Origin: a virus
Length of the DNA stretch: 64,000 nucleotides
IMG/VR virus record: IMGVR_UViG_3300007539_004938
Location: 1-64,000 of that record
Reading direction: 5' to 3' (one strand)
Shown: piece after piece, positions 1-64,000 of the stretch
Position numbering within the stretch: the stretch's first letter is position 1
How the letters are laid out: every line of letters starts with the position of its first letter
The notes under the pieces: generated by a model
What the model was told of the DNA's origin: nothing
Database searches by the model: none
The model's input: only the letters and a program-made list of their open reading frames with translations
Program-made: the position numbers and the translations under genes

Positions 1-693
1 CTGTTACCATATTTCCGCAGAGTTGAGTTTGCTGGTGGTGAGCCACTGATGGATCCTAATCACTATCGCATTTTAGACTTGTTAGCACCATACGGCGAAA
101 ACATTGAAATAAAGTATGCTACAAACGGCACAGTGACGGGTATAAAGGGCGGAAGGACCATACACGACTATTGGCCTAAGTTTAAAAACGTGGTCGTAAA
201 TGTAAGCATAGACGGGCTACACGATGTTTATGAATACATTAGAGGCAATGGTAAGTTTGAAGAAATGGAAGAAAATGTCAAAATTTTTAAGAGCTTTCCC
301 AATGTTAAATATGTTGTAGGTGCTTGCACAGTGCAAGCAGGTAATGTTATGCAACTACCAGATATTATTGATTACTTTTTAAATACCATGGGCATTGTTT
401 TTTATTCACACAGAGTAAACTATCCAAATGTATTGAGTGCTCAGTGTTTGCCTCTAGAATACAAAGAAGTTGTAGTTGATCGATTGACCGCAATGAAAGA
501 GATAGTGCCAAAGTACCCTATTATGGCTGTGGATGATAGATTGTTGCCAATAACACTGCAACAAATACAGGATAATATCAACTTTTTAATGGCTAGAGAC
601 TTGAGCGACAAATGGCCGCAAACACTGGAGTTCAATCACAGACTAGATGCAAGCAGGAATCAAAGAAAGTTTGAGCAGGTATGTTTAGGGTAG
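1..693 (+). CDS. Radical SAM protein, twitch type (5' partial)
   Basis: The frame is open from base 1, so the N-terminus and the CX3CX2C iron-sulfur motif lie outside the window. What remains begins just before the G-G-E-P motif (bases 37-48), which contacts the SAM methionine in radical SAM enzymes. It continues through the second half of the barrel with a typical N-V-S-I-D-G strand. The C-terminal N-H-R-L-D motif matches that of the twitch-type gene at 19228-20511, so this is probably the C-terminal part of a twitch-domain enzyme. It overlaps the next radical SAM gene by 13 bases, implying translational coupling. The substrate is unknown. Confidence 0.85.
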   Translation: MLPYFRRVEFAGGEPLMDPNHYRILDLLAPYGENIEIKYATNGTVTGIKGGRTIHDYWPKFKNVVVNVSIDGLHDVYEYIRGNGKFEEMEENVKIFKSFPNVKYVVGACTVQAGNVMQLPDIIDYFLNTMGIVFYSHRVNYPNVLSAQCLPLEYKEVVVDRLTAMKEIVPKYPIMAVDDRLLPITLQQIQDNINFLMARDLSDKWPQTLEFNHRLDASRNQRKFEQVCLG

Positions 694-1577
694 AAAATCG
701 CTGGCCTCATTATGCAGACAGTGTGAAAATAGAATGGAACTTGGGCAAACGCTGCAATCTAGATTGCACATATTGTCCTCCTGAAATACACGACTTGATA
801 AGTCCACACACAAATGCAGGTACACTTTTCAATACTGTTGATGAGATAAGCAAAATACCAAATGCTAGAATCAGCTTCACCGGTGGAGAACCAACTGTGC
901 ATCCTGCTTTCGAAGATTTACTAGAGTATGCAAGACCCAAGATAAAGTGGTTAAGTGTTACAACCAACGGCACAAGGACCACAGAGTTTTATGAACGCAT
1001 ACCTGTAAACTATATTGTGTTCAGTTTACACTTTGAGGATACTCAATGGAGTAAAAGATTAAACAATATTATCAACTTTGCAACTGCAACAGAAAGTTTG
1101 AAGTTTCCAAAGGATTATCATATTGCACTAATGGCACATCAGGATCATATGAGTGATGTCAAAAAAGCAGCAGCATATCTCACTGGACACGAAATACCAT
1201 ACACAGTTAGAAGAATAAGATGGACAGAAAAGCACGATTGGTTTGACGATTTAAAATACAATCAAAATGACTTGGATTGGATAATGCGCAACACTGCAAC
1301 TGCTCAACCCAATACACTGATAGACGAACACGAACTAAAGCACGCCAACGATGTAATAAAAGAACATCTAAATCAGTTCGAAGGATGGAACTGTATGGCA
1401 GGTATAGAAAGCCTAATGATAAACTGGGACGGTGAAGTACACAGAGCCACTTGTAGAGTAGGTGGAAGTTTGGGAAATATATACAATAACACATTCAAAC
1501 TACCAGAGGAGCCTGTTGTTTGCACACGCAAGTGGTGTACTTGTGCCGCAGACATTAATATAACAAAATGGAAGTAG
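681..1577 (+). CDS. Radical SAM enzyme with C-terminal CX4CXC tail
   Basis: The cluster motif CNLDCTYC (C25, C29, C32) would bind the SAM-cleaving 4Fe-4S cluster, and G-G-E-P-T follows at residues 68-72. The 298-residue protein ends in a cysteine-rich tail (C281, C286, C288; pattern CX4CXC) after a W-x-C / R-A-T-C-R segment, resembling a shortened SPASM/twitch auxiliary-cluster domain. Its last codons (I-T-K-W-K) overlap the start of the next gene in the string AAATGGAAG. It is paralogous to the minus-strand gene 6389-7318, which holds the same place in a mirrored cassette. It most likely performs radical chemistry on a carbohydrate or peptide, but the substrate cannot be read from the sequence. 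Confidence 0.9.
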   Translation: MFRVENRWPHYADSVKIEWNLGKRCNLDCTYCPPEIHDLISPHTNAGTLFNTVDEISKIPNARISFTGGEPTVHPAFEDLLEYARPKIKWLSVTTNGTRTTEFYERIPVNYIVFSLHFEDTQWSKRLNNIINFATATESLKFPKDYHIALMAHQDHMSDVKKAAAYLTGHEIPYTVRRIRWTEKHDWFDDLKYNQNDLDWIMRNTATAQPNTLIDEHELKHANDVIKEHLNQFEGWNCMAGIESLMINWDGEVHRATCRVGGSLGNIYNNTFKLPEEPVVCTRKWCTCAADINITKWK

Positions 1578-2629
1578 AAGCAATAAAACTAGCCAAACCC
1601 GAACCCATGACAGTTACATGGGATATAGGGCGCCGCTGCAACTTTGACTGTACATATTGCGAAAGCGATAGGCACAATACCTACAGTCCGCCTACATTAT
1701 GGGAGGACCTGTTAGAAACATACAACTTTGTTAAAAACTACACAATGATGTATAACCAACCAAATGCAAACATCAACTTCACAGGGGGCGAACCAACTGT
1801 TAATCCCCGCTTTTGGGACTTTGTACAACATATCAAAGACACCAGTGACTTTACTGTTGGACTTACCAGCAATGGCACATGGCCAGAAAAATATATTGAT
1901 ATTATCAAACAAAACATTGTAGGAGTTACGTTAAGTTACCATACTGAAGCAAAACATTTTAGTAAACAACGAACTATAGACAATGCTAAACTACTGAAAG
2001 ACAACAATGTATGGCTAACAGTGAATGTAATGATGCACACCGATCATTGGGACGAGTGTATAGAAACAGTTGACATTTTACAAAAATATGGTATAATAGT
2101 ATTTCCTACTATAATTGGAGACGGTAACTTGGGAACAACAGAGTGGTTCAAAGACAGCGAAGGTGTATTGCGCAGAACAAGTCATCCTTACACGCAACAG
2201 CAACAAGCATGGTTCTTTGATTACCACGGTATAGATGCAAAAACACAAGAACAAATATTAAGTGGTAATCAAATGCCAAGAGGTTGCTGCGGAAATAGAG
2301 ATATATTGGGCAAGTGCAACAACTGTTGGAGTAAAATAAGTGCTGTAAACACAAACTTTGAAGGTTGGTATTGTAGTGTAAACAAACACTTTTTACACAT
2401 AGACCAACACACACAAAAAGTGTATCATCATCAGACTTGCAAAGCCAAGTTTGAAGGCAGAGGTGCAATAGGCAGTTTGCGGAACACAGATGGTATACTC
2501 AACTATGTGCTGGAAAACCAAGGCAGAACCATTGTGTGTCCAAACAGTAGGTGCGGATGTGGCATGTGTGTGCCTAAAGCAAGATCAAGGAGCGAGTATG
2601 AAAGCATTACCAGACCTACCACTGTATGA
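1568..2629 (+). CDS. Radical SAM enzyme with extra cysteine clusters
   Basis: The motif CNFDCTYC (C24, C28, C31) and a downstream G-G-E-P-T mark a radical SAM fold. After the barrel come a Cys-Cys pair and a CNNC group in the stretch R-G-C-C-G-N-R, a G-W-Y-C-S segment, and a C-terminal CX4CXCX2C (I-V-C-P-N-S-R-C-G-C-G-M-C). This suggests one or two auxiliary iron-sulfur clusters. Length is 353 residues. The start overlaps the end of the preceding radical SAM gene by 10 bases. The closest relative in the window is the minus-strand gene 5379-6401, with the same cysteine layout and a similar P-K-A-R tail. The substrate is unknown. Confidence 0.9.
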   Translation: MEVEAIKLAKPEPMTVTWDIGRRCNFDCTYCESDRHNTYSPPTLWEDLLETYNFVKNYTMMYNQPNANINFTGGEPTVNPRFWDFVQHIKDTSDFTVGLTSNGTWPEKYIDIIKQNIVGVTLSYHTEAKHFSKQRTIDNAKLLKDNNVWLTVNVMMHTDHWDECIETVDILQKYGIIVFPTIIGDGNLGTTEWFKDSEGVLRRTSHPYTQQQQAWFFDYHGIDAKTQEQILSGNQMPRGCCGNRDILGKCNNCWSKISAVNTNFEGWYCSVNKHFLHIDQHTQKVYHHQTCKAKFEGRGAIGSLRNTDGILNYVLENQGRTIVCPNSRCGCGMCVPKARSRSEYESITRPTTV

Positions 2630-3287
2630 TCAAGTGACTTGGATATTCCAAGAAAGCAACTTTGATTATATTGAACTGGATTATCCTATGCTTAATATCG
2701 ATCAGTACAAAGCAGAAGCAGAACTTGCTGAAGATTACTATGTGGATCACAGAGACGAAAGCACAGGCGAAGGTTCGCACCAAGGTTGGCAGGCTTGTAC
2801 ACTGTATGGCATAGACACAGACAAAACCAATCACTGGTGGGTTTATGATTATGAACTGCCACCTGCGCACGATTGGACAGAACTAGGAGACTTGTGTCAA
2901 TATATCAAAAACTTTTGGTTGCAGTTTCCTGCAGAGTTTGTTTATAGAAGTAGATTTATGCGACTTGGTGCAGGCGGTATGATAGACACACACAACGACA
3001 ATCCGGGTGACATAGATTTAAGTGCATGGCACACACTGCAAATACCAATCAACACTGCTATCAATCATCCAGCAGGATGTGAGATGCATGTTGAAAACAC
3101 TGTTGTTCCATTTGCCGATGGAAAACAGTTTTTGGTAAACATTTTCAAAGATCACAATGTGCATAATCCAACTGACACAGATAGAATACACAACATTACA
3201 CATGTTATTCCAGGCAGTATGCACACACTATTTGCAAATCTTGTTGTAAGGAGTTATAAGAAGCAATATGATAAAGTATCCGGGTAA
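2598..3287 (+). CDS. 2OG-Fe(II) oxygenase, aspartyl/asparaginyl hydroxylase-like
   Basis: This 229-residue protein carries the metal- and cosubstrate-binding pattern of the aspartyl/asparaginyl beta-hydroxylase family: H132-x-D134 in I-D-T-H-N-D, a distal H186 in K-D-H-N-V-H-N, and R196 placed to bind 2-oxoglutarate. I chose the ATG at 2598 because AAGGAG lies six bases upstream; a longer frame from 2490 would run through the preceding gene. It overlaps the end of that radical SAM gene by 32 bases and the next gene by 20 bases, so it belongs to the same plus-strand operon. It would hydroxylate a protein, peptide or small molecule. The assignment rests on motif pattern only. Confidence 0.7.
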   Translation: MKALPDLPLYDQVTWIFQESNFDYIELDYPMLNIDQYKAEAELAEDYYVDHRDESTGEGSHQGWQACTLYGIDTDKTNHWWVYDYELPPAHDWTELGDLCQYIKNFWLQFPAEFVYRSRFMRLGAGGMIDTHNDNPGDIDLSAWHTLQIPINTAINHPAGCEMHVENTVVPFADGKQFLVNIFKDHNVHNPTDTDRIHNITHVIPGSMHTLFANLVVRSYKKQYDKVSG

Positions 3288-4359
3288 GTTTCACAGCAGA
3301 GAAGACTTTTGTGTTGTTATTGTAGACGATACTCACAAGTACTCTGGCATTACAAAAGAATATGTAAAAAATCAGGCAGACTACACAATACAAAACTGTG
3401 TTGGTATGAACTTTGATGTGTATGTTACAAGAGACGAAGAACAAACATTAAAACAACTACAATATGAAAAAGCAGTTGTTATAAGCCCTGCTACTGAGTT
3501 TTTATACGGCGAGCAGTTTTTTGAAAGTATAAAAGGAGATTATTTCCTATTAGGACATTTATTGGATATGGGAGATGCATTTTATACTTTACATCCTCAA
3601 TGTTACGTAGTAAACTTAAAACTTTTAGAAGTAGAAATAGGACAGGAGCAACATTGCATTCAACACAGACAAGTTATACCAATTAGGACAGAACAAAATA
3701 TTCACGACTGGTATACTCCTTTAGAGATTGAAGCAAGTTGGAAAGTTGGAACTTATAATCATAAACTGCATGGATACAATGCTATCGGAGTTGGGTTACG
3801 ACAGGGATACAAAATTTTATCTTTTAACGAAAAGCAACGTTCTCTGAAAAACTATATATATCCTGATGGAACTGGAATAGATTTCATACACAAACGTCAT
3901 AGATTTGCGTTAACAGAACTAGTTTATAATGAAAACACAGGAAGTGATAATCTACCTATTCATGAACGCACTACTTTAGAAACTGTTGTTTTACCAGCAA
4001 GCGGTAATTTATATGAAAAACTTGGAGACGAAAACACCTTATTTATTTTTTATGATCATAGTCCTACAGCATTAGAAAATATTAAAAGTAAAACAAAGCA
4101 TATTAATGCAGAGTATCATCATATAGATGTTATCGCTGAAACTGATGATTTTATAAAAATAATAGAAAATAGACCTGGACGTTTATATATAGAAATGAGT
4201 AATGTTTTCTGTTTTGAATGCACTACTCCATTTTACAGTTTAGAATATAGAAAGAAAGCAGAAGAAAAACTAATAAGTTTTGCAGATCGATTTGATTATT
4301 GGATACATTTTGATCAACGAGCAGGTGATATTATTGATTTACCTTATTGGCATTACTAA
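3268..4359 (+). CDS. Hypothetical protein of the radical SAM operon
   Basis: I do not recognise this 363-residue protein. It has no signal peptide, no membrane segment and no cysteine cluster. The N-terminal half alternates short hydrophobic strands (C-V-V-I-V-D-D; K-A-V-V-I-S-P-A) with helices, as in a nucleotide-binding or glycosyltransferase-type alpha/beta fold. A central motif G-D-Y-F-L-L-G-H-L-L-D is followed by L-H-P-Q-C-Y-V-V-N. The second half is a separate alpha/beta segment (L-F-I-F-Y-D-H). It is the last plus-strand gene of the operon starting before base 1, and its stop overlaps the convergent radical SAM gene by 29 bases. A role with the radical SAM enzymes is inferred from position only. 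Confidence 0.75.
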   Translation: MIKYPGKFHSREDFCVVIVDDTHKYSGITKEYVKNQADYTIQNCVGMNFDVYVTRDEEQTLKQLQYEKAVVISPATEFLYGEQFFESIKGDYFLLGHLLDMGDAFYTLHPQCYVVNLKLLEVEIGQEQHCIQHRQVIPIRTEQNIHDWYTPLEIEASWKVGTYNHKLHGYNAIGVGLRQGYKILSFNEKQRSLKNYIYPDGTGIDFIHKRHRFALTELVYNENTGSDNLPIHERTTLETVVLPASGNLYEKLGDENTLFIFYDHSPTALENIKSKTKHINAEYHHIDVIAETDDFIKIIENRPGRLYIEMSNVFCFECTTPFYSLEYRKKAEEKLISFADRFDYWIHFDQRAGDIIDLPYWHY

Positions 4360-5392
4360 GTTGTTCACTAGGTGATATTAGTTTATTTCCGCATGTTCTA
4401 GCACAAGTGTATAGTTTGTTTATTGACCAGTATTTTTCCCAAACTGATTGATATTGATCGCTCTCTACTATGTCTATTATGCTAGATTTTAAAACATTTG
4501 TATCACCTAAATCTTTTATAAGCATTTCGTATTGGTTTTCTATGTGTAATCTAATATCATCAAGTTTAGGATTTTCATAAGGTTGGTATGGTATGCTTGC
4601 AAGAAAACAACACGGAAATAAGTTTTTGTGAGCATCAATATATATTTCTTTGCTATGTTTAGCATAACATGTTATAGTTGTGCTATCTACATACTCTTGT
4701 ATATTTTCTAAATCATTATCTGTAAGTTTAATATTAGAACTTAATGAACTAGGATATAAAAAATATTGAAATCGTATTTTTTTATCAAAAACTCCAAAGC
4801 TATCATCAAAAGCAAATCTGCTGCTGTGTTTAACATAAAAATCTTTAAATCCATAAGAACGACTTAAATCTCTTGCTGTTTCAATTTGATGTTCATTGTG
4901 TCTAAATACTAAAAAACTCCATACTGCATTTCCGCCATTTAATATAAAATGTTTTGCATTAGATAAAACTTTTTCATAAGAAGTTCCAATCCTATATATT
5001 GAATGTGTATCCTTTAAACCATCTAAAGAAAAAACTACTTTGTGATTTGTAGGTAAACAGCTAGGTAGACTAGTCCACCAGTCAGCATTATGCATTCCGC
5101 CATTTGTGTGTATTTCAATACTTTTTTGTTTTTGTTTTAGGTATTGTAATATTTTTAATATATCAGGACATATCATAGGATCTCCAAAGTTTCCGCAGAT
5201 ATAAAAGTGTTGAATAAACTTTAGGCTAACATCATCAAATACTTTAATAAAATCATCAATACTCCAGTCACAAATTTTGATTCTACTATTTTCTAATCCG
5301 CCATGCCAGTTACGATCGCACATAGGACAACTTGCTTGACATCTATTGGTAAGTTCTATATGTACAGTTTTGATGTCTTTATAACGAATCAT
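4331..5392 (-). CDS. Radical SAM/SPASM-type enzyme
   Basis: The N-terminal motif CQASCPMC (C18, C22, C25, numbered from the ATG at 5392) follows the typical strand H-I-E-L-T-N-R. The C-terminal half has a SPASM-like layout: C-Y-A-K-H, then I-Y-I-D-A-H-K-N-L-F-P-C-C-F, then a terminal C-A-R-T-C-G-N-K. This differs from the CX4CXC enzymes beside it and resembles ordinary SPASM proteins that mature peptides or modify sugars. The start at 5392 has AAGGA 12 bases upstream and overlaps the preceding gene by 14 bases; an in-frame ATG at 5422 would add ten unconserved residues. It is the last gene of the minus-strand run from 12373. The substrate is unknown. Confidence 0.88.
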   Translation of the reverse strand: MIRYKDIKTVHIELTNRCQASCPMCDRNWHGGLENSRIKICDWSIDDFIKVFDDVSLKFIQHFYICGNFGDPMICPDILKILQYLKQKQKSIEIHTNGGMHNADWWTSLPSCLPTNHKVVFSLDGLKDTHSIYRIGTSYEKVLSNAKHFILNGGNAVWSFLVFRHNEHQIETARDLSRSYGFKDFYVKHSSRFAFDDSFGVFDKKIRFQYFLYPSSLSSNIKLTDNDLENIQEYVDSTTITCYAKHSKEIYIDAHKNLFPCCFLASIPYQPYENPKLDDIRLHIENQYEMLIKDLGDTNVLKSSIIDIVESDQYQSVWEKYWSINKLYTCARTCGNKLISPSEQLSNANKVNQ

Positions 5393-6401
5393 ACAGTTGT
5401 TTTGTCCTTGCTTTAGGCGCACATATACCGCACCAACATGTTTTCTTTTTGCATATTATAGTGCCAGTGGTACCTAGTCTATCCAATATTTCTTTTGTAT
5501 TATTGAGTGTACCAATAGGTCCTATGCCGCCGTCCCAATTCATTTTACAATCCTTGTTTGTGTACACCATTTTGCTGTGTTGTTGCACATACAAAAAATG
5601 TTTGTCCACACTGCAATGCCAGCCAGCAAAACGATTTTCAACTTTGTCTACAGTGCATCCATCTGAACAAAGTTTTGCTCCACCGCAACAAGCTCTTTTG
5701 TCTCCTAGATCAAATCCCCTTGTTATTATAGACAGCAGTTTCTTGTTTAACTTTGTAGGAGATTCGCCACGCAAGTATTTTACTTGTTCAGCATTGTAGT
5801 TAAATCTAAAATCTAACCAGTGATGATCTATTTCTCGCAAGTGGTAAGGCACCTTTGATTTTTTACACCATTCAACCATTGCAACACACTTTTCCCAATA
5901 TTTTGGATGCATCATGATGTTGACTTGAAACTGTTTTTTATTGGCTTTTAAACCCATTACATTGTGTTTAAAAATTTTAACTTGCTTTGATTCTGTTTCA
6001 GCATGAAATGTTACAGTGTAATAATCTATATACTTCATCATTGTATTCCATAGATTGTTTCCTACAACACCGTTTGTAATAGTACTGACATTAATATTTT
6101 TACCAGAATCTTTTATCCTGTAATGCAAGTGCTGAAATACATTTAAAATGCCAGGTTGGAAGAAACTTTCTCCACCTTGTATGTTAATACCTGCATACTG
6201 TTGCTCTATAGGTTTTGTATCTAGTATTCTACTGGTGTATTCTATAATAAAATCAGCAGTAGTCAAACAATCTTGCCATTCAGGATGATTAGTTTTGTTA
6301 TTATGTCCATCACCGCAATATGAACAATCAAGATTGCATTTAAGAGTAGTTTCCCATTGTACATCAAACATTTTGGGACTAACAGGTTTTAAAATGTCCA
6401 T
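5379..6401 (-). CDS. Radical SAM enzyme with extra cysteine clusters (mirror paralog)
   Basis: The motif CNLDCSYC (C22, C26, C29) is followed by a G-G-E-S variant of the usual GGEP. After the barrel come the cysteine groups R-A-C-C-G-G-A-K-L-C, G-W-H-C-S-V-D-K-H, and a terminal CX4CXCX2C tail (I-I-C-K-K-K-T-C-W-C-G-I-C) ending in P-K-A-R. The same sequence of features occurs in the plus-strand gene 1568-2629, and the two are clear paralogs. I chose the ATG at 6401, giving 340 residues, because it sits in the string AAATGGACA at the end of the upstream gene, exactly as in the plus-strand pair; an ATG at 6434 is less likely. Confidence 0.88.
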   Translation of the reverse strand: MDILKPVSPKMFDVQWETTLKCNLDCSYCGDGHNNKTNHPEWQDCLTTADFIIEYTSRILDTKPIEQQYAGINIQGGESFFQPGILNVFQHLHYRIKDSGKNINVSTITNGVVGNNLWNTMMKYIDYYTVTFHAETESKQVKIFKHNVMGLKANKKQFQVNIMMHPKYWEKCVAMVEWCKKSKVPYHLREIDHHWLDFRFNYNAEQVKYLRGESPTKLNKKLLSIITRGFDLGDKRACCGGAKLCSDGCTVDKVENRFAGWHCSVDKHFLYVQQHSKMVYTNKDCKMNWDGGIGPIGTLNNTKEILDRLGTTGTIICKKKTCWCGICAPKARTKQLYDSL

Positions 6402-7318
6402 TTGCTTATTCCCATTTCTCCACTGCAAGTGCATTGTGTTTGTTCACATATCACAGGCTCTGTCCTTGCTGTAAACTTATTTACAAAATCGTCGTCATAA
6501 AAGTTGCAATCATACAAATGCTGTGTGCAGTTGCCGCTGATTACACCTGTTCTAAATATAGTAAAAATATCCAAACCAAGATTGCATTTGAATCCAAAAA
6601 AGTTGTTGTATCCGTTTATGTGAAACCAGTTATCATTGTCTATCTTAACAGTGCTTGAATCGGTTTCTACAAATATTTCAGTGCGCTTTACCCTTGCAGC
6701 ATTAATATACCAATCAATCTCTGGATACCTTTTCACACTTTTACTCAAATATTCTTTCTGTGTATCTGTGTATTCAGCAGAACCTATTACAGGCTTTGCA
6801 ATAACCGTAAACGGATATTTGCTGTTTGTCAACTGTTCAACTATGTGTATACATTTATCAAAGCACAGTGGATTCATCAACACATCTGCATTGCATTCTA
6901 TATTATGTTCGTAAAGCAAATCCAGCAGAGCAATACTGTGTTTGATATTTGTGTATTCGTGATGTATGCTGACATTGACTATGTCAAATATATCTATGTG
7001 CCGTTTCCACCAACCGATACTTTTGCTGCCATTGGTACTGATTTTAAACACTACATCAAACTCTGTTTTTAGCTTATTCATAACAGACGGTAAGTCTTTC
7101 CATATTGTAGGCTCTCCACCAATCAAGTATATCAGCACAGGTTTATTGTAACTGTGCAGCAAATGCCTCAAGTTTTTGTAAAACAGTTGTTCATCAGGCC
7201 AAGGCATAGTGCCGCTGTTACTGTCAGGAAAACAATAACTGCATTTGAAGTTGCAGAGATTGCCCAGCATTATCTCTATCTGAAGTCTGTTTTTAAGATT
7301 GGTTATACGTTTGATCAT
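6389..7318 (-). CDS. Radical SAM enzyme with C-terminal CX4CXC tail (mirror paralog)
   Basis: The motif CNFKCSYC (C22, C26, C29) and a following I-G-G-E-P-T identify the radical SAM core. The 309-residue protein ends in V-I-C-E-Q-T-Q-C-T-C, a CX4CXC tail, followed by G-I-S-K-W-T-F. The tail and the terminal K-W match the plus-strand gene 681-1577. The start ATG overlaps the stop of the upstream twitch-type gene by four bases (ATGA). It lies second in the minus-strand cassette twitch / CX4CXC / CX4CXCX2C. The cysteine tail probably holds an auxiliary cluster or metal site, which is inference. Confidence 0.9.
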   Translation of the reverse strand: MIKRITNLKNRLQIEIMLGNLCNFKCSYCFPDSNSGTMPWPDEQLFYKNLRHLLHSYNKPVLIYLIGGEPTIWKDLPSVMNKLKTEFDVVFKISTNGSKSIGWWKRHIDIFDIVNVSIHHEYTNIKHSIALLDLLYEHNIECNADVLMNPLCFDKCIHIVEQLTNSKYPFTVIAKPVIGSAEYTDTQKEYLSKSVKRYPEIDWYINAARVKRTEIFVETDSSTVKIDNDNWFHINGYNNFFGFKCNLGLDIFTIFRTGVISGNCTQHLYDCNFYDDDFVNKFTARTEPVICEQTQCTCSGEMGISKWTF

Positions 7319-8697
7319 AACAAATGTGCAAGTTCAGGAAATACATCCTTAGCATTTACTCCTCTTATTGCATCCAGTTTGTTTACATATTCTTTGAAGC
7401 CTGGCAACAAATGACTGTTGTCCTGTGCATCCATGTGATTTAGTATTGCTTCCCAACGGCGCCAACCATAAGGATTCTGTTCCCAAAACACAGGATCTTT
7501 TGTGTAAAAGTCGTACAAGTAACTTTTGAACTTGGCAAACAAATCTCTTATTTCTGCTTTGTCCTCTTTGGGCAGTATTTGTATACTCATAAATGTTGGA
7601 ATATACAGCAAGTGCATGTTTATCAGTCCACCGCCTGCTCTTACACCTCTGATCATTTCAGTGTTTACTTTGCTGAAGTTTTGTGTGTTTTTCCAATGTA
7701 TAAAATCAGGTAAGTGTTTGATATTAAATATTTGTATAGCAGTGGCAATGCTTGGACGAATGTTGTCAGGTGTGCGATCCAGCATGTGCAAGTTGCGTTC
7801 TACAGTTGCCCAATCAGTTGGATATCTAATGTAGTTGTTTCTTGGTCCAGCAGCATCAATACTTACACCTACTTTTACTAGATCAAAGTGTTTCCAAAGT
7901 TCGATAAGATCCTCGTCTACCAGAATACCGTTGGTGTTGTATCGCAATCTAATGTGCGTATTATGCCCACTGCGTACTATTTCTTCAATAAACTTTTTGT
8001 GCTCTGCAATCATTAATGGTTCGCCACCTGCAAAGTACACTTCCTTCAAGTTGGGTATTTGCTTGTACAACTGTTCCCAGAATATTTCATTTTCATGCCA
8101 CTTGTTGTTGAAAGCAGCTTTGTCCCATTGCATTTGTCGCTTTACTTCAGGATCTTCCAGTTGTGGCTCTAGCACTTTCCAGTCTTTTACCCACTTGCTG
8201 CTGTCATGCGGTGAACACATTACACACTTGATGTTGCAAGTATGCCCTAATCTCAAATCTAGGTATTGCAGTTCGTTTTTGTATGTGCCATCTTGATGTG
8301 TGTTGTTCAACAGTTCTTCTACATCAAGTCCACGCTCCATCCATGTGCCTGTTTCCCACAAGCGTTTGCTAACAACACCTTGTGACTCTTCTGCAAAGCA
8401 CTTGGTACAACTTGCAGGTATAGAACCTTCCATCATGGTTGTGCGTACACTTTTCATATAATCGCTGTTCCACGCTTGCATAGGAGTAACAGTATTGAAG
8501 TTGATAGGATCACCGTTTTGCTGTTTGACTAATCCTACCGTGTGATCTGAACCTGCACCACTAGCATTAGCACTGCAACACAATCGCATGTCTCCGTTGG
8601 GTCTTGTTGCCATGTGTATCCACGGCAATGCACAAAATGTTGGAGTGGTTTTTTCAGCAATAGTGTTTTGCACCATTGCAATCAAGTCTTTGTTCAT
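7315..8697 (-). CDS. Twitch-domain radical SAM protein
   Basis: This 460-residue protein has an N-terminal cysteine module (F-C22-A-L-P-W-I-H-M, C40-C41, and C97-x-x-C100 in C-T-K-C-F) placed before the barrel, then the core motif CNIKCVMC (C154, C158, C161) and F-A-G-G-E-P-L. This circular order, with the auxiliary-cluster domain ahead of the radical SAM domain, is the arrangement annotated as 'twitch domain-containing radical SAM protein'. Strands R-Y-N-T-N-G and V-S-I-D-A-A-G support a complete barrel. The start overlaps the methyltransferase gene by four bases. It is the first radical SAM gene of the minus-strand cassette and is paralogous to the twitch genes at 19-23 kb. Confidence 0.92.
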   Translation of the reverse strand: MNKDLIAMVQNTIAEKTTPTFCALPWIHMATRPNGDMRLCCSANASGAGSDHTVGLVKQQNGDPINFNTVTPMQAWNSDYMKSVRTTMMEGSIPASCTKCFAEESQGVVSKRLWETGTWMERGLDVEELLNNTHQDGTYKNELQYLDLRLGHTCNIKCVMCSPHDSSKWVKDWKVLEPQLEDPEVKRQMQWDKAAFNNKWHENEIFWEQLYKQIPNLKEVYFAGGEPLMIAEHKKFIEEIVRSGHNTHIRLRYNTNGILVDEDLIELWKHFDLVKVGVSIDAAGPRNNYIRYPTDWATVERNLHMLDRTPDNIRPSIATAIQIFNIKHLPDFIHWKNTQNFSKVNTEMIRGVRAGGGLINMHLLYIPTFMSIQILPKEDKAEIRDLFAKFKSYLYDFYTKDPVFWEQNPYGWRRWEAILNHMDAQDNSHLLPGFKEYVNKLDAIRGVNAKDVFPELAHLL

Positions 8698-9299
8698 TTT
8701 TCTCCAATCAAAAGGAATCGATTGTATAAAGGCAGTTCTAAAGTGTCATGCTGTTTTATATATCTAAGTTTACTATGTTCATAAAAATCTACTACATTGG
8801 CAAAGCATCTAATGTGTTCAGGCAAGTCATAATAGTTATTGCTTTGTAGAACTATTAAACTAGTCGAAGGCACTTTAGATAACCATTTATCATACTGTTC
8901 TTGACTAATATGTTCTGTGCTTGTATTGATAACAACATCAGGATCAAACTCATATTCATATTCACACATATCAGCAGTAATAGCATTAAACTTGCCTAAC
9001 ATTTCTTGTCTTTTACAAATCATATTTGCAGTTTCTACGCAACTTGAATCAATGTCTACACTGCGAATGTCATTTATTTTCATATTGCTGTTAAATAACA
9101 AACTTGCAAGCACGCCATTCCAGCCGCCATGTATTACTATATTGAGAGGTTTGTCGGGTACATGTTTAGATAACTGGTTTACAAGCCATACTTTGCTTTT
9201 GAGTTGTCCTTTCCAAAAACTTTCAAGTACACCAAAGTGATTTTCACTGTTGCGTATTGCATCCATCCAAAATGCTACATCATCTAAATCTACCAGCAT
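8694..9299 (-). CDS. Class I SAM-dependent methyltransferase-like protein
   Basis: The 201-residue sequence has a Rossmann-like pattern. A first strand and glycine loop (L-N-I-V-I-H-G-G-W-N-G, about residues 52-62) is followed by an acidic second strand (S-V-D-I-D-S), then a motif with I-T-A-D-M, and a fourth strand D-V-V-I-N-T-S-T-E-H. That is the order of SAM-binding motifs I-IV. It is short and carries no recognisable substrate-binding domain. It overlaps the gene before it by 10 bases and the twitch radical SAM gene after it by 4. It could methylate a sugar or small molecule in the same pathway; the substrate is inference. Confidence 0.65.
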   Translation of the reverse strand: MLVDLDDVAFWMDAIRNSENHFGVLESFWKGQLKSKVWLVNQLSKHVPDKPLNIVIHGGWNGVLASLLFNSNMKINDIRSVDIDSSCVETANMICKRQEMLGKFNAITADMCEYEYEFDPDVVINTSTEHISQEQYDKWLSKVPSTSLIVLQSNNYYDLPEHIRCFANVVDFYEHSKLRYIKQHDTLELPLYNRFLLIGEK

Positions 9300-10420
9300 G
9301 TTTTAACCATACTTTTTTGTATCTTGATAAAGTGTTTTAGATTGTGTTTTCTTATTTGTTTAGTCATACTATTCATTTCTGCAACACTATATTTTTGTTG
9401 TGCTTCATTTAATGCATCGATTGCACTAAACAATCGAGTGCTTTCATCTTCTGAATCATAGCTTTCGTTTATTATACACGAAAATGTTTTAAAGCCAAGT
9501 TTTTTTAGGTATTGAAGTGTATTTTTTGGACCTATTACTATAAATGCTTGTTTGCATACTATAGGTTTCCACATTTTTTCACTAAGGAATATATGATAAT
9601 GTTTTTGATGTACAGTATGATAATGAGTTTCAGTAACTATATTAAAAAAACAATCGTTATATATTCCTGGATTATAATCATGAGGTCTACAACCTGCTGA
9701 AAAATCCTCTGTATCGATATTTAAAGGTAGTTTTTTCCATAACTCTGTTTGTTGTGTTTTTAAAATCTGTTTATGTTTGTCTGAATAGTTATGACTATAA
9801 GGAAACAATAGTTGTTCAGGTGTAAGTTTGTTTGTATCTTTTTCATAATGATTATCTAAACAGCTTACCTTACCTATGTTAGGTCGTAACAAGTTTAAGT
9901 GATTTAGATAAGCAACAGTTTGCATACGATGCGCTCGAGGACGATTGTTTAAACAACAATATACATAGTCTTTTGTATAAGGTATATTATCTAATGGCTG
10001 ATCATAATAGTTGTCGTATACTCTATGATACCATTCGGGATAATAAAATACTTGAAATGTTTTTTTAAGTTTTTTTTCACGTAACCAACGATTATATTCA
10101 GCTTCTGCTTGATATAATCCTGTAGCAAAATATATTTTGTTTATACAATCGTATTTTTGTGTGCATTCATAAAGATCTGGAAAATATCTTAGTGCATATC
10201 CTTCTAAAACATCAGAAAACAATACATAAACATCTTTATTGTTTTTTGCTTCTTGTATTTTATCTTCACAGTTGAATATATTTGCAATAGGAACTATAAA
10301 AAAATATTTGCCACTAGGATTAGCTAACCACTCACTATATTTTTTGGTGTGTAAGTTAAACGGTTCAATGTATCTTGTGTGTTTTACATCGCAATAGTTT
10401 ATTTTATTATTTGTTTCCAA
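9290..10420 (-). CDS. Glycosyltransferase-like protein with S-E-K motif
   Basis: The C-terminal half contains N-I-V-T-E-T, then L-S-E-K-M-W-K-P-I, A-F-I-V-I-G-P and L-G-F-K-T-F. The same motif series occurs in the genes at 11312 and 15599. It resembles the nucleotide-sugar-binding half of fucosyltransferase-like GT-B enzymes, in which an S/T-E-K segment precedes a G-A-P loop. The family link is by motif resemblance only. The start is a TTG at 10420; no ATG lies near the N-terminus, and AGGA is 11 bases upstream. It overlaps the epimerase gene by 22 bases. The 376-residue protein has no signal peptide and would act in the cytoplasm. Confidence 0.55.
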   Translation of the reverse strand: METNNKINYCDVKHTRYIEPFNLHTKKYSEWLANPSGKYFFIVPIANIFNCEDKIQEAKNNKDVYVLFSDVLEGYALRYFPDLYECTQKYDCINKIYFATGLYQAEAEYNRWLREKKLKKTFQVFYYPEWYHRVYDNYYDQPLDNIPYTKDYVYCCLNNRPRAHRMQTVAYLNHLNLLRPNIGKVSCLDNHYEKDTNKLTPEQLLFPYSHNYSDKHKQILKTQQTELWKKLPLNIDTEDFSAGCRPHDYNPGIYNDCFFNIVTETHYHTVHQKHYHIFLSEKMWKPIVCKQAFIVIGPKNTLQYLKKLGFKTFSCIINESYDSEDESTRLFSAIDALNEAQQKYSVAEMNSMTKQIRKHNLKHFIKIQKSMVKTCW

Positions 10421-11310
10421 TGGTGAATGGTCCTATCTATTCCTTCTTCATAGGTAATTTTAGGTGCCCATCCTGTAACTTCGGTGATTTTATTGTGGTT
10501 ACTGTTTAGCCACCAAATCTCTCCATGTCGTGGATCTTTTGTATCCCAGTTGATTTGTCCATTCCAATCAAGTTTTTCAGCAATATATTCTGCACAATGT
10601 CTAATTTTGCGGGGATCGTCTGGCCCAATAGTAAATATATTTCCTTTAACTTTATCGCCATTAGTAATAACTGCCATCCATGCATCAAGCAAATCTTCAA
10701 TATAGATAAAGTTTCTATAAGGTTCACTATAACCTAGGTTGCAAGTATCACCTTTAAGCATTTGACTAATAATCTGTTCAGTTACAAAAAAGTCGTTATC
10801 TTTACGACCATACGCATTTGTTTGTCTAAAACTTGCCCAGTTCAACCCGTATGCTCGTTCTGCATACTCTAAGTATTTTTCACAACCATATTTTGCAACT
10901 GCATATGGAGCATTAGGATGAGGAATAGTATTCTCATCAAATGCTACACTATTTACATATGTACCTGTTACTTCTACTTCGTCACTAATAGGTTGCCAAC
11001 CATAGACTTCCATTGTGCTTGCAAACACAAAGTACGGCATAGGATCAACTGCTCTACAGGCTTCAATAAGATTTACTGTTCCTACATAGTTTACTTCGCT
11101 GAAACTTACCTGTTCATAAAAACTTTTTTGCACTTCGGTTCTTGCAGCCAAGTGAACAACAATATCAGGTTTGATTTCTTTAACTTCTTGTTGTACACCT
11201 GTGTGATGTGTTAAATCACTTTTCAGTTCAAATACTTCACCTATTGTTTTAAGTCTTGGTAGTAAATGTTGTCCGATAAATCCGCTCGATCCTGTCAATA
11301 ATATTCTCAT
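10399..11310 (-). CDS. NAD(P)-dependent nucleotide-sugar epimerase/dehydratase
   Basis: This is an extended short-chain dehydrogenase/reductase. The N-terminal dinucleotide motif is L-L-T-G-S-S-G-F-I-G, followed by H-L-A-A-R-T and the catalytic Y-x-x-x-K in Y-A-V-A-K-Y. An S-T-M-E-V-Y-G strand supplies the usual Ser/Thr. The N-A-Y-G-R and G-D-P-R-type segments downstream are typical of GDP-mannose 4,6-dehydratase and UDP-glucose epimerase relatives. Its 303 residues match the family. One base separates it from the upstream gene. It would produce an activated sugar for the glycosyltransferases around it. The precise reaction cannot be assigned. Confidence 0.85.
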   Translation of the reverse strand: MRILLTGSSGFIGQHLLPRLKTIGEVFELKSDLTHHTGVQQEVKEIKPDIVVHLAARTEVQKSFYEQVSFSEVNYVGTVNLIEACRAVDPMPYFVFASTMEVYGWQPISDEVEVTGTYVNSVAFDENTIPHPNAPYAVAKYGCEKYLEYAERAYGLNWASFRQTNAYGRKDNDFFVTEQIISQMLKGDTCNLGYSEPYRNFIYIEDLLDAWMAVITNGDKVKGNIFTIGPDDPRKIRHCAEYIAEKLDWNGQINWDTKDPRHGEIWWLNSNHNKITEVTGWAPKITYEEGIDRTIHHWKQIIK

Positions 11311-11311
11311 G

Positions 11312-12373
11312 TTAACTTTTTAAAAACTCCATTAGTGGTTCATAACTATTTACACATTCCAAATAAGTTTGCAACTGTTTGTGAACATCTGTATTATTTT
11401 TACAAAAACTTTCAAAGCCTTCTGGAACAAACCGTTTAGTTTTTAAATGGTCTAAATAAACTTCAAAGTTATACTCAGCAATATCTTTAGTAACATTATA
11501 TAATTCGTGTTTATCTATCAAACAAAGATCACGTACTTGTTTTATAAACATATCACATCTTTTTTCATCGTGTATTTCTTTATCAAACTTATAATCAATA
11601 ATATTATCAAAAAGTTTAAATCCTATATTGTTTAAATACATATTAGAATATGGTGCTCCCCATATTAAAAAAGGCCGTTGATGGTATATTGCTTTATAAG
11701 TTTTTTCAGTTATAAACAAACAGTCTAAATTGCTTTCACTGATAACACTGAAAACACTATTAGCAAACTCATTAGGCGGTACAAATATATCACACATTCC
11801 GTTACTTTGATGAAACTTTTTGTCAAAATTAAGATTTTTTGGCTCCCAATATTTAAAATCCCATAAAGATTGGTAATCTTCATAATCAAACTCATGCCAA
11901 CTTATATAACCATAGTCAAATAAACCTTCACCATACAACTTGTCTATAAACATACTCCTCCACCAATGAGGTCTGCCGTTTAGGCTTACAAAATGTTTAT
12001 CAAGTTTTGTTGGATCAGGTTTGATAGGATATACACCATGCTTGTTTCTAAATGCAAGTCTATGTGCAAAATAATTCTCCCAATGTTTTATATCAAAATC
12101 AATGTGTTTATATCTAAAGTTTAAACGTTTATCAGTACATGCTCCATAGTAAGATGTAACTTTTATATTTTTTAGTTTTGCATACTCTAATGTTTTGTAA
12201 ACTGCCGACGAAGAGCCTCCTAAAAGAACAGGTTCCCATTCTTCAGGAGCAATAATAATAATTTCTTTTGTTTGTGGATTATCAATACATTTCATTACTT
12301 GTTCAGGTGTATTAGGTCCCCAAGCATAAAAAACATGTGTTCCATTATTTTGATGGTATTTTAACTCATACAT
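11312..12373 (-). CDS. Glycosyltransferase-like protein with S-E-K motif
   Basis: The C-terminal half has V-I-S-E-S-N-L, I-T-E-K-T-Y-K-A-I, R-P-F-L-I-W-G-A-P and I-G-F-K-L-F, the series shared with the genes at 9290 and 15599. A central L-N-G-R-P-H-W-W-R also matches N-N-R-P-R-A-H-R in the first of these. I chose the ATG at 12373 (353 residues). A longer frame to 12454 would add residues lying wholly antisense to the diverging aminotransferase gene, so it is unlikely. The start has no clear Shine-Dalgarno sequence and lies only 10 bases from the divergent start at 12384. The function as a glycosyltransferase is inferred from motif and context. Confidence 0.55.
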   Translation of the reverse strand: MYELKYHQNNGTHVFYAWGPNTPEQVMKCIDNPQTKEIIIIAPEEWEPVLLGGSSSAVYKTLEYAKLKNIKVTSYYGACTDKRLNFRYKHIDFDIKHWENYFAHRLAFRNKHGVYPIKPDPTKLDKHFVSLNGRPHWWRSMFIDKLYGEGLFDYGYISWHEFDYEDYQSLWDFKYWEPKNLNFDKKFHQSNGMCDIFVPPNEFANSVFSVISESNLDCLFITEKTYKAIYHQRPFLIWGAPYSNMYLNNIGFKLFDNIIDYKFDKEIHDEKRCDMFIKQVRDLCLIDKHELYNVTKDIAEYNFEVYLDHLKTKRFVPEGFESFCKNNTDVHKQLQTYLECVNSYEPLMEFLKS

Positions 12374-12383
12374 AAATATACTT

Positions 12384-12986
12384 ATGTTTGAAATAGTTAA
12401 TGAGTTTGAAAATGCGATTGCAGACTTTTTTGGAGCGCCGTGTGCAGTAAGCACAGACTGTTGTACTCATGCTATAGAGTTATGTTTACGGTATAAAAAA
12501 ATCAAAAAAACCACTGTTCCAAACCATACATACCTAAGTATTCCTTTAACTCTTAAAAAACTAGATATAAGTTTTAGTTTTAACAGAGAGCAATGGACTG
12601 AGTATTATAAACTATCAAACACTAATATTATTGATGCTGCTACACTTTGGAGGCAAAATAGTTATATTCCTGGCACACTTATGTGTATAAGTTTTCAATA
12701 CAAAAAACATTTAAGTTTAGGTAGAGCAGGCATGATATTATGCGATAATGTAGTAGATTGTGCGAACTTATTAAAAATGGGATATGACGGTAGACACAGA
12801 AATGCTCCTTGGCCTGAACAAAAAATAACTAGTATGGGATACCATTACTACTTAACTCCAGAAACTGCACAACTTGGGTTAGACAAACTGCCAGATGCTA
12901 TACAACGTACTCCAAAAATTTGGTCTTGGAAAGATTATCCTGATATATCAAATAACTATATCTTCAAGGATATACCTGTTTCTTGA
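12384..12986 (+). CDS. Short DegT/DnrJ/EryC1-type aminotransferase
   Basis: The start F-E-N-A-I-A-D-F-F-G-A, with V-S-T-D-C-C-T-H-A-I-E, is the classic N-terminal pattern of sugar aminotransferases of the DegT family. D84 (I-I-D-A-A) matches the Asp that pairs with the pyridine nitrogen of PLP. S-F-Q-Y-K107-K108-H with G-R-A-G-M-I matches the Schiff-base lysine region. The protein has only 200 residues against about 370-400 usually, and lacks most of the C-terminal domain. The frame is clean and the stop overlaps the convergent SGNH gene by 39 bases, so it may be a minimal enzyme, not a broken one. It would aminate a keto sugar or cyclitol. Confidence 0.72.
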   Translation: MFEIVNEFENAIADFFGAPCAVSTDCCTHAIELCLRYKKIKKTTVPNHTYLSIPLTLKKLDISFSFNREQWTEYYKLSNTNIIDAATLWRQNSYIPGTLMCISFQYKKHLSLGRAGMILCDNVVDCANLLKMGYDGRHRNAPWPEQKITSMGYHYYLTPETAQLGLDKLPDAIQRTPKIWSWKDYPDISNNYIFKDIPVS

Positions 12987-13757
12987 ATATTTTTTTAAAT
13001 CTTTGAAGTCAGATCTCAAATACAAGTTGTTATGTATATAATTATAAACTGGGTCAAGATTTGTTACTATATCATTTTCTATAACAAAATCTTCAATCAT
13101 GTTTGAAAATAAAGTAAATCTGTCAAGTGTTTTTTCTCTTATTTTCCATCCCAGTGACGGATAAATCCAATCTTTGACTTTTTGCATATGGCCTTTTATA
13201 TCAGGATGACTATCTTGTAATTTTCCAAACGGTAAGTTAGTTTCAAACATATGCCAACTGATTTCTGGAAGTTCTTTTTCATAAAAATGCTTTAACATGT
13301 CCCATTGTTCAGAATGATCAAAAAATATAGCTGCCTCATTTGTATAAGGTGTAAAGCTGTGTCCTTGCCATATAATATTATCTTTATACAGTTTATTTAC
13401 ATATATAATTGACGTCATATTTTTAACTAAATCGTTTTGCATACTCCAATGATTTGTTAGCCATGTTCTATTATTGTAAGGACTACCTGTGTTAAAAACA
13501 CTTCCATGAGCTTTCCACATTCCATTGTCAAATCTATCCTCACGACTAAAACTACTCCACAATATCATTATTTTATCGTCTGGTGTAAACTTGTGTTTTA
13601 TATCAGCTTCGAGTATTCTGTGTTGTATTCCTACATTACCTAAGCCTGCTAAACCAAAATTGTAAAGTTCTAACTCTTTATCATATGCAATAATGTTTGC
13701 CCATGTTGGCCACATGTAACTTGTAAAACTACAACCAAAAGTGAATAATCTACTCAT
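12948..13757 (-). CDS. SGNH/GDSL-like hydrolase
   Basis: The N-terminal F-T-F-G-C-S10-F-T is the block I motif of SGNH hydrolases in a form common in phages. A downstream D-S-H-P-D-I-K-G-H segment supplies the D-x-x-H of block V. Its 269 residues fit. Such enzymes add or remove acyl groups on sugars. A perfect TATAAATA late promoter lies 25 bases upstream of the ATG, inside the diverging amidinotransferase gene, with AAGGA six bases before the start, so expression is probably late. It converges on the aminotransferase gene. It is one of three SGNH genes here, all on minus and alternating with plus-strand genes. Confidence 0.7.
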   Translation of the reverse strand: MSRLFTFGCSFTSYMWPTWANIIAYDKELELYNFGLAGLGNVGIQHRILEADIKHKFTPDDKIMILWSSFSREDRFDNGMWKAHGSVFNTGSPYNNRTWLTNHWSMQNDLVKNMTSIIYVNKLYKDNIIWQGHSFTPYTNEAAIFFDHSEQWDMLKHFYEKELPEISWHMFETNLPFGKLQDSHPDIKGHMQKVKDWIYPSLGWKIREKTLDRFTLFSNMIEDFVIENDIVTNLDPVYNYIHNNLYLRSDFKDLKKYSRNRYILEDIVI

Positions 13758-13777
13758 ATAATGTCCTTAAATATAGT

Positions 13778-14785
13778 ATGAATATTTATAGCTCAAATGA
13801 ATGGGATCCATTAAAGAAGGTTTTAGTTGGCGTTGCAGACTACTGCCGTATTCCTGAAATGGACAAAAGTCTACGTTGTATAAACTATGCAGATAGACAG
13901 GATGTAAGTGATGTAAAGGCTGGTCTATATCCTGATCAAGTTGTTGAAGAAAGCAACGAAGATTTAGATAAGTTTGTTGCTTTTCTCGAAGGCGAAGGCG
14001 TTGAAGTTGTTAGACCTAAACGTACACCTGATGTTGAATACTACAACTATTGTCCTCGTGATACTGTATTTGTTCATAAAAAAGGATTTCTTGCAACGCC
14101 GATGAGTTTGCGAGCAAGAAGGAGAGAGTTTCATCATATGCTACCCCACATTGGAGGCGTAGAACTAAGCCCTCAATATAATAATGACGACCTCTACGAT
14201 GAAACTTGTGTTGGCGATCCTGATCGACTAGCACTTACTGAAGTAGCGCCTTGCTTTGATGCTGCTAATGCTATTCGTGCAAATGATGACATTTTGTATC
14301 TAGTAAGTAATAGCGGAAACAAAGCAGGTGCTGCCTATTTAGATCAATGGCTCAATAAGCCTAGATATGATTTTCAAGAATGGGGTGATAAAAAAGTACA
14401 TACACTTGAAAATGTTTACAGTTATATGCACATTGATAGCACTATTGCATTTTTACGTGAAGGACTATTACTAGCTAATCCAAGTAGAATTAAAAGTAAA
14501 GATGTTTTGCCTGGTCCGTTCAAGGATTGGGATATTATTTGGGCGCCGGATCCTGTTGATGCAGGACATTATCCAGGGCTATGCAACAGTAGTATTTGGA
14601 CTTGGAATGTAAACTTGTTTAGTGTTAATCCTAATCTAGTTGTATTAGAAGAACATCAAGATCCTACACGTAAAGCACTAGAAGCACACGGTATTGAGTG
14701 TGCTATGTTGCCATTGCGTCACGCACGTACATTAGGCGGTTGTTTCCATTGCTGCACACTAGATCTTATGCGTGAAATCGGGTAA
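13778..14785 (+). CDS. Glycine-amidinotransferase-like enzyme
   Basis: The protein matches the arginine:glycine / inosamine-phosphate amidinotransferase branch of the guanidino-group-modifying superfamily along its length. It opens with S-N-E-W-D-P-L-K-K-V-L-V-G. The catalytic triad is visible: D161 in P-C-F-D-A-A-N-A-I-R, H218 in M-H-I-D-S-T, and C325 in G-G-C-F-H-C-C-T-L-D. Length is 335 residues, close to StrB1 of streptomycin synthesis (about 350). The family moves an amidino group from arginine to an amine through a Cys-amidino intermediate. It lies near a DegT aminotransferase and sugar enzymes, so an aminated sugar or cyclitol is a plausible acceptor; that is inference. No clear Shine-Dalgarno precedes the ATG. 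Confidence 0.85.
   Translation: MNIYSSNEWDPLKKVLVGVADYCRIPEMDKSLRCINYADRQDVSDVKAGLYPDQVVEESNEDLDKFVAFLEGEGVEVVRPKRTPDVEYYNYCPRDTVFVHKKGFLATPMSLRARRREFHHMLPHIGGVELSPQYNNDDLYDETCVGDPDRLALTEVAPCFDAANAIRANDDILYLVSNSGNKAGAAYLDQWLNKPRYDFQEWGDKKVHTLENVYSYMHIDSTIAFLREGLLLANPSRIKSKDVLPGPFKDWDIIWAPDPVDAGHYPGLCNSSIWTWNVNLFSVNPNLVVLEEHQDPTRKALEAHGIECAMLPLRHARTLGGCFHCCTLDLMREIG
13783..13790 (-). promoter_or_regulatory. T4-type late promoter TATAAATA
   Basis: A perfect TATAAATA on minus, 25 bases upstream of the SGNH gene ATG at 13757, with AAGGA six bases before that ATG. It lies inside the first codons of the diverging amidinotransferase gene. It places an accessory enzyme under late control. Confidence 0.75.
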
Positions 14786-15547
14786 CGAAAGCAAGCCTTT
14801 TAACTTTTCTACAGTTTCTTGATGCCATTCTTTTCCGTCATGCATCATGTCTCTTGCTTTCATAGATCCATTTTTACATCTAATAACCCATAATCTATAT
14901 GGACTATTTAATATACGTTCATGATCCATTTCCCATGAAAAATTTAAAACAGGAACATTCATGCTTTTCCACAATAAGTTAAAATGATCAAACCATAATC
15001 TATTAGCAAAATGTAGCTCACCGTAGTCCATGATATATCTTTTTCTATACCAAGTTCCGTCTATATCTCTCGATTCTGCACGATCAGTGAACCGATAATC
15101 ATTGTTATTGTGATAGATAAAACTTTTGCGTGTATGTGCTGGCCATTGTACTATAACAATTTTAGGAATAGGAAAGTTATTTTTAATCCATTGTGATGCT
15201 TGATAGCACTGAATATCACAACCGGTACCTTGATTTGCTGCATTATACACATCGGTTTCTAAATATTTTGATATTTTCCAAGACCAAGTTTGATCGTGGT
15301 GTAATCCTACACCTTCGGTATAACTACATCCAAATGTTAAAACAAAATCATGAGACAAATCGGCAACCGATTTTGTTCTGTGTCCATATTCGTTAAATTT
15401 ATATTCAATATTTACACCAGCCCATTCCCAACTAGGATTTCGTTTACATTCTCTGTAATAATCGTCTTGTTCTCGTTGAGACATAAACTTCATAGTTTTG
15501 TTTATTCTTTCTGGATTAATAAGTAAACCGTTATCGTGTAACTCCAT
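14759..15547 (-). CDS. SGNH/GDSL-like hydrolase
   Basis: The block I motif T-F-G-C-S75-Y-T-E-G comes after an N-terminal segment of about 65 residues. The C-terminal D-M-M-H-D-G-K-E-W-H carries the D-x-x-H pair of block V. The strand V-I-V-Q-W-P before the middle fits the fold. The ATG at 15547 has AGGAAC six bases upstream. It is convergent with the amidinotransferase gene (27-base overlap) and divergent from the TTG-started gene at 15599. It is related to the SGNH genes at 12948 and 16907 in motif but differs in its N-terminal extension, so it may have a different acyl substrate. Confidence 0.7.
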   Translation of the reverse strand: MELHDNGLLINPERINKTMKFMSQREQDDYYRECKRNPSWEWAGVNIEYKFNEYGHRTKSVADLSHDFVLTFGCSYTEGVGLHHDQTWSWKISKYLETDVYNAANQGTGCDIQCYQASQWIKNNFPIPKIVIVQWPAHTRKSFIYHNNNDYRFTDRAESRDIDGTWYRKRYIMDYGELHFANRLWFDHFNLLWKSMNVPVLNFSWEMDHERILNSPYRLWVIRCKNGSMKARDMMHDGKEWHQETVEKLKGLLSLPDFTHKI

Positions 15548-15557
15548 TTGATGTTCC

Positions 15558-15565
15558 TATAAATA
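15558..15565 (+). promoter_or_regulatory. T4-type late promoter TATAAATA
   Basis: A perfect TATAAATA on plus, 33 bases upstream of the TTG start at 15599, in the gap between two divergent genes. AAAGGA follows ten bases before the start. It would drive the S-E-K glycosyltransferase-like gene late in infection. Confidence 0.75.
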
Positions 15566-15598
15566 TCTAATATATTTAATGTTAAAGGACTTTATATT

Positions 15599-16930
15599 TT
15601 GACAAACTGGTTTATGGGCATCTATTTTAGACCAAAAAATAATCTTTTACCCGAACTTATATCAGAAACAGGCACAAGAAGACCTATGACAGATATCAGT
15701 ACCATAGATCAACTTGTTGATTTAATCAGAGAATCTAATATTACTGATTCTACTCATCCTATTGCAGTGTTTAATGGCACTCATACTATAGATCATTTAG
15801 ATAGTTTATTGATTTCAGAACAACACAAAAAGATTTTGCAAGAAAAAACAATCGGATTTTATTTTTATGAACCTTTGACACATTACAAATATAATCCTAA
15901 TGGACATAAACAACCACACATTTTAAAAATAGATAACGCACCCGAAGAACTTAAAGACATTAGAGCATATGAACTAGATAGTCTAAACGAATGGGCAACT
16001 AAACACAATTTTAACAACGTAAATGTTTATTGTACAGATTACAAATGTTGGGAGTATTATCAACCTAAATATCCTAATATAAAACTACTATCTATGGACT
16101 TATTTGTAGAATGGTGGACATGTCATGTTAAGTTAAGAGATAGAAAAAACTTTATACAAAATCGAGAAGAAATGCCTCCGGAGTTTTTTCCTGAAAAAAT
16201 AGTAAAAAAGTTTTGGAGTGGAGCATGGAGATATGATCCAAGCAGACATTTTATCACAGCATTTTTAGCAGGCAAAAATATGCTAGATACAAATCATGTT
16301 AGTTTTTATTATGGCATGTCAAACGAGGATATGAAAAGAAGAATGTGGTTTCCTTGGAAAGAGTTTGAGTTACGACATCCTGCACTGTCTAATATTTTAC
16401 TCGAAGGTAATACAATTTTACAAGAAAAAGTTCCTTTAAGTTTTGCAGTTAACAATCCTGCTAAAAAAGGAGCAAATGATAGTATTGAGCCTGAGGATAG
16501 TGGCTTAAACGCAAGAACTACGCACGATCCAACAGATACCTATTTTGAAAGTTTTTGTGCTATTGTTCAAGAAAGCAGAGTTACACAACCGTGGCCTAAC
16601 ATTAGCGAAAAAACTCTAAACGCAATAAAAAGTTATAGACCGTTTTTACTTTGTGGAGCACCTGGTGTTTTACAAATGCTAAAAGACATGGGCTTTAAAA
16701 CATTTGACAAATACTGGCCAGAAGATTATGACGATATAATATCAAATAAAGATAGACTTGCACGTATTTGCGAAATAATAGAATACATTGATAGTTTTAC
16801 AATAGAAGAAATGAAACTAATGTATCAAGACATGGAAGAGATCCTTATACACAATCATAACAACATAAAGTCAATACCAAACTTTTATGTTAAAATAAAT
16901 GAACAACTAGGTGAAATAATCATTGAATAG
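15599..16930 (+). CDS. Glycosyltransferase-like protein with S-E-K motif
   Basis: This 443-residue protein has the C-terminal series I-V-Q-E-S, I-S-E-K-T-L-N-A-I, R-P-F-L-L-C-G-A-P and M-G-F-K-T-F found in the genes at 9290 and 11312, with a longer and different N-terminal half. The start is TTG at 15599, preceded by AAAGGA ten bases upstream; an ATG at 15614 is an alternative but lacks that spacing. A perfect TATAAATA late promoter at 15558-15565 points to late expression. The stop overlaps the convergent SGNH gene by 24 bases. I call it glycosyltransferase-like from the motif and neighbours; biochemical activity is not shown by the sequence. Confidence 0.55.
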   Translation: MTNWFMGIYFRPKNNLLPELISETGTRRPMTDISTIDQLVDLIRESNITDSTHPIAVFNGTHTIDHLDSLLISEQHKKILQEKTIGFYFYEPLTHYKYNPNGHKQPHILKIDNAPEELKDIRAYELDSLNEWATKHNFNNVNVYCTDYKCWEYYQPKYPNIKLLSMDLFVEWWTCHVKLRDRKNFIQNREEMPPEFFPEKIVKKFWSGAWRYDPSRHFITAFLAGKNMLDTNHVSFYYGMSNEDMKRRMWFPWKEFELRHPALSNILLEGNTILQEKVPLSFAVNNPAKKGANDSIEPEDSGLNARTTHDPTDTYFESFCAIVQESRVTQPWPNISEKTLNAIKSYRPFLLCGAPGVLQMLKDMGFKTFDKYWPEDYDDIISNKDRLARICEIIEYIDSFTIEEMKLMYQDMEEILIHNHNNIKSIPNFYVKINEQLGEIIIE

Positions 16931-17665
16931 TTTATCTGCCCAATATTCGTGTGCATCTTCTTTATGATGCCAAAATTTTTGTCCAGATATATCAAAGCCT
17001 TTATCTTTACAATGTTCCCAAAAACTTTCTTCTGGGTTATCAAAGTTTTTAAACCTATTTCTATCTATTTTATTTCTGTAAAACTGATATCTACCTCCGT
17101 TTTTACATGCTTGAAATGCATTTGCAAAAATAAAGGGCGCTTCTATATTTTTGATAATAGTTTGTGTTTGTATAATATTTAAATATCTTTTTACATACCA
17201 ATGAGTACTACTGTAAAATAAATGTTTCCTTAATACCTTTTGATTATTATCAAACTTTTTTGGAAACAGTTTACTAGAATGATCATGATGTACATGTCCA
17301 GCCTGTTTATCTGGAACATAATCTACAAAATCGTATACATCATTTAAACTATCATCAGGTGTATCATAAAACATTTCTGTTCTATGTTCACCTGTCCAAT
17401 GTATTAAAAACAAGGTATTTTTTGCACGTCGAGGATTATCTAGTATATAAAATAAAGTTGTTCTAGCTATGTAATCATTACTAGCACCAGGTACACTTAA
17501 ATCTGTTTTATCTACACCTAATCTATTTGCTAGTTTAGCACCAAAAGATCGTTTTCTGTTTTCAGGATGGTCTCCTAATCCACTTCTAAAAATTTCACTT
17601 CCGGCTGCATGACTACAACCATTGATTAATATGTTTGTAAATTTGTAGTCAGACAAACTGGCCAT
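16907..17665 (-). CDS. SGNH/GDSL-like hydrolase
   Basis: Block I is I-N-G-C-S18-H-A-A-G, and a C-terminal H-H-K-E-D-A-H provides the catalytic D-x-H pair, in the 252-residue frame. L-S-V-P-G-A-S-N-D matches block II with its Gly and Asn. The ATG at 17665 sits directly behind GAGGAG, unusually close, so a TTG three codons later, ten bases from the same GAGGAG, could be the true start. It overlaps the kinase-like gene by 40 bases. It would act on acyl or acetyl groups, presumably of the glycan built by neighbouring enzymes. Confidence 0.68.
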   Translation of the reverse strand: MASLSDYKFTNILINGCSHAAGSEIFRSGLGDHPENRKRSFGAKLANRLGVDKTDLSVPGASNDYIARTTLFYILDNPRRAKNTLFLIHWTGEHRTEMFYDTPDDSLNDVYDFVDYVPDKQAGHVHHDHSSKLFPKKFDNNQKVLRKHLFYSSTHWYVKRYLNIIQTQTIIKNIEAPFIFANAFQACKNGGRYQFYRNKIDRNRFKNFDNPEESFWEHCKDKGFDISGQKFWHHKEDAHEYWADKLFNDYFT

Positions 17666-18276
17666 TCTCCTCTATTATTTTTAATAACTTCAATATACAT
17701 ATCTTTGAGATTTACTAATCCGTCAGTTGTATGTCTTTCATAATAAAACTTGTTGATATTACCTAAAATAACTTCAATTTTATCCATGTGGATATAAGGA
17801 GAGTTTAAACTAGCACATGCATAAAAATCATGTATGCGTACATTATCATTATCATCTAAATATGCATTATGAGGATAAAAGTTCATTTTAATCATATTAT
17901 GTTTTTCTAATGCATCGAGAACATCATTTACTTTATTTGTGTAATCATTCTTCCATTTGGCTTTTTCTATTAAATGATTTAAACTTGTATCATACCATTT
18001 GAAAAATATCAGTTGTTTCTTTTTATCGATATCAATAATCTCTGGAGCAAACTTTTCTTTTTGAACATGCTCTAGCCATTTGCATTCATTTTCAAAAAAG
18101 AAATCGATATGTGCTTGGGTATATCCTGCTCTATCAAAAAAGTATCTGCGATCATATTGATATTGCATACAAAATATGCTTTTATTTGGACTAATGCGAG
18201 GAACATAAACAATGTTAGGACGTACCATTCCTCTGTTTTGATACTTATAAAATATTTGCCATTCTTCTATATTCAT
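17626..18276 (-). CDS. Kinase-like fold protein with altered catalytic loop
   Basis: The segment M-N132-F-Y-P-H-N137-A-Y-L-D-D, followed by V-R-I-H-D150-F, has the layout of the catalytic and metal-binding loops of aminoglycoside/LPS-kinase-like phosphotransferases (H-x-D-x4-N and D-F). The catalytic Asp position is Asn (N132), while the metal-binding N and D are kept. An earlier I-F-F-K-W-Y resembles the hinge region. At 216 residues it is short and lacks a clear glycine loop. It overlaps the upstream radical SAM gene by four bases. It may be a weak or non-catalytic kinase relative; the fold call is tentative. Confidence 0.45.
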   Translation of the reverse strand: MNIEEWQIFYKYQNRGMVRPNIVYVPRISPNKSIFCMQYQYDRRYFFDRAGYTQAHIDFFFENECKWLEHVQKEKFAPEIIDIDKKKQLIFFKWYDTSLNHLIEKAKWKNDYTNKVNDVLDALEKHNMIKMNFYPHNAYLDDNDNVRIHDFYACASLNSPYIHMDKIEVILGNINKFYYERHTTDGLVNLKDMYIEVIKNNRGEWPVCLTTNLQTY

Positions 18277-19235
18277 AATCGTTCTTTTGGTATAATAATA
18301 TCAGTTCCGCAATGACAATGCTCTTTACTACATATAACAGGTCTTGTAGTAAATTGCAAGTCTTTATCTAAAATATTTCCATGATTTCTTCCAACACCGC
18401 AACTTGCACTTGATATTTCTCCTCTTGGATTAATAAAAAGAGCATCATCTACAAAACATTTCCAGCCTTTAAAAAAGTTTTGTCGGGCAGCAATAATCTT
18501 GTTACTGTTAATAGGTTCAATAGTATCAGTATAATGTGCCATGCTTACAGCTTTGTTTGGATTGTAAGGCTTGGGAAGTTTTTCAACAGTTTCAAACTGT
18601 GCTTCTTCTAAAAACTTTACTTTTTCAGGATCACTGTACTCCCAAGGTCCTGCATTCACACTCATTTCATCAAACAGAGGTGTCCATTCTAAGTTATAGT
18701 TTGGTACTTCTTCTCTTACCCGATTTCCAAACTCAACAATCTCCCAAAAGCGTTCTTCGTGCATCAGCATTTTTGTACACAAATAGTTTACTTTGTCGCA
18801 CAAAAACTTTGCGTTTTCAATATACCTTTCTTTCTTACTAAACTCTACATGAAAACTTGCAACAATGTCATTAAACAAATGATAATGTTGCTCCCAATAT
18901 TTTTTTGGTCTACTAAGATTTGTGTTTACACTAACTGTTAAACTATCACCTAACCAATCTTTTAGGTATTCTGTAAGAGGAATAAAGTTTTCCCAATGTG
19001 TTGGTTCTCCTCCGCTGTAGAATATTTTAAAATATTTGTATCCTTTGTCTTGGTAAGTTTTAAAAATCTTTGTTACATTTTCAATATATTGATCTAGGTT
19101 ACCATTATTTCTAACATCTCCTGCCCAGTTACCTGGATTGCAATAAGTACACTGAAAGTTACAAAAGTTGTTTACTTGCCAAGTAATACAAGCATACGGT
19201 TCTGCCATAGGTGTAATTTTTAGTAACTTAGACAT
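18273..19235 (-). CDS. Radical SAM enzyme with C-terminal CX4CXC tail
   Basis: The core motif CNFQCTYC (C25, C29, C32) is followed by Y-S-G-G-E-P-T. Near the C-terminus are G-W-K-C-F, S-A-S-C-G-V-G-R and the tail V-I-C-S-K-E-H-C-H-C (CX4CXC). These place it with the genes at 681 and 6389 as a third member of that subfamily. Its 320 residues are complete. It overlaps the upstream twitch radical SAM gene by 8 bases, repeating the twitch / CX4CXC order of the other two cassettes. The downstream gene is the kinase-like protein, not the CX4CXCX2C paralog. Confidence 0.9.
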   Translation of the reverse strand: MSKLLKITPMAEPYACITWQVNNFCNFQCTYCNPGNWAGDVRNNGNLDQYIENVTKIFKTYQDKGYKYFKIFYSGGEPTHWENFIPLTEYLKDWLGDSLTVSVNTNLSRPKKYWEQHYHLFNDIVASFHVEFSKKERYIENAKFLCDKVNYLCTKMLMHEERFWEIVEFGNRVREEVPNYNLEWTPLFDEMSVNAGPWEYSDPEKVKFLEEAQFETVEKLPKPYNPNKAVSMAHYTDTIEPINSNKIIAARQNFFKGWKCFVDDALFINPRGEISSASCGVGRNHGNILDKDLQFTTRPVICSKEHCHCGTDIIIPKERL

Positions 19236-20511
19236 AGTTTCTTAACCATTCCATTTCAGGAAATGTGCTCCAAAAATCTTCTCCACGATATTGATCTAAT
19301 CTATGATTATTGTCAAAAAACTGCTTTAGTTTTGATTCATTTAAAGTTCCAGCGTTGAAGAACTGAATAACACTATCAATCTTTCCAATAACATCTTTGA
19401 TTATCTCAGGCTTAGCCATTGCTCGATCTTTAATTTTATCAAATGCCCATGCCTTGTAATCAATATATTTACTTCTTAGTTCTTGTTTATAATGCTCAGG
19501 TATATAATCAACTCGCATAAAATCTGGACCAGTTAACATGTTAAGTCTGCAATTTTCAATATCAACTAAACCACGCTCAACCCAGTCCATGTGAAAGTCT
19601 GGCCAGTTCCAAACATTGTACAAACTTATAGTTGGTGTTAATTCGAAATGCACATGTGGTACTTCTTCAATCATCTGTAAACGATTACGTTCAATCTGAC
19701 CCCAATCTGTTCCATGACGACTATATTCTGCTCGTGCGCCGTTGCAATCTAAACTTGCACTAACATGTATATCGTTAAACTGCTTCCAATATTCAAGAAT
19801 ACTTTTACGTTTGTACTTAAAATTACTGAAGTTTGTAGTGTAACGTAATGCTACATCAGTTTTATTAGTTTCTAACCATTTATCTAATATCTTATAATGT
19901 TCTTCGGTAATAAGTGCTTCGCCGCCTGCAAAATAAACTTCTTCGCAATCCGGCAAGTATTTTTGTAAATCTTCCCAAAAGTTATTCTTTTTTGCAATAT
20001 TAATAATAATCTCGCCATCATTATTAAGTATATTTGCAACTTCATGTTTACCATATAGTTCACCGTGTTCTTTAGCATGTAGACTGCTAAGTTCAGGACC
20101 ACAACTACGACACTTCATGTTACAAATATTACTAAATCTTACATCTAAATATACCATACGCATTTCGTCGATACTACCATCGTTGTTAGTTTGCCGCACT
20201 AAATCAAAATGTTTATCTCCATACCAATGATTGTGATTTTTACGAAGAGTCCACACATAGGTCCTATCTTCTAACTCGTAACAACGTCTACAACAATCAA
20301 GTCTTTCTCCATTTAGCATAGCAAGACGCAGTTCTTTATATCTATCACTGTTCCACGCTTCTTCGATACTACTTTGTTTTAAGTTAGCAAAAGGCTGATC
20401 GCTGTCTGCAATACAACAAGGCATAACTCTGCCATCAGGCCAGGCATGCATATGAATCCATGGTAAAATGCAAAATGCTTTGTTTTCTTTTAATAAATGT
20501 TCTTTATCCAT
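19228..20511 (-). CDS. Twitch-domain radical SAM protein
   Basis: The N-terminal module carries F-C-I-L-P-W-I-H-M-H, M-P-C-C and C-C-R-R-C-Y-E, then the core motif CNMKCRSC (C130, C134, C137) and F-A-G-G-E-A-L, where Ala replaces Pro of GGEP. The barrel strands R-Y-T-T-N and H-V-S-A-S-L-D are present. The C-terminal N-H-R-L-D-Q-Y-R and F-P-E-M segments are shared with the other twitch genes. Cysteine spacing is identical to the neighbour at 20504-21733, so the two look like a tandem duplication. The 427-residue frame overlaps both neighbours by 8 bases. Confidence 0.92.
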   Translation of the reverse strand: MDKEHLLKENKAFCILPWIHMHAWPDGRVMPCCIADSDQPFANLKQSSIEEAWNSDRYKELRLAMLNGERLDCCRRCYELEDRTYVWTLRKNHNHWYGDKHFDLVRQTNNDGSIDEMRMVYLDVRFSNICNMKCRSCGPELSSLHAKEHGELYGKHEVANILNNDGEIIINIAKKNNFWEDLQKYLPDCEEVYFAGGEALITEEHYKILDKWLETNKTDVALRYTTNFSNFKYKRKSILEYWKQFNDIHVSASLDCNGARAEYSRHGTDWGQIERNRLQMIEEVPHVHFELTPTISLYNVWNWPDFHMDWVERGLVDIENCRLNMLTGPDFMRVDYIPEHYKQELRSKYIDYKAWAFDKIKDRAMAKPEIIKDVIGKIDSVIQFFNAGTLNESKLKQFFDNNHRLDQYRGEDFWSTFPEMEWLRNYV

Positions 20512-21733
20512 CCATCATCTCCGCAAGTTCTGGAAAAGTTTGACAAAAGTCTTCATTTCTTATCTCGTCACGTCTTTGTATATGATGTTGAAACTGTTGT
20601 TTTTCATTGTCCCAAGTGTCTTGTTCATTTGCAAAATTCATTGCATCCTTAACGTGTAGAGATGGCCACCATCCATCTTTACTCATAAAGTCGTAAAGTT
20701 TTTGATTGTTACTATTACCAATTTCTTTTAGACTTACTGGCAATGCATGAGCACAAAAATAAGAAGGTGTTATTGCTCTATATATACTAATACTATCTTT
20801 ATGTCTAAATAAATCTTTGTTCATTAAGTATGTAAAAAAATCAGCCAAAGTTCTATAATTAAATACACTTAGTACTGTGTTAAACTGGTAATCAATGTAA
20901 TCTAAATTCCTAATACTTTTTAAGTTTTCTTCAACAACAGCCCAATCTGTTCCATGCCTCAAATATTCAGCACGTTTTCCATAGTGATCTAAACTAGCAC
21001 TTATTTCTACTTTTTTAAATCTACTCCATAAATCTAATATATCATATTTTTTATATTTGAAGTTGCTCATGTTAGTATTATATCGCAAAGTGATTTGTTT
21101 ATTATATCCACCTTGTATCATTTCTTCAAGTATTTGATAATGTTCGTCTGTAATCAACGGTTCGCCACCGGCAAAATATGCCATGTCCATATGACATACT
21201 TGAGATTTTATTTCTTCTAAAAGTTTACCAGATGAATCGGCGTGATTGATTATTCTATAGTTAGGCGGAACATGATCATGCTGTTTCATTTCTTGCGCCC
21301 ATTGACTACTAAACTCTGCACCGCAGGTCCTACATTTAAAGTTGCAAATATTACTAAATCTAACATCAAAGTAACGCATTTTGAAATCTGCAACAGTTCC
21401 ATCGTCTTCAGTAGTTGGAACTACTTCGTCAAAATATTTACTAAAGTTTTCTAAACTATATGTTCTAAAACTAAAAGGACTGCTTTTTTCATGTTTGTAA
21501 CAATATTCACAAATACTGCTTTTTTCATCATTAAGCATTCTCAAGCGTAGTTCACGCATAAGTTTATCATTAAATATTTCAGACAAAGGTTTGTTTTTTA
21601 CATTATCAAAAGGATCAGTATAATCACTGCTACAACAGGGATAAACATCACCCTTTGGGGTAACGTTTAAATGTATCCACGGAAACATGCAAAATGTTTT
21701 ACTATTTAATAACTTTTCTTTGTCAAAATCCAT
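20504..21733 (-). CDS. Twitch-domain radical SAM protein
   Basis: The order is F-C-M-F-P-W-I-H-L-N, Y-P-C-C and C-E-Y-C-Y, then CNFKCRTC at C130, C134 and C137, the same positions as in the downstream paralog, then F-A-G-G-E-P-L. I chose the ATG at 21733 (409 residues), which lies in the string AAATGGATT at the end of the upstream gene; the ATG at 21763 would add ten unconserved residues. It overlaps the gene before it by 11 bases and the one after it by 8, so the three radical SAM genes from 18.3 to 21.7 kb are tightly coupled. Confidence 0.9.
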   Translation of the reverse strand: MDFDKEKLLNSKTFCMFPWIHLNVTPKGDVYPCCSSDYTDPFDNVKNKPLSEIFNDKLMRELRLRMLNDEKSSICEYCYKHEKSSPFSFRTYSLENFSKYFDEVVPTTEDDGTVADFKMRYFDVRFSNICNFKCRTCGAEFSSQWAQEMKQHDHVPPNYRIINHADSSGKLLEEIKSQVCHMDMAYFAGGEPLITDEHYQILEEMIQGGYNKQITLRYNTNMSNFKYKKYDILDLWSRFKKVEISASLDHYGKRAEYLRHGTDWAVVEENLKSIRNLDYIDYQFNTVLSVFNYRTLADFFTYLMNKDLFRHKDSISIYRAITPSYFCAHALPVSLKEIGNSNNQKLYDFMSKDGWWPSLHVKDAMNFANEQDTWDNEKQQFQHHIQRRDEIRNEDFCQTFPELAEMMDG

Positions 21734-23105
21734 TTGCTTCCTTACATAGGTCAAAGAAATCATTCATTTCAGGAAAGGTAGATTCAAAATCTACGTTACG
21801 TCTACGATCTTGTTCTTTAAAAAAGTTCCAAAAATCTCGACGACCTTCTCTAACTCTATCAGGAGTATATTCTGTAGACCTCATGTAATCAACTACACGA
21901 CGAAACTTTTCGTACTCTAATTCACTAAAATGATTTTTACTACCTTCTTGTACATTTTCTCTAATAAACTGTAAATGTTTTTCCATATAGGGCAGGTACT
22001 GCTCTTTAGGCAAAATATTTATATCATATTGCAACGGCTCTTTTAGATATGGTGTATCAAAATGAATACGTTGCCATCTGCCACTGTTTACATCATTATA
22101 CTTACGGCGCCATTCTAGCATTTTTTCTAGTAAAGTTTCAAACGTAGTTACACTAAACAAACTAAACGTAATCATAAATGTTACAGGCGCAGTGGTATTA
22201 CGCATAAAGTAATCTAAGTTACGTTCAAACACTTCTAAGTCTAAACCGTCTCTAATATATTCTGCACGAGGCCCCCAAGTATCAATGCTGCTGAATAACT
22301 TAAACTGTTTAATTTTATTTTGACTTAACAAACTGTTTACACTATCAGTAAACTTTTCTAGTTGTTTTTCTTTGCCGCCAAGATTACTGTTCACATTTAG
22401 TTCAAGATGTGGCTTTGGATCTTTTTCAAGTTCTTCAAACAGTCTATATGTGCTTTTTTGTATTGTAGGCTCTCCGCCAGTAACACGTAAAATGTTTAGT
22501 GTCTTGCTAACTTCAGGCCACCATTTCCACCAAGCACGTAAGTAAGGATTTTTATCTTCTTCGTATATACGAAACCAATCGATATCGTTTCTATGATTTT
22601 TAACCATGTTATATGGACCGTGTTGACGGATTTCATTGTAATATCTACTACTTGCTTTTGGATGACAATATCCGCAACGGAAGTTGCATTCATTACCAAA
22701 TGAAATTTCAATATACTCAGGGTTAACATTAAAATCCCAAGGATTGAACTTTACTTCTTGCAATCTTTCTTCACTGTAAATACTACCACTACGAATATGA
22801 CGGTCACTAATATAATCGTCTCCCATGTTTTCAATATTCCAGCAATAGTTACATCCGACACATTGTTTGCCTTCTAACATCTCTCTGCGTTCTTGTTTCT
22901 TTTGTTTTGTATTATGCAACGCACTAGGATTGGTTAGGAGCTCGTCAACATCAATTTGATGAGGAGCAGGGTGATAACAACTGTGTGTTTCACCTGTTTG
23001 CAAGTAGATAGTTGTATGGTACCATTTTGCAAAACAAAATGTAGGAGAAAAATGCCTTGTTGTAATAGCATTAATACTTTTAAGTTTATCTGTATTTTCT
23101 GACAT
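21723..23105 (-). CDS. Twitch-type radical SAM protein, divergent
   Basis: The core motif CNFRCGYC (C140, C144, C147) and a V-T-G-G-E-P-T strand are clear. The N-terminal module is altered: F-C-F-A-K-W-Y-H replaces F-C-x-x-P-W-I-H, a lone C in S-C-Y-H-P replaces the Cys pair, and C-V-G-C-N-Y-C follows. An I-D-T-W-G-P-R strand and a terminal F-P-E-M-N-D match the twitch genes downstream. I chose the ATG at 23105 (460 residues), one base after the upstream stop and preceded by AAAGAGA; a longer frame to 23210 lies inside the glycosyltransferase gene. It is the most divergent twitch paralog and may use another substrate. Confidence 0.88.
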   Translation of the reverse strand: MSENTDKLKSINAITTRHFSPTFCFAKWYHTTIYLQTGETHSCYHPAPHQIDVDELLTNPSALHNTKQKKQERREMLEGKQCVGCNYCWNIENMGDDYISDRHIRSGSIYSEERLQEVKFNPWDFNVNPEYIEISFGNECNFRCGYCHPKASSRYYNEIRQHGPYNMVKNHRNDIDWFRIYEEDKNPYLRAWWKWWPEVSKTLNILRVTGGEPTIQKSTYRLFEELEKDPKPHLELNVNSNLGGKEKQLEKFTDSVNSLLSQNKIKQFKLFSSIDTWGPRAEYIRDGLDLEVFERNLDYFMRNTTAPVTFMITFSLFSVTTFETLLEKMLEWRRKYNDVNSGRWQRIHFDTPYLKEPLQYDINILPKEQYLPYMEKHLQFIRENVQEGSKNHFSELEYEKFRRVVDYMRSTEYTPDRVREGRRDFWNFFKEQDRRRNVDFESTFPEMNDFFDLCKEANGF

Positions 23106-23106
23106 A

Positions 23107-24030
23107 TTATCTCTTTGCAGTTCTTGGTGGATTTGTGTACACTGTTTTGAAGAACTGACTTTGATTTCCATTAAACGGCTGAGCTGCAATAGGCAAGTCA
23201 AGTTCTTCAATCAAACTATAACCAAGCGATAATGTATTATCTTCCATTTCGTCATCATTCATTTGTTTGCTATTCCAATATTCATTAAGCCATTTAAAAT
23301 CACGAACATTAACAAAATCCCAGTCTGTACACATTGTTTTGTACAAGCCTTCTCTAGCACCATAAATAGCCCATTCACCGTTTTCAACATCGGCGCCTAC
23401 CATTAACCAAACATACAATCTATGTAGATTTTTCCAATGATTTTTATGAAAATCATCTAAACTTGGTTTCATTCCTCTGTCAAGTGCCATCTTTACACCC
23501 TCACGGAATCCAGCACGCCATGCTTGCTGTGGAGTAGCGTTATTCATTATTTCTGAATAACAACCGTTCATTTGTATATATTCAATATCCCAACAAAAAT
23601 CTACTTGTGCATGTGGATTATTAGGATCTGCATTTTCATGGGTGCGCATTTCTAAGACTTTTTTCTTTGGCCAGCATTTGATTCCACCGTTACCATATTC
23701 AAGACCGTTGATTGTATTTTTGGCACTCCAACTAATCACACACTCCTCTAAACTTACATTTCTATTCCAGTGTCCATCTTCATGGTCATCTAAGTTAAAA
23801 CTTTTTGTAAGAAAAGAAGGATTAATAATGTTATCACCATCTACTGTAATAAACCTATCAGTTTCGCTTAATTCTGCACAGGCTTTATGCGCAGCATCAC
23901 TACCTTCTACACCGTGTACACGTTTTGCCCACGGAATTTTTTTGCACAAATCTGCATAGTTTTTTTCTGCGTTTGGTTCATCATAGCTAAGATAAATGAT
24001 ATCGTAGTCTAAAACCCTAAACTCTGTCAT
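23107..24030 (-). CDS. GT-A-type glycosyltransferase-like protein
   Basis: An N-terminal strand D-I-I-Y-L-S-Y-D-E-P is followed by A-K-R-V-H-G-V-E-G and then F-I-T-V-D-G-D-N, a D-x-D motif of the kind that binds a divalent metal and nucleotide sugar in GT-A enzymes. Further on, Y-G-N-G-G-I-K-C-W and V-D-F-C-W-D probably shape the acceptor site. Its 307 residues contain no membrane segment. It overlaps the hypothetical gene before it by four bases and stands at the head of the radical SAM run. The family call is by motif. Confidence 0.7.
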   Translation of the reverse strand: MTEFRVLDYDIIYLSYDEPNAEKNYADLCKKIPWAKRVHGVEGSDAAHKACAELSETDRFITVDGDNIINPSFLTKSFNLDDHEDGHWNRNVSLEECVISWSAKNTINGLEYGNGGIKCWPKKKVLEMRTHENADPNNPHAQVDFCWDIEYIQMNGCYSEIMNNATPQQAWRAGFREGVKMALDRGMKPSLDDFHKNHWKNLHRLYVWLMVGADVENGEWAIYGAREGLYKTMCTDWDFVNVRDFKWLNEYWNSKQMNDDEMEDNTLSLGYSLIEELDLPIAAQPFNGNQSQFFKTVYTNPPRTAKR

Positions 24031-24599
24031 ACTAGTACCTCATGATAATAACTTTCAAGTCTCTTTGAAGTATACACGCTAAATGCGTCTGGGTCAAGTT
24101 CTAAATCACTGTTAAAATCAATTGTGTGTGCATCATTTATAACTGTAGAAATATCAACTACAAAAAATCTATGTAAATGATTTGGATTATTTTTTTTAGT
24201 TACACTAAATCCCATAACTTGATTAAAGTTTAGTTTATTTTGTTTAAAATTTTGTTGTATTTTTTTATCAACTGTAAAAATCCATTTTTTATTTTTTGTA
24301 TCTTGTGTTACTGTTAAATCTGGATTATCTGAGATTGTAGGTAACTTGTATATTTGATCGTTTATATTTTGCATATAAGTATCTTCATTGTATATATGTT
24401 TTAACACATGCATTTTTACTTTGCTATCAAATACCACAAGATAGTTTTTAAACTGTTCTTTACCAGTTATCAAATTTTCTACATCACTTGGATCAACTTT
24501 AATAAAGTTAGCATCATCAGGAACTCTATTATAAACTCCTAAAAGATTACCATGTTCGTCAAAAGTTACATATTTGTCTACATTCACAAATACACTCAT
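24027..24599 (-). CDS. Hypothetical protein between glycosyltransferase genes
   Basis: I do not recognise this 190-residue protein. It has no cysteines, signal peptide or membrane segment. The N-terminal part (F-V-N-V-D-K-Y-V-T-F-D) reads like a small beta-rich domain, with further strands at Y-L-V-V-F-D and W-I-F-T-V-D, and it is rich in Asn, Asp and Lys. The ATG at 24599 has AAGGAA five bases upstream and overlaps the gene before it by four bases; the stop overlaps the next by four. Its position between glycosyltransferases suggests an accessory role, possibly structural, but nothing in the sequence fixes it. Confidence 0.7.
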   Translation of the reverse strand: MSVFVNVDKYVTFDEHGNLLGVYNRVPDDANFIKVDPSDVENLITGKEQFKNYLVVFDSKVKMHVLKHIYNEDTYMQNINDQIYKLPTISDNPDLTVTQDTKNKKWIFTVDKKIQQNFKQNKLNFNQVMGFSVTKKNNPNHLHRFFVVDISTVINDAHTIDFNSDLELDPDAFSVYTSKRLESYYHEVLV

Positions 24600-25426
24600 A
24601 ATATTCCTTTTTCAAATGTTTCAATCATTTCTTGTGTTACAAAGTTTTTTTCAGTATAATGAAAAACTCCAGATTGCTTATAGTTGCCTATAAACAAATC
24701 ACAATCGGCATCTAAATATACACCAACCTTATCTTGCCACGACTCTGTTTTAATATCCCACCAATCTTGCCCATGTAACTTCATGTGTGTCAAATGAGGA
24801 AAACTTGTGTTGCTAGTAACTTGTTTTTCAATATTTAAAAGTTTTACTGCGATAGCACAACTTACATCCATACTTGGAAACTTCTGAAAGTATTTACCAC
24901 CAGCAAACTGACCATAAAATAATTCCCAGTTATTCATTACAAGTTCTAGCAACTTGAAAAAGGTGTGTGTATCATCACATTTTTTAAAATAATACAATGC
25001 ACAATATATATTTGGTAACTGATGTGTTTTAAATGAATGTCTATAGTAATCTGTATTGTATGTTGTACCTCTATATGTTTTAATATTAGAAGTAAAAAAC
25101 AGATCTTTTTTATCTAAAAACTTCCACCAATGTTCAATATTTTCTAATACTAATACATCTGTATCTAATACAAATGTTTTATCAAAAGGTGTTGCATGAT
25201 AAACTTTCCATCTATGTTCTGCAGAGAATCTAGATTCTTTTTGTTCATACCATGGTATTTCTACAATATCATCAAATACACTTTTTTGTTTAGGTGTTAT
25301 CTCGTCGTTAGTAATTAAACATACATTTGCATTTTTGTTATATTTTTTAATACTGCAAGCAGCTAAGTATGCTTGCTGTATATAATCGTGATTTTTATTT
25401 TCTGCTAATAATGTAAAATTAGCCAT
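24596..25426 (-). CDS. GT-A glycosyltransferase-like protein
   Basis: The sequence has the layout of a GT8-like GT-A transferase. It opens with F-T-L-L-A-E-N and Y-L-A-A-C-S-I, then T-F-V-L-D-T-D-V-L-V with the D-x-D metal site, an acceptor region with S-N-I-K-T-Y, and a distal H-M-K-L-H-G-Q-D that may contribute the third metal ligand. The ATG at 25426 gives 276 residues; an upstream TTG is possible but adds only two. It overlaps the paralogous gene before it by 8 bases. The pair looks like a tandem duplication that has diverged. Confidence 0.7.
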   Translation of the reverse strand: MANFTLLAENKNHDYIQQAYLAACSIKKYNKNANVCLITNDEITPKQKSVFDDIVEIPWYEQKESRFSAEHRWKVYHATPFDKTFVLDTDVLVLENIEHWWKFLDKKDLFFTSNIKTYRGTTYNTDYYRHSFKTHQLPNIYCALYYFKKCDDTHTFFKLLELVMNNWELFYGQFAGGKYFQKFPSMDVSCAIAVKLLNIEKQVTSNTSFPHLTHMKLHGQDWWDIKTESWQDKVGVYLDADCDLFIGNYKQSGVFHYTEKNFVTQEMIETFEKGIL

Positions 25427-26264
25427 TATCAATAATCCTATTCAAACTGTATTTGTTAATCACATGTACGTTGCTTCCTTTTATTCTTAAAGGTGTATAC
25501 TCATTACTTTCATTTCTTTTTTGTATTAAAAATAAAAAGTTATCATCTTTTAAATCTATTAAAACATCTTTGTCTGTACAATAATACATTGTACCTGGCA
25601 TTGTTCCTGCAAAGTTATTGTTTGTGTATCCATTCATAATATGTATAGCAATACTAAATGCATGATCATTTCTAAATACATTTGTGTTTAGTTTATAAAG
25701 GTTACGGTAATGTGGATAATATTCTTGTATATGCGATACTAGATCAAAAAAAGTTTTGTTAAGTTCTGTTTTTCTAAAAAATATACAAGTTGCCCAGTAA
25801 AATGTAGGCCCAATTTCACTTATAAATGTAAACTCATTTTTATCTCTCCATCCTGATAAATCAAATGCATCTTTGTATAGCAAAAGATCTTTTTGCTGTA
25901 CAAAACACTCATTTAAAATGTCATTACTAACAACAAAATCTGTATCTAGTAACAAGGTTTCGTCGTAAGGAGACAAATCATAAACACTACTTCGATTACT
26001 GTTTTTAAACTCTAGTTGTTTTTTTGCAAATATACCATCATAATATTTTTTATAGCTATATTTTTTGTCATTATCAACTTGTATTATTTTATCAAAGACA
26101 TCTACACTATTTTTGTATGTGTTATACAAGTAATCAACATTATCAGTAACTAAAGAAGTGGGCAAGTCTAAATACTTGCGCACACGTTTTGCAAGAAAAA
26201 TTGCTTGCTTTATATAATCTATTTCAGTATTATTTCGAGCTATTAAAACAACACCTTGATTCAT
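25419..26264 (-). CDS. GT-A glycosyltransferase-like protein
   Basis: This 281-residue protein is related to its downstream neighbour. It begins V-V-L-I-A-R-N and has Q-A-I-F-L-A-K and T-L-L-L-D-T-D-F-V-V with a D-x-D motif. The acceptor half is less similar. N-D-H-A-F-S-I-A-I and S-N-V-H-V-I-N-K lie where the related enzymes place their distal metal ligand and acceptor residues. The start overlaps the small gene 26261-26608 by four bases, so both are probably read from the sigma-70-like promoter at 26629-26657. The donor and acceptor are unknown. Confidence 0.68.
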   Translation of the reverse strand: MNQGVVLIARNNTEIDYIKQAIFLAKRVRKYLDLPTSLVTDNVDYLYNTYKNSVDVFDKIIQVDNDKKYSYKKYYDGIFAKKQLEFKNSNRSSVYDLSPYDETLLLDTDFVVSNDILNECFVQQKDLLLYKDAFDLSGWRDKNEFTFISEIGPTFYWATCIFFRKTELNKTFFDLVSHIQEYYPHYRNLYKLNTNVFRNDHAFSIAIHIMNGYTNNNFAGTMPGTMYYCTDKDVLIDLKDDNFLFLIQKRNESNEYTPLRIKGSNVHVINKYSLNRIIDNG

Positions 26265-26608
26265 ACTTCAATGATGCCCTTAACAGTTCTATTTGTTTTT
26301 AGTTTATTATATTCAGTGATATATTTATTTGCTGCTTTTGAGTACACGTTAACCATTTCACTTGCAAAAACTTTTAAATCTTCAACCTGTATTGGAATAT
26401 CGTTATCATCAATAAGTACAGTTTCCTCTTGTCCTAATGCTAACAAACTTTGACAAAAACTAACAAGTCCTGGATTAACTGTAAACTGTCCTCCATTGCA
26501 AAAATATAATAAATCATCTTGGTATTGTTCTTTCAAAACTCTTTTTGTATTATCTAAAGTAATCATATAGTTACTAAAGTCAAGAGCTTTTTCTAGTCTT
26601 TCATCCAT
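26261..26608 (-). CDS. Small conserved phage protein, function unknown
   Basis: This 115-residue acidic, mostly helical protein contains F-C-N-G-G-Q-F-T-V-N and V-L-I-D-D-N-D-I-P-I. It resembles a small protein I recall from T4-like marine phage genomes beside the tail-fibre genes, where it has no assigned function. It has no cysteine cluster, membrane segment or signal peptide. The start is well supported by AGGAG seven bases upstream and by a sigma-70-like promoter at 26629-26657. It is the first gene after the fibre genes and heads the accessory run. Confidence 0.7.
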   Translation of the reverse strand: MDERLEKALDFSNYMITLDNTKRVLKEQYQDDLLYFCNGGQFTVNPGLVSFCQSLLALGQEETVLIDDNDIPIQVEDLKVFASEMVNVYSKAANKYITEYNKLKTNRTVKGIIEV

Positions 26609-26628
26609 TGGAGAACTCCTTTTAAAAT

Positions 26629-26657
26629 ATTATATATTGTGTTATGCAAAAAGTCAA
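26629..26657 (-). promoter_or_regulatory. Sigma-70-type promoter
   Basis: On minus, TTGACT (26652-26657) is separated by exactly 17 bases from TATAAT (26629-26634), upstream of the gene at 26608. The -35 sequence and spacer length match the two promoters at 60494 and 61374, so this is probably an early promoter for the small protein and the glycosyltransferase/radical SAM run that follows. Confidence 0.7.
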
Positions 26658-26660
26658 GTA

Positions 26661-27677
26661 TTAAGTGGGAGGAGTACTTAAATCTTGTGAAACATTTGTT
26701 GTAGTAGCAATAGTTGGTGCTGTTAAACTACAAGCTGTATAAGACACAGAGTTTACTGTAAAACTACTATTAGCTGTACTCGATCTAACATTACTAGTAA
26801 GTGTGCCGGTAACTGTTTCGTCAATAGGATCAAGTACACCGCCGATACCTTGACCGCCTTCGCCAACATCACCGTCGTTGAACTCTATCCTAAATCTAAC
26901 AGCATTACCATCTAATCTTGCTGAAATACTGTAATCATTATCTGCGTAAACACCGCTACCTATCTTTGTAAAAATAACTTGATAACTTGCTGTAAGATCT
27001 ACATATCCGCTATTCAAAGCAGGAGTTCCGCTAGATGCTGTTGTTTCGTATTTGTTAAATGTAATAGTAGACATAGCAGATAGCATAGCTGCCCAATCTG
27101 TGCCTTTTGCACCAGAAGATCCTGTTAAACTAGCATCAAATCTAACAGATCCTCCACTATTAAAAAAATAGTTACGTTGAGTCGTGCTTGCAAAAGTAAC
27201 TGTAACAACATGATAAACGCTTTGCACTTCTGATGCGCCGCCCCATTGTGTAGTACGTGAGCTGGTTTCTGCTGGGCTTAAATCAAAGTTACTTGGAGGA
27301 TATCCAGTTGTTTCGTCATCAAAGTTTTGTATAGTTGTTATAGCACTAGTATAGTCATTGAACCCCATAAGTGTTCCATCTGTAACTGCTGTTTTGGTTC
27401 CAGTTGCTTGATTATAACCAAAACTGGTATCTGCACCTATTGTATTTCCTGCTGTTACTGTTGCTAAACTAGTGTTTAGTGCTCCTGTTTGATGTACAGA
27501 TGCTTTTTGTATATCAATGTATAAATCGAATAGTTGATCTTCAGTGACTGAATCAACCTGCTGGGTAACTGCACTACTATTCAATGTCTGGCCCCAATAA
27601 GAAACAACAATAGAACTTACATTGGTACGCATACCATTGTAATCAGTATCTTGAATCTTATCTCCTGTAGCTACCAA
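26661..27677 (-). CDS. Tail-fibre-associated structural protein, paralog A
   Basis: This 338-residue protein is rich in Ser, Thr, Gly and Asn and has few charged residues, as in fibre or capsid-decoration proteins. It shares with the adjacent gene the segments G-Q-T-L-N-S-S-A-V, V-H-Q-T-G, T-Q-W-G-G-A-S-E-V-Q-S-V, Y-F-F-N-S-G-G and D-E-T-V-T-G-T-L-T-S. The start is TTG at 27677 with AAAGGAG upstream, aligning with the ATG of the paralog. The C-terminal tail differs and could be the exposed part. The role is inferred from composition and position beside the fibres. Confidence 0.7.
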   Translation of the reverse strand: MVATGDKIQDTDYNGMRTNVSSIVVSYWGQTLNSSAVTQQVDSVTEDQLFDLYIDIQKASVHQTGALNTSLATVTAGNTIGADTSFGYNQATGTKTAVTDGTLMGFNDYTSAITTIQNFDDETTGYPPSNFDLSPAETSSRTTQWGGASEVQSVYHVVTVTFASTTQRNYFFNSGGSVRFDASLTGSSGAKGTDWAAMLSAMSTITFNKYETTASSGTPALNSGYVDLTASYQVIFTKIGSGVYADNDYSISARLDGNAVRFRIEFNDGDVGEGGQGIGGVLDPIDETVTGTLTSNVRSSTANSSFTVNSVSYTACSLTAPTIATTTNVSQDLSTPPT

Positions 27678-27721
27678 AACTATTCTCCTTTATATATACC
27701 TAACATAAAAAAACAGTTTTG

Positions 27722-28609
27722 TCAAGCTAAAGTTGTTGTTGTAACATAAATTGGTGTTGCCACCTCTACATACGAACCTGTTGCTCTAAGTTGGGATACA
27801 GAACTTGTAAGTGTACCTGTTACAGATTCATCTATTGGACCGTGTCCGCCTGCTCCGCTACCTGCTGCATCATCGTTAAACTCTGCTTTAATAGTAATAA
27901 CGCTTCCATTGGCTTTTGCTTTTAATGTATAATCATTGTCTACATAAACGCCGCTGCCTGTTTTTATTAATAATGTTTGATATGATGTTGTTAAATCGAA
28001 GTTACCTAATCCAGAACTTGTTCCGCTATCTGCTGTAGTATTATTAGACGTAATCTTAATAGTGCCTAATGCAGATAACATACCATTCCATTCTGTATAT
28101 TTGGATCCGGTACCGCCTGTTAGACTTGCTGCTAACCTTATTTCGCCGCCGCTGTTAAAAAAATGTCTTCTATGATCTTCAGAGTTAAATGTAACTGTAA
28201 AATGATGTTCTACACTTTGTACTTCTGAAGTACCACCCCATGACGTTGATCTATCACTTGTTAACTTAGGTTCCGTTGATGCTTGTGTAGTTGCAAATAT
28301 TACAGCAGCATCATTCAGTATACTTGTTGATGCAGATTCGTATTGAACATAAACTGCATCAGTAATATCTTCTTGAGAAATAACATTTGATAGTGTAGGA
28401 GATGCACCCGTTTGGTGTACCCTTGCATTTATCATGTCTGTTTTTAAATTTGTCATGTGAAATGCATTTACAGTATCACTGGTAGATACTGCTGAACTAT
28501 TTAATGTTTGACCATATCCATAAGTACCTGACCCATTTCCATAAACTAGAGCAACCTTTGCTTGCATTTGGTTGTATCTAGTTACTGTGATTATTTCTCC
28601 AACTGCCAT
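27722..28609 (-). CDS. Tail-fibre-associated structural protein, paralog B
   Basis: This 295-residue tandem paralog of the gene at 26661 has the same V-H-Q-T-G, T-S-W-G-G-T-S-E-V-Q-S-V and H-F-F-N-S-G-G segments, and a conserved G-T-L-T-S near the end. The glycine-rich G-N-G-S-G-T-Y-G-Y-G stretch near the N-terminus is specific to this copy. It is preceded by a perfect late promoter (TATAAATA, 28628-28635) and AAAGGA before the ATG, so it is expressed late with the virion. It is probably a structural protein of the fibre region. No enzymatic motif is visible. Confidence 0.72.
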   Translation of the reverse strand: MAVGEIITVTRYNQMQAKVALVYGNGSGTYGYGQTLNSSAVSTSDTVNAFHMTNLKTDMINARVHQTGASPTLSNVISQEDITDAVYVQYESASTSILNDAAVIFATTQASTEPKLTSDRSTSWGGTSEVQSVEHHFTVTFNSEDHRRHFFNSGGEIRLAASLTGGTGSKYTEWNGMLSALGTIKITSNNTTADSGTSSGLGNFDLTTSYQTLLIKTGSGVYVDNDYTLKAKANGSVITIKAEFNDDAAGSGAGGHGPIDESVTGTLTSSVSQLRATGSYVEVATPIYVTTTTLA

Positions 28610-28627
28610 ATCTTTCCTTTACTCGGG

Positions 28628-28635
28628 TATTTATA
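28628..28635 (-). promoter_or_regulatory. T4-type late promoter TATAAATA
   Basis: A perfect TATAAATA on minus lies 18 bases upstream of the ATG at 28609, partly inside the end of the upstream fibre gene. This is the sequence recognised by gp55-bearing RNA polymerase, and a gp55-like gene is present at 60545. It would drive the two fibre-associated genes below it. Confidence 0.8.
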
Positions 28636-30199
28636 CCTGTAGTAATACCTCAACTAATTTTTCTTCTTCGTTAGTATTTGTTTCAAGAGCTACTCCAACA
28701 ACTGTATCAGTTGGAATAGTAGATGCAGTACCATCTGACCAACCATAAAGTTTTTGTCCCTTACCTACTGGAAATACCACTTTAACAGGAACACGACCTT
28801 TTAAAGCTATAGCTTGTCCATCACAATCTTCATTCATTAGATAAGCAGGTTTATCGCTTATAACACCAACAGCAACTCCGCCTATTTGATAAGGTTCTAT
28901 TTCAAACTTGCTGTTTTTTCCTACCATCATTACTGTTCCAACAGGATGCTCTACGCCTTCTTCAACAGTATACTTTTCAGCAAGGTCTGCGTAACGAGCT
29001 TTTGTTGCAGTACCAGTGAAAACATTTGCAGTAATATTTCCAGCAGCATCTCTAGCTGCTATTGTATTTGGTGTGGCAGCAGTGGCAGCAGTTCTATTAG
29101 TGCCTCCTACCGATAGTGTATCAGCAGCGGTTGCTTGTCCAGTAAATGTAGTTGCATGAACATTAGCAAACTTGTTTGTGGTTTTACCCAATGTATATGT
29201 TCCATTTCCAAATGGATAAAAATGTGTGCTAGTTAATGTAGCTATTGTTGCACTTGCGCTACTACTTAAAAATTCAAGCATGTTGTGATCTAGTTCTATA
29301 ACAGGTGTATCTCCTGCAACTCCGTCACCACTAGGATCACTACCATTTCTAATTCTTACTGTTATGTCAGCATTGTCGGTACCTACTGTAAATCCTTCGT
29401 CTGCAAACTGAGCAGTTGTTGCACCAGCACTAAAATCCAATGATGTTGTTTTTACATATTCATTTTCTGCATGATAGACACCAGACCCATCTATTAATCC
29501 TTTTGCACTAGCAGCAGTACCCCAATAATAATGACTGTTTCCAGAACTATTACCATTAGCATCTGCCCCATATACTGTTATGCCTTGTTTAATGGTAGAA
29601 AATACACCTACGGTTTGAAGTTCACCAGTTTCGGTTTTTATTTCAGTTGGAACTTCTGTTTGTAAACTATTCACTGCAGGCACAAAATCTGCATTGTGAT
29701 TAAATATTGCAACTATTTTATTGTCAACTACGGCAGCAATAACTGGTTTAGATATACCAGTAACATTTTCAAACAAGGTAAAACTTTGCATAGATGTTGT
29801 ACCAGTACCTGCTTTTTGTGGTCCTATTAGTATCCATGCATTGTTTTCATTTAAACCATACAACTGATCTGTTGCTGTATTCCACCATAGATCGCCTTCT
29901 GCTCTACTAGTAGGAGTTGCACCAGATACTTCAGCACCGCCTGTGCCTTTCCATTGTGTGCCATCATAAACTTTAAGTCTATTTCCACTATTGTCAAACC
30001 AAAGTTGACCAGTAATAGGTTTTGTAGGTGCAGCAGTTCCAGAAAAGTTTTCTAACAAAAATAAAAAGTTTTCATTTTGTGCTTCACCGTAACCTGAATA
30101 GTTTTTACCTATCAGTTTTAAGTCTGTTGTTTGATCAACTGTTCCGTCTTCTACACTTGTTAGAACAGTTCCGTTGAATCTATTTATTGTATATGCCAT
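28631..30199 (-). CDS. Tail fibre protein with shared N-terminal module
   Basis: The first ~90 residues (L-I-G-K-N-Y, G-E-A-Q-N-E-N-F-L, G-Q-L-W-F-D, L-K-V-Y-D-G-T-Q-W) form a module repeated in the next two genes and probably attach the fibre to the baseplate. The middle is a low-complexity, beta-rich shaft. The last ~120 residues (A-D-L-A-E-K-Y, H-P-V-G-T-V-M-M-V-G) resemble the C-terminal domain seen in many phage fibres that self-cleave or assist trimerisation. Total length is 522 residues. It probably binds the host surface. The domain calls are by resemblance. Confidence 0.75.
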   Translation of the reverse strand: MAYTINRFNGTVLTSVEDGTVDQTTDLKLIGKNYSGYGEAQNENFLFLLENFSGTAAPTKPITGQLWFDNSGNRLKVYDGTQWKGTGGAEVSGATPTSRAEGDLWWNTATDQLYGLNENNAWILIGPQKAGTGTTSMQSFTLFENVTGISKPVIAAVVDNKIVAIFNHNADFVPAVNSLQTEVPTEIKTETGELQTVGVFSTIKQGITVYGADANGNSSGNSHYYWGTAASAKGLIDGSGVYHAENEYVKTTSLDFSAGATTAQFADEGFTVGTDNADITVRIRNGSDPSGDGVAGDTPVIELDHNMLEFLSSSASATIATLTSTHFYPFGNGTYTLGKTTNKFANVHATTFTGQATAADTLSVGGTNRTAATAATPNTIAARDAAGNITANVFTGTATKARYADLAEKYTVEEGVEHPVGTVMMVGKNSKFEIEPYQIGGVAVGVISDKPAYLMNEDCDGQAIALKGRVPVKVVFPVGKGQKLYGWSDGTASTIPTDTVVGVALETNTNEEEKLVEVLLQV

Positions 30200-30235
30200 A
30201 GTTATCTAACCTTGTTATGTTAATGTATTTACCAG

Positions 30236-32080
30236 TTAAACGCTGGAAACTAAATCAGTGTCAAACTGCCATTGCTGCGATCCGTTAACAACAAAACGTT
30301 TTAAACTTCGAACAACAGTTAATGTAATACCTTGATTGTTCTGTGCAGTGAAAGCAATGTCTTGTAAAACACTTTGGTTTTCTGTACCGTTTTTGTCAAC
30401 AGTAACGAAACTTTTAGACAATCCATCAGTAGCATCATAGTTGTATGTTCCTGTTTGTGTAGTGCCATGTACTCTACAATATACTCCTGGATTTTTTGTA
30501 ATAGCAGGAAATAAATCTTCTATTACTAATGCAATATCACTGTTAGACAATCCTGTAATATCTAATGCAAGTGCTTCGTCTCTATCTAGTGTTGCCGCAT
30601 CTACATATCCTTTTGTTGCAGCAGTATTTGGATCGTCACTAACTTCTGGTGTCCCAACATTTAATATCTTATTGTTATTTGTAAGTGTAATATCACCACC
30701 TACTGTTAATGTCATTGCAGTTGAAACTGTTAAAGTACTACTGTTTAAAGTAAAGTTGTCTACTGAAAGTTCAGTTAATGTGCCTATTTGTGTAAGTCCT
30801 AATGCATTTGTAACACTAGGTGCTAAAGCAGTTGCAGATAATACTTCATTTCCGCCTATTTTATAATGATAACCAGCAGGAACATCAATATACGAATGTG
30901 GTGTCCAAGCATCAGTAGCAAACTTCCATGTCCATGACTTTGAATTACTTTCGTACCCTTCTGGGCCTCCTCTAATAACAAGCCCTGCATCGTCAATATC
31001 TGCACTGTCCGGATATGTGCTACTGTCGTCTGCAACTGCTAGTTCAATCTGATGGTCTTCTAACTGTAAAGTATTTGTAGACAAATAAGTAGTTGGGCCT
31101 AAAACTGTAAGACTTCCCGAAACTCGCATATCACCTGTAAAATCAAAATCGGTGGTAGGAGCACTATTTTTAAAACCAATTCTATAAACATCATTATCGA
31201 TAAAAATAACATCCGTTGGAGTTCCAGATCTTGTAACCTGTATTGCAAAATCATCAGTATTAGATGTAGAGCGTGCTACTACTTTTCCTGTTTCTGCTTT
31301 GAGTAATATTTCAAGGTTAGGACCTATTTTTAATCCTTCTACGTTAGTAACTTGTAATCTAGCACTTACTTCTTGCGTGGTTGTTCCAGCTTTTATTAAA
31401 AAATCATTTGGTGAATACAATGTACTACCATCATATAGGTTACTTGTACTGTTAGCATTACCATAGAAACTAAAGTCACTTTGAAGTTCTGTTGCAATAG
31501 TAATACCCGCTTTGACTACTAGAGAAAATCCTGTTAGTTTAGTTAAGTTATCGGTTGTAGTTGCAGCAGTAAATGCTTCTCTGCTAATAAGCATAGCAGG
31601 TTGATTACCAATTTTGTATATTGTTACAGTTTTACGCTGCCCGTATCTATCAATCAATGTTACAGGTTGTACTCCGGTATATCCTTGAGTGCTATTAAAC
31701 TGAGGACCAGCTAAAATAACATCTACACCGTCGCTAAAATACATTTGTTGATTAACACTGTCAATCCATATATCACCGGCTAACATCGAAGGCTGTGTTG
31801 CACTTACAACAGTTGTATCTGTATTTCTAAACTGTGTGCCATCGTATACTTTTAACCTGCCATCGCTTGTATCGTACCAAATTTGTCCTCTCAACGGATT
31901 GTCAGGTTCTGCAGAGTTCGCAAAGTTTTCTAGTATTTTGACAAAGTTTTCATTCATTACCTCGCCATAACTTGTTGTATTTCTACCAATCAACGTTACG
32001 TCAATAGTTTCTGAATCAATCTTGCCATCTACAAGATCAACTAATAGTGTACCATCTGTTTTGTTTATTTTATACGCCAT
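30236..32080 (-). CDS. Tail fibre protein with shared N-terminal module
   Basis: The N-terminal module (L-I-G-R-N-T, G-E-V-M-N-E-N-F-V, G-Q-I-W-Y-D, L-K-V-Y-D-G-T-Q-F) matches the neighbouring fibres, followed by D-I-W-I-D and an I-L-A-G-P-Q segment. The middle contains repeats of the kind found in phage fibre shafts (Y-R-I-G-F-K-N and D-M-R-V-S-G-S-L-T-V-L-G). The C-terminal part is unlike that of the other two. Length is 614 residues. AGGAG precedes the ATG at 32080. It probably forms a trimeric fibre on the tail. Confidence 0.75.
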   Translation of the reverse strand: MAYKINKTDGTLLVDLVDGKIDSETIDVTLIGRNTTSYGEVMNENFVKILENFANSAEPDNPLRGQIWYDTSDGRLKVYDGTQFRNTDTTVVSATQPSMLAGDIWIDSVNQQMYFSDGVDVILAGPQFNSTQGYTGVQPVTLIDRYGQRKTVTIYKIGNQPAMLISREAFTAATTTDNLTKLTGFSLVVKAGITIATELQSDFSFYGNANSTSNLYDGSTLYSPNDFLIKAGTTTQEVSARLQVTNVEGLKIGPNLEILLKAETGKVVARSTSNTDDFAIQVTRSGTPTDVIFIDNDVYRIGFKNSAPTTDFDFTGDMRVSGSLTVLGPTTYLSTNTLQLEDHQIELAVADDSSTYPDSADIDDAGLVIRGGPEGYESNSKSWTWKFATDAWTPHSYIDVPAGYHYKIGGNEVLSATALAPSVTNALGLTQIGTLTELSVDNFTLNSSTLTVSTAMTLTVGGDITLTNNNKILNVGTPEVSDDPNTAATKGYVDAATLDRDEALALDITGLSNSDIALVIEDLFPAITKNPGVYCRVHGTTQTGTYNYDATDGLSKSFVTVDKNGTENQSVLQDIAFTAQNNQGITLTVVRSLKRFVVNGSQQWQFDTDLVSSV

Positions 32081-32092
32081 ATTTACTCCTGC

Positions 32093-34159
32093 TTATGTAG
32101 ATGGTCCAATGTACATGATGTAGTTCATTACAACACTAGGGCTGGTTACGCTAAACTTTTCACCAACTTCTTGATTAATATTATCAATATTTTGTGTTGT
32201 AAATGACACTCCATCAACACCGCCTGTTTTATCTATTCCATATCCTGCTGTATTTCCTACAAGGTTATTTGCTGTTGCGCCTGTATCTGAACCGTCACCT
32301 GCATTTGTTAATGCTAGGTATTGATTTGATGCATCCCCTTCTAAACTGTGTTCATGATTTGGTAGGTTATCTTTTGTTATCCAATCTTCTTCTCTACCTG
32401 ATGTAGTACCTAGTACACTGGTTGATCCCCATGTGTCTGATGGACTTGCTTTATCATATATACGATTTGTATCAGTGTACGAAACATCATTAGGCACATA
32501 ACCTAGCACATGTCTACCTCTTAAATCTGGTACTTTAAAATACAAGGTACTTGATGGAACACCATATAAGTCTCCAATCAACGAATATAAAGAAATATAG
32601 TTAGCTTTTACAAGTTCTTGTCCATGACACAATACCCAATCTGTTTGATCTACAGGTAATGTTTCGCCTGCGTATGGCATTATCATACCTAAAAAGAATG
32701 TAGGTACTGTGCCTACTAATACCGACTGTTTAACTCTACGTATGTCGGTACCTCTAGCAATCAAAATCTCATCAGTACCTTCGATAGTGGTAGATAATGT
32801 TTGACCTGTGATAAAAGCATCGCTTACTGTTGTAACAAACTCTTTTATACTTGTACCGCTACCATCAAATGTAAACTCAGGTGCTGTAACATGACCTGAC
32901 ATTCTAAAAGTTGTAGGACTTGCAAGTTTACCAGCAGAAGCCGATGTACCTGAAATATTTCCAGTAACAGTACCTGTTAGGTTTCCTACAAAGTTATTTG
33001 CATATACAGTATTATACTGTAATGTACTGGTGCCAAGGTTGTAACTTAGATTTGTTTTTGGTGTTAAGTTTTTTGCAACAATATTTTCAGCAACATCAAG
33101 ATCGCCGCCTAGATACATGTTTTGACTTATACCTACGCCGCCTGAAACAACTAAACTACCAGTACTAAAACTTGTACTACCTAAACCTCCGTTAATATTA
33201 ACATTTCCACTTACTACAGCATTTCCTGTTACATCTAACGCTTCTTGTGGGGCTTCGTTTGCAATACCTATTTTCCTGTCAGGTGTAACACGTATTGCGG
33301 TTTTTACTGTACCAGCATCGTTTATTTTAAAGTCTAGGTTACCGTCTGTCGCAGTATGCCTAATCTGTGCTGTACTTCCAGTAATACTTAAACGCAATAA
33401 TCCATTTTCACCAATAGCCAATCCGGTATTGTCAATAATGTTTTGTGCTTTACTAAAGTTATTGGTTACATCTTTTCTAGCAAAAGTTGACGCTGCAATA
33501 TTTGTGTTAGAAATAACTAAGTTTTCTGCAGAAGTTGCTGTACCATATAACTTTGCATCGCTTGCTAGAGTAATACCCTTTTTTAACACAGTTGCTACTG
33601 AGAATCCAGTTTCTGCTTTTTTAAGAGAAAACTCAGTTTGTGCAGTTATACTAACCGGAACATTATTTACTCTATCTATTATAACATTTTCCGTGGTATT
33701 TGTGCTGTTTATTACTTCTTCAAATCTTGATCCGGTACTAGCACCTTCACTATAATCTGGTCCAACTAAAATATATCCACTTCCTGTATAAACATAAACT
33801 TGACTATTTGCAGTATCTACCCAAATATCACCAATTGTACTTGCACTTGCTTGAGGTTCACTTGCTGCTTTTTTTAATCCGCTTGCACTTACCCATTGCG
33901 AACCATCATAAACTTTAAGTTGGTCTACTCCAGTTGTATTATCGTACCATAACTGTCCTTCAACTGGATTAGACGGACTTGTTGCAGAGGCAAAGTTTTC
34001 TAACATTTGAAGAAGATTTGTGTTTAATAGTTCACCAAAATCATTATAGTTTCTACCTATTAAAGTAATACTGGTTTCACTGCTATTTGTAGCACCATCA
34101 TCAACAGTTATAGCGCCTTTATTTGTAAAGTCTGTAAATCTTACTTCATAACCTGCCAT
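32093..34159 (-). CDS. Tail fibre with C-terminal tail-collar domain
   Basis: The shared N-terminal module (L-I-G-R-N-Y, G-E-L-L-N-T-N-L-L, G-Q-L-W-Y-D) is followed by a shaft of about 400 residues. A clear collar-type domain follows (F-L-G-M-I-M-P-Y-A-G, W-V-L-C-H-G-Q, Y-F-K-V-P-D-L-R-G-R-H-V-L-G), as in phage T4 gp12 and many short tail fibres. That domain usually sits at the receptor-binding end and can bind metal. At 688 residues it is the longest of the three fibres. GAGGGG precedes the ATG. It is the best candidate here for direct binding to the host surface. Confidence 0.85.
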   Translation of the reverse strand: MAGYEVRFTDFTNKGAITVDDGATNSSETSITLIGRNYNDFGELLNTNLLQMLENFASATSPSNPVEGQLWYDNTTGVDQLKVYDGSQWVSASGLKKAASEPQASASTIGDIWVDTANSQVYVYTGSGYILVGPDYSEGASTGSRFEEVINSTNTTENVIIDRVNNVPVSITAQTEFSLKKAETGFSVATVLKKGITLASDAKLYGTATSAENLVISNTNIAASTFARKDVTNNFSKAQNIIDNTGLAIGENGLLRLSITGSTAQIRHTATDGNLDFKINDAGTVKTAIRVTPDRKIGIANEAPQEALDVTGNAVVSGNVNINGGLGSTSFSTGSLVVSGGVGISQNMYLGGDLDVAENIVAKNLTPKTNLSYNLGTSTLQYNTVYANNFVGNLTGTVTGNISGTSASAGKLASPTTFRMSGHVTAPEFTFDGSGTSIKEFVTTVSDAFITGQTLSTTIEGTDEILIARGTDIRRVKQSVLVGTVPTFFLGMIMPYAGETLPVDQTDWVLCHGQELVKANYISLYSLIGDLYGVPSSTLYFKVPDLRGRHVLGYVPNDVSYTDTNRIYDKASPSDTWGSTSVLGTTSGREEDWITKDNLPNHEHSLEGDASNQYLALTNAGDGSDTGATANNLVGNTAGYGIDKTGGVDGVSFTTQNIDNINQEVGEKFSVTSPSVVMNYIMYIGPST

Positions 34160-34161
34160 TT

Positions 34162-34773
34162 TTACCCCTCACTAAATCCGCTTAAACTTTGCACTCTTAC
34201 AGTGTAATCTATTTGAATAAGTCTATTCAAACTTTTTTGTACAGGGTGAAAAATAACATGAGTGATTAATCTACCAGTTCCGCTTGTGCTATAACTTTTT
34301 AATCCTAACTCATCAAAAACATATATTCCATCTTGGTTAGCAGAAGTATCAAATGCATCTTGTCCTTCAGGCTCTCCGTAATCTAATAAACATGTTACTA
34401 AAATGTCAGTATAGTTAGTACCAGATACGTGTCTAATTTCTGTTTTATTTCTAGTTGGATCGGTATTGTTAACACTTCTGTCATCTACAACTTTATCAAA
34501 TGTTTGATTATACAAAGTTGCATTTGTTCCAGTGCTGTTAGGAGTCAAATAAGTAATGATACCAGTTGGATCAACACTTGTACCGCCATTACCAAAACTC
34601 ATACTATTAATAAAACCCTGTCCTTGATTGGCTAAACTTTCCGCTAATGCTATACTCATGTTTTCATAATGAATAGCATTTCTTTTATTCACTAAAACAT
34701 CGCCTGATATAGGATCATGAATTTTAATATGACCTTCAACGTGTATACCATTTAAATCTTTTAAATCTGTCAT
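34162..34773 (-). CDS. Baseplate/fibre-region structural protein, unassigned
   Basis: This 203-residue protein begins D-L-N-G-I-H-V-E-G-H and has N-K-R-N-A-I-H-Y-E-N-M and S-M-S-F-G-N-G-G-T, then beta-rich sequence. I recall similar proteins beside the baseplate genes of marine T4-like phages; a match to T4 gp8 was not evident. I chose the ATG at 34773, with AAGG upstream and a late-promoter-like AATAAATA at 34793; a longer frame to 34857 lies inside the giant gene. The position between that gene and the fibres suggests a connector. Confidence 0.65.
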   Translation of the reverse strand: MTDLKDLNGIHVEGHIKIHDPISGDVLVNKRNAIHYENMSIALAESLANQGQGFINSMSFGNGGTSVDPTGIITYLTPNSTGTNATLYNQTFDKVVDDRSVNNTDPTRNKTEIRHVSGTNYTDILVTCLLDYGEPEGQDAFDTSANQDGIYVFDELGLKSYSTSGTGRLITHVIFHPVQKSLNRLIQIDYTVRVQSLSGFSEG

Positions 34774-34792
34774 TTGTTTGTACCTTATACTG

Positions 34793-34800
34793 TATTTATT
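34793..34800 (-). promoter_or_regulatory. Late-promoter-like AATAAATA
   Basis: AATAAATA on minus, one base from the late consensus, lies 19 bases upstream of the ATG at 34773, inside the last codons of the giant gene. It could drive the small structural gene and the fibres independently of the long upstream gene. Confidence 0.4.
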
Positions 34801-37800
34801 TAGGTAAGCTAATAGTTGCTCTACGGATGAATTTTGATATAGCATTATCCGAGTCACCTAAACTTTTTCCCGGATCATTCCATACTTTTCCTGTTTGTCT
34901 TACAATTTTTATTTCAGTTCCTTCTACAGGATCGTCTCTTAAATGTAAAACTGTTTCTTGTGTACTACCATCGCTGCTAATACGTGTTTCTAAACTAAAG
35001 TCAGGTTCAAGTATTGTATCACCTTCACTACTATCTAGCGCATTTGCAGGATTAAACACTGATAACTGAGTTTTAACTAACTTTTTACCAGCTACATATA
35101 CATCTATTTCATTAATATCTGTTACAATATCATTTAAAATATGTTGAGTGCTATCTAGCGAAACTGCTTTAATCGTTTGAACAATAGTTGTATCTTGGTA
35201 GTCGATTGTTTCGTTTGAACTTTGTCCATACATCCTGGTGCCTTCTTCATAAACATTTTTTACGCCGGTACCTAATGTGCCTCTTCTAAGTTGAGTAACT
35301 GTATTGTTTTTGATTTCAAAATATTCAACACGCTCACCTTCTATAAATAATACACCAGGTAGATTTTTAGATCTATTAGGAATATATAAACCTTCGACAC
35401 TTTCTAAATATATTGTATTATCATAGTAGTTTAAAGGACTTTGTAATACATAACTGTTTTCTTGATTTAAACGCTTGTAATGAGTTCTACCAAGCATATC
35501 TTTGAATATTCTAAATCCAAACTTAGGTGTTACTGGTAGATTTCCAAATTGTAAAACGTCTATAACATCATTGTCTTGCGGAAGTTCTCTTAACCTAACT
35601 GCTTTAGCATCGTCGCTAACAATATAATCTTTTATTGGAGATAGAAGTACTCCGTTTTTAGATACCCATGCATACGCTGTTCCTATTATAGGATCTTGTA
35701 GTTGTATTACGCCTGCACTTAAAAGATTACGTCTTACATAAGTATCGCTTGTTGGGCTTACGCTGGTAGAAGTGACATTATACGTGTATCTGTTAAAATC
35801 ATTTACGTCATGATTACTAAACTGATATATTTCAATATTTTCGCCGCTACTAGGCGGAGTAGCAAATGTAAGATTATTACTTAAAATATATTCAACACCT
35901 GAGACTTTAACCTGTGTACTGTCTTCTCCAGCAACACTCACTATAAATTCATTATCGGTTTGGAAAGCATCTTTTATGTCTTTTTGTATTGATCTAAATG
36001 TAATACAGTTATCTACAATTTTTTCAACAATACCTGAATACTCAGTACTATCTGATGCAAGTAAAGTTAATGTATCACCTTGTTGTACAAACTCTGTCAT
36101 ATCTAAGGCTGTACTATCAATACTTTCAAATTGAACTTCTGTATCTACCATATAATATTCAGCTTCTTTTATGACATAAACAGAAAGTTGAGATCCTGGT
36201 AATACTACATCTGTGCGCAATAAATCAATAGTGCAGTTTACTGGATCATATGTCCAAGCATCGTCTGTAAGTTGTGTCATGCCTTCAAAAACTAGTACAT
36301 CTTGTTGTTCTATTGCTGTAGTATCAGCAAAGTTCCATGCATCTAAATAATATGTTCTTTCTTCTGTAACTGCAAACTGTATGCTGTATCCTGGATTTAA
36401 TATTTTGTTATTTGATTTTACTAGTAATCTATGAGAAAGAGGTACAGCATTAAATGGAACAGGTATATCTCCTGTAAACTTATGATAATAGTTTTCTCCA
36501 TTTGATTCAAAAGTATTATCTATAATAATCTGACTGTAAGTAGTTGCAATAGAATTGTAAATAGAATATTGTATATGATCACCATCAACAAGTATACCAG
36601 GCTCAAACTGTATTTTTACTCGTTGTGGATATGGTTCATCTGCGCTACTTTCAACCAACGTGTATTGATTGTTTTGTGTTTGAACTTTACCATTTACAGT
36701 GACTAAAGCACTTCTCTCGTTATCCCAAGACACTGATGTCACGATTCCAGTAGTACTACCGTCAAATATTGTTGTATCTGTATCTAGTAAACCTGTACCA
36801 TTAGTACCATAACTTATAATACTTAATGTATTACCGATACTACTTGTACTATCATCAAACAAAAGTGTTTTATTGATCCAATCAATAGAGTATCTATCAC
36901 TCGACAATATTTCGTCATCCAACTTAACAATCACAGCATCATTTGATTGCGGTAAACCAGGCAATGCATATACATCAGTGCTATCATTTTCGATTCTATA
37001 GTTTGCAACTGTAATGTTTGCAACACCATCGCTTGCTCTTGTATAAACTTGTATATCTAATGTGTCAATAACTTTGCCTGGGACCATTTCTTCTGGTCCT
37101 TTAGAAGTATTTAAAGTATAGAATCCATCGCCATCTACTGTAATATCTCCTGCTTCGATTCCTGTTGCAGTTGTATATCCTAAATCACCGCCACTTAAAG
37201 CAGTATCATATGTTGTTGCAACAGGTGTGAAACTTCCATCACTTGTACTTTTACTAATAATAACTTTATCACCAGGTGCTGTTGAAATATCTGTTAAATC
37301 TATTGTTACTTCAATAGTGCTATCATCGCCTTGTATTGGTAACATTTGAGCATATATATTTTCAAGAATAGTTGTTCCATCATATGCTGGATCATCTAAT
37401 CTGTATATCTTCCAATCATCTTCTTGAGTTTCTCCAGCTACTTTTACATATACATTATACTCGTAACCTGTTTCTAATGCTTGAGATAAAATATATGTTT
37501 CTACTAAAGTACTATCTGAAGTTATTTCAAAGATTTCATCTTCAAATGTATTTACAAATGTATCAAAACCAGTTCCTGCAAATCCACCAATATCAAACCC
37601 TGTTTCTGTACCAAAATCAATACTATCATATATAGCACCTTCATATTCAACACCTGACATAAGTTGTGATAAATCATTTCCAGGCATACCAGCAGTTGGA
37701 GAATAATACAATGTTGTTCTATCAGCGGCACTTAGCATAGATACATCTTTTTTGTAAGTAATAGATATTACTGCATCTATAGCTGGTGCATCAATAATGT

Positions 37801-40800
37801 TTATATAACCTTGTTTTCTTTCGTAGGTTTTTTTATTATTGCTTTCATTACCAAACAAATATTCACTCGATAACAACTTTTTGTTGTCCACAGTAACTTC
37901 AAAAGTGTTAATATTTAAGTTCATTGGCCATTCAAGTTGGAACTTATTTTTAGCACCAGTTCCTGTAAATGTTTCACTAGTATCTATGTTTGCAATATAA
38001 GTTTTTCCAGATACTCTATCAAACTTCATTATCATATGAGTGCTTCTGATATTAGCGTTACCTAATATTGCAGACGCTCTTGCTGGTGTTCCGTCATCTG
38101 CTAAGTTGCCTTCAAGAGTCACAACAGGAGCAGTATAATATTTTCCGCCCTTGTTTGTTATTTGTATTTCTTTTACGCTACCTCTTGATAAAAATGCTTC
38201 AGCAGTTGTACCGTTGTCTCCTGATATAAAAACTTGAGGCGCTGACAAATAACCGCTACCACCATCTGCAACTTTTATAGACACAACATCATATGTGTTG
38301 TTATCTACCCAACTTTTAAAAGGATATTGTTCATATTTGGAATCAAGAAACTCTATATTATTATTTTGTAAAACAGCTTTACTTGTTTCTATTTCCTTGG
38401 TAATACTATTATGACTTGGAGGTAAATCAAAATCAGTGACTAAAGATCCAGTTGGATCTACTTTTGTATAAGAACTTACATATTCTCTAACTTTTGTCTT
38501 ATATGGTTTTACTTCATTTACATAATCTTGGTAACTTTCTAGGTTATCATTTTGATAACTTATTTTTTGTTCTAACTCAGATACATTATGTTTTGCTTTT
38601 ACAAAACTTGTTTTTAATGCCCAGTCAACATTAGATTGTTCAGAAAACACATATCTTAATGATGCAAAAAATAGCTTATTATATTCAATAGATAAATCTG
38701 CTACAAATATATCATCTTTTATTGCAGTTAAAATATTACGTAGTTCTTGAATAGGTTCTCTATCATAAAAACCACTATCATATATTGAAGCGTCATATCC
38801 GCTTGTTACAAAACTATAATCATACAATCTTGTGCTTAAACTTATAGTTCCATTTTGTCTACCAATAGTTTCGTAGTTTACAGTATAATCTTCGACTAGT
38901 TGATTATCTATTTTCTTTAATAATAACCAACCTCCTGAACCAACATTTTCAATTTTAACAATATCGTTGATATTTGCATCAAGAGCAAACAAATCATATG
39001 TATAACTAGCAATATGATTTATTGCAGTATTACTATTGTATCCAGTAGCATACCAATCTGCATAATCCCAATATTTTGTTGTATCATAGTTTTGGTTATT
39101 TGTTCTTACCCATTCTTTATTTTGATAGCTGTAGATTGCCCATCTACCTCCTACTGTATCGTCGTTTTCTACTAATACAGAAAAGTCTCTAATCGATAGC
39201 TGTGTATTACTATCATAATCAAACCCTTGCGTTACTACTGTAACACTAACAACTTTACCAACACTGTCTATAGATGTTTTTAAATATGCGTTTTTGCCAT
39301 TGGCTGATGTTATTTTAACTAAAGGAGCATTTTTATATCCGCGGCCTGGATTTATTATATTAGCACCAGTTATTCTACCATTTTCTACAATAGGTGTTAA
39401 AGAAGCAGTTTGTACTTTAGAAACTTCTACAAATCTTAAAAGACTTGCTGAATCAGCAGTTGTATCAAACAACCCACTCGAAGCCAATGGTACTTCATCT
39501 TTGTCAAGTAACTTTGTAATAACATAGTTATCTACTATAGGAATAGTTGTAAATACACTGTTTACCCTTTCAACAAACTGTTTTACAGCTTCGAGTCTAT
39601 TAATAAACATACCCTGTCTAGGAAAGTTTAAAACGCCTATTTTTTGACTTGCTGGAATATCTTTATCTGGAACTGGTTTAACATTTTCATCATATCCTAC
39701 TAAACTATCTATCCATTTTCTTTCTATCTCAGAATCAATAGGTGTAGTTGCATATCCTTCGCTTAATAACTGATATTCATAATGAATATTATTTTTATTT
39801 TCTTGGTTTTTATTAAAACTAATATGTAAAATTGAATCGGTGCCACTTACATATGATTTAATATTATATAATGCAAAACTATTCGAACTTAATGGTGTAA
39901 TAAATCTATATCCATAATCTTGCGGCGCTGTGATTATCTTTGCAACATCGTCTGCACTAAGTTTTCTAACACCATCTTCAGGCACATCAAGTTTATTTTT
40001 TACCCAATAAAAGTAATAGTTTGTAAACGACTGTTTTACCTCATCAAATATAGGTCTAGTGCTAAATGTATTATCATCATATAATGCAGTACCAGTTATT
40101 CCATTGGCAAAGCCTTGTGCTGTATTTGCAATATTATTCCATTCACTTGGAAGTAAACTTGTGCCTACCCATTCACATACTTCAATCTCAAAACCTGAAA
40201 CAAGTTTATTAAAGTAAGATGTTCTATATGTGTTGCTATCTTGATATGGATTGTACCAAGCTGCTTTACTAACATTCCACCAAAGTCTACCTACTTGTGT
40301 ATCGGTCCAGTTAAGTCCTGCATCAACAGTAACATTACTAGAATCACTTGTTGTATAAACAGCAGGATCATAAGTTGTTTTATAATATATTTCTTGTTCA
40401 GCAGGACCAGGTATTTTTCCTAAACGAGGATCAATAAAATCCAAGTTGGTAATAATATCTTTTGTCTTTTTGTCATATATGAAAACACGATTGATGTTTG
40501 AAATATTAACTTTTTCTTCTTGATTAACTAAAACCTGCCAACTGTCAGTAGATTTGTTAATCCTAAAATCTGCAATAACACCGAGATTTGTATATGTACT
40601 ATCTAAGTAGAGTAGGTCATCAACTTTGTTTTCTGTTGCTGGAATCATGTCTGCAAATGCAACATATATATGATTGTCTACAAAGTTAAAATAATCATAA
40701 TCGTATGTACTTGTATCTCTTAAATATTTTAAAGTTTCAGCATATACAAATTTATCAGCAATCTCTTCAAATATTTGTATTCCGCCAGTATTTTCCTCAA

Positions 40801-43800
40801 CGTAACCAAAACTTGTGTTACCTGCATCAAATATTGTTTCGTCGTTGTCAAACGATGTTTTATATATTGTGTCAATATTTTTTCCAACTACTGCAAGTTT
40901 ATTACCACTAAACTTCATGTTTTGGCCAAAAAGTTTATGTCCACCTTTAAATGGATTTTCAACTAGTTGTTGGAACGCATATTCAGTAATGCCCATTCCT
41001 GTTTGTTTATAAACGTAAACAGCGCCACTATCTGTGCTAGAGCCATCATAATATTGAGCACTTACTGCAACTTTATCTCCGTTATCATTTATTGATACAT
41101 TCCTACCAAATAAGTTTTCAAACTCATTTTCTAATGTTTGTACATATTGCCAACGGAAATACGGAGCAGCATATATTCCTACTTTTCTTTCTTTTGTATT
41201 AACAGTGTTGATGCTAGTGAAAACTAAAACATCACCGTGTTTGTTTACGTCAAAGTTTTCACCTATTCTTGCTCCATTAACAAAAATATTTTGACTGTTT
41301 GGATTTAAACTTTCTGCAAAGTTTGGAACATACCCTGTATGTTCTTTCCATGTATCCTCACCTGTAAGTAACTCCCATTTTGTAGCATCAGTTGGATCTG
41401 CTTGTCCAGGCGTCAAGTTATCTAGTGCTTTATAAAATGCATAATCGTATAGTACAACATCATTTGTATTATAAGCATATGTGTTACTATACTGTCCTTT
41501 ATAATCTCTGTCAACAGTATATTCCCATCCATTTATATCATCATAGTTTACAAAATATATTTTACCAGCAGCGTTTCCAGGCGCACCTATAAACAACTTT
41601 AATCCAGATGTAGGGTTATTTCTAAAATGTAGTTTGTAGCCAAACTCTTCATTTGCTGTAGGATTTGGACTTGTTATAATAGTATCTAATTCGTAAAGTT
41701 GTGTGTCACCTTTTTTAAATATGTAAACAACACCTTGATTGTTTAGTCCGCTTGCTGTTCCAAAGTTATCTGCAGGTATCATATAAACAGGAGAAAAATC
41801 TTCATTTAAACTGTTTATTGTACTGCCGTCTTGGCCAACTTTATAATCTATGTCATCAATATTTTTGTTGGCTTTCCATAAAATACCTCTGTCAGCTACA
41901 ATATCATTGTATAAAATGTTTGCACTATCTGCGCTATACAAGTCTCCAACAAACTTTGTTTTTACATTGCTTGCATCAGGTGCACCAACAGCTATATATT
42001 TTCCATCTGGGCTGATTGCTATACTTGCTCCAAAGTTAGCATCGTCATCGTGGTAAGTAGTATCTGGTGTTAAATCGTATACAGATGTTTTTTCAAATGA
42101 TTCGTTTGGTCTAGACCATATTTTTACTGAGCCCACATTACTAGGGTTTTGATAACTAGGTGCCCCCACTGCTAACAATGTATTATTATCATTAACTGCA
42201 AAGGCACTTAAAAACTCAACATCTGTTTCATAGGTGCTGTTTACTTCTTCTTGCAAGTTCCAGTTTTTAGTATTTTTATAGACAGACCAATCTCCGTTGC
42301 TGTCTGTATCAAGCCAAACTTTTGTATTAGTATAAGATTTAGGATCACGAATACTAGTTATCCAATCATCTACTGTAGTGAAACGACTAGTAACAAATCT
42401 AGATATTCCAGGTATACTGCTGTCATTAAATGCTGTAACATCCACATCAGTTGATGTTTCAACAGTAATAGAAGCACCATTTACATCAATAACTTTAAAA
42501 AATCCTCTACCACTCTGTACACTGCTGTAAATACCTATAACTTCATCTTTATTAATATTATGAGAATAAGTATCTACAGTAAGAGTGTAACCAGGAACAC
42601 CTTGTAAAATATCATTGTTTACTTCTAACTTGTTTACTAATAAATCAGTTTCAACATTTTGCAAAACATTCCAAACTTGGCCTTGTTGATGAACCCAAAC
42701 ATTGTCTCCGATTTTTACTTGCTCAATATCTAAATTTACTAACTCGTCATAAACATGCACTTGCCACTCAACATCTTTATCTCTTACATATCCTGCATCT
42801 CTAGTGTATATGTCATTATCTGTTCTAGTGTTAAATGGGGTATGTGTATAACCTGTTGGTTTTGCATAAGTTTGATAGTTTGCAATCTCAAATGTCAAAT
42901 CAGTACGATTTTTACTTAAATTGTCAACAAGTTCAACTATTTGAGGTTCAGTTTTAAAATATTTGTCATTTAGTTGATATTCAACTTCTTCTATATTATC
43001 AATACTTCCATACTGTCCTAATCTAAGCGCCCATTCTTCAAAAAATTCTATACTGTCTGTATTTGCTGTGCTTAACGGATCAAAAAGTTTAGTTAAAGCA
43101 TTTTTTGTACCTTTATCTTGTATAAACCCTTGATAAAACTTGTATTGGCTGGTTGGATCAGTTATAATATTATTTAAATATTCACGTTTTTGATATCCTA
43201 TCAAATGTTGAGCTAATCTTTGTTGTTCAGTATCAAAGTTATCAGTATCTAGATCGTAAAAATCTCCAAACTGTTTTGCTTTATAATCCCAGTTAGGAAA
43301 TAGTTGATCTTGAGGTTTTTGAGATAACAAAATCCATTTTGTACTGTCAAATGTTGCTCCACTTGTATGCCCTGATGTGTTTGAATAATAAAACTGTTTG
43401 AACTTTACAAGATCACCAATATTATAATCAGTATTAGGAGACCATTCAATAACTTTTGCTTCGTCATAAAAGAAGCCAGGAACATTAAGTGTACCATCCC
43501 AATAATCTGTTTTGTATCCTACAACTTTTATTCTTTCTTGTCTATATCCTGGAATGACATCAAATATTATATCATTAAAGACAGTTTCGTTATCAACTAA
43601 AATAATATGCTCTGTTTGTATTAATGGCAACTTAGCTAGATAAATACTTTCCGTTATAGTCTTAACATTAAAATCAAGGTTATCTCTATAAAGATTTAAC
43701 ACAGAAGGATTTAGACTTTCTCCATCTGCTGATAATAAACTAAAGTTATAAAAAGGATCGTATAGGTTGTCAACACCAAAATAATCTTTTTGATATTTGA

Positions 43801-46800
43801 GTGCATTTGCAACAGGACTAGTTGCAATCACTGCACCATTATCCCAGTTTTGTGTGTTAAAAAATAAAAACTCTTTAATACACAATGTCATATCTTCTAA
43901 AATACCTGTGTCACTTACATTGTCAAAAATAAATCCTTGTTGTTTTAGATAGGCTTCGTAGCCGCACATAAAATCAACCACATCTTGTATTGTCTCAAAA
44001 TATGTTCCGTAATAAACTTTTGTTAAATCGTTAAAATCAAATACACGTCTAATCTTTGCACTTTTTCCTCCAACTTCAGGAAGTTTGGCTAGTTTTACAA
44101 AGTTTTCACTGTTAAAAGTTGCATCACTTGTATGAGTAATCGATGCCCTATAATATTGACTATTATAAAATACTACAGTTCCTTTTGTATAAAGTTGATT
44201 TGATCCCCAGTTGACAAAAGTTTCACTTACACCTCCGACTGTTATTCCTGGATCATTAAACTGTTCTATGTGCTTATATGAATAAAATACTGGATTAGCA
44301 TTATCATAACCTCTTATTGTAAATCCTTTTGATTCACCGTCTGCATTTTTTATCTGTTCTATAATCATACCAGAAATAACAGATAAATCTAATACTGAAC
44401 TTTTGTTTAAAAATATTTTGTAGTTTTCATCTGGAACAAAAACACTAGTTTTATTCAAAGGACTTCTACTATCTAACACTAGTTTTATTTTACTTTTATC
44501 TGCAAAACCGCCAAGTCTTAAACTTAACTGATTTTTAATATTGGATAACTCGTTTTGATAATCAGTTAAGTTTGCATCTATTCTAGAATTAATATTTGCT
44601 GCAACATAGTTTATAATACCAGAAGTGTAATATTGAATATTATCTTTAATTTTAGGAACAACTATATCTGTAAGTTTTATAGATTTTTGTGTGTCTTTCC
44701 ACACAATATTACCCACTATGTTTTTCGTGATACGACTTCTATCAAAACCTAAGCCAAATACTGTTGCAGGGTTTAATAACATCCATGCTTTTAACAAACT
44801 AAACACGTAATCGCTACTGCGTCTCCAAGCATTTTCTGCAGGACTAATATCTCCATAAGTAAAAATATTTTTAACATTTTGTATTAAAACATTATTTGCT
44901 AATCCACTTGTAGTGGGATCTATTAATCTACCATATTCATCTACTGGTATATGTTTTGTTAAATCAGTTCTTACATATTTTGTATTAACAGAAATAGGCT
45001 TATTTGGTTCACGTATAATACCTTTTTCTAAATCTTGCCATAAAACTAAGTTGTCTCTGGTATAAGGAGCTGGCCCATAAACTTCTTCCCACCATTTTGG
45101 TTTAATATAAAAACCTAACATTTCCCATGGATTTGTATGAGGACGATCTGTGTCGTAGAAAGTTTTGTATACATTTCTCCAAGAGCCTTGTAATATTTTA
45201 CCATTAAAATCATTTGTACCGGTATAGTTGTATGTGAATCCATTTCCGTCAACAACATTATTTTTTGTGTAATCGTAGTTGTTTGCAAAAGATAACCATT
45301 CACTAAATCCATTTAACATTGCTGCATCAATGTCTTTTTGAGTAAAATATGTTGTTCTATCTGACGATGGAATAAAATCGTGAATATCTAAAATAGTAGG
45401 ATCGTATTTTACTTTAATATTGTTGAATATTCTTTTTTCTAGTTCTAAAAGTAAATCGTCTCTGTAATCATCATAAGCAACAACAATACTTCCATCGTGT
45501 CCTTGGATTACTTTTTGAGGTGTTAAGTACGTTGTGTCTACAAATATTTGAGGCTGATATGCTGGAAGTAATCCTAACTTTACAGGAGTAGGTGGAACAA
45601 AGCTACCATTTGTGTTTTCATATTCATATATTTTTACAACATCGTTTATTTGTAGTTCACGATCTATGTAAACAAAGCCATTACTAAAAGTATAATCTAT
45701 TTCATGTAAAAGTTGAACATCGTTTAGGTATACTAACACTGCTTTTGAATTTGGTGTAGTTAAATCAAATGTGTTTTTTAACGCAAAATAATCAGGTCCT
45801 GTAAACTCTACAGTATGTTCTTCAAATGTAAATCCAGAAAATGGAATCATGTCACTTGTATAAAATGGTTGTTGTGTTGATTTATCTTTGTTAATAACTT
45901 TAATAATGTAATCTACATGATCTTTGACTGAGCCAAAAAACCCAGAACTTTCTGCTTCTCTTAAAAAGGCTCGTTTGAAAGTATTGTATTGTTTTCTTGC
46001 AAGATTCAAACCAGATATTGCATTATATTCTTTTGAAACTAAATGATACAAAGGTAGGTTTAATGGTCCTTCGTGCTGTAACAATAATCTACCATAACTG
46101 CTTAACTCTCCTAAATCTCTAAGATTGTTTACACCTAACGATTCTCCTTCAAAATCTGGATGAAACTCTGTTATAGTTTTTACATGATCAGTTATTTCAC
46201 CTAAAGTAAAAGTTGTTATATTTTCATTTAATGGATTTCTTTCATAGTTTAATGGAATCTCATAAGTACCGTTGTTGTTTTTTGGAGAGTTAGAATAACA
46301 TTTTATAACCACTAAAGCATATGCATTTAAGTCGTTTGGTAATGTAACAAAAGCAAGACTGTTTCTTTTTGTAATACTAAACAAGTTTGTTTTTTTGCCA
46401 TCTATATAAACTTTTACAAATAAATCATCTAAGTTTCCTGCATTAGTAAAACAATCTATAGGAAAGTTATTCAACATATTGTTGTACTGAAGTATTACAG
46501 GTTGTATTGTTTTTTTATTTGTTTTTACCCATGCATTTTTGTACTCAAAGTTATCTCCAAGATAGTTATATTTTTTCAAAAATAAAACATCCGAGTTAAC
46601 ACTAAAATCATTTTGTAGTTCGTCTTGGTATGATATTGTTTCAGACAAAAGATTATAATCAAATACAATATCACCTATATTATTGATGTTTCTATATTTT
46701 ATAGGAAATCCTAAAATGCTATCATTTGGTCCAGATCCAACTGCGTAACTAAAAACTTTATTTCCTTTAAACGTACTTGTAGGATAATATAAAGTATCAT

Positions 46801-48577
46801 TTAAGTTATTTTCATCTTTATCAAATAAATCAAATAAAGGCGGCTGATTTACAGTTAACTTATCTTGGCTAAGATTCCATTTCTCTCCGTCATAAAAAAA
46901 CATTTTTCCTTTGTAACTATTACCATTAGTAACAAGAACTGTTTCGCCTGCAATAGGATCTGAATCATCAGTTGGAACAAGACTTATCTGTGTTCTACCA
47001 TTGTGTAAAATAAAGTTTACAGTATATATTTTTCCATTAACAAATGGATCAGGATCAGCAGTAAACATAACCCTCATGCCGTTTGTTATTTCAGTATTAT
47101 CAATGCTGTAACCGACACTACCCTCTATTGTACTAAAAACGTCACTTGTAAAAGTATCAACCAAGTTAATATTTTTCTTTGTTACGTTTCCATGTTTCCA
47201 AAGTTTTAATCCTGCAGAAAACTCAATAATAGGACGCTTTCCTCTAGCTTCTTCGTCTAACTCAGGATCAGCATTATTTTCTAACGCAGATGCAATAATT
47301 ACATCTCTATGAAACCATCTATTATATCTACTCCAAGGATTTCTGTCTGCGCTTCCTCTGTTAATCACAATGTAATCTTGGTCTGCTGGATAACTATCTG
47401 CGTATTCAAAGGGTACATCATCAAAGTTATAAGCATCAAACGGAACTTCTATTTCATCAGTAAATACAGCAGGTACTTCAAGGTCTTGTTGATTAATAAT
47501 CCTAATACTATCACCTACCCCTTCAATAAACCATTCACCTTCGCTGTAAGTTGCTGGAGTAACATTTCCAGCAAATCTAACTTTCATACCATTTGATAAT
47601 GTTATTCCTGTGCTTGTAGTATAAGTTTTTTTACCTAATATTTCTTTTTCAACATCTATTTCACTATTTTCTTCAATGCCCTTATTTAAAACAATACCAC
47701 TTGTATTAATATCTGTACTACTAATATAATACAAATCCTCTGGTACATCAACAGGCACTGTCCATTCAATAACTCCGTTTTCAATATAGTCCTTGTCTGT
47801 TAGAACAAGTTTTCCTTCTTCATTGTAAACATATTTCGTTATTCCTTTTGTGTATATTCTTGAAAGATTATTCTGTTCTATAACTTCTGTAGGATTTAAA
47901 TCTTCAACATTTCTATTATATGTAAATGCAAAAGGATGTCCTGGTGTGTTTATTTCAAATCTATAAGTCTGTTCTTTGTACAATGTAATGGTTGGATTAT
48001 TAGTAAATCCATTTGGAGTAAAAACATATGTAGTGTTATTGTCTTGATCAGATGTAGTTATTTTATATGTGCTTTGTACACTTTTGCTCTGTCCAATAAC
48101 AGTAATACGTTTAGGACCTAAAGGTAACCAGTAATATTCTCTAAAGTTTGTAAACTTATCCCAATCTATATGACTGTCTAATGCATAACTTTGTTGCTTA
48201 TTTAAAATATTATGATTTTTTGTATCAATACCGTTGTACTTTAAGGCACCTAAATAATCAATATAGTCACCATAAAATGTTACATTATCTAACGTATCTT
48301 TTACAACAGTACTGTTTTCAAACTGATACTGTTCTCTTTCTTTTGAAACATCTGGATAAAAAGTGTCATCAATCTTTGTTGCTCTTGCATATCTTCTGCC
48401 AGCATAACTATTAAGTTTTTCTAATGTTCCAGAACTGATCATTTGATCTATACTAGATTGTAAAAACTTTTTATTAGTATCTGTCCTAAAATATTTTGGT
48501 AAAAAATCACTCGAAGTTCTTTTGTAGTTTTCGTCAGTTGGCAGAGCCGATTGGCTTTGATTTTTATCGTATGACAT
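34796..48577 (-). CDS. Giant baseplate-associated structural protein (gp7 position)
   Basis: A single 4593-residue open frame follows gp6 with a TAATG overlap and GGAGGAT before the start, occupying the place of T4 gp7 (about 1030 residues). The N-terminus (F-L-Q-S-S-I-D-Q-M, S-Y-A-G-R-R) and a W-D-K-F segment look like a wedge anchor. Inside are FG-GAP-like repeats (about residues 2125-2610, such as L-L-A-V-G-A-P-S-Y and Y-I-A-V-G-A-P-D-A), three W-x-Y/G-D-x-V-type segments resembling carbohydrate-binding modules (about 1454, 1709 and 2362), and G-R-G-Y / G-S-G-Y repeats nearer the C-terminus. No enzyme motif was seen. Similarly large proteins occur in marine T4-like phages. It may form whisker-like arms. 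Confidence 0.85.
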   Translation of the reverse strand: MSYDKNQSQSALPTDENYKRTSSDFLPKYFRTDTNKKFLQSSIDQMISSGTLEKLNSYAGRRYARATKIDDTFYPDVSKEREQYQFENSTVVKDTLDNVTFYGDYIDYLGALKYNGIDTKNHNILNKQQSYALDSHIDWDKFTNFREYYWLPLGPKRITVIGQSKSVQSTYKITTSDQDNNTTYVFTPNGFTNNPTITLYKEQTYRFEINTPGHPFAFTYNRNVEDLNPTEVIEQNNLSRIYTKGITKYVYNEEGKLVLTDKDYIENGVIEWTVPVDVPEDLYYISSTDINTSGIVLNKGIEENSEIDVEKEILGKKTYTTSTGITLSNGMKVRFAGNVTPATYSEGEWFIEGVGDSIRIINQQDLEVPAVFTDEIEVPFDAYNFDDVPFEYADSYPADQDYIVINRGSADRNPWSRYNRWFHRDVIIASALENNADPELDEEARGKRPIIEFSAGLKLWKHGNVTKKNINLVDTFTSDVFSTIEGSVGYSIDNTEITNGMRVMFTADPDPFVNGKIYTVNFILHNGRTQISLVPTDDSDPIAGETVLVTNGNSYKGKMFFYDGEKWNLSQDKLTVNQPPLFDLFDKDENNLNDTLYYPTSTFKGNKVFSYAVGSGPNDSILGFPIKYRNINNIGDIVFDYNLLSETISYQDELQNDFSVNSDVLFLKKYNYLGDNFEYKNAWVKTNKKTIQPVILQYNNMLNNFPIDCFTNAGNLDDLFVKVYIDGKKTNLFSITKRNSLAFVTLPNDLNAYALVVIKCYSNSPKNNNGTYEIPLNYERNPLNENITTFTLGEITDHVKTITEFHPDFEGESLGVNNLRDLGELSSYGRLLLQHEGPLNLPLYHLVSKEYNAISGLNLARKQYNTFKRAFLREAESSGFFGSVKDHVDYIIKVINKDKSTQQPFYTSDMIPFSGFTFEEHTVEFTGPDYFALKNTFDLTTPNSKAVLVYLNDVQLLHEIDYTFSNGFVYIDRELQINDVVKIYEYENTNGSFVPPTPVKLGLLPAYQPQIFVDTTYLTPQKVIQGHDGSIVVAYDDYRDDLLLELEKRIFNNIKVKYDPTILDIHDFIPSSDRTTYFTQKDIDAAMLNGFSEWLSFANNYDYTKNNVVDGNGFTYNYTGTNDFNGKILQGSWRNVYKTFYDTDRPHTNPWEMLGFYIKPKWWEEVYGPAPYTRDNLVLWQDLEKGIIREPNKPISVNTKYVRTDLTKHIPVDEYGRLIDPTTSGLANNVLIQNVKNIFTYGDISPAENAWRRSSDYVFSLLKAWMLLNPATVFGLGFDRSRITKNIVGNIVWKDTQKSIKLTDIVVPKIKDNIQYYTSGIINYVAANINSRIDANLTDYQNELSNIKNQLSLRLGGFADKSKIKLVLDSRSPLNKTSVFVPDENYKIFLNKSSVLDLSVISGMIIEQIKNADGESKGFTIRGYDNANPVFYSYKHIEQFNDPGITVGGVSETFVNWGSNQLYTKGTVVFYNSQYYRASITHTSDATFNSENFVKLAKLPEVGGKSAKIRRVFDFNDLTKVYYGTYFETIQDVVDFMCGYEAYLKQQGFIFDNVSDTGILEDMTLCIKEFLFFNTQNWDNGAVIATSPVANALKYQKDYFGVDNLYDPFYNFSLLSADGESLNPSVLNLYRDNLDFNVKTITESIYLAKLPLIQTEHIILVDNETVFNDIIFDVIPGYRQERIKVVGYKTDYWDGTLNVPGFFYDEAKVIEWSPNTDYNIGDLVKFKQFYYSNTSGHTSGATFDSTKWILLSQKPQDQLFPNWDYKAKQFGDFYDLDTDNFDTEQQRLAQHLIGYQKREYLNNIITDPTSQYKFYQGFIQDKGTKNALTKLFDPLSTANTDSIEFFEEWALRLGQYGSIDNIEEVEYQLNDKYFKTEPQIVELVDNLSKNRTDLTFEIANYQTYAKPTGYTHTPFNTRTDNDIYTRDAGYVRDKDVEWQVHVYDELVNLDIEQVKIGDNVWVHQQGQVWNVLQNVETDLLVNKLEVNNDILQGVPGYTLTVDTYSHNINKDEVIGIYSSVQSGRGFFKVIDVNGASITVETSTDVDVTAFNDSSIPGISRFVTSRFTTVDDWITSIRDPKSYTNTKVWLDTDSNGDWSVYKNTKNWNLQEEVNSTYETDVEFLSAFAVNDNNTLLAVGAPSYQNPSNVGSVKIWSRPNESFEKTSVYDLTPDTTYHDDDANFGASIAISPDGKYIAVGAPDASNVKTKFVGDLYSADSANILYNDIVADRGILWKANKNIDDIDYKVGQDGSTINSLNEDFSPVYMIPADNFGTASGLNNQGVVYIFKKGDTQLYELDTIITSPNPTANEEFGYKLHFRNNPTSGLKLFIGAPGNAAGKIYFVNYDDINGWEYTVDRDYKGQYSNTYAYNTNDVVLYDYAFYKALDNLTPGQADPTDATKWELLTGEDTWKEHTGYVPNFAESLNPNSQNIFVNGARIGENFDVNKHGDVLVFTSINTVNTKERKVGIYAAPYFRWQYVQTLENEFENLFGRNVSINDNGDKVAVSAQYYDGSSTDSGAVYVYKQTGMGITEYAFQQLVENPFKGGHKLFGQNMKFSGNKLAVVGKNIDTIYKTSFDNDETIFDAGNTSFGYVEENTGGIQIFEEIADKFVYAETLKYLRDTSTYDYDYFNFVDNHIYVAFADMIPATENKVDDLLYLDSTYTNLGVIADFRINKSTDSWQVLVNQEEKVNISNINRVFIYDKKTKDIITNLDFIDPRLGKIPGPAEQEIYYKTTYDPAVYTTSDSSNVTVDAGLNWTDTQVGRLWWNVSKAAWYNPYQDSNTYRTSYFNKLVSGFEIEVCEWVGTSLLPSEWNNIANTAQGFANGITGTALYDDNTFSTRPIFDEVKQSFTNYYFYWVKNKLDVPEDGVRKLSADDVAKIITAPQDYGYRFITPLSSNSFALYNIKSYVSGTDSILHISFNKNQENKNNIHYEYQLLSEGYATTPIDSEIERKWIDSLVGYDENVKPVPDKDIPASQKIGVLNFPRQGMFINRLEAVKQFVERVNSVFTTIPIVDNYVITKLLDKDEVPLASSGLFDTTADSASLLRFVEVSKVQTASLTPIVENGRITGANIINPGRGYKNAPLVKITSANGKNAYLKTSIDSVGKVVSVTVVTQGFDYDSNTQLSIRDFSVLVENDDTVGGRWAIYSYQNKEWVRTNNQNYDTTKYWDYADWYATGYNSNTAINHIASYTYDLFALDANINDIVKIENVGSGGWLLLKKIDNQLVEDYTVNYETIGRQNGTISLSTRLYDYSFVTSGYDASIYDSGFYDREPIQELRNILTAIKDDIFVADLSIEYNKLFFASLRYVFSEQSNVDWALKTSFVKAKHNVSELEQKISYQNDNLESYQDYVNEVKPYKTKVREYVSSYTKVDPTGSLVTDFDLPPSHNSITKEIETSKAVLQNNNIEFLDSKYEQYPFKSWVDNNTYDVVSIKVADGGSGYLSAPQVFISGDNGTTAEAFLSRGSVKEIQITNKGGKYYTAPVVTLEGNLADDGTPARASAILGNANIRSTHMIMKFDRVSGKTYIANIDTSETFTGTGAKNKFQLEWPMNLNINTFEVTVDNKKLLSSEYLFGNESNNKKTYERKQGYINIIDAPAIDAVISITYKKDVSMLSAADRTTLYYSPTAGMPGNDLSQLMSGVEYEGAIYDSIDFGTETGFDIGGFAGTGFDTFVNTFEDEIFEITSDSTLVETYILSQALETGYEYNVYVKVAGETQEDDWKIYRLDDPAYDGTTILENIYAQMLPIQGDDSTIEVTIDLTDISTAPGDKVIISKSTSDGSFTPVATTYDTALSGGDLGYTTATGIEAGDITVDGDGFYTLNTSKGPEEMVPGKVIDTLDIQVYTRASDGVANITVANYRIENDSTDVYALPGLPQSNDAVIVKLDDEILSSDRYSIDWINKTLLFDDSTSSIGNTLSIISYGTNGTGLLDTDTTIFDGSTTGIVTSVSWDNERSALVTVNGKVQTQNNQYTLVESSADEPYPQRVKIQFEPGILVDGDHIQYSIYNSIATTYSQIIIDNTFESNGENYYHKFTGDIPVPFNAVPLSHRLLVKSNNKILNPGYSIQFAVTEERTYYLDAWNFADTTAIEQQDVLVFEGMTQLTDDAWTYDPVNCTIDLLRTDVVLPGSQLSVYVIKEAEYYMVDTEVQFESIDSTALDMTEFVQQGDTLTLLASDSTEYSGIVEKIVDNCITFRSIQKDIKDAFQTDNEFIVSVAGEDSTQVKVSGVEYILSNNLTFATPPSSGENIEIYQFSNHDVNDFNRYTYNVTSTSVSPTSDTYVRRNLLSAGVIQLQDPIIGTAYAWVSKNGVLLSPIKDYIVSDDAKAVRLRELPQDNDVIDVLQFGNLPVTPKFGFRIFKDMLGRTHYKRLNQENSYVLQSPLNYYDNTIYLESVEGLYIPNRSKNLPGVLFIEGERVEYFEIKNNTVTQLRRGTLGTGVKNVYEEGTRMYGQSSNETIDYQDTTIVQTIKAVSLDSTQHILNDIVTDINEIDVYVAGKKLVKTQLSVFNPANALDSSEGDTILEPDFSLETRISSDGSTQETVLHLRDDPVEGTEIKIVRQTGKVWNDPGKSLGDSDNAISKFIRRATISLPK

Positions 48578-51500
48578 TAATATCCTCCACCTACTATAAT
48601 ATTACTAGATGTGCTTTGTATACCTGCGTTAGAATTAGTAGTTTCTGTAATAATACTACCTTGTGCTTTTAGTTTTTCAGCGGTGTTTGCTGTTATTATT
48701 TCTACATCAGAAACAGTGGCTCCACTTATAAACAGTTCATCGCTTTCACTGTTTACTTCAAACAAACTACCAAAGTAACTTGATGTTTCAGATGGTACAA
48801 TAACAATACTTGTTATATCTGGAGACAAACTATTCATAATATAAGTTGAAAGTTCTGACCAGTAAAATGTTTCACCAAAATCCCAGTTTTCTAGAGCAAA
48901 ATATTGATTGATTGCTTCTATAACTCGTGATTTTATATCGTTATCGTTTGTAACACGTTCTTTTGATTTTACTATTTTAAATGTTGCTTTCAACTGATTG
49001 TCTGCCTTACTACCGAATAAAACTTTGTATTTTACTGGATGATATATTACTTCATCGCTAATACTTTTAATCTGATTTATTGCATCTCCATAATCTCTAT
49101 ATAAACTATCACTGCTTTGGGGCAACGGTTGAGAAGCAATAGTTCCTAAAAGATATTGTCTATATAAAGTATCATAAGTTTTTGTTAAAACATACAAGTC
49201 AATAATATTACTACTACTAGGATCTATTCTTGCATTTTCGTCACTAGCATGAGTATATTGAAACTTTATATTATCTCTTCCTCTGTATGCTTTGTAACCT
49301 ACAAGCTCTGTAAGTTTACGAGTGGTACTGTTTGATTGGTAAAATACGTCAGTAGAAGGATCATACCATGTTTTATCAACACTTACATTTGGAGTTCCTA
49401 TTAATATTTCTTCATCTGTATACTGGTAAAACTCGCTATCAGAGTATACATACTTCTTTAAAAAAATATAATCGTTGCTATCTTGTTTTACAATCTTTTC
49501 AAATAGTTCTGGATCGTCTACTATACCGTCGTCGTCGCCGTCATAAAACACAACTTCTACTTTTTTGCTATCTACATAGCCATTTAAGTCTCTATATTCA
49601 CTACTTATTGCCCAATCATAATCTTGTGTAAAGGGTGAAAGTCCTCCGGTACTAAATAAATCTCTATTAACATTTAAAACTGAAACTTTATCTCTAACAA
49701 TTTTTCCAGTTTTACTATCGTAGATTTTTTTATTATTATCAAAATAAAATCTTGTTTGATTCTTACTTTCAAATATGTATCTAGATGATCTATAAGTTAT
49801 TGTATAAGTATCACCATTTGTTTCAAATAATACTATCCAACTAGCATCTAGTTTTTGTCCAGTTGTATCACCTGCTAATCCTAAGCTAAAGTCGCCTAAA
49901 ATATTTAAATCTTCTTGTAATATAACTTTCCATTGTCTGTCAGTAAGATCATAACGTAATCCAAAAGTTCTATAAGCAAATATCTGATCAATCATCTGAC
50001 TTTTTACATCATCAATAATATCTCTAACAAACTTTATCTTTACACTTGTAAGCAATGCATCAGTAGGTATAACATTATCAAATAAAATACCTCCAAGACC
50101 ATCAGCAGTTGCTTCTTGACCTGTTTTAAAAACATTAACAACTTTTGTCCAAATTTCAGACTTATCACCTATTACACTTTTAGTACCAAATAATAGTTTA
50201 TTATCTTTATCAAAATAGTATCCTGTTGGTGCAGAAAACTTAACTAAAGCACCAGGTTCTAAGTATCTTAATGGACCTTCTGTTGCCGAAGATACTGCAA
50301 AGTTAATATCTCCATCAGTTATAAAACCAGAGCTTGATACAGAATCAGCAGCATATTGAGACCAACTTAGATTGAGTTCAGTATAGTTTTGTTCTGTAAA
50401 CTCACTTAAATAAAAGTTACGCACATTATTATTTGCTAATATAGACGTTACTTTATTATTGATAGTATTTTCAATATCAGTTCTAGTTACAAAACTAAAA
50501 CCTTCAACATTATTAAGTTTTTCTTTATATAATATACCGTCATTTGCAAAAAGATTTGTTGTACTATATTTTCCAGTAGCATCTGTTAAATCATAATATC
50601 TGTTTATACCACTACTTGTTCTATTAATAGATTTAATTTTTATTATTTCTTGACTTACACCAAGAGGTCCTACATTGTAGTCTTCACCGGTTATTAATCT
50701 GTTTTGAGTATAATATGTGCTAGGTGCATTTGTTTTAATACTTTCAGTTGTTTCTGTACTATTAGCATTATAGACTGGAGACGCAAGGTCAGCAACTATT
50801 ATCATAGTTTCTACTCTTCCACGTGAACTTGTGTATGGAACACGTAAAGTTACATTTTTAATATCTGCTGGTAAAATATCATAGTCTCTATTTGCGCTTC
50901 TTCTATAATATGATCTAAATGTTCCTTTTGGTAGGGTTCCAAATGTTCCGTCGCTAAAGATAAGACTGATCCTATCATCAGTTCTTGTTAGTACGCTAAA
51001 GATATTTCTAACACCTTTATTAATACTATTATAGATTATATTATTACCTTCAACTGCCTCAACTTTTGTCCATAGATCAGACTCTAACTGATTTTCATTT
51101 AAAGAATATAACCAAACATCTGAGTTATTAATATTTGTTACGTTTACATTAATTGTTTGATTAGGCGTTGGTAGATTAACAGTAAAATCTCCTTTTTGTA
51201 AACTACCTTGAACAAAGTTAAGAAAAAATCCACTTTGTGTACTGCCTGGACCTTGGCCGTTGTCTTTATATAATATACCAAATGTATTACCCGGAAGTGG
51301 TGGTTCTTCAATCACACTACCGTTGCTTATATCCGCACTTACTACCTCAAACTCTAAATCTGCTCCATTTACAGTAGAGTTAAATGTAAATATTGGTAAA
51401 ATATTATTTGCAACATTTATTTTATATTTTTCAGTTGGTACTCCGCCAACAATATCTAACTTAGTAGGAGTTCCAAATCTATTAATAGTATTGAAGCTTG

Positions 51501-51984
51501 CATTTATAACTTTTATAAACTGTTCATACCAGTTAGTGTTTACATTATCATTCCATTTTACAGTTTTACCACTTAGATTTACGCCATTGCTATCTAACAT
51601 ATTTTCAGAAGTGCTAACACTTGTAATCTTTAACAATCCTTTTGCAGCTTGATTTCGAGTAACATTATAACTCAATAATCTAGCCATACGTAATACACTT
51701 TCTCTACGTTCAGCAAGTTCTATAAAGTTTTCTCTTGCATTTAAATCTACACGATAACTGATGTTTTGACCTAAGAATGCAATCATGTCAATAAGAGCAA
51801 GGTACTCACTAGATTCAATATAATCATTAAAATCTTCTGGATAGTTTTGTCTTATGTAGTTGATCATAGTTCTGCGAAGATTTTCAAAGTCATAACTTTT
51901 GAAATCTGCGTACTTGAAACTTTGGTATATTTTTTGCCAGTCTTCGGCAAGTAAAAGTCTATTTTGTCTATCGGTTGATGACAT
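48577..51984 (-). CDS. gp6: Baseplate wedge protein gp6
   Basis: The N-terminal 110 residues (D-W-Q-K-I-Y, L-R-R-T-M-I-N-Y-I-R, E-S-S-E-Y-L-A-L-I-D-M-I-A-F-L-G-Q) are the classic start of T4-type gp6, with the following R-V-D-L-N-A-R-E-N. gp6 dimers form the inner ring of the baseplate. Here it has 1135 residues against 660 in T4, an expansion typical of marine relatives, with extra beta-rich segments in the middle. The C-terminal Y-F-G-S-L-F-E-V-N region is the gp6-like end. It lies downstream of gp25, as in T4-like operons, with a CATAAATA element at 52008-52015. Confidence 0.9.
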   Translation of the reverse strand: MSSTDRQNRLLLAEDWQKIYQSFKYADFKSYDFENLRRTMINYIRQNYPEDFNDYIESSEYLALIDMIAFLGQNISYRVDLNARENFIELAERRESVLRMARLLSYNVTRNQAAKGLLKITSVSTSENMLDSNGVNLSGKTVKWNDNVNTNWYEQFIKVINASFNTINRFGTPTKLDIVGGVPTEKYKINVANNILPIFTFNSTVNGADLEFEVVSADISNGSVIEEPPLPGNTFGILYKDNGQGPGSTQSGFFLNFVQGSLQKGDFTVNLPTPNQTINVNVTNINNSDVWLYSLNENQLESDLWTKVEAVEGNNIIYNSINKGVRNIFSVLTRTDDRISLIFSDGTFGTLPKGTFRSYYRRSANRDYDILPADIKNVTLRVPYTSSRGRVETMIIVADLASPVYNANSTETTESIKTNAPSTYYTQNRLITGEDYNVGPLGVSQEIIKIKSINRTSSGINRYYDLTDATGKYSTTNLFANDGILYKEKLNNVEGFSFVTRTDIENTINNKVTSILANNNVRNFYLSEFTEQNYTELNLSWSQYAADSVSSSGFITDGDINFAVSSATEGPLRYLEPGALVKFSAPTGYYFDKDNKLLFGTKSVIGDKSEIWTKVVNVFKTGQEATADGLGGILFDNVIPTDALLTSVKIKFVRDIIDDVKSQMIDQIFAYRTFGLRYDLTDRQWKVILQEDLNILGDFSLGLAGDTTGQKLDASWIVLFETNGDTYTITYRSSRYIFESKNQTRFYFDNNKKIYDSKTGKIVRDKVSVLNVNRDLFSTGGLSPFTQDYDWAISSEYRDLNGYVDSKKVEVVFYDGDDDGIVDDPELFEKIVKQDSNDYIFLKKYVYSDSEFYQYTDEEILIGTPNVSVDKTWYDPSTDVFYQSNSTTRKLTELVGYKAYRGRDNIKFQYTHASDENARIDPSSSNIIDLYVLTKTYDTLYRQYLLGTIASQPLPQSSDSLYRDYGDAINQIKSISDEVIYHPVKYKVLFGSKADNQLKATFKIVKSKERVTNDNDIKSRVIEAINQYFALENWDFGETFYWSELSTYIMNSLSPDITSIVIVPSETSSYFGSLFEVNSESDELFISGATVSDVEIITANTAEKLKAQGSIITETTNSNAGIQSTSSNIIVGGGY

Positions 51985-52007
51985 TTTGCAATCCTCAGCT
52001 AATACAA

Positions 52008-52015
52008 TATTTATG
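52008..52015 (-). promoter_or_regulatory. Late-promoter-like CATAAATA
   Basis: CATAAATA on minus lies 23 bases upstream of the gp6 start at 51984, in the short gap after gp25. It differs by one base from TATAAATA and is followed by a GAGGA ribosome-binding site. Confidence 0.45.
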
Positions 52016-52035
52016 CATTTTATAATATGCGCACA

Positions 52036-52479
52036 TTAAAAGATACTGTTTCTTTGATCAAAAGTAAAACGTAAGTTTTCACTTATATTGTAGTCTAAGA
52101 AAGTTAATTCAGCATAAACTTGTATACCATATTCAAAACTATCAACAGTTATATTGTTAGCATTTACACGAGGATCATAGTTAATTATTGTAGTGACATT
52201 TTTTACAATAGCACTTTTTAGAGCATCAGTTAACGGTTCAAAAATTACATCCCAAATAATAGTTCCAAACTCAGGATTTTCTAGTTTTTCACCTAGTCTA
52301 ATATGAAAATGATTAACAATGTCTTGTTTTATCAAAGCAATATCATTTAACACCAAATCCTTACTATCTGGATTTACTGTACTAAGTCCTCTATAACTTC
52401 TATCAACAATAGGATTATTTTTAAATCTAGGATTGTTGATTTGCAAGTTTTTGTAAAGATTTTGTTCTAAAGTGCTCAT
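52036..52479 (-). CDS. gp25: Baseplate wedge protein gp25
   Basis: The 147-residue protein matches the GPW/gp25 family, with D-I-A-L-I-K-Q-D-I-V-N-H-F, R-L-G-E-K-L-E-N-P-E-F-G-T and I-I-N-Y-D-P-R-V. Family members sit in the wedge core, joining the wedge to the sheath initiator. The typical E-N-P-E-F-G and D-P-R motifs are both present, so the fold is secure. Length is close to T4 gp25 (132). It lies directly before gp6, as in T4-like phages. The family's old lysozyme name does not imply activity, and no catalytic pair is evident. Confidence 0.92.
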   Translation of the reverse strand: MSTLEQNLYKNLQINNPRFKNNPIVDRSYRGLSTVNPDSKDLVLNDIALIKQDIVNHFHIRLGEKLENPEFGTIIWDVIFEPLTDALKSAIVKNVTTIINYDPRVNANNITVDSFEYGIQVYAELTFLDYNISENLRFTFDQRNSIF

Positions 52480-52497
52480 ACTATATTTATTATCCTA

Positions 52498-53574
52498 TTA
52501 CTGAAGAGATTTTAACCTATTTCTTAAAGCTGTGTCTGCTCTAGTTAAATCTTGTTCTGCCTGTTTTACTGTTTGTGTTATACCTGGTACTACTGCTTCA
52601 ACTGCTTTTCCTAAATCATTATCTATTTGTTGTGCAATATTTCTTAAATCCTTTTCAAAATCAACACCAAAATCAAGTTTTATATCCAAGTTAGATGCAG
52701 CATCAATAATAGACTCAAGGCCATTTGTAAACTGATCTAATGCATTATTGGGATTCCTAGCACTTTTTACATTATAAAGAGGTTTATCTAACTTTTCAGG
52801 TATGTCCCAGTTTCTTCTAACAGATACTAATCTTAGTTTAGGGTTAGTCCCGGATACTGGAATATTTTTTACAAGTCTAACATCTCTATTAGCATTGCCT
52901 ACAATAGCACTACAAGTTCTTGTAGCAGGATCATAAGATTGTACAAAACCTAAAACTTGTTTAAAATCGATAGTCTTAAAAACTAATATATCATTTTTTC
53001 TAACTTTATCAAATCTAGAAAAAGGTATAGAAGTACCATAGTTTTCATAAGGTGTAACTTGACAGGTTCTCAAATACCTTATTCCACTTTTGCTTAGAAT
53101 ATAGTTTACAAATGCAACATTCCAGTTGTATTCTGCTTTGTATCCATCCTTACTATAATCATAGCCACTTAGTACAAATGCATCTAGTATGTTTTTATTT
53201 TTTCCATTTACTCGCCAATCTGATGCTAATGCTTTTTGCAGATTTTTTTCTAATATTTCAAATCCACTAATGTTTTCATCAAAGTCAGTAGCAGTAGGAA
53301 GTCCTTCTTTGATTCTTGGTCCTTCTATTCTATCAAATACATTGATACAGTTTTCAAAAGCAGGTACAGGAGAATCTGGTAATGCAGCAGCTCTTAGATT
53401 TTCTACCACTTGTGATAATCCAAGTTCTGTTCCGATATTTTCTGCAAAAGTATTAAAAACTGTATCTGCGTTTTGTATAGAATTTTTTGCTCTAACCGTA
53501 AAGTCTCTAGTTGTTTGACCAACATCATCTACTGCATTAGCAACAACAGTTATCAATGAATCGTCTTGTGCCAT
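52498..53574 (-). CDS. CHAP/TIGR02594-like baseplate protein, catalytic residues absent
   Basis: The central third resembles CHAP/NlpC-P60-like peptidoglycan hydrolases of the TIGR02594 type: Y-N-W-N-V-A-F-V-N-Y-I-L-S-K-S-G, then R-K-N-D-I-L-V-F-K and V-L-G-F-V-Q-S-Y-D. The catalytic Cys position (W-C-A-A-F-V in active members) is Asn, and the His position of the G-H-V-G-F-V strand is lost, so activity is unlikely. The rest is helical, with coiled-coil-like ends (V-K-Q-A-E-Q-D-L-T). At 358 residues it lies between the hub gp5-like gene and gp25, so a structural role at the baseplate is likely. The fold call is tentative. Confidence 0.5.
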   Translation of the reverse strand: MAQDDSLITVVANAVDDVGQTTRDFTVRAKNSIQNADTVFNTFAENIGTELGLSQVVENLRAAALPDSPVPAFENCINVFDRIEGPRIKEGLPTATDFDENISGFEILEKNLQKALASDWRVNGKNKNILDAFVLSGYDYSKDGYKAEYNWNVAFVNYILSKSGIRYLRTCQVTPYENYGTSIPFSRFDKVRKNDILVFKTIDFKQVLGFVQSYDPATRTCSAIVGNANRDVRLVKNIPVSGTNPKLRLVSVRRNWDIPEKLDKPLYNVKSARNPNNALDQFTNGLESIIDAASNLDIKLDFGVDFEKDLRNIAQQIDNDLGKAVEAVVPGITQTVKQAEQDLTRADTALRNRLKSLQ

Positions 53575-53584
53575 GTATTCTTCC

Positions 53585-56500
53585 TTAACTTAAAACTGCT
53601 CTTGGGAACCAATCATATCTTTGACTGATTATGTTTCCATTTCTTACCCATCTGCAGGCAGTAGGTGCAGTCCTCATATTATCTCCCCATACTGCAATAG
53701 CGCCTTCACTTACTCTGCCTGGAGGATTTGCTCTTCCTCTAGATGTGCTCCACGGTCCAGGACAATATGACAAAAATCCATAAAGATCAACATGGAATCT
53801 ACACGGACCCATATAATATCTAGATTGCCCACGAGATCCAGAATCCCAACCAAACCCTTTTACACCTTGTTGAACACATACTTGTAAAAATCTTATTAGT
53901 ATAGCTTGGTGGCTAGAGTTTCTACCATCTAATATAGTATTACCTTGATACAAATCAATATCTGCTGCATGAGCATATCCGCTTTCTCCATTAAATGTAA
54001 CACAGTCGTGTCTTGTACTATTTCTCACTCTATTTCCGTTTGGATATCTTCCTTGCACTGCATTAGGGTGTCCTTTTGGTGCTTGACCTGCACTTGAAAT
54101 ATAGATTTTTGTAATACCTGCGGCAGCGGCGGCACGTCTAAGTATTCTTTCTAACTGCGGAGAAATATCAAATCGTCTACTACATGCACGGTTTTGTTGT
54201 ATAACTATATCTCCAGCATCGCCTGAAAGACTTCTACTTTCTGCGTTTGGATTTGTTTCTACATCGGATTCGCCTTCTGGCACAACTTCACCTCTTTCGA
54301 TACGTACATCTGGATGAGGCGGTGAGCCAGGTTCTGTTCTTTCAACAAGTTCAAATGCATCTTGTGCTGCAAGATAGACTTCTTCAGCATAACGAACTCT
54401 AGTAGTTAGATTATGTCCGCCCGATCTTTCAAATGTAGCTTCAAAACTTCTAGCTGCTTCTGCAGGTGTTCTTGTTTCTCTTAGTTTTTCCAAAGTTTTT
54501 GCCCATGCTTCAGGAGATGTAGGATCTGTGATTTCCCAAATAAGGTAATCTAACTGCTCTTGTAAACTTGCTTCTAGAATATCTTTATTGTAACGTTCTC
54601 TAAACTTGCGTATTCTATCTCCTCGCCATTGCACAATACCTCTAGCACCTAAACCTCCGCCAGCGCCATTGTATGCTTGTGGTCTGATTTCTGGATACGA
54701 TTCAACTCGTATATTTCCTACAATACCTGCGGCTTGAGCATCTGTAAGATTTAGTTGTTGTTTTAGATAGTTAAACGCAAACTCAACATTATCGCTTAAT
54801 CCAACTAGGTCTAAATCTACATCGTCTCCAATATCGCCTCCCTCGTCTAAAGGCTCAATAGCTCTGTTAGTTGTGGTGCTAACAGTTGTGTCTGCTGTGC
54901 CTCTATCTTTTCCAATATTGATAAATGTATCAGCAATAGGAGTTTTAAAACTATCTTCCGATGGTTGTCCAGCTTCAGTTCTTTCTGGTGTGTAAAGTAA
55001 CGGATTTAAATTTTCATGTTGTGCCCATGGCTCATGCATTGGCTTACGAGCCAGCAAATCTGCTTCAAAAGGATTTACCGGAGGAAGTGTAGCACACTGT
55101 GTTGCTTCTGAAGCAAAATATGCTTCTGGTGCAAACACAGTTACTTCTTCTGCTTGTATTGCTGCTGTACTGCCGCCTTCGTTTATACGGACATCAGTTG
55201 AGCCATCAATATAAACCGTATTACCATCTGAGTATAAACTTAATGCACCATTAGGATTTATTCGAATAGCTTGCGATGATTTTAGGTTCATATTGCCTTC
55301 GGCCCAAACATTATATGCAATAGGAGTAAAAAACTCAAATCCAAGATCTGCTGTGCTTTTATGCTTTCCATCAACTTGTGTATTCATGTTACTTTTTGTA
55401 TGCAGATTCATTGTGCTTTCTGATCTAAGGTTCATTACAGCATTTGTGTTAATATTCATACGCTGTTGGCTAAACAAATGTAAATCAGCGTCAGTTGATG
55501 TTAAGAAAATACCTCCAGTACTCTTTAGATTAAAGTTCAATCCTGTGGTAAGATTAAAATTGTTTGCACTGTTTACATTAATATTTCTATCACTATCAAT
55601 GCATATTTCGCCGCTTTCTGTAATGCCAATGCTTCCTGAATTTGCACTATGCGAAATGCCTGATTGAGCAGTATCTGAAATAAATGTACCTGCATCGTGT
55701 GTTATACTATCACCGGCTTTGACTGCAAAAAACTCTCCTGATGTAGTGCTATGAGATTTTGATGTGCTATTTTTATATGTGCCGCCAATAACCATATTCA
55801 TATTTCTACACTCAAAGTTGATATCTCTATCCGCACTGAAGTTTAAGTCGTTTTCAGAATGCACACTTATACTGTCATTTGCATAAATGTCAATCTTGCC
55901 ATTGCTGGTCATTTCAATCCAACTTGTTCCCCTGGCATTACCTATATAAATCAAATCTTCACTATTGTGTAATAATATTTGATGTCCTGTACGAGTACGC
56001 ATCCTAATCAATTCATTAGCAGGTATTGTTACATCGCCTTCAGTTGTTGAACCATATTCTCTATCAATATATTCAGATGGAGTGCTGTCGGCAGGACCTA
56101 CTCTTACAAACTTGTCGTCGCCGTCATCCATAACAATGCTACTGCCACCTAATCTACTACTTGGAACATTTATTTCATTTTGCACAGTGCCAATATTAGT
56201 AGTAGGAGCGTTTGGTCTTTTGTCCATAGGACCAGGTGTGCTTACACCAAAAACCATGCTAGGAACTTCTCTTCTAGCACTTGTGCTTGTAGTTCCTCTA
56301 ATATCATCAGCTAATAAACCTTGTTCGGTTAACGTTTCAATGAATAAATCGTTTCTTGGTTTAGGATAGTTAGTTGGCTGAGTTTCTCCTGAAGGATTAA
56401 TAGTTGCTCTATTGTATTCTCCAACCGGTACTTTCAATCCTTCAGCAGCGGCTACTACTTCTGGTATTTCACTTTGTAAATCAACATTACCAACTGTATT

Positions 56501-56908
56501 AAGTGTACTAGCCCTGCCATCAGGAATCATAAAGTTCATAAAATCATCTGGTACACATGCAAACCAATATCCAAAATCTCTTCTACCTTCTATGAGCATT
56601 ACTAAAACTTTTGAACCCACATCAGGAGGAACAAACCACATGCCATAACTTTGTGTTGTTTCAGCATAGGTAGTTCCAGCTTTTAATCCTGTTTTAGGTG
56701 TACTGCCATAAAAAGGAGGAGCATAAAAACAACTAACTACTTCGTTTGTTGCTTGGTAATCGTCACCAGTATCATTATAGGACAATAACTGAACTTGTAA
56801 TGCACCCATAAACTTTTGATCAAGATGGGATACAATCCTGCCTATAAACGGTCCAGTATTGTATGATCTATCCGACGACCTGGCTGTTCTACGTTCTTGT
56901 GATCTCAT
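53585..56908 (-). CDS. gp5: gp5-like baseplate hub with two cell-wall hydrolase domains
   Basis: Four parts are visible in 1107 residues. An OB-fold-like N-terminus (G-P-F-I-G-R-I-V-S-H-L-D, 18-29; V-P-P-D-V-G-S-K, 93-100) is typical of gp5/VgrG hubs. Repeats of short strands (N-L-N-F-S, D-I-N-F-E, M-N-L-R-S) at about 330-600 form a needle beta-helix. A lysozyme-like domain at about 705-855 has I-R-V-E-S with the catalytic Glu near 736, then G-I-V-Q-W, as in phage tail lysozymes. A C-terminal domain at about 905-1045 with T-R-H-D, A-H-A-A-D-I-D-L and C-R-F-H-V-D-L resembles M15/hedgehog-type DD-peptidases with a zinc triad. It probably pierces the wall during infection. Confidence 0.82.
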   Translation of the reverse strand: MRSQERRTARSSDRSYNTGPFIGRIVSHLDQKFMGALQVQLLSYNDTGDDYQATNEVVSCFYAPPFYGSTPKTGLKAGTTYAETTQSYGMWFVPPDVGSKVLVMLIEGRRDFGYWFACVPDDFMNFMIPDGRASTLNTVGNVDLQSEIPEVVAAAEGLKVPVGEYNRATINPSGETQPTNYPKPRNDLFIETLTEQGLLADDIRGTTSTSARREVPSMVFGVSTPGPMDKRPNAPTTNIGTVQNEINVPSSRLGGSSIVMDDGDDKFVRVGPADSTPSEYIDREYGSTTEGDVTIPANELIRMRTRTGHQILLHNSEDLIYIGNARGTSWIEMTSNGKIDIYANDSISVHSENDLNFSADRDINFECRNMNMVIGGTYKNSTSKSHSTTSGEFFAVKAGDSITHDAGTFISDTAQSGISHSANSGSIGITESGEICIDSDRNINVNSANNFNLTTGLNFNLKSTGGIFLTSTDADLHLFSQQRMNINTNAVMNLRSESTMNLHTKSNMNTQVDGKHKSTADLGFEFFTPIAYNVWAEGNMNLKSSQAIRINPNGALSLYSDGNTVYIDGSTDVRINEGGSTAAIQAEEVTVFAPEAYFASEATQCATLPPVNPFEADLLARKPMHEPWAQHENLNPLLYTPERTEAGQPSEDSFKTPIADTFINIGKDRGTADTTVSTTTNRAIEPLDEGGDIGDDVDLDLVGLSDNVEFAFNYLKQQLNLTDAQAAGIVGNIRVESYPEIRPQAYNGAGGGLGARGIVQWRGDRIRKFRERYNKDILEASLQEQLDYLIWEITDPTSPEAWAKTLEKLRETRTPAEAARSFEATFERSGGHNLTTRVRYAEEVYLAAQDAFELVERTEPGSPPHPDVRIERGEVVPEGESDVETNPNAESRSLSGDAGDIVIQQNRACSRRFDISPQLERILRRAAAAAGITKIYISSAGQAPKGHPNAVQGRYPNGNRVRNSTRHDCVTFNGESGYAHAADIDLYQGNTILDGRNSSHQAILIRFLQVCVQQGVKGFGWDSGSRGQSRYYMGPCRFHVDLYGFLSYCPGPWSTSRGRANPPGRVSEGAIAVWGDNMRTAPTACRWVRNGNIISQRYDWFPRAVLS

Positions 56909-59298
56909 TTTAATCCTTTGAATATGTTATCTATATCGTTTTTAAAGTTTTTGGCTAAATCGTTTATACCTGCAAGAGGGTCTCTTACAAATGCTAAGGT
57001 TTTTTGAATATTAGATTCTATTTGCCTTGCTTCTGAAATCAAGTTGTCAAACTTGTTTAAAACTTGATTTAGATTTCCTGGAGCGATTTTAGCTAAACTT
57101 TCGATATTTAAATTTTGAAAATGCGTGTAGGCTTCTTGAAACTGTTGAGCTTTTTGTAATAGTGGTCTAAACTCATTGTTTGCAACATTTGCAATGTCTT
57201 CTAACAACAAGTTATTGTTTACAGTGCTTGATACTCCATTTAGTATGTTCCTAATACGTAAAACACTTGCAGAGGGCTGATTTGCCATACGTAGTAAACT
57301 AAGTGTATTAGTGTACAAGCCGTTTGAAAAGTTAGTTGTATATGAAACAAGTTTGTATATACCACTAAACTGATTTACTGGATCTAAGTGTAAAAGGTTA
57401 CCATTATAATCTACTGCACTTTTGAAATCAACTAAAATAAAAACTTCGCCTCTTTGAAAATCTACAGTCCCGTCAATATTAGCGCCTTCAGGTCCTGCTT
57501 CTGCAGATCTATTTCTAGCATCGCTGTCATTTAAGTAAAACGGATCTCCCCAAATTTTTATTTCCAGTTCTATATTATCTACATCACTATTCAAAATATT
57601 TGCATTAAAAATACGTGCAGCACGAACTGCGTTATCCTCCATGCCAGCGCCGCCGGATGCATCTAAAGGTATAAAGTTAACTCTATTTGCTCTCATTATT
57701 CTACTAGTAGGACTTGACAAAGGTTGAACAGTAGGTGTATATTGATTATTATTTTGAAGATTCGTGATACTACCGCCTTCTTGCACGTTAGTAGGAACAT
57801 TTGCTGTGGTGGCAAGTTCTTTATAAAAACTGTTATCAATAGTAAAGGTAAAATCTAAAATATCAGCATTGTCTCCAGTATAACTATATCTATATGCTTT
57901 TTGAGCGTTGTCCATTGCATGAATATAGTTAAAATCAGTTGTTATTTGAGATACTGAACTAGCATGTACTCTATACGGTGTTACTACATAAACAAGTTCA
58001 TATGCAGGTCTACCAGAAACTTGGTCTTCTTGTACATCGGCTATAAAAGTTTTTGTAGATATTTTAAACCAATTAACCATTTCATTAACAGGCACTTGTT
58101 GTAGTAAACTTTTACCATAATCACTTGTTAATATTACTTCTTCAATAATCCTTTCTATTTTCATTCCTGGAGTAAACTGAAATCTTCTTTCAGTTTCGCT
58201 TATTGACATTCCACCCCTTTGCCAAACTCTACGCTCCTCATTCCAGATAATCCTATTATCGCCGAAATCATTAATACCAAAATCATTAAAGTTGTTTACA
58301 ATAGCACTATTTCCTATCTCATTTAGAGATGGATTAAATGCAGCACGAGCTCTTGATGTTCTTTGAGCAGCTATTTCTTGTTCTTGTGCAAGTCTTTCAT
58401 TAGGATCCAATGAGCTAAATCTAGCAAATCCTCCTCCTATCGATTCATGAAACTCTCTAAGTTCTTCATCTGTTGACAATCCGCTCACTCTGCTGTTACG
58501 AACTGAATTAATTTGTTGTTGTATGTCTATTCCTCTTTGAGCATCTTCACCTGATTGTATTGCTGCTGTGTAAGTATTTTCGCCACCTGTTACATTAGAC
58601 ACATCAGAAGGAAACTCTATTCTATATGCATCAGGTCTAACTACAAGTCCTTGTTGAGATTTTTGGTATTCTTGTCTGTTTAGTTCTGTTACAAATCCAT
58701 TTAAAACTTCACCTACTGTAGCACCAGAAAATGTAGTAGTGGTTCTAGTGTTTTGAAATGTATCTGTAAATGCTACATGATTGTACGGAATAGCGTTAAG
58801 ATTATACACACTACCTGATGCTTCAACTGAAAACTTCATATCTACTAGTTTTAAACAAATACATGATCCAGGAATAACTGATACTGATCCTGAATCATCG
58901 TATCCTACGAATTCACAAGCAAGCATAAATGGAGCATTTAAATAATTTGTATGATTAACTTGAGCAGCCGCGATTGCTAAAGACTGAAAAAACAATCCTA
59001 CACTGTAAGGCTCAGTTATAGTGAAATCTGCTTGTATCACATTACCATAGCCAGTACCAGGATTAGGTTGATGCAAGTATTCTACATTGACATCTTCGAT
59101 AAAATATTCAACATTTACACCTAGTGCTTGTTCTACAGCAGTTGTAATAGTTTTATCAGGAAATCCTCCAGTTTCTATTAAAGCTACACCACTGTTAAAT
59201 CCTATATCACCAGTATTAAACTCGTCTTGAGATAATACAGAAAGTCTCCAGCGATAGTTGTAAGAAACAAATCTATGTAGAGGATTTGGTATGCTCAT
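56905..59298 (-). CDS. Baseplate hub-like structural protein
   Basis: I cannot name this 797-residue protein with certainty. Its position between the gp53-like gene and the gp5-like hub, its beta-rich first half (Y-N-Y-R-W-R-L-S-V-L, D-F-T-I-T-E-P-Y-S-V), and the absence of enzymatic motifs suit a hub protein of the gp27 / Mu gp44 type, on which gp5 sits. A long helical C-terminal tail follows (L-N-Q-V-L-N-K-F-D-N-L). It overlaps the gp5-like gene by four bases and begins next to the gp53 stop, with AGGAG before the ATG. The hub assignment is inferred from gene order and length. Confidence 0.6.
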   Translation of the reverse strand: MSIPNPLHRFVSYNYRWRLSVLSQDEFNTGDIGFNSGVALIETGGFPDKTITTAVEQALGVNVEYFIEDVNVEYLHQPNPGTGYGNVIQADFTITEPYSVGLFFQSLAIAAAQVNHTNYLNAPFMLACEFVGYDDSGSVSVIPGSCICLKLVDMKFSVEASGSVYNLNAIPYNHVAFTDTFQNTRTTTTFSGATVGEVLNGFVTELNRQEYQKSQQGLVVRPDAYRIEFPSDVSNVTGGENTYTAAIQSGEDAQRGIDIQQQINSVRNSRVSGLSTDEELREFHESIGGGFARFSSLDPNERLAQEQEIAAQRTSRARAAFNPSLNEIGNSAIVNNFNDFGINDFGDNRIIWNEERRVWQRGGMSISETERRFQFTPGMKIERIIEEVILTSDYGKSLLQQVPVNEMVNWFKISTKTFIADVQEDQVSGRPAYELVYVVTPYRVHASSVSQITTDFNYIHAMDNAQKAYRYSYTGDNADILDFTFTIDNSFYKELATTANVPTNVQEGGSITNLQNNNQYTPTVQPLSSPTSRIMRANRVNFIPLDASGGAGMEDNAVRAARIFNANILNSDVDNIELEIKIWGDPFYLNDSDARNRSAEAGPEGANIDGTVDFQRGEVFILVDFKSAVDYNGNLLHLDPVNQFSGIYKLVSYTTNFSNGLYTNTLSLLRMANQPSASVLRIRNILNGVSSTVNNNLLLEDIANVANNEFRPLLQKAQQFQEAYTHFQNLNIESLAKIAPGNLNQVLNKFDNLISEARQIESNIQKTLAFVRDPLAGINDLAKNFKNDIDNIFKGLK

Positions 59299-59598
59299 TT
59301 AGGCTCCTAGTAATCTATCAAGATAACTTTTCTTTGGTAACTTTATTTCTGTTCCTGCTATAAAATCAAATATAGGATCTTTGAGAACTTCCATATTACG
59401 ATTTGTAAACACCCACCAAAGTTTTGAGTTTTGATAAAGGTCATAAGCTAATAAATCTGGTCTAAAGTTATATTGAGGTTGTATAACATAGTTTATATCA
59501 TTATCTTCTCCAACAATAGGAATATGAATGTAATATTCAAGACTATTTCTTCCTATTCTAGTTAGCTGATAAGGACTTGTTGAAGGATATTGTGCCAT
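59299..59598 (-). CDS. gp53: Baseplate wedge protein gp53
   Basis: This short 99-residue protein carries Y-N-F-R-P-D-L-L-A-Y-D-L-Y, L-W-W-V-F-T-N-R-N and D-P-I-F-D-F-I-A-G-T-E-I-K-L-P, the conserved core of gp53 (LysM-like) wedge proteins. In T4, gp53 (196 residues) clamps neighbouring wedges around gp6 and gp25. Here only the conserved core is kept, as in other marine T4-like phages. GGAGGA precedes the ATG and the start overlaps the upstream stop by one base (TAATG). Confidence 0.88.
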   Translation of the reverse strand: MAQYPSTSPYQLTRIGRNSLEYYIHIPIVGEDNDINYVIQPQYNFRPDLLAYDLYQNSKLWWVFTNRNMEVLKDPIFDFIAGTEIKLPKKSYLDRLLGA

Positions 59599-60470
59599 TA
59601 AATAAATCCTCCTCTAGATGGGTCAGTGATATATGCACCATTAGCAAAACTATCTAAACTAAACTGTCTAGTAATATCTCTGCTGTATGCAGGTTGGACT
59701 GTTATGTTTAATGTGCTTAGTACAGGTACATAAGTATATGTTCCAGCAGCAGATTGTTCGCCAATTTCACTTTGTGCAATAGGAACTTTTATATAATCAA
59801 CATCTCTTGGCAAATCTACGCTAAACATTTTAACAATAACTGGAGTTCTTTGAAAAACAAAATCTCCATATCCACTCAGTGCTACTCTTGGTGGTGGGGC
59901 ACCTTTAGCACTACCAGTGCCATAAAACATTTTTGTTATAGTTCTTAAAAAATGAACACTAGCTATCCAGTATCTTCCATCTGCTTCGTTTTCTACAGGA
60001 AACTCGCCGGTGATAGTTATGTCTTCAACTTGACTGTTTTGATAAACAGGGTACGGATAGTTAGTATGTGTAGGGGCCAGCATCTGATAGTTTGCACTAT
60101 GTGTAACAAGTATCTGAGGAGTTGTTGGAAAAACCATACTAGAGTTACTGTTTCTTAAAGGTGCAAAAATACTAGACGAAAACATACCTTGAGGATTTGC
60201 TGGTAAATGTAACCTCACACGCCAATCTTCTCCAATGCCATTATCAGCTAAAAAACTAGCACTTTGAATCACTGGAGTCAACGGTTCTGCACCAGGTGGT
60301 AAAGTTCCTCTCCTTACAGTTGATATTAAACCAAACGGATCGTCAATAAAATCGTCAAATGTATTTTTTATATTTTTTACTCTATCAACAGTTGTGTTTA
60401 CCGAGCCAATAACTCCACTAACTTTGTTTGTAACATCTTTAACTGTATCAAGAAAATTCCAAAAACTCAT
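59598..60470 (-). CDS. Tail-tube/baseplate protein (gp48/gp54-like)
   Basis: The 290-residue protein has an N-terminal helix, then W-R-V-R-L-H-L-P, M-V-F-P-T-T-P-Q-I, H-S-A-N-Y and N-Y-P-Y-P-V-Y-Q-N-S, and a G-Y-G-D-F-V-F segment. This is the pattern I associate with the gp48/gp54 cap and tube-initiating proteins of marine T4-like phages. I cannot decide between gp48 and gp54 from the sequence alone. AGGAG lies seven bases before the ATG. It is the first gene of the minus-strand late operon and diverges from the gp55-like gene. Confidence 0.65.
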   Translation of the reverse strand: MSFWNFLDTVKDVTNKVSGVIGSVNTTVDRVKNIKNTFDDFIDDPFGLISTVRRGTLPPGAEPLTPVIQSASFLADNGIGEDWRVRLHLPANPQGMFSSSIFAPLRNSNSSMVFPTTPQILVTHSANYQMLAPTHTNYPYPVYQNSQVEDITITGEFPVENEADGRYWIASVHFLRTITKMFYGTGSAKGAPPPRVALSGYGDFVFQRTPVIVKMFSVDLPRDVDYIKVPIAQSEIGEQSAAGTYTYVPVLSTLNITVQPAYSRDITRQFSLDSFANGAYITDPSRGGFI

Positions 60471-60493
60471 AGCATATCTCCTATAGTATTTAG

Positions 60494-60522
60494 TTGACTT
60501 TTTTAAGTACGTAGTTTATAAT
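60494..60522 (+). promoter_or_regulatory. Sigma-70-type promoter of the gp55-like gene
   Basis: TTGACT (60494-60499), 17 bases, then TATAAT (60517-60522). The start codon follows at 60545 with AGGAG in front. The host polymerase should read this early in infection and produce the late sigma factor. Confidence 0.78.
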
Positions 60523-60544
60523 AAATATAGTCTTAGGAGCAAAA

Positions 60545-61369
60545 ATGGCTAGAAAAGTAAATTATTTAAACAATAAAGACATGCTTACAGAGATACACAA
60601 ATCTAAAAATACATTTTGCAGTTTTGTTGATCCTGAATACGCAAACTACGATATTATAGTACAAAATATAGATAAAATTAACGTTAGAACTATTGCAGAA
60701 GCTAAGAAAAATCGTGCAAAACAGTTAACCAATAAAAAATACGAATACGAAAAATCACTTGGTAATAAAATAAAGTTAGCAGATTGCGAATATGATTATA
60801 AAAAAGTACAAAAAACCGATTTAATTTTTCGTGTTATGACGTTTGACCATGTTCCAGAAGAACCAGGACGCAAGAAAAACCCTAAAACCGTTGCAGATCA
60901 TAAAACAAAACTTAATTTTCCTCCGTTCCAACACTACAAGTTTGATGAAAACGACGAACTTGTTTGTGTAGGTAAAAGTCATTGGACAGGCGGTATGGAA
61001 AATGGACATTTTGAGAAAAACTCAGGCCGAGCAACTAATAAGTTAGCAATGATGTGGTTAAAACTTGTAGATCGTTATGCAACAAGAGGAAATGTACGTG
61101 GTTACACATACAATGACGAAATGAAAGGTCAGGCAATCTTACAACTTTCACAGATTGGATTGCAGTTTGATGAAGCTAAGTCACAAAATCCATTTGCATA
61201 TTACACAGCAGCAGTAACAAACAGTTTTGTGCGTGTTATTAACTTAGAAAAACGCAATCAAAACATAAGAGATGACATTTTAGAAATGAACAATCTTAAC
61301 CCAAGTCATACTAGATTACATTCAGGCGAGTGGGAAGCCGCTCAACGAAGAGAAAACGAAGGAAAATAA
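60545..61369 (+). CDS. gp55: Late-transcription sigma factor gp55
   Basis: The C-terminal half has W-L-K-L-V-D-R-Y-A, Y-T-Y-N-D-E-M-K-G-Q-A, K-S-Q-N-P-F-A-Y-Y-T-A-A-V and F-V-R-V-I-N-L-E-K, the hallmark segment of gp55-type sigma factors, which recognise TATAAATA without a -35 box. The N-terminal 150 residues are extra relative to T4 gp55 (185 residues; here 274), are Lys-rich, and show no helix-turn-helix that I can recognise. AGGAG lies six bases before the ATG. Perfect TATAAATA sites at 13783, 15558 and 28628 are consistent with its job. It heads the plus-strand set with gp47 and gp46. Confidence 0.88.
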   Translation: MARKVNYLNNKDMLTEIHKSKNTFCSFVDPEYANYDIIVQNIDKINVRTIAEAKKNRAKQLTNKKYEYEKSLGNKIKLADCEYDYKKVQKTDLIFRVMTFDHVPEEPGRKKNPKTVADHKTKLNFPPFQHYKFDENDELVCVGKSHWTGGMENGHFEKNSGRATNKLAMMWLKLVDRYATRGNVRGYTYNDEMKGQAILQLSQIGLQFDEAKSQNPFAYYTAAVTNSFVRVINLEKRNQNIRDDILEMNNLNPSHTRLHSGEWEAAQRRENEGK

Positions 61370-61373
61370 TCAG

Positions 61374-61402
61374 TTGACTTTGTTTTATCAGTGTTTTACA
61401 AT
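61374..61402 (+). promoter_or_regulatory. Sigma-70-type promoter of gp47
   Basis: TTGACT (61374-61379), a 17-base spacer and TACAAT (61397-61402) in the gap between gp55 and gp47. The -35 region begins five bases after the gp55 stop. It matches the promoter before gp55 in sequence and spacing, so gp47 and gp46 are probably read early. Confidence 0.75.
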
Positions 61403-61425
61403 ATAACTAAACACGGAGTATAAGT

Positions 61426-62439
61426 TTGTTTAAAAAAGCAGCAGTATTTACTGACATTCATTTTGGTATGAAGGGCAATAGTCGTGTCCATAACCAAGAT
61501 TGCGAAGATTTTGTAGATTGGTACATTGAAACAGCAAAACAAAACGGTTGCGAAACTGGTATTTTTTGTGGAGATTGGAATCACAACAGGAACAGTCTTA
61601 ACTTAACCACTATGGATGCAGGTATCCGCAGTTTAGAAAAGTTAGGTGCTGCATTTGATAAGTTTTATATGTTTTCTGGCAATCATGACTTATATTACAA
61701 AGACAAACGAGATATTAAAAGTACAGAATGGGCAAAACACATACCCGGTATTACAGTTGTTGACAATATGTTGCAAATAGACGATGTTGCATTAGTTCCA
61801 TGGATGGTAAATGATGAATGGAAACAAGTTGCTGCCATTGATTGCAAATACATGTTTGGACATTTTGAGTTGCCAAACTTTTTAATGAATGCAATGGTTA
61901 GAATGCCTGATCATGGTGAACTCAAAGCAGAAAACTTGAGTAAACCTGAGTATGTATTCAGTGGACACTTCCATAAACGCCAAAATCAAAAGAATGTACA
62001 TTACATTGGTAATGCTTTTCCGCACAACTATGCAGATGCTTGGGATGATGACCGTGGTATGATGATATTGGACCGTGAAAATGCAGAAGAACCAGAATAT
62101 ATCAACTGGCCAAACTGTCCAAAGTACCGTACAGTTAAACTATCACAGTTGATTGACGAGAAAGATAGTTTGATCAAACCAAATATGTACTTGAGAGTAA
62201 CTCTTGATTTACCTATTAGTTTTGAAGAAGCTAACTTTATTAAAGAAACATTTATAAAAGATTATAAATGCAGAGAAATTACGCTTATTCCACAAAAAAA
62301 CTTAGAAGAAATGAGTTCTGAATTAGATATTGAACACTTCGAAAGCGTTGATCAAATAGTAAGTAATGAAATTTTAGCAATAGATAGCGATAACTTTGAT
62401 AAATCATTACTTTTAAAAATATACAATGAGTTAGAATGA
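61426..62439 (+). CDS. gp47: Recombination nuclease subunit gp47 (SbcD/Mre11-like)
   Basis: Metallophosphoesterase motifs occur in order: T-D-I-H-F-G (residues 9-14), C-G-D-W-N-H-N, S-G-N-H-D-L, F-G-H-F-E-L and S-G-H-F-H-K. These supply the two-metal active site of Mre11/SbcD nucleases. With gp46 it forms the T4 nuclease that trims DNA ends for recombination-dependent replication. Length is 337 residues, as in T4 (339). The start is TTG at 61426 with GGAG seven bases upstream. The stop overlaps the gp46 start by four bases (ATGA), implying coupled synthesis. Confidence 0.95.
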   Translation: MFKKAAVFTDIHFGMKGNSRVHNQDCEDFVDWYIETAKQNGCETGIFCGDWNHNRNSLNLTTMDAGIRSLEKLGAAFDKFYMFSGNHDLYYKDKRDIKSTEWAKHIPGITVVDNMLQIDDVALVPWMVNDEWKQVAAIDCKYMFGHFELPNFLMNAMVRMPDHGELKAENLSKPEYVFSGHFHKRQNQKNVHYIGNAFPHNYADAWDDDRGMMILDRENAEEPEYINWPNCPKYRTVKLSQLIDEKDSLIKPNMYLRVTLDLPISFEEANFIKETFIKDYKCREITLIPQKNLEEMSSELDIEHFESVDQIVSNEILAIDSDNFDKSLLLKIYNELE

Positions 62440-64000
62440 TAAAACTTAAAGATCTTACAGTAAAAAACTTTATGAGCGTGGGTAATATTACTCAAGCAGT
62501 TGACTTTAACGAAGAACAGTTGACACTTGTACTTGGTGAGAACCTAGATCAAGGCGGTGACGACACCGGATCACGCAATGGTACAGGTAAAACAACTATT
62601 ATTAATGCACTATCCTATGCATTGTACGGTCAAGCACTAACAAACATTAAACGTAATAACTTAATCAACAAAACTAATAGCAAAGGTATGTTAGTTACAC
62701 TAAACTTTGAGAAAAATAACACTCAGTACCGTATCGAACGTGGTAGATCACCTAATATACTCAAGTTTTTTGTAAACAATCAAGAACAAACTGACGAACT
62801 CGACGATAACAGTCAAGGTGATAGTCGTAAAACACAAGAAACTATTGGCGATTTATTGAATATGAGTCATGATATGTTCAAACATATTGTTGCACTTAAT
62901 ACCTATACTGAGCCTTTCTTGAGTATGCGTACAAATGACCAAAGAGCTATTATCGAGCAGCTATTAGGCATAACAATTTTAAGTGATAAAGCAACATCTT
63001 TAAAAGATATTGTAAAAGAAACGAAAGATCGCATTACAGAAGAAACATTACGCATCGATGCTATCAATTCTAGCAACGAAAAAATACAAAACAGCATTAA
63101 TTCGTTAATCAACAGACAAAAAGCATGGAAAAGCAAACAAAAAAGCGACATTGAACGATTAGATCAAGCTATTTCAGAATTAGAACAACTAGATATCGAT
63201 AAAGAGTTAGAAAATCACCAAAAGTTGGTGGATTGGACTGAACTTAATAACAAAATAACAAGTTTTAACAAAGAAAAATCTACTTTAGAGAGTGCTTTGA
63301 TGCGAGCAACTAAAAGTGTTGACAAAGCAAGCAAAGATATTGCAGATTTAGATGATGCTACTTGTTATACATGCGGTCAAGCACTGCATGAAGACAAAAA
63401 GGCGGAGATTCTTGCAACTAAAACCAAAGATTACCAAGATTCTATGGCATATCAAACAGAAGTTGCTGATAAACTCGAAGATGTAGTTAAAAATCTCAAC
63501 GATATTGGTAATATTAACGGAAAACCTAATACTTTCTACGAAACTGCTAAAGAAGCATACGAACACAGAAACAACGTAGATAACTTAAAGCAAGCTAAGA
63601 TAAGTAAACAGCAAGAAGAAGATCCATATCAGGCACAAGTTGATGATTTAACCAATACAGCGTTACAAGAAGTTGATTGGTCTACAGTAAACGAACTTAA
63701 TAACTTAAAAGAACACCAAGAGTTTCTCCTAAAACTCCTGACTAACAAAGATTCTTTCATTAGAAAGAAGATTATTGACCAAAACTTGGCATATTTAAAC
63801 GCAAGGCTCACATATTACCTAGATAAAATAGGCTTACCGCATCAAGTGGTGTTCCAAAACGACTTAAATGTTGAGATTACACAACTTGGTCAGGACTTAG
63901 ACTTTGATAACTTGTCAAGAGGCGAACGTAACAGACTAATACTTGGACTTTCGTTTGCATTCCGTGACGTTTGGGAGTCATTGTACCAAAATATCAACTT
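62436..64000 (+). CDS. gp46: Recombination ATPase subunit gp46 (SbcC/Rad50-like), 3' partial
   Basis: The frame from the ATG at 62436 stays open to the end of the window. The Walker A motif G-S-R-N-G-T-G-K-T-T lies at residues 45-54. Long coiled-coil segments follow, split by a zinc hook C310-Y-T-C313-G-Q. An ABC signature L-S-R-G-E lies near residue 494. The Walker B and D-loop are expected beyond the window. gp46 drives the nuclease gp47 with ATP and tethers DNA ends. The start is coupled to the gp47 stop. Confidence 0.93.
   Translation, partial: MIKLKDLTVKNFMSVGNITQAVDFNEEQLTLVLGENLDQGGDDTGSRNGTGKTTIINALSYALYGQALTNIKRNNLINKTNSKGMLVTLNFEKNNTQYRIERGRSPNILKFFVNNQEQTDELDDNSQGDSRKTQETIGDLLNMSHDMFKHIVALNTYTEPFLSMRTNDQRAIIEQLLGITILSDKATSLKDIVKETKDRITEETLRIDAINSSNEKIQNSINSLINRQKAWKSKQKSDIERLDQAISELEQLDIDKELENHQKLVDWTELNNKITSFNKEKSTLESALMRATKSVDKASKDIADLDDATCYTCGQALHEDKKAEILATKTKDYQDSMAYQTEVADKLEDVVKNLNDIGNINGKPNTFYETAKEAYEHRNNVDNLKQAKISKQQEEDPYQAQVDDLTNTALQEVDWSTVNELNNLKEHQEFLLKLLTNKDSFIRKKIIDQNLAYLNARLTYYLDKIGLPHQVVFQNDLNVEITQLGQDLDFDNLSRGERNRLILGLSFAFRDVWESLYQNIN

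Follow-up and report, generated by a model that had tools for sequence, protein, structure and literature searches.

The window analysed here, a stretch of 64,000 nucleotides, is, judging from its sequence, a fragment of a marine/aquatic jumbo myovirus of the Rak2/Atu_ph07-like type. We counted 11 radical SAM (rSAM) genes in it, where an earlier note on this DNA had counted eight. Searching for the CX3CX2C motif and the PF04055 core, we found the motif intact in 10 of the 11 proteins, the exception being the truncated T1; at the loci examined, it is present in every complete orthologue of T1, B1, C1, T2, B2, C2, X, and a further family, D. Six of the genes had been described as two sets of three, and their frames are indeed open at the coordinates given there, running T-B-C on the plus strand and T-B-C on the minus strand with convergent transcription. 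All six gave rSAM matches, and the C-terminal CX4CXC of the B proteins and CX4CXCX2C of the C proteins were borne out.

On the plus strand, T1 (1..693) is a twitch-type rSAM (N_Twi_rSAM; T1 clade support: 100), as previously proposed, but only its 3' part lies within the window: the CX3CX2C and twitch parts are missing because the contig end cuts the gene on its 5' side. This fragment scores 164 bits against NF033640 (curated cut-off: 170), aligning only to profile positions 170-391. The nearest relatives, L001 and L018 (93-94% identical), carry a whole T1, and CX3CX2C was found in 32 of 32 full-length T1 proteins examined. B1 (681..1577, plus; PF04055 4e-12; B1 clade support: 99) ends in CX4CXC, and C1 (1568..2629, plus; PF04055 2.6e-15) bears RxCCG and a C-terminal CX4CXCX2C. 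Between both sets lie a 2OG oxygenase of the aspartyl/asparaginyl beta-hydroxylase-like type (2598..3287, plus; PF05118 5.5e-9; likely start at 2598 in a frame open from 2490) and a protein without family match (3268..4359, plus) that has relatives in 53 viral loci.

The minus-strand set comprises T2 (7315..8697), a twitch-type rSAM orthologous to Bdellovibrionota genes (NF033640: 398 bits; 43-44% identity to L082 and L081), B2 (6389..7318), an rSAM with a C-terminal CX4CXC that is not the sister of B1 in our trees, and C2 (5379..6401), a C1 paralogue (31% identical). Directly after C2 we found a further rSAM gene, X (4331..5392, minus; PF04055 1e-9; likely start at 5392, frame open to 5422), missed in the earlier note. 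Two of the three types had been reported to recur at 19228-20511 and 18273-19235. T3 (19228..20511, minus; NF033640: 380 bits) and B3 (18273..19235, minus; B-type by profile match and tree) are indeed there, but the block consists of four rSAM genes, T5-T4-T3-B3, and is kept in related contigs; the other two are the twitch-type T4 (20504..21763, minus; 364 bits) and T5 (21723..23105, minus; 306 bits; likely start at 23105, frame open to 23210). T2, T3, T4, and T5 are all members of N_Twi_rSAM, above the curated cut-off of NF033640, while B, C, and X fall below it and form families named in none of the searched libraries.

Two partners of these enzymes are kept in both phages and Bdellovibrionota. 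M (8694..9299, minus) is methyltransferase-like, a class read by eye, and has relatives in 117 viral loci and several bacterial ones; it matched nothing in Pfam, and nothing significantly in PDB. G (23107..24030, minus; AlphaFold pLDDT 87) is a GT-A-fold glycosyltransferase-like protein whose model retrieved GT-A glycosyltransferases on top in Foldseek (SunS: 1.7e-5), albeit with low TM-scores (0.3), and also matched polypeptide GalNAc-transferases. No specific function emerged for M, G, X, or the 3268-4359 protein from sequence searches against Pfam, NCBIfam, PHROGs, and PDB. Among GenBank phages, C1 was matched weakly once and T2 weakly three times; B1, B2, and C2 had no match.

The rSAM genes sit in a variable region adjoining tail-fibre genes; tail-fibre and tail-collar genes border the island at 26661..34159 (minus; PHROG tail fibre; PF07484 Collar). 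The island also carries sugar-type genes: an NAD-dependent sugar epimerase/dehydratase (10399..11310, minus; PF01370 1.6e-38), a short DegT/DnrJ/EryC1/StrS aminotransferase (12384..12986, plus; PF01041 8.7e-11), and an inosamine-phosphate-type amidinotransferase (13778..14785, plus) whose best PDB match is the StrB1-type enzyme 1bwd, matched over its full length (E: 2.3e-55). Unlike that enzyme, the amidinotransferase here is phage-encoded, and its joint action with the rSAM genes is only putative. Three copies of a family that we named exostosin-like by eye (9290..10420, minus; 11312-12454; 15599-16930) were grouped by iterated HMM search, and none has a Pfam match.

The two sets had been interpreted as a mirror-image duplication of a three-gene cassette, to be judged by gene trees, and the trees, of the 'quick' kind and with several long branches, came out against it. 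A T1+T2 clade was rejected (p-AU: 0.000225) and, more weakly, so was a B1+B2 clade (p-AU: 0.037); a C1+C2 clade was allowed (p-AU: 0.69), with a branching order relative to bacterial C proteins that is not clear in the tree. T2 instead groups with Bdellovibrionota chromosomal genes (support: 99) as their sister group, so that the split between T1 and T2 predates the one between phage and bacterial T2. Identities within the pairs are 27% for T1/T2, 23% for B1/B2, and 31% for C1/C2; by score, B2 ranks behind both B3 and C1 as a match for B1, and T1 behind both T3 and T4 as a match for T2. The signs that had been taken to link the pairs proved not to be specific to them: other B2 proteins do not have the K-W tail and a B1 of another lineage (L086) does, the P-K-A of C-type tails occurs in bacterial C proteins too, and the overlap junctions are not the same (13 nt for T1/B1 and 10 nt for B1/C1, vs 4 nt for T2/B2 and 13 nt for B2/C2), short overlaps being found at nearly all junctions of these operons. 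In relatives, the minus side can be T2 alone, T2-B2, T2-B2-C2, or T2-C2-B2, from which we conclude that it was assembled piecemeal. The gene order shared by both strands, the same type of C-terminal cysteine motifs, and the fact that C1 and C2 are mutual best matches within the window do speak for an inverted duplication of the whole cassette followed by divergence. Yet with T1+T2 and B1+B2 rejected, and with B2 and/or C2 so often missing or swapped on the minus side, we regard it as very improbable; a very old event, before the bacterial T2 split and with repeated partial loss, may be the variant that remains. Only C1 and C2 may form a sister pair, perhaps as old duplicates.

Gene content across phages points the same way. 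In 29 non-redundant, full-flank phage loci found through C1, T1-B1-C1 was present in 29/29, T2 and X in 28/29 each, B2 in 20/29, and C2 in 15/29, in varying order. T1, B1, C1, T2, X, B2, and C2 are distinct families whose separation predates the diversification of this phage lineage, and their gain, loss, and reordering proceed gene by gene. Synonymous divergence from L001 ranges from 0.05 to 1.6 depending on the gene, indicating that genes recombine singly. The proposal that the set is retained as a unit holds in part. The enzymes are kept together, and dN/dS is well below 0.2 in all measurable comparisons, a sign of purifying selection which supports that all rSAM enzymes are kept functional. 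The unit, however, is not the trio: C1 is absent from three of nine loci found through T2, and the tightest co-inherited pair is T1-T2 (distance correlation, rho: 0.89), with one member from each trio, compared with 0.50 for T1-B1 and 0.34 for T2-B2. Paralogues that separated long ago and were both kept look more like enzymes of different steps than like substrate variants.

Part of this gene set is shared with bacteria of a predatory type. A core of T2, X, M, and G, plus family D in other phages, is common to Bdellovibrionota chromosomes, while T1-B1-C1 with optional B2 and C2 constitutes a phage layer. The window has T2, X, M, and G; family D was not found among its frames. T2 orthologues (over 560 bits) were detected in 19 of 369 Bdellovibrionota genomes, and in none of 240 Alphaproteobacteria, 237 Myxococcota, or 247 Bacteroidota genomes. 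In the bacterial loci checked (12/12), T2 adjoins X, D, M, or G; in L161 the neighbouring genes are chromosomal ones (murA and serS, identified by eye), and G001, G002, and G105 showed no phage baseplate gene. For the transfer of T2 between phages and Bdellovibrionota, a single phage clade is allowed (p: 0.34), and the tree does not fix the direction. A gammaproteobacterial MAG, MED685, had looked like a marine bacterium carrying these genes, but its rSAM contig bears jumbo-phage baseplate genes; we rejected it as a bacterial carrier and for that reason treated L086, L165, and L166 as phage.

What these enzymes make can be approached from the fold of C1 (AlphaFold pLDDT 91). Its best PDB match is BlsE, a cytosylglucuronate decarboxylase (5e-10; TMq 0.58, a moderate value), and it also resembles the aminocyclitol dehydrogenases SpeY and BtrN. 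The three share with C1 the rSAM core and an auxiliary-cluster C-terminal domain, at 14-21% identity, but C1 has the additional RxCCG and CX4CXCX2C motifs. Along with the amidinotransferase, the DegT aminotransferase, the epimerase, and the GT-A fold of G, we count this resemblance towards sugar/aminocyclitol chemistry. We propose that the locus is a mosaic biosynthetic island and not a duplicated cassette, with individually evolved enzymes of one sugar/aminocyclitol-type pathway whose product is put on a surface glycan, a proposal to which we give an even chance of being right. Most likely, each rSAM enzyme would have its own radical reaction within a single pathway, which would make or decorate a sugar or aminocyclitol-type compound; G and other glycosyltransferases would attach it to a glycan of the infected cell surface or the virion, and the modified glycan might block superinfection or alter receptor recognition.

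Some observations sit uneasily with a sugar product. The sugar genes belong to the island yet lie outside the minimal Bdellovibrionota core, T2-X-D-G/M, which can occur without them; the match of C1 to BlsE is moderate, and the best match of G acts on a peptide. Alternatively, the substrate of the rSAM enzymes could be a peptide or protein, such as a tail-fibre or pilin-like one glycosylated by G, in a RiPP-like or protein-maturation system. SPASM/twitch rSAMs are frequently peptide maturases, the C1 fold matches that follow BlsE are peptide-modifying (EpeE, anSME, SkfB), with SuiB matched too, G resembles both SunS, which glycosylates a peptide, and the polypeptide GalNAc-transferases, and tail-fibre genes adjoin the island. 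On the other hand, we found no conserved small precursor ORF near the cassette (the largest short-ORF family appears in 3 of 38 loci), which led us to reject a RiPP precursor there, although one might lie elsewhere, and genes of sugar and aminocyclitol type are present in the island; we hold a peptide or protein substrate to be rather unlikely. It is more doubtful still that these are unrelated accessory genes of a hypervariable region, with separate uses and no common pathway. The variable order and content and the uneven synonymous divergence are what one would expect in such a case, but T1, B1, T2, and X are nearly always together with operon-like overlaps, T1 and T2 have correlated distances, and the association of T2 with X, D, M, and G reappears in other gene neighbourhoods on Bdellovibrionota chromosomes.

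Our title- and abstract-level literature search for jumbo phages or Bdellovibrio with radical SAM returned nothing on this system, but phages rich in such genes are on record. The uncultured marine T4-like phage TARA_ERS488813_N000010 has 12 rSAM genes in 183 kb (PMC5332604, 2017); the passage on them handles them as Fe-S-related, without families, order, or bacterial counterpart, and the likeness to our island noted here is one of gene number. Pelagimyophages have a host-recognition cluster, a hypervariable island to which rSAM gene cassettes have been added alongside tail fibres and glycosyltransferases (PMC7029224); as in the window, rSAM genes there adjoin tail-fibre genes, and the likeness noted here is one of layout. 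Pelagimyophages infect SAR11, whereas the window belongs to a Rak2/Atu_ph07-like jumbo phage that carries 11 rSAM genes plus a core common to Bdellovibrionota. The multi-rSAM marine T4-like phages already on record had not been sorted out; here, stable families emerge with a rule, in which a core common to Bdellovibrionota is joined by a phage trio that stays constant and by parts that are optional. A defined and testable gene set (T2, X, D, M, and G) thereby replaces vague 'radical SAM proteins', and our results caution that cassette duplication is not proved by a shared gene order in islands of this kind. The core provides a lead to jumbo-phage hosts and is likely to yield unusual chemistry, on sugars or on peptides. 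Tentatively, and with more doubt than confidence, T2-X-D-M-G could be an undescribed multi-radical-SAM pathway of Bdellovibrionota, captured by the jumbo phages that infect them and expanded with T1, B1, C1, B2, and C2. If true, this would tell which bacteria this group of aquatic phages infects and would mean that novel chemistry takes place on the surface of the predator cell.

The window contains all six radical-SAM (rSAM) genes that the earlier note described, in the order it gave: the trio T1-B1-C1 on the plus strand and the trio T2-B2-C2 on the minus strand, T being a twitch-type enzyme and B and C enzymes with a C-terminal CX4CXC or CX4CXCX2C motif. T1 (1-693) is missing its 5' part, cut by the contig end, and an additional rSAM gene, X (4331-5392), follows C2. 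Two of the three types had also been said to recur, at 18273-19235 and 19228-20511; rSAM genes do lie there, but they belong to a block of four at 18-23 kb (T5-T4-T3-B3). Altogether, 11 rSAM genes fall within 23 kb. The source record is a 76-kb IMG/VR fragment, and the nearest relatives of the baseplate wedge protein (about 35%) belong to the jumbo phages Atu_ph07, SCTP-2, Paride and Rak2. A single open frame at 34796-48577, between tail-fibre and baseplate genes, encodes a giant structural-looking protein of 4593 aa.

The two trios had been interpreted as a mirror-image duplication of a whole three-gene cassette, with the enzymes retained as a unit. Identity between the supposed duplicates (T1/T2, B1/B2, and C1/C2) is 23-31%. 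A cassette duplication leads one to expect sister pairs, and this expectation failed for T1+T2 (AU test, p: 0.0002) and for B1+B2 (p: 0.037); C1+C2 as a clade was not rejected (p: 0.69). These are quick-type trees, and some of their branches are long. In the T tree, T1 groups with L086, a phage contig (support 99), and T2 with Bdellovibrionota proteins (99). In the joint tree of B and C proteins, B1, C1, and C2 each form a single clade (99-100), as does B2 together with its extra copies (100); B1 joins L086 and a Bdellovibrionales protein (92), and B2 joins others (90). C1, C2, and bacterial C proteins make up one clade (95), whose inner order is not settled by the tree. The evidence is strong against a T1+T2 clade and modest against a B1+B2 clade.

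Searching viral contigs with C1 yielded 80 loci, 38 of them non-redundant by C1 identity; the contigs that carry them reach 282 kb, and every rSAM gene was assigned to an orthologous family. Genes were counted over the 29 loci with full flanks, all found through C1. T1, B1, and C1 are each present in 29/29 (C1 by ascertainment), T2 and X in 28 each, B2 in 20, D (a family absent from the window) in 17, and C2 in 15. On the minus side the order is T2-B2-C2 in 12 loci, T2-B2 in five and T2-C2-B2 in three; eight have T2 without B2 and C2, and one is without T2. Some phage loci carry an extra B2 copy within the plus set, and C1 is absent from three of the nine non-redundant loci found through T2. 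The T5-T4-T3-B3 block is kept as a separate unit in the window's clade, where a partner gene, G, precedes T5 in many of the contigs carrying it. The island of one related phage (L063) has a tryptophan-halogenase-like gene (15263-16732; PF04820, 1.6e-96), a class-III aminotransferase and a PP-loop-like protein.

Co-inheritance was measured as the correlation (rho) of protein distances across loci. The best correlation was that of T1 with T2 (rho: 0.89), followed by T1-C1 and T2-D (both 0.71), T1-B1 (0.50), T2-B2 (0.34), and B2-C2 (0.31), so that most links within the supposed cassettes are weaker than the link between both T genes. Wherever dS was finite, dN/dS against relatives was 0.01-0.19. 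Relative to the related locus L001, dS varies widely among neighbouring genes, a sign of gene-by-gene recombination.

Among the matches listed in a genome scan, the only strong full-length C1 homologues come from two Bdellovibrionota MAGs (L081 and L082), with 10 and 22 N_Twi_rSAM family matches in their respective genomes. T2 was surveyed in five phyla or classes, orthologues being called at over 560 bits: they were found in 19/369 Bdellovibrionota genomes, in 0/240 Alphaproteobacteria, 0/237 Myxococcota and 0/247 Bacteroidota, and, among 369 Gammaproteobacteria, in MED685 only, on a phage contig. This MAG ('Gammaproteobacteria bacterium MED685', a GTDB representative) was rejected as a bacterial carrier, being a case of jumbo-phage contigs binned into a bacterial genome; the contigs (L086, L165, L166; G003 contig C3, contig C12) bear baseplate wedge genes (phrog_10646). 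In all 12 bacterial loci examined, T2 adjoins X, D, the methyltransferase-like M and/or G, in varying chromosomal surroundings. Nearly all phage T2 proteins form the sister group of bacterial T2 (the divergent phage copy L073 is unplaced), which makes the T2 transfer between phages and Bdellovibrionota an old one. Genes with prepilin-like N-termini, recognised by eye, lie near the T2-X-D core on several Bdellovibrionota chromosomes (L262 11907, L263 12186, L268 8611).

One marine phage of the T4-like kind is already known to carry a dozen rSAM genes (PMC5332604), and rSAM cassettes have been recorded within phage host-recognition islands (PMC7029224). In the open-access papers searched, we found no account of the rSAM families, of the rules by which they combine or of the core shared with Bdellovibrionota.

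The structure model of C1 is good (pLDDT: 91), and the solved structures nearest to it are BlsE, EpeE, anSME, MoaA, and further SPASM/twitch-type enzymes. G is modelled as a GT-A glycosyltransferase fold, whereas M was likened to methyltransferases by eye only. Across related loci, no recurrent small precursor gene was found near the cassette. The rSAM island is bordered by tail-fibre genes and includes a short DegT aminotransferase and an epimerase. It also encodes, at 13778-14785, a protein related to the StrB1-type inosamine-phosphate amidinotransferase, and 54 related viral loci have relatives of this phage protein. Three SGNH-hydrolase-like proteins (12948-13757, 14759-15547, and 16907-17665), one matching DUF6071, lie interspersed among three exostosin-like proteins; both kinds were grouped by sequence search and named by eye. 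By analogy, the island would most likely contribute to a surface glycan by building or decorating a sugar or aminocyclitol-type compound; a comparable surface-glycan role has been argued for the glycosyltransferases of pelagimyophage host-recognition clusters (PMC7029224).
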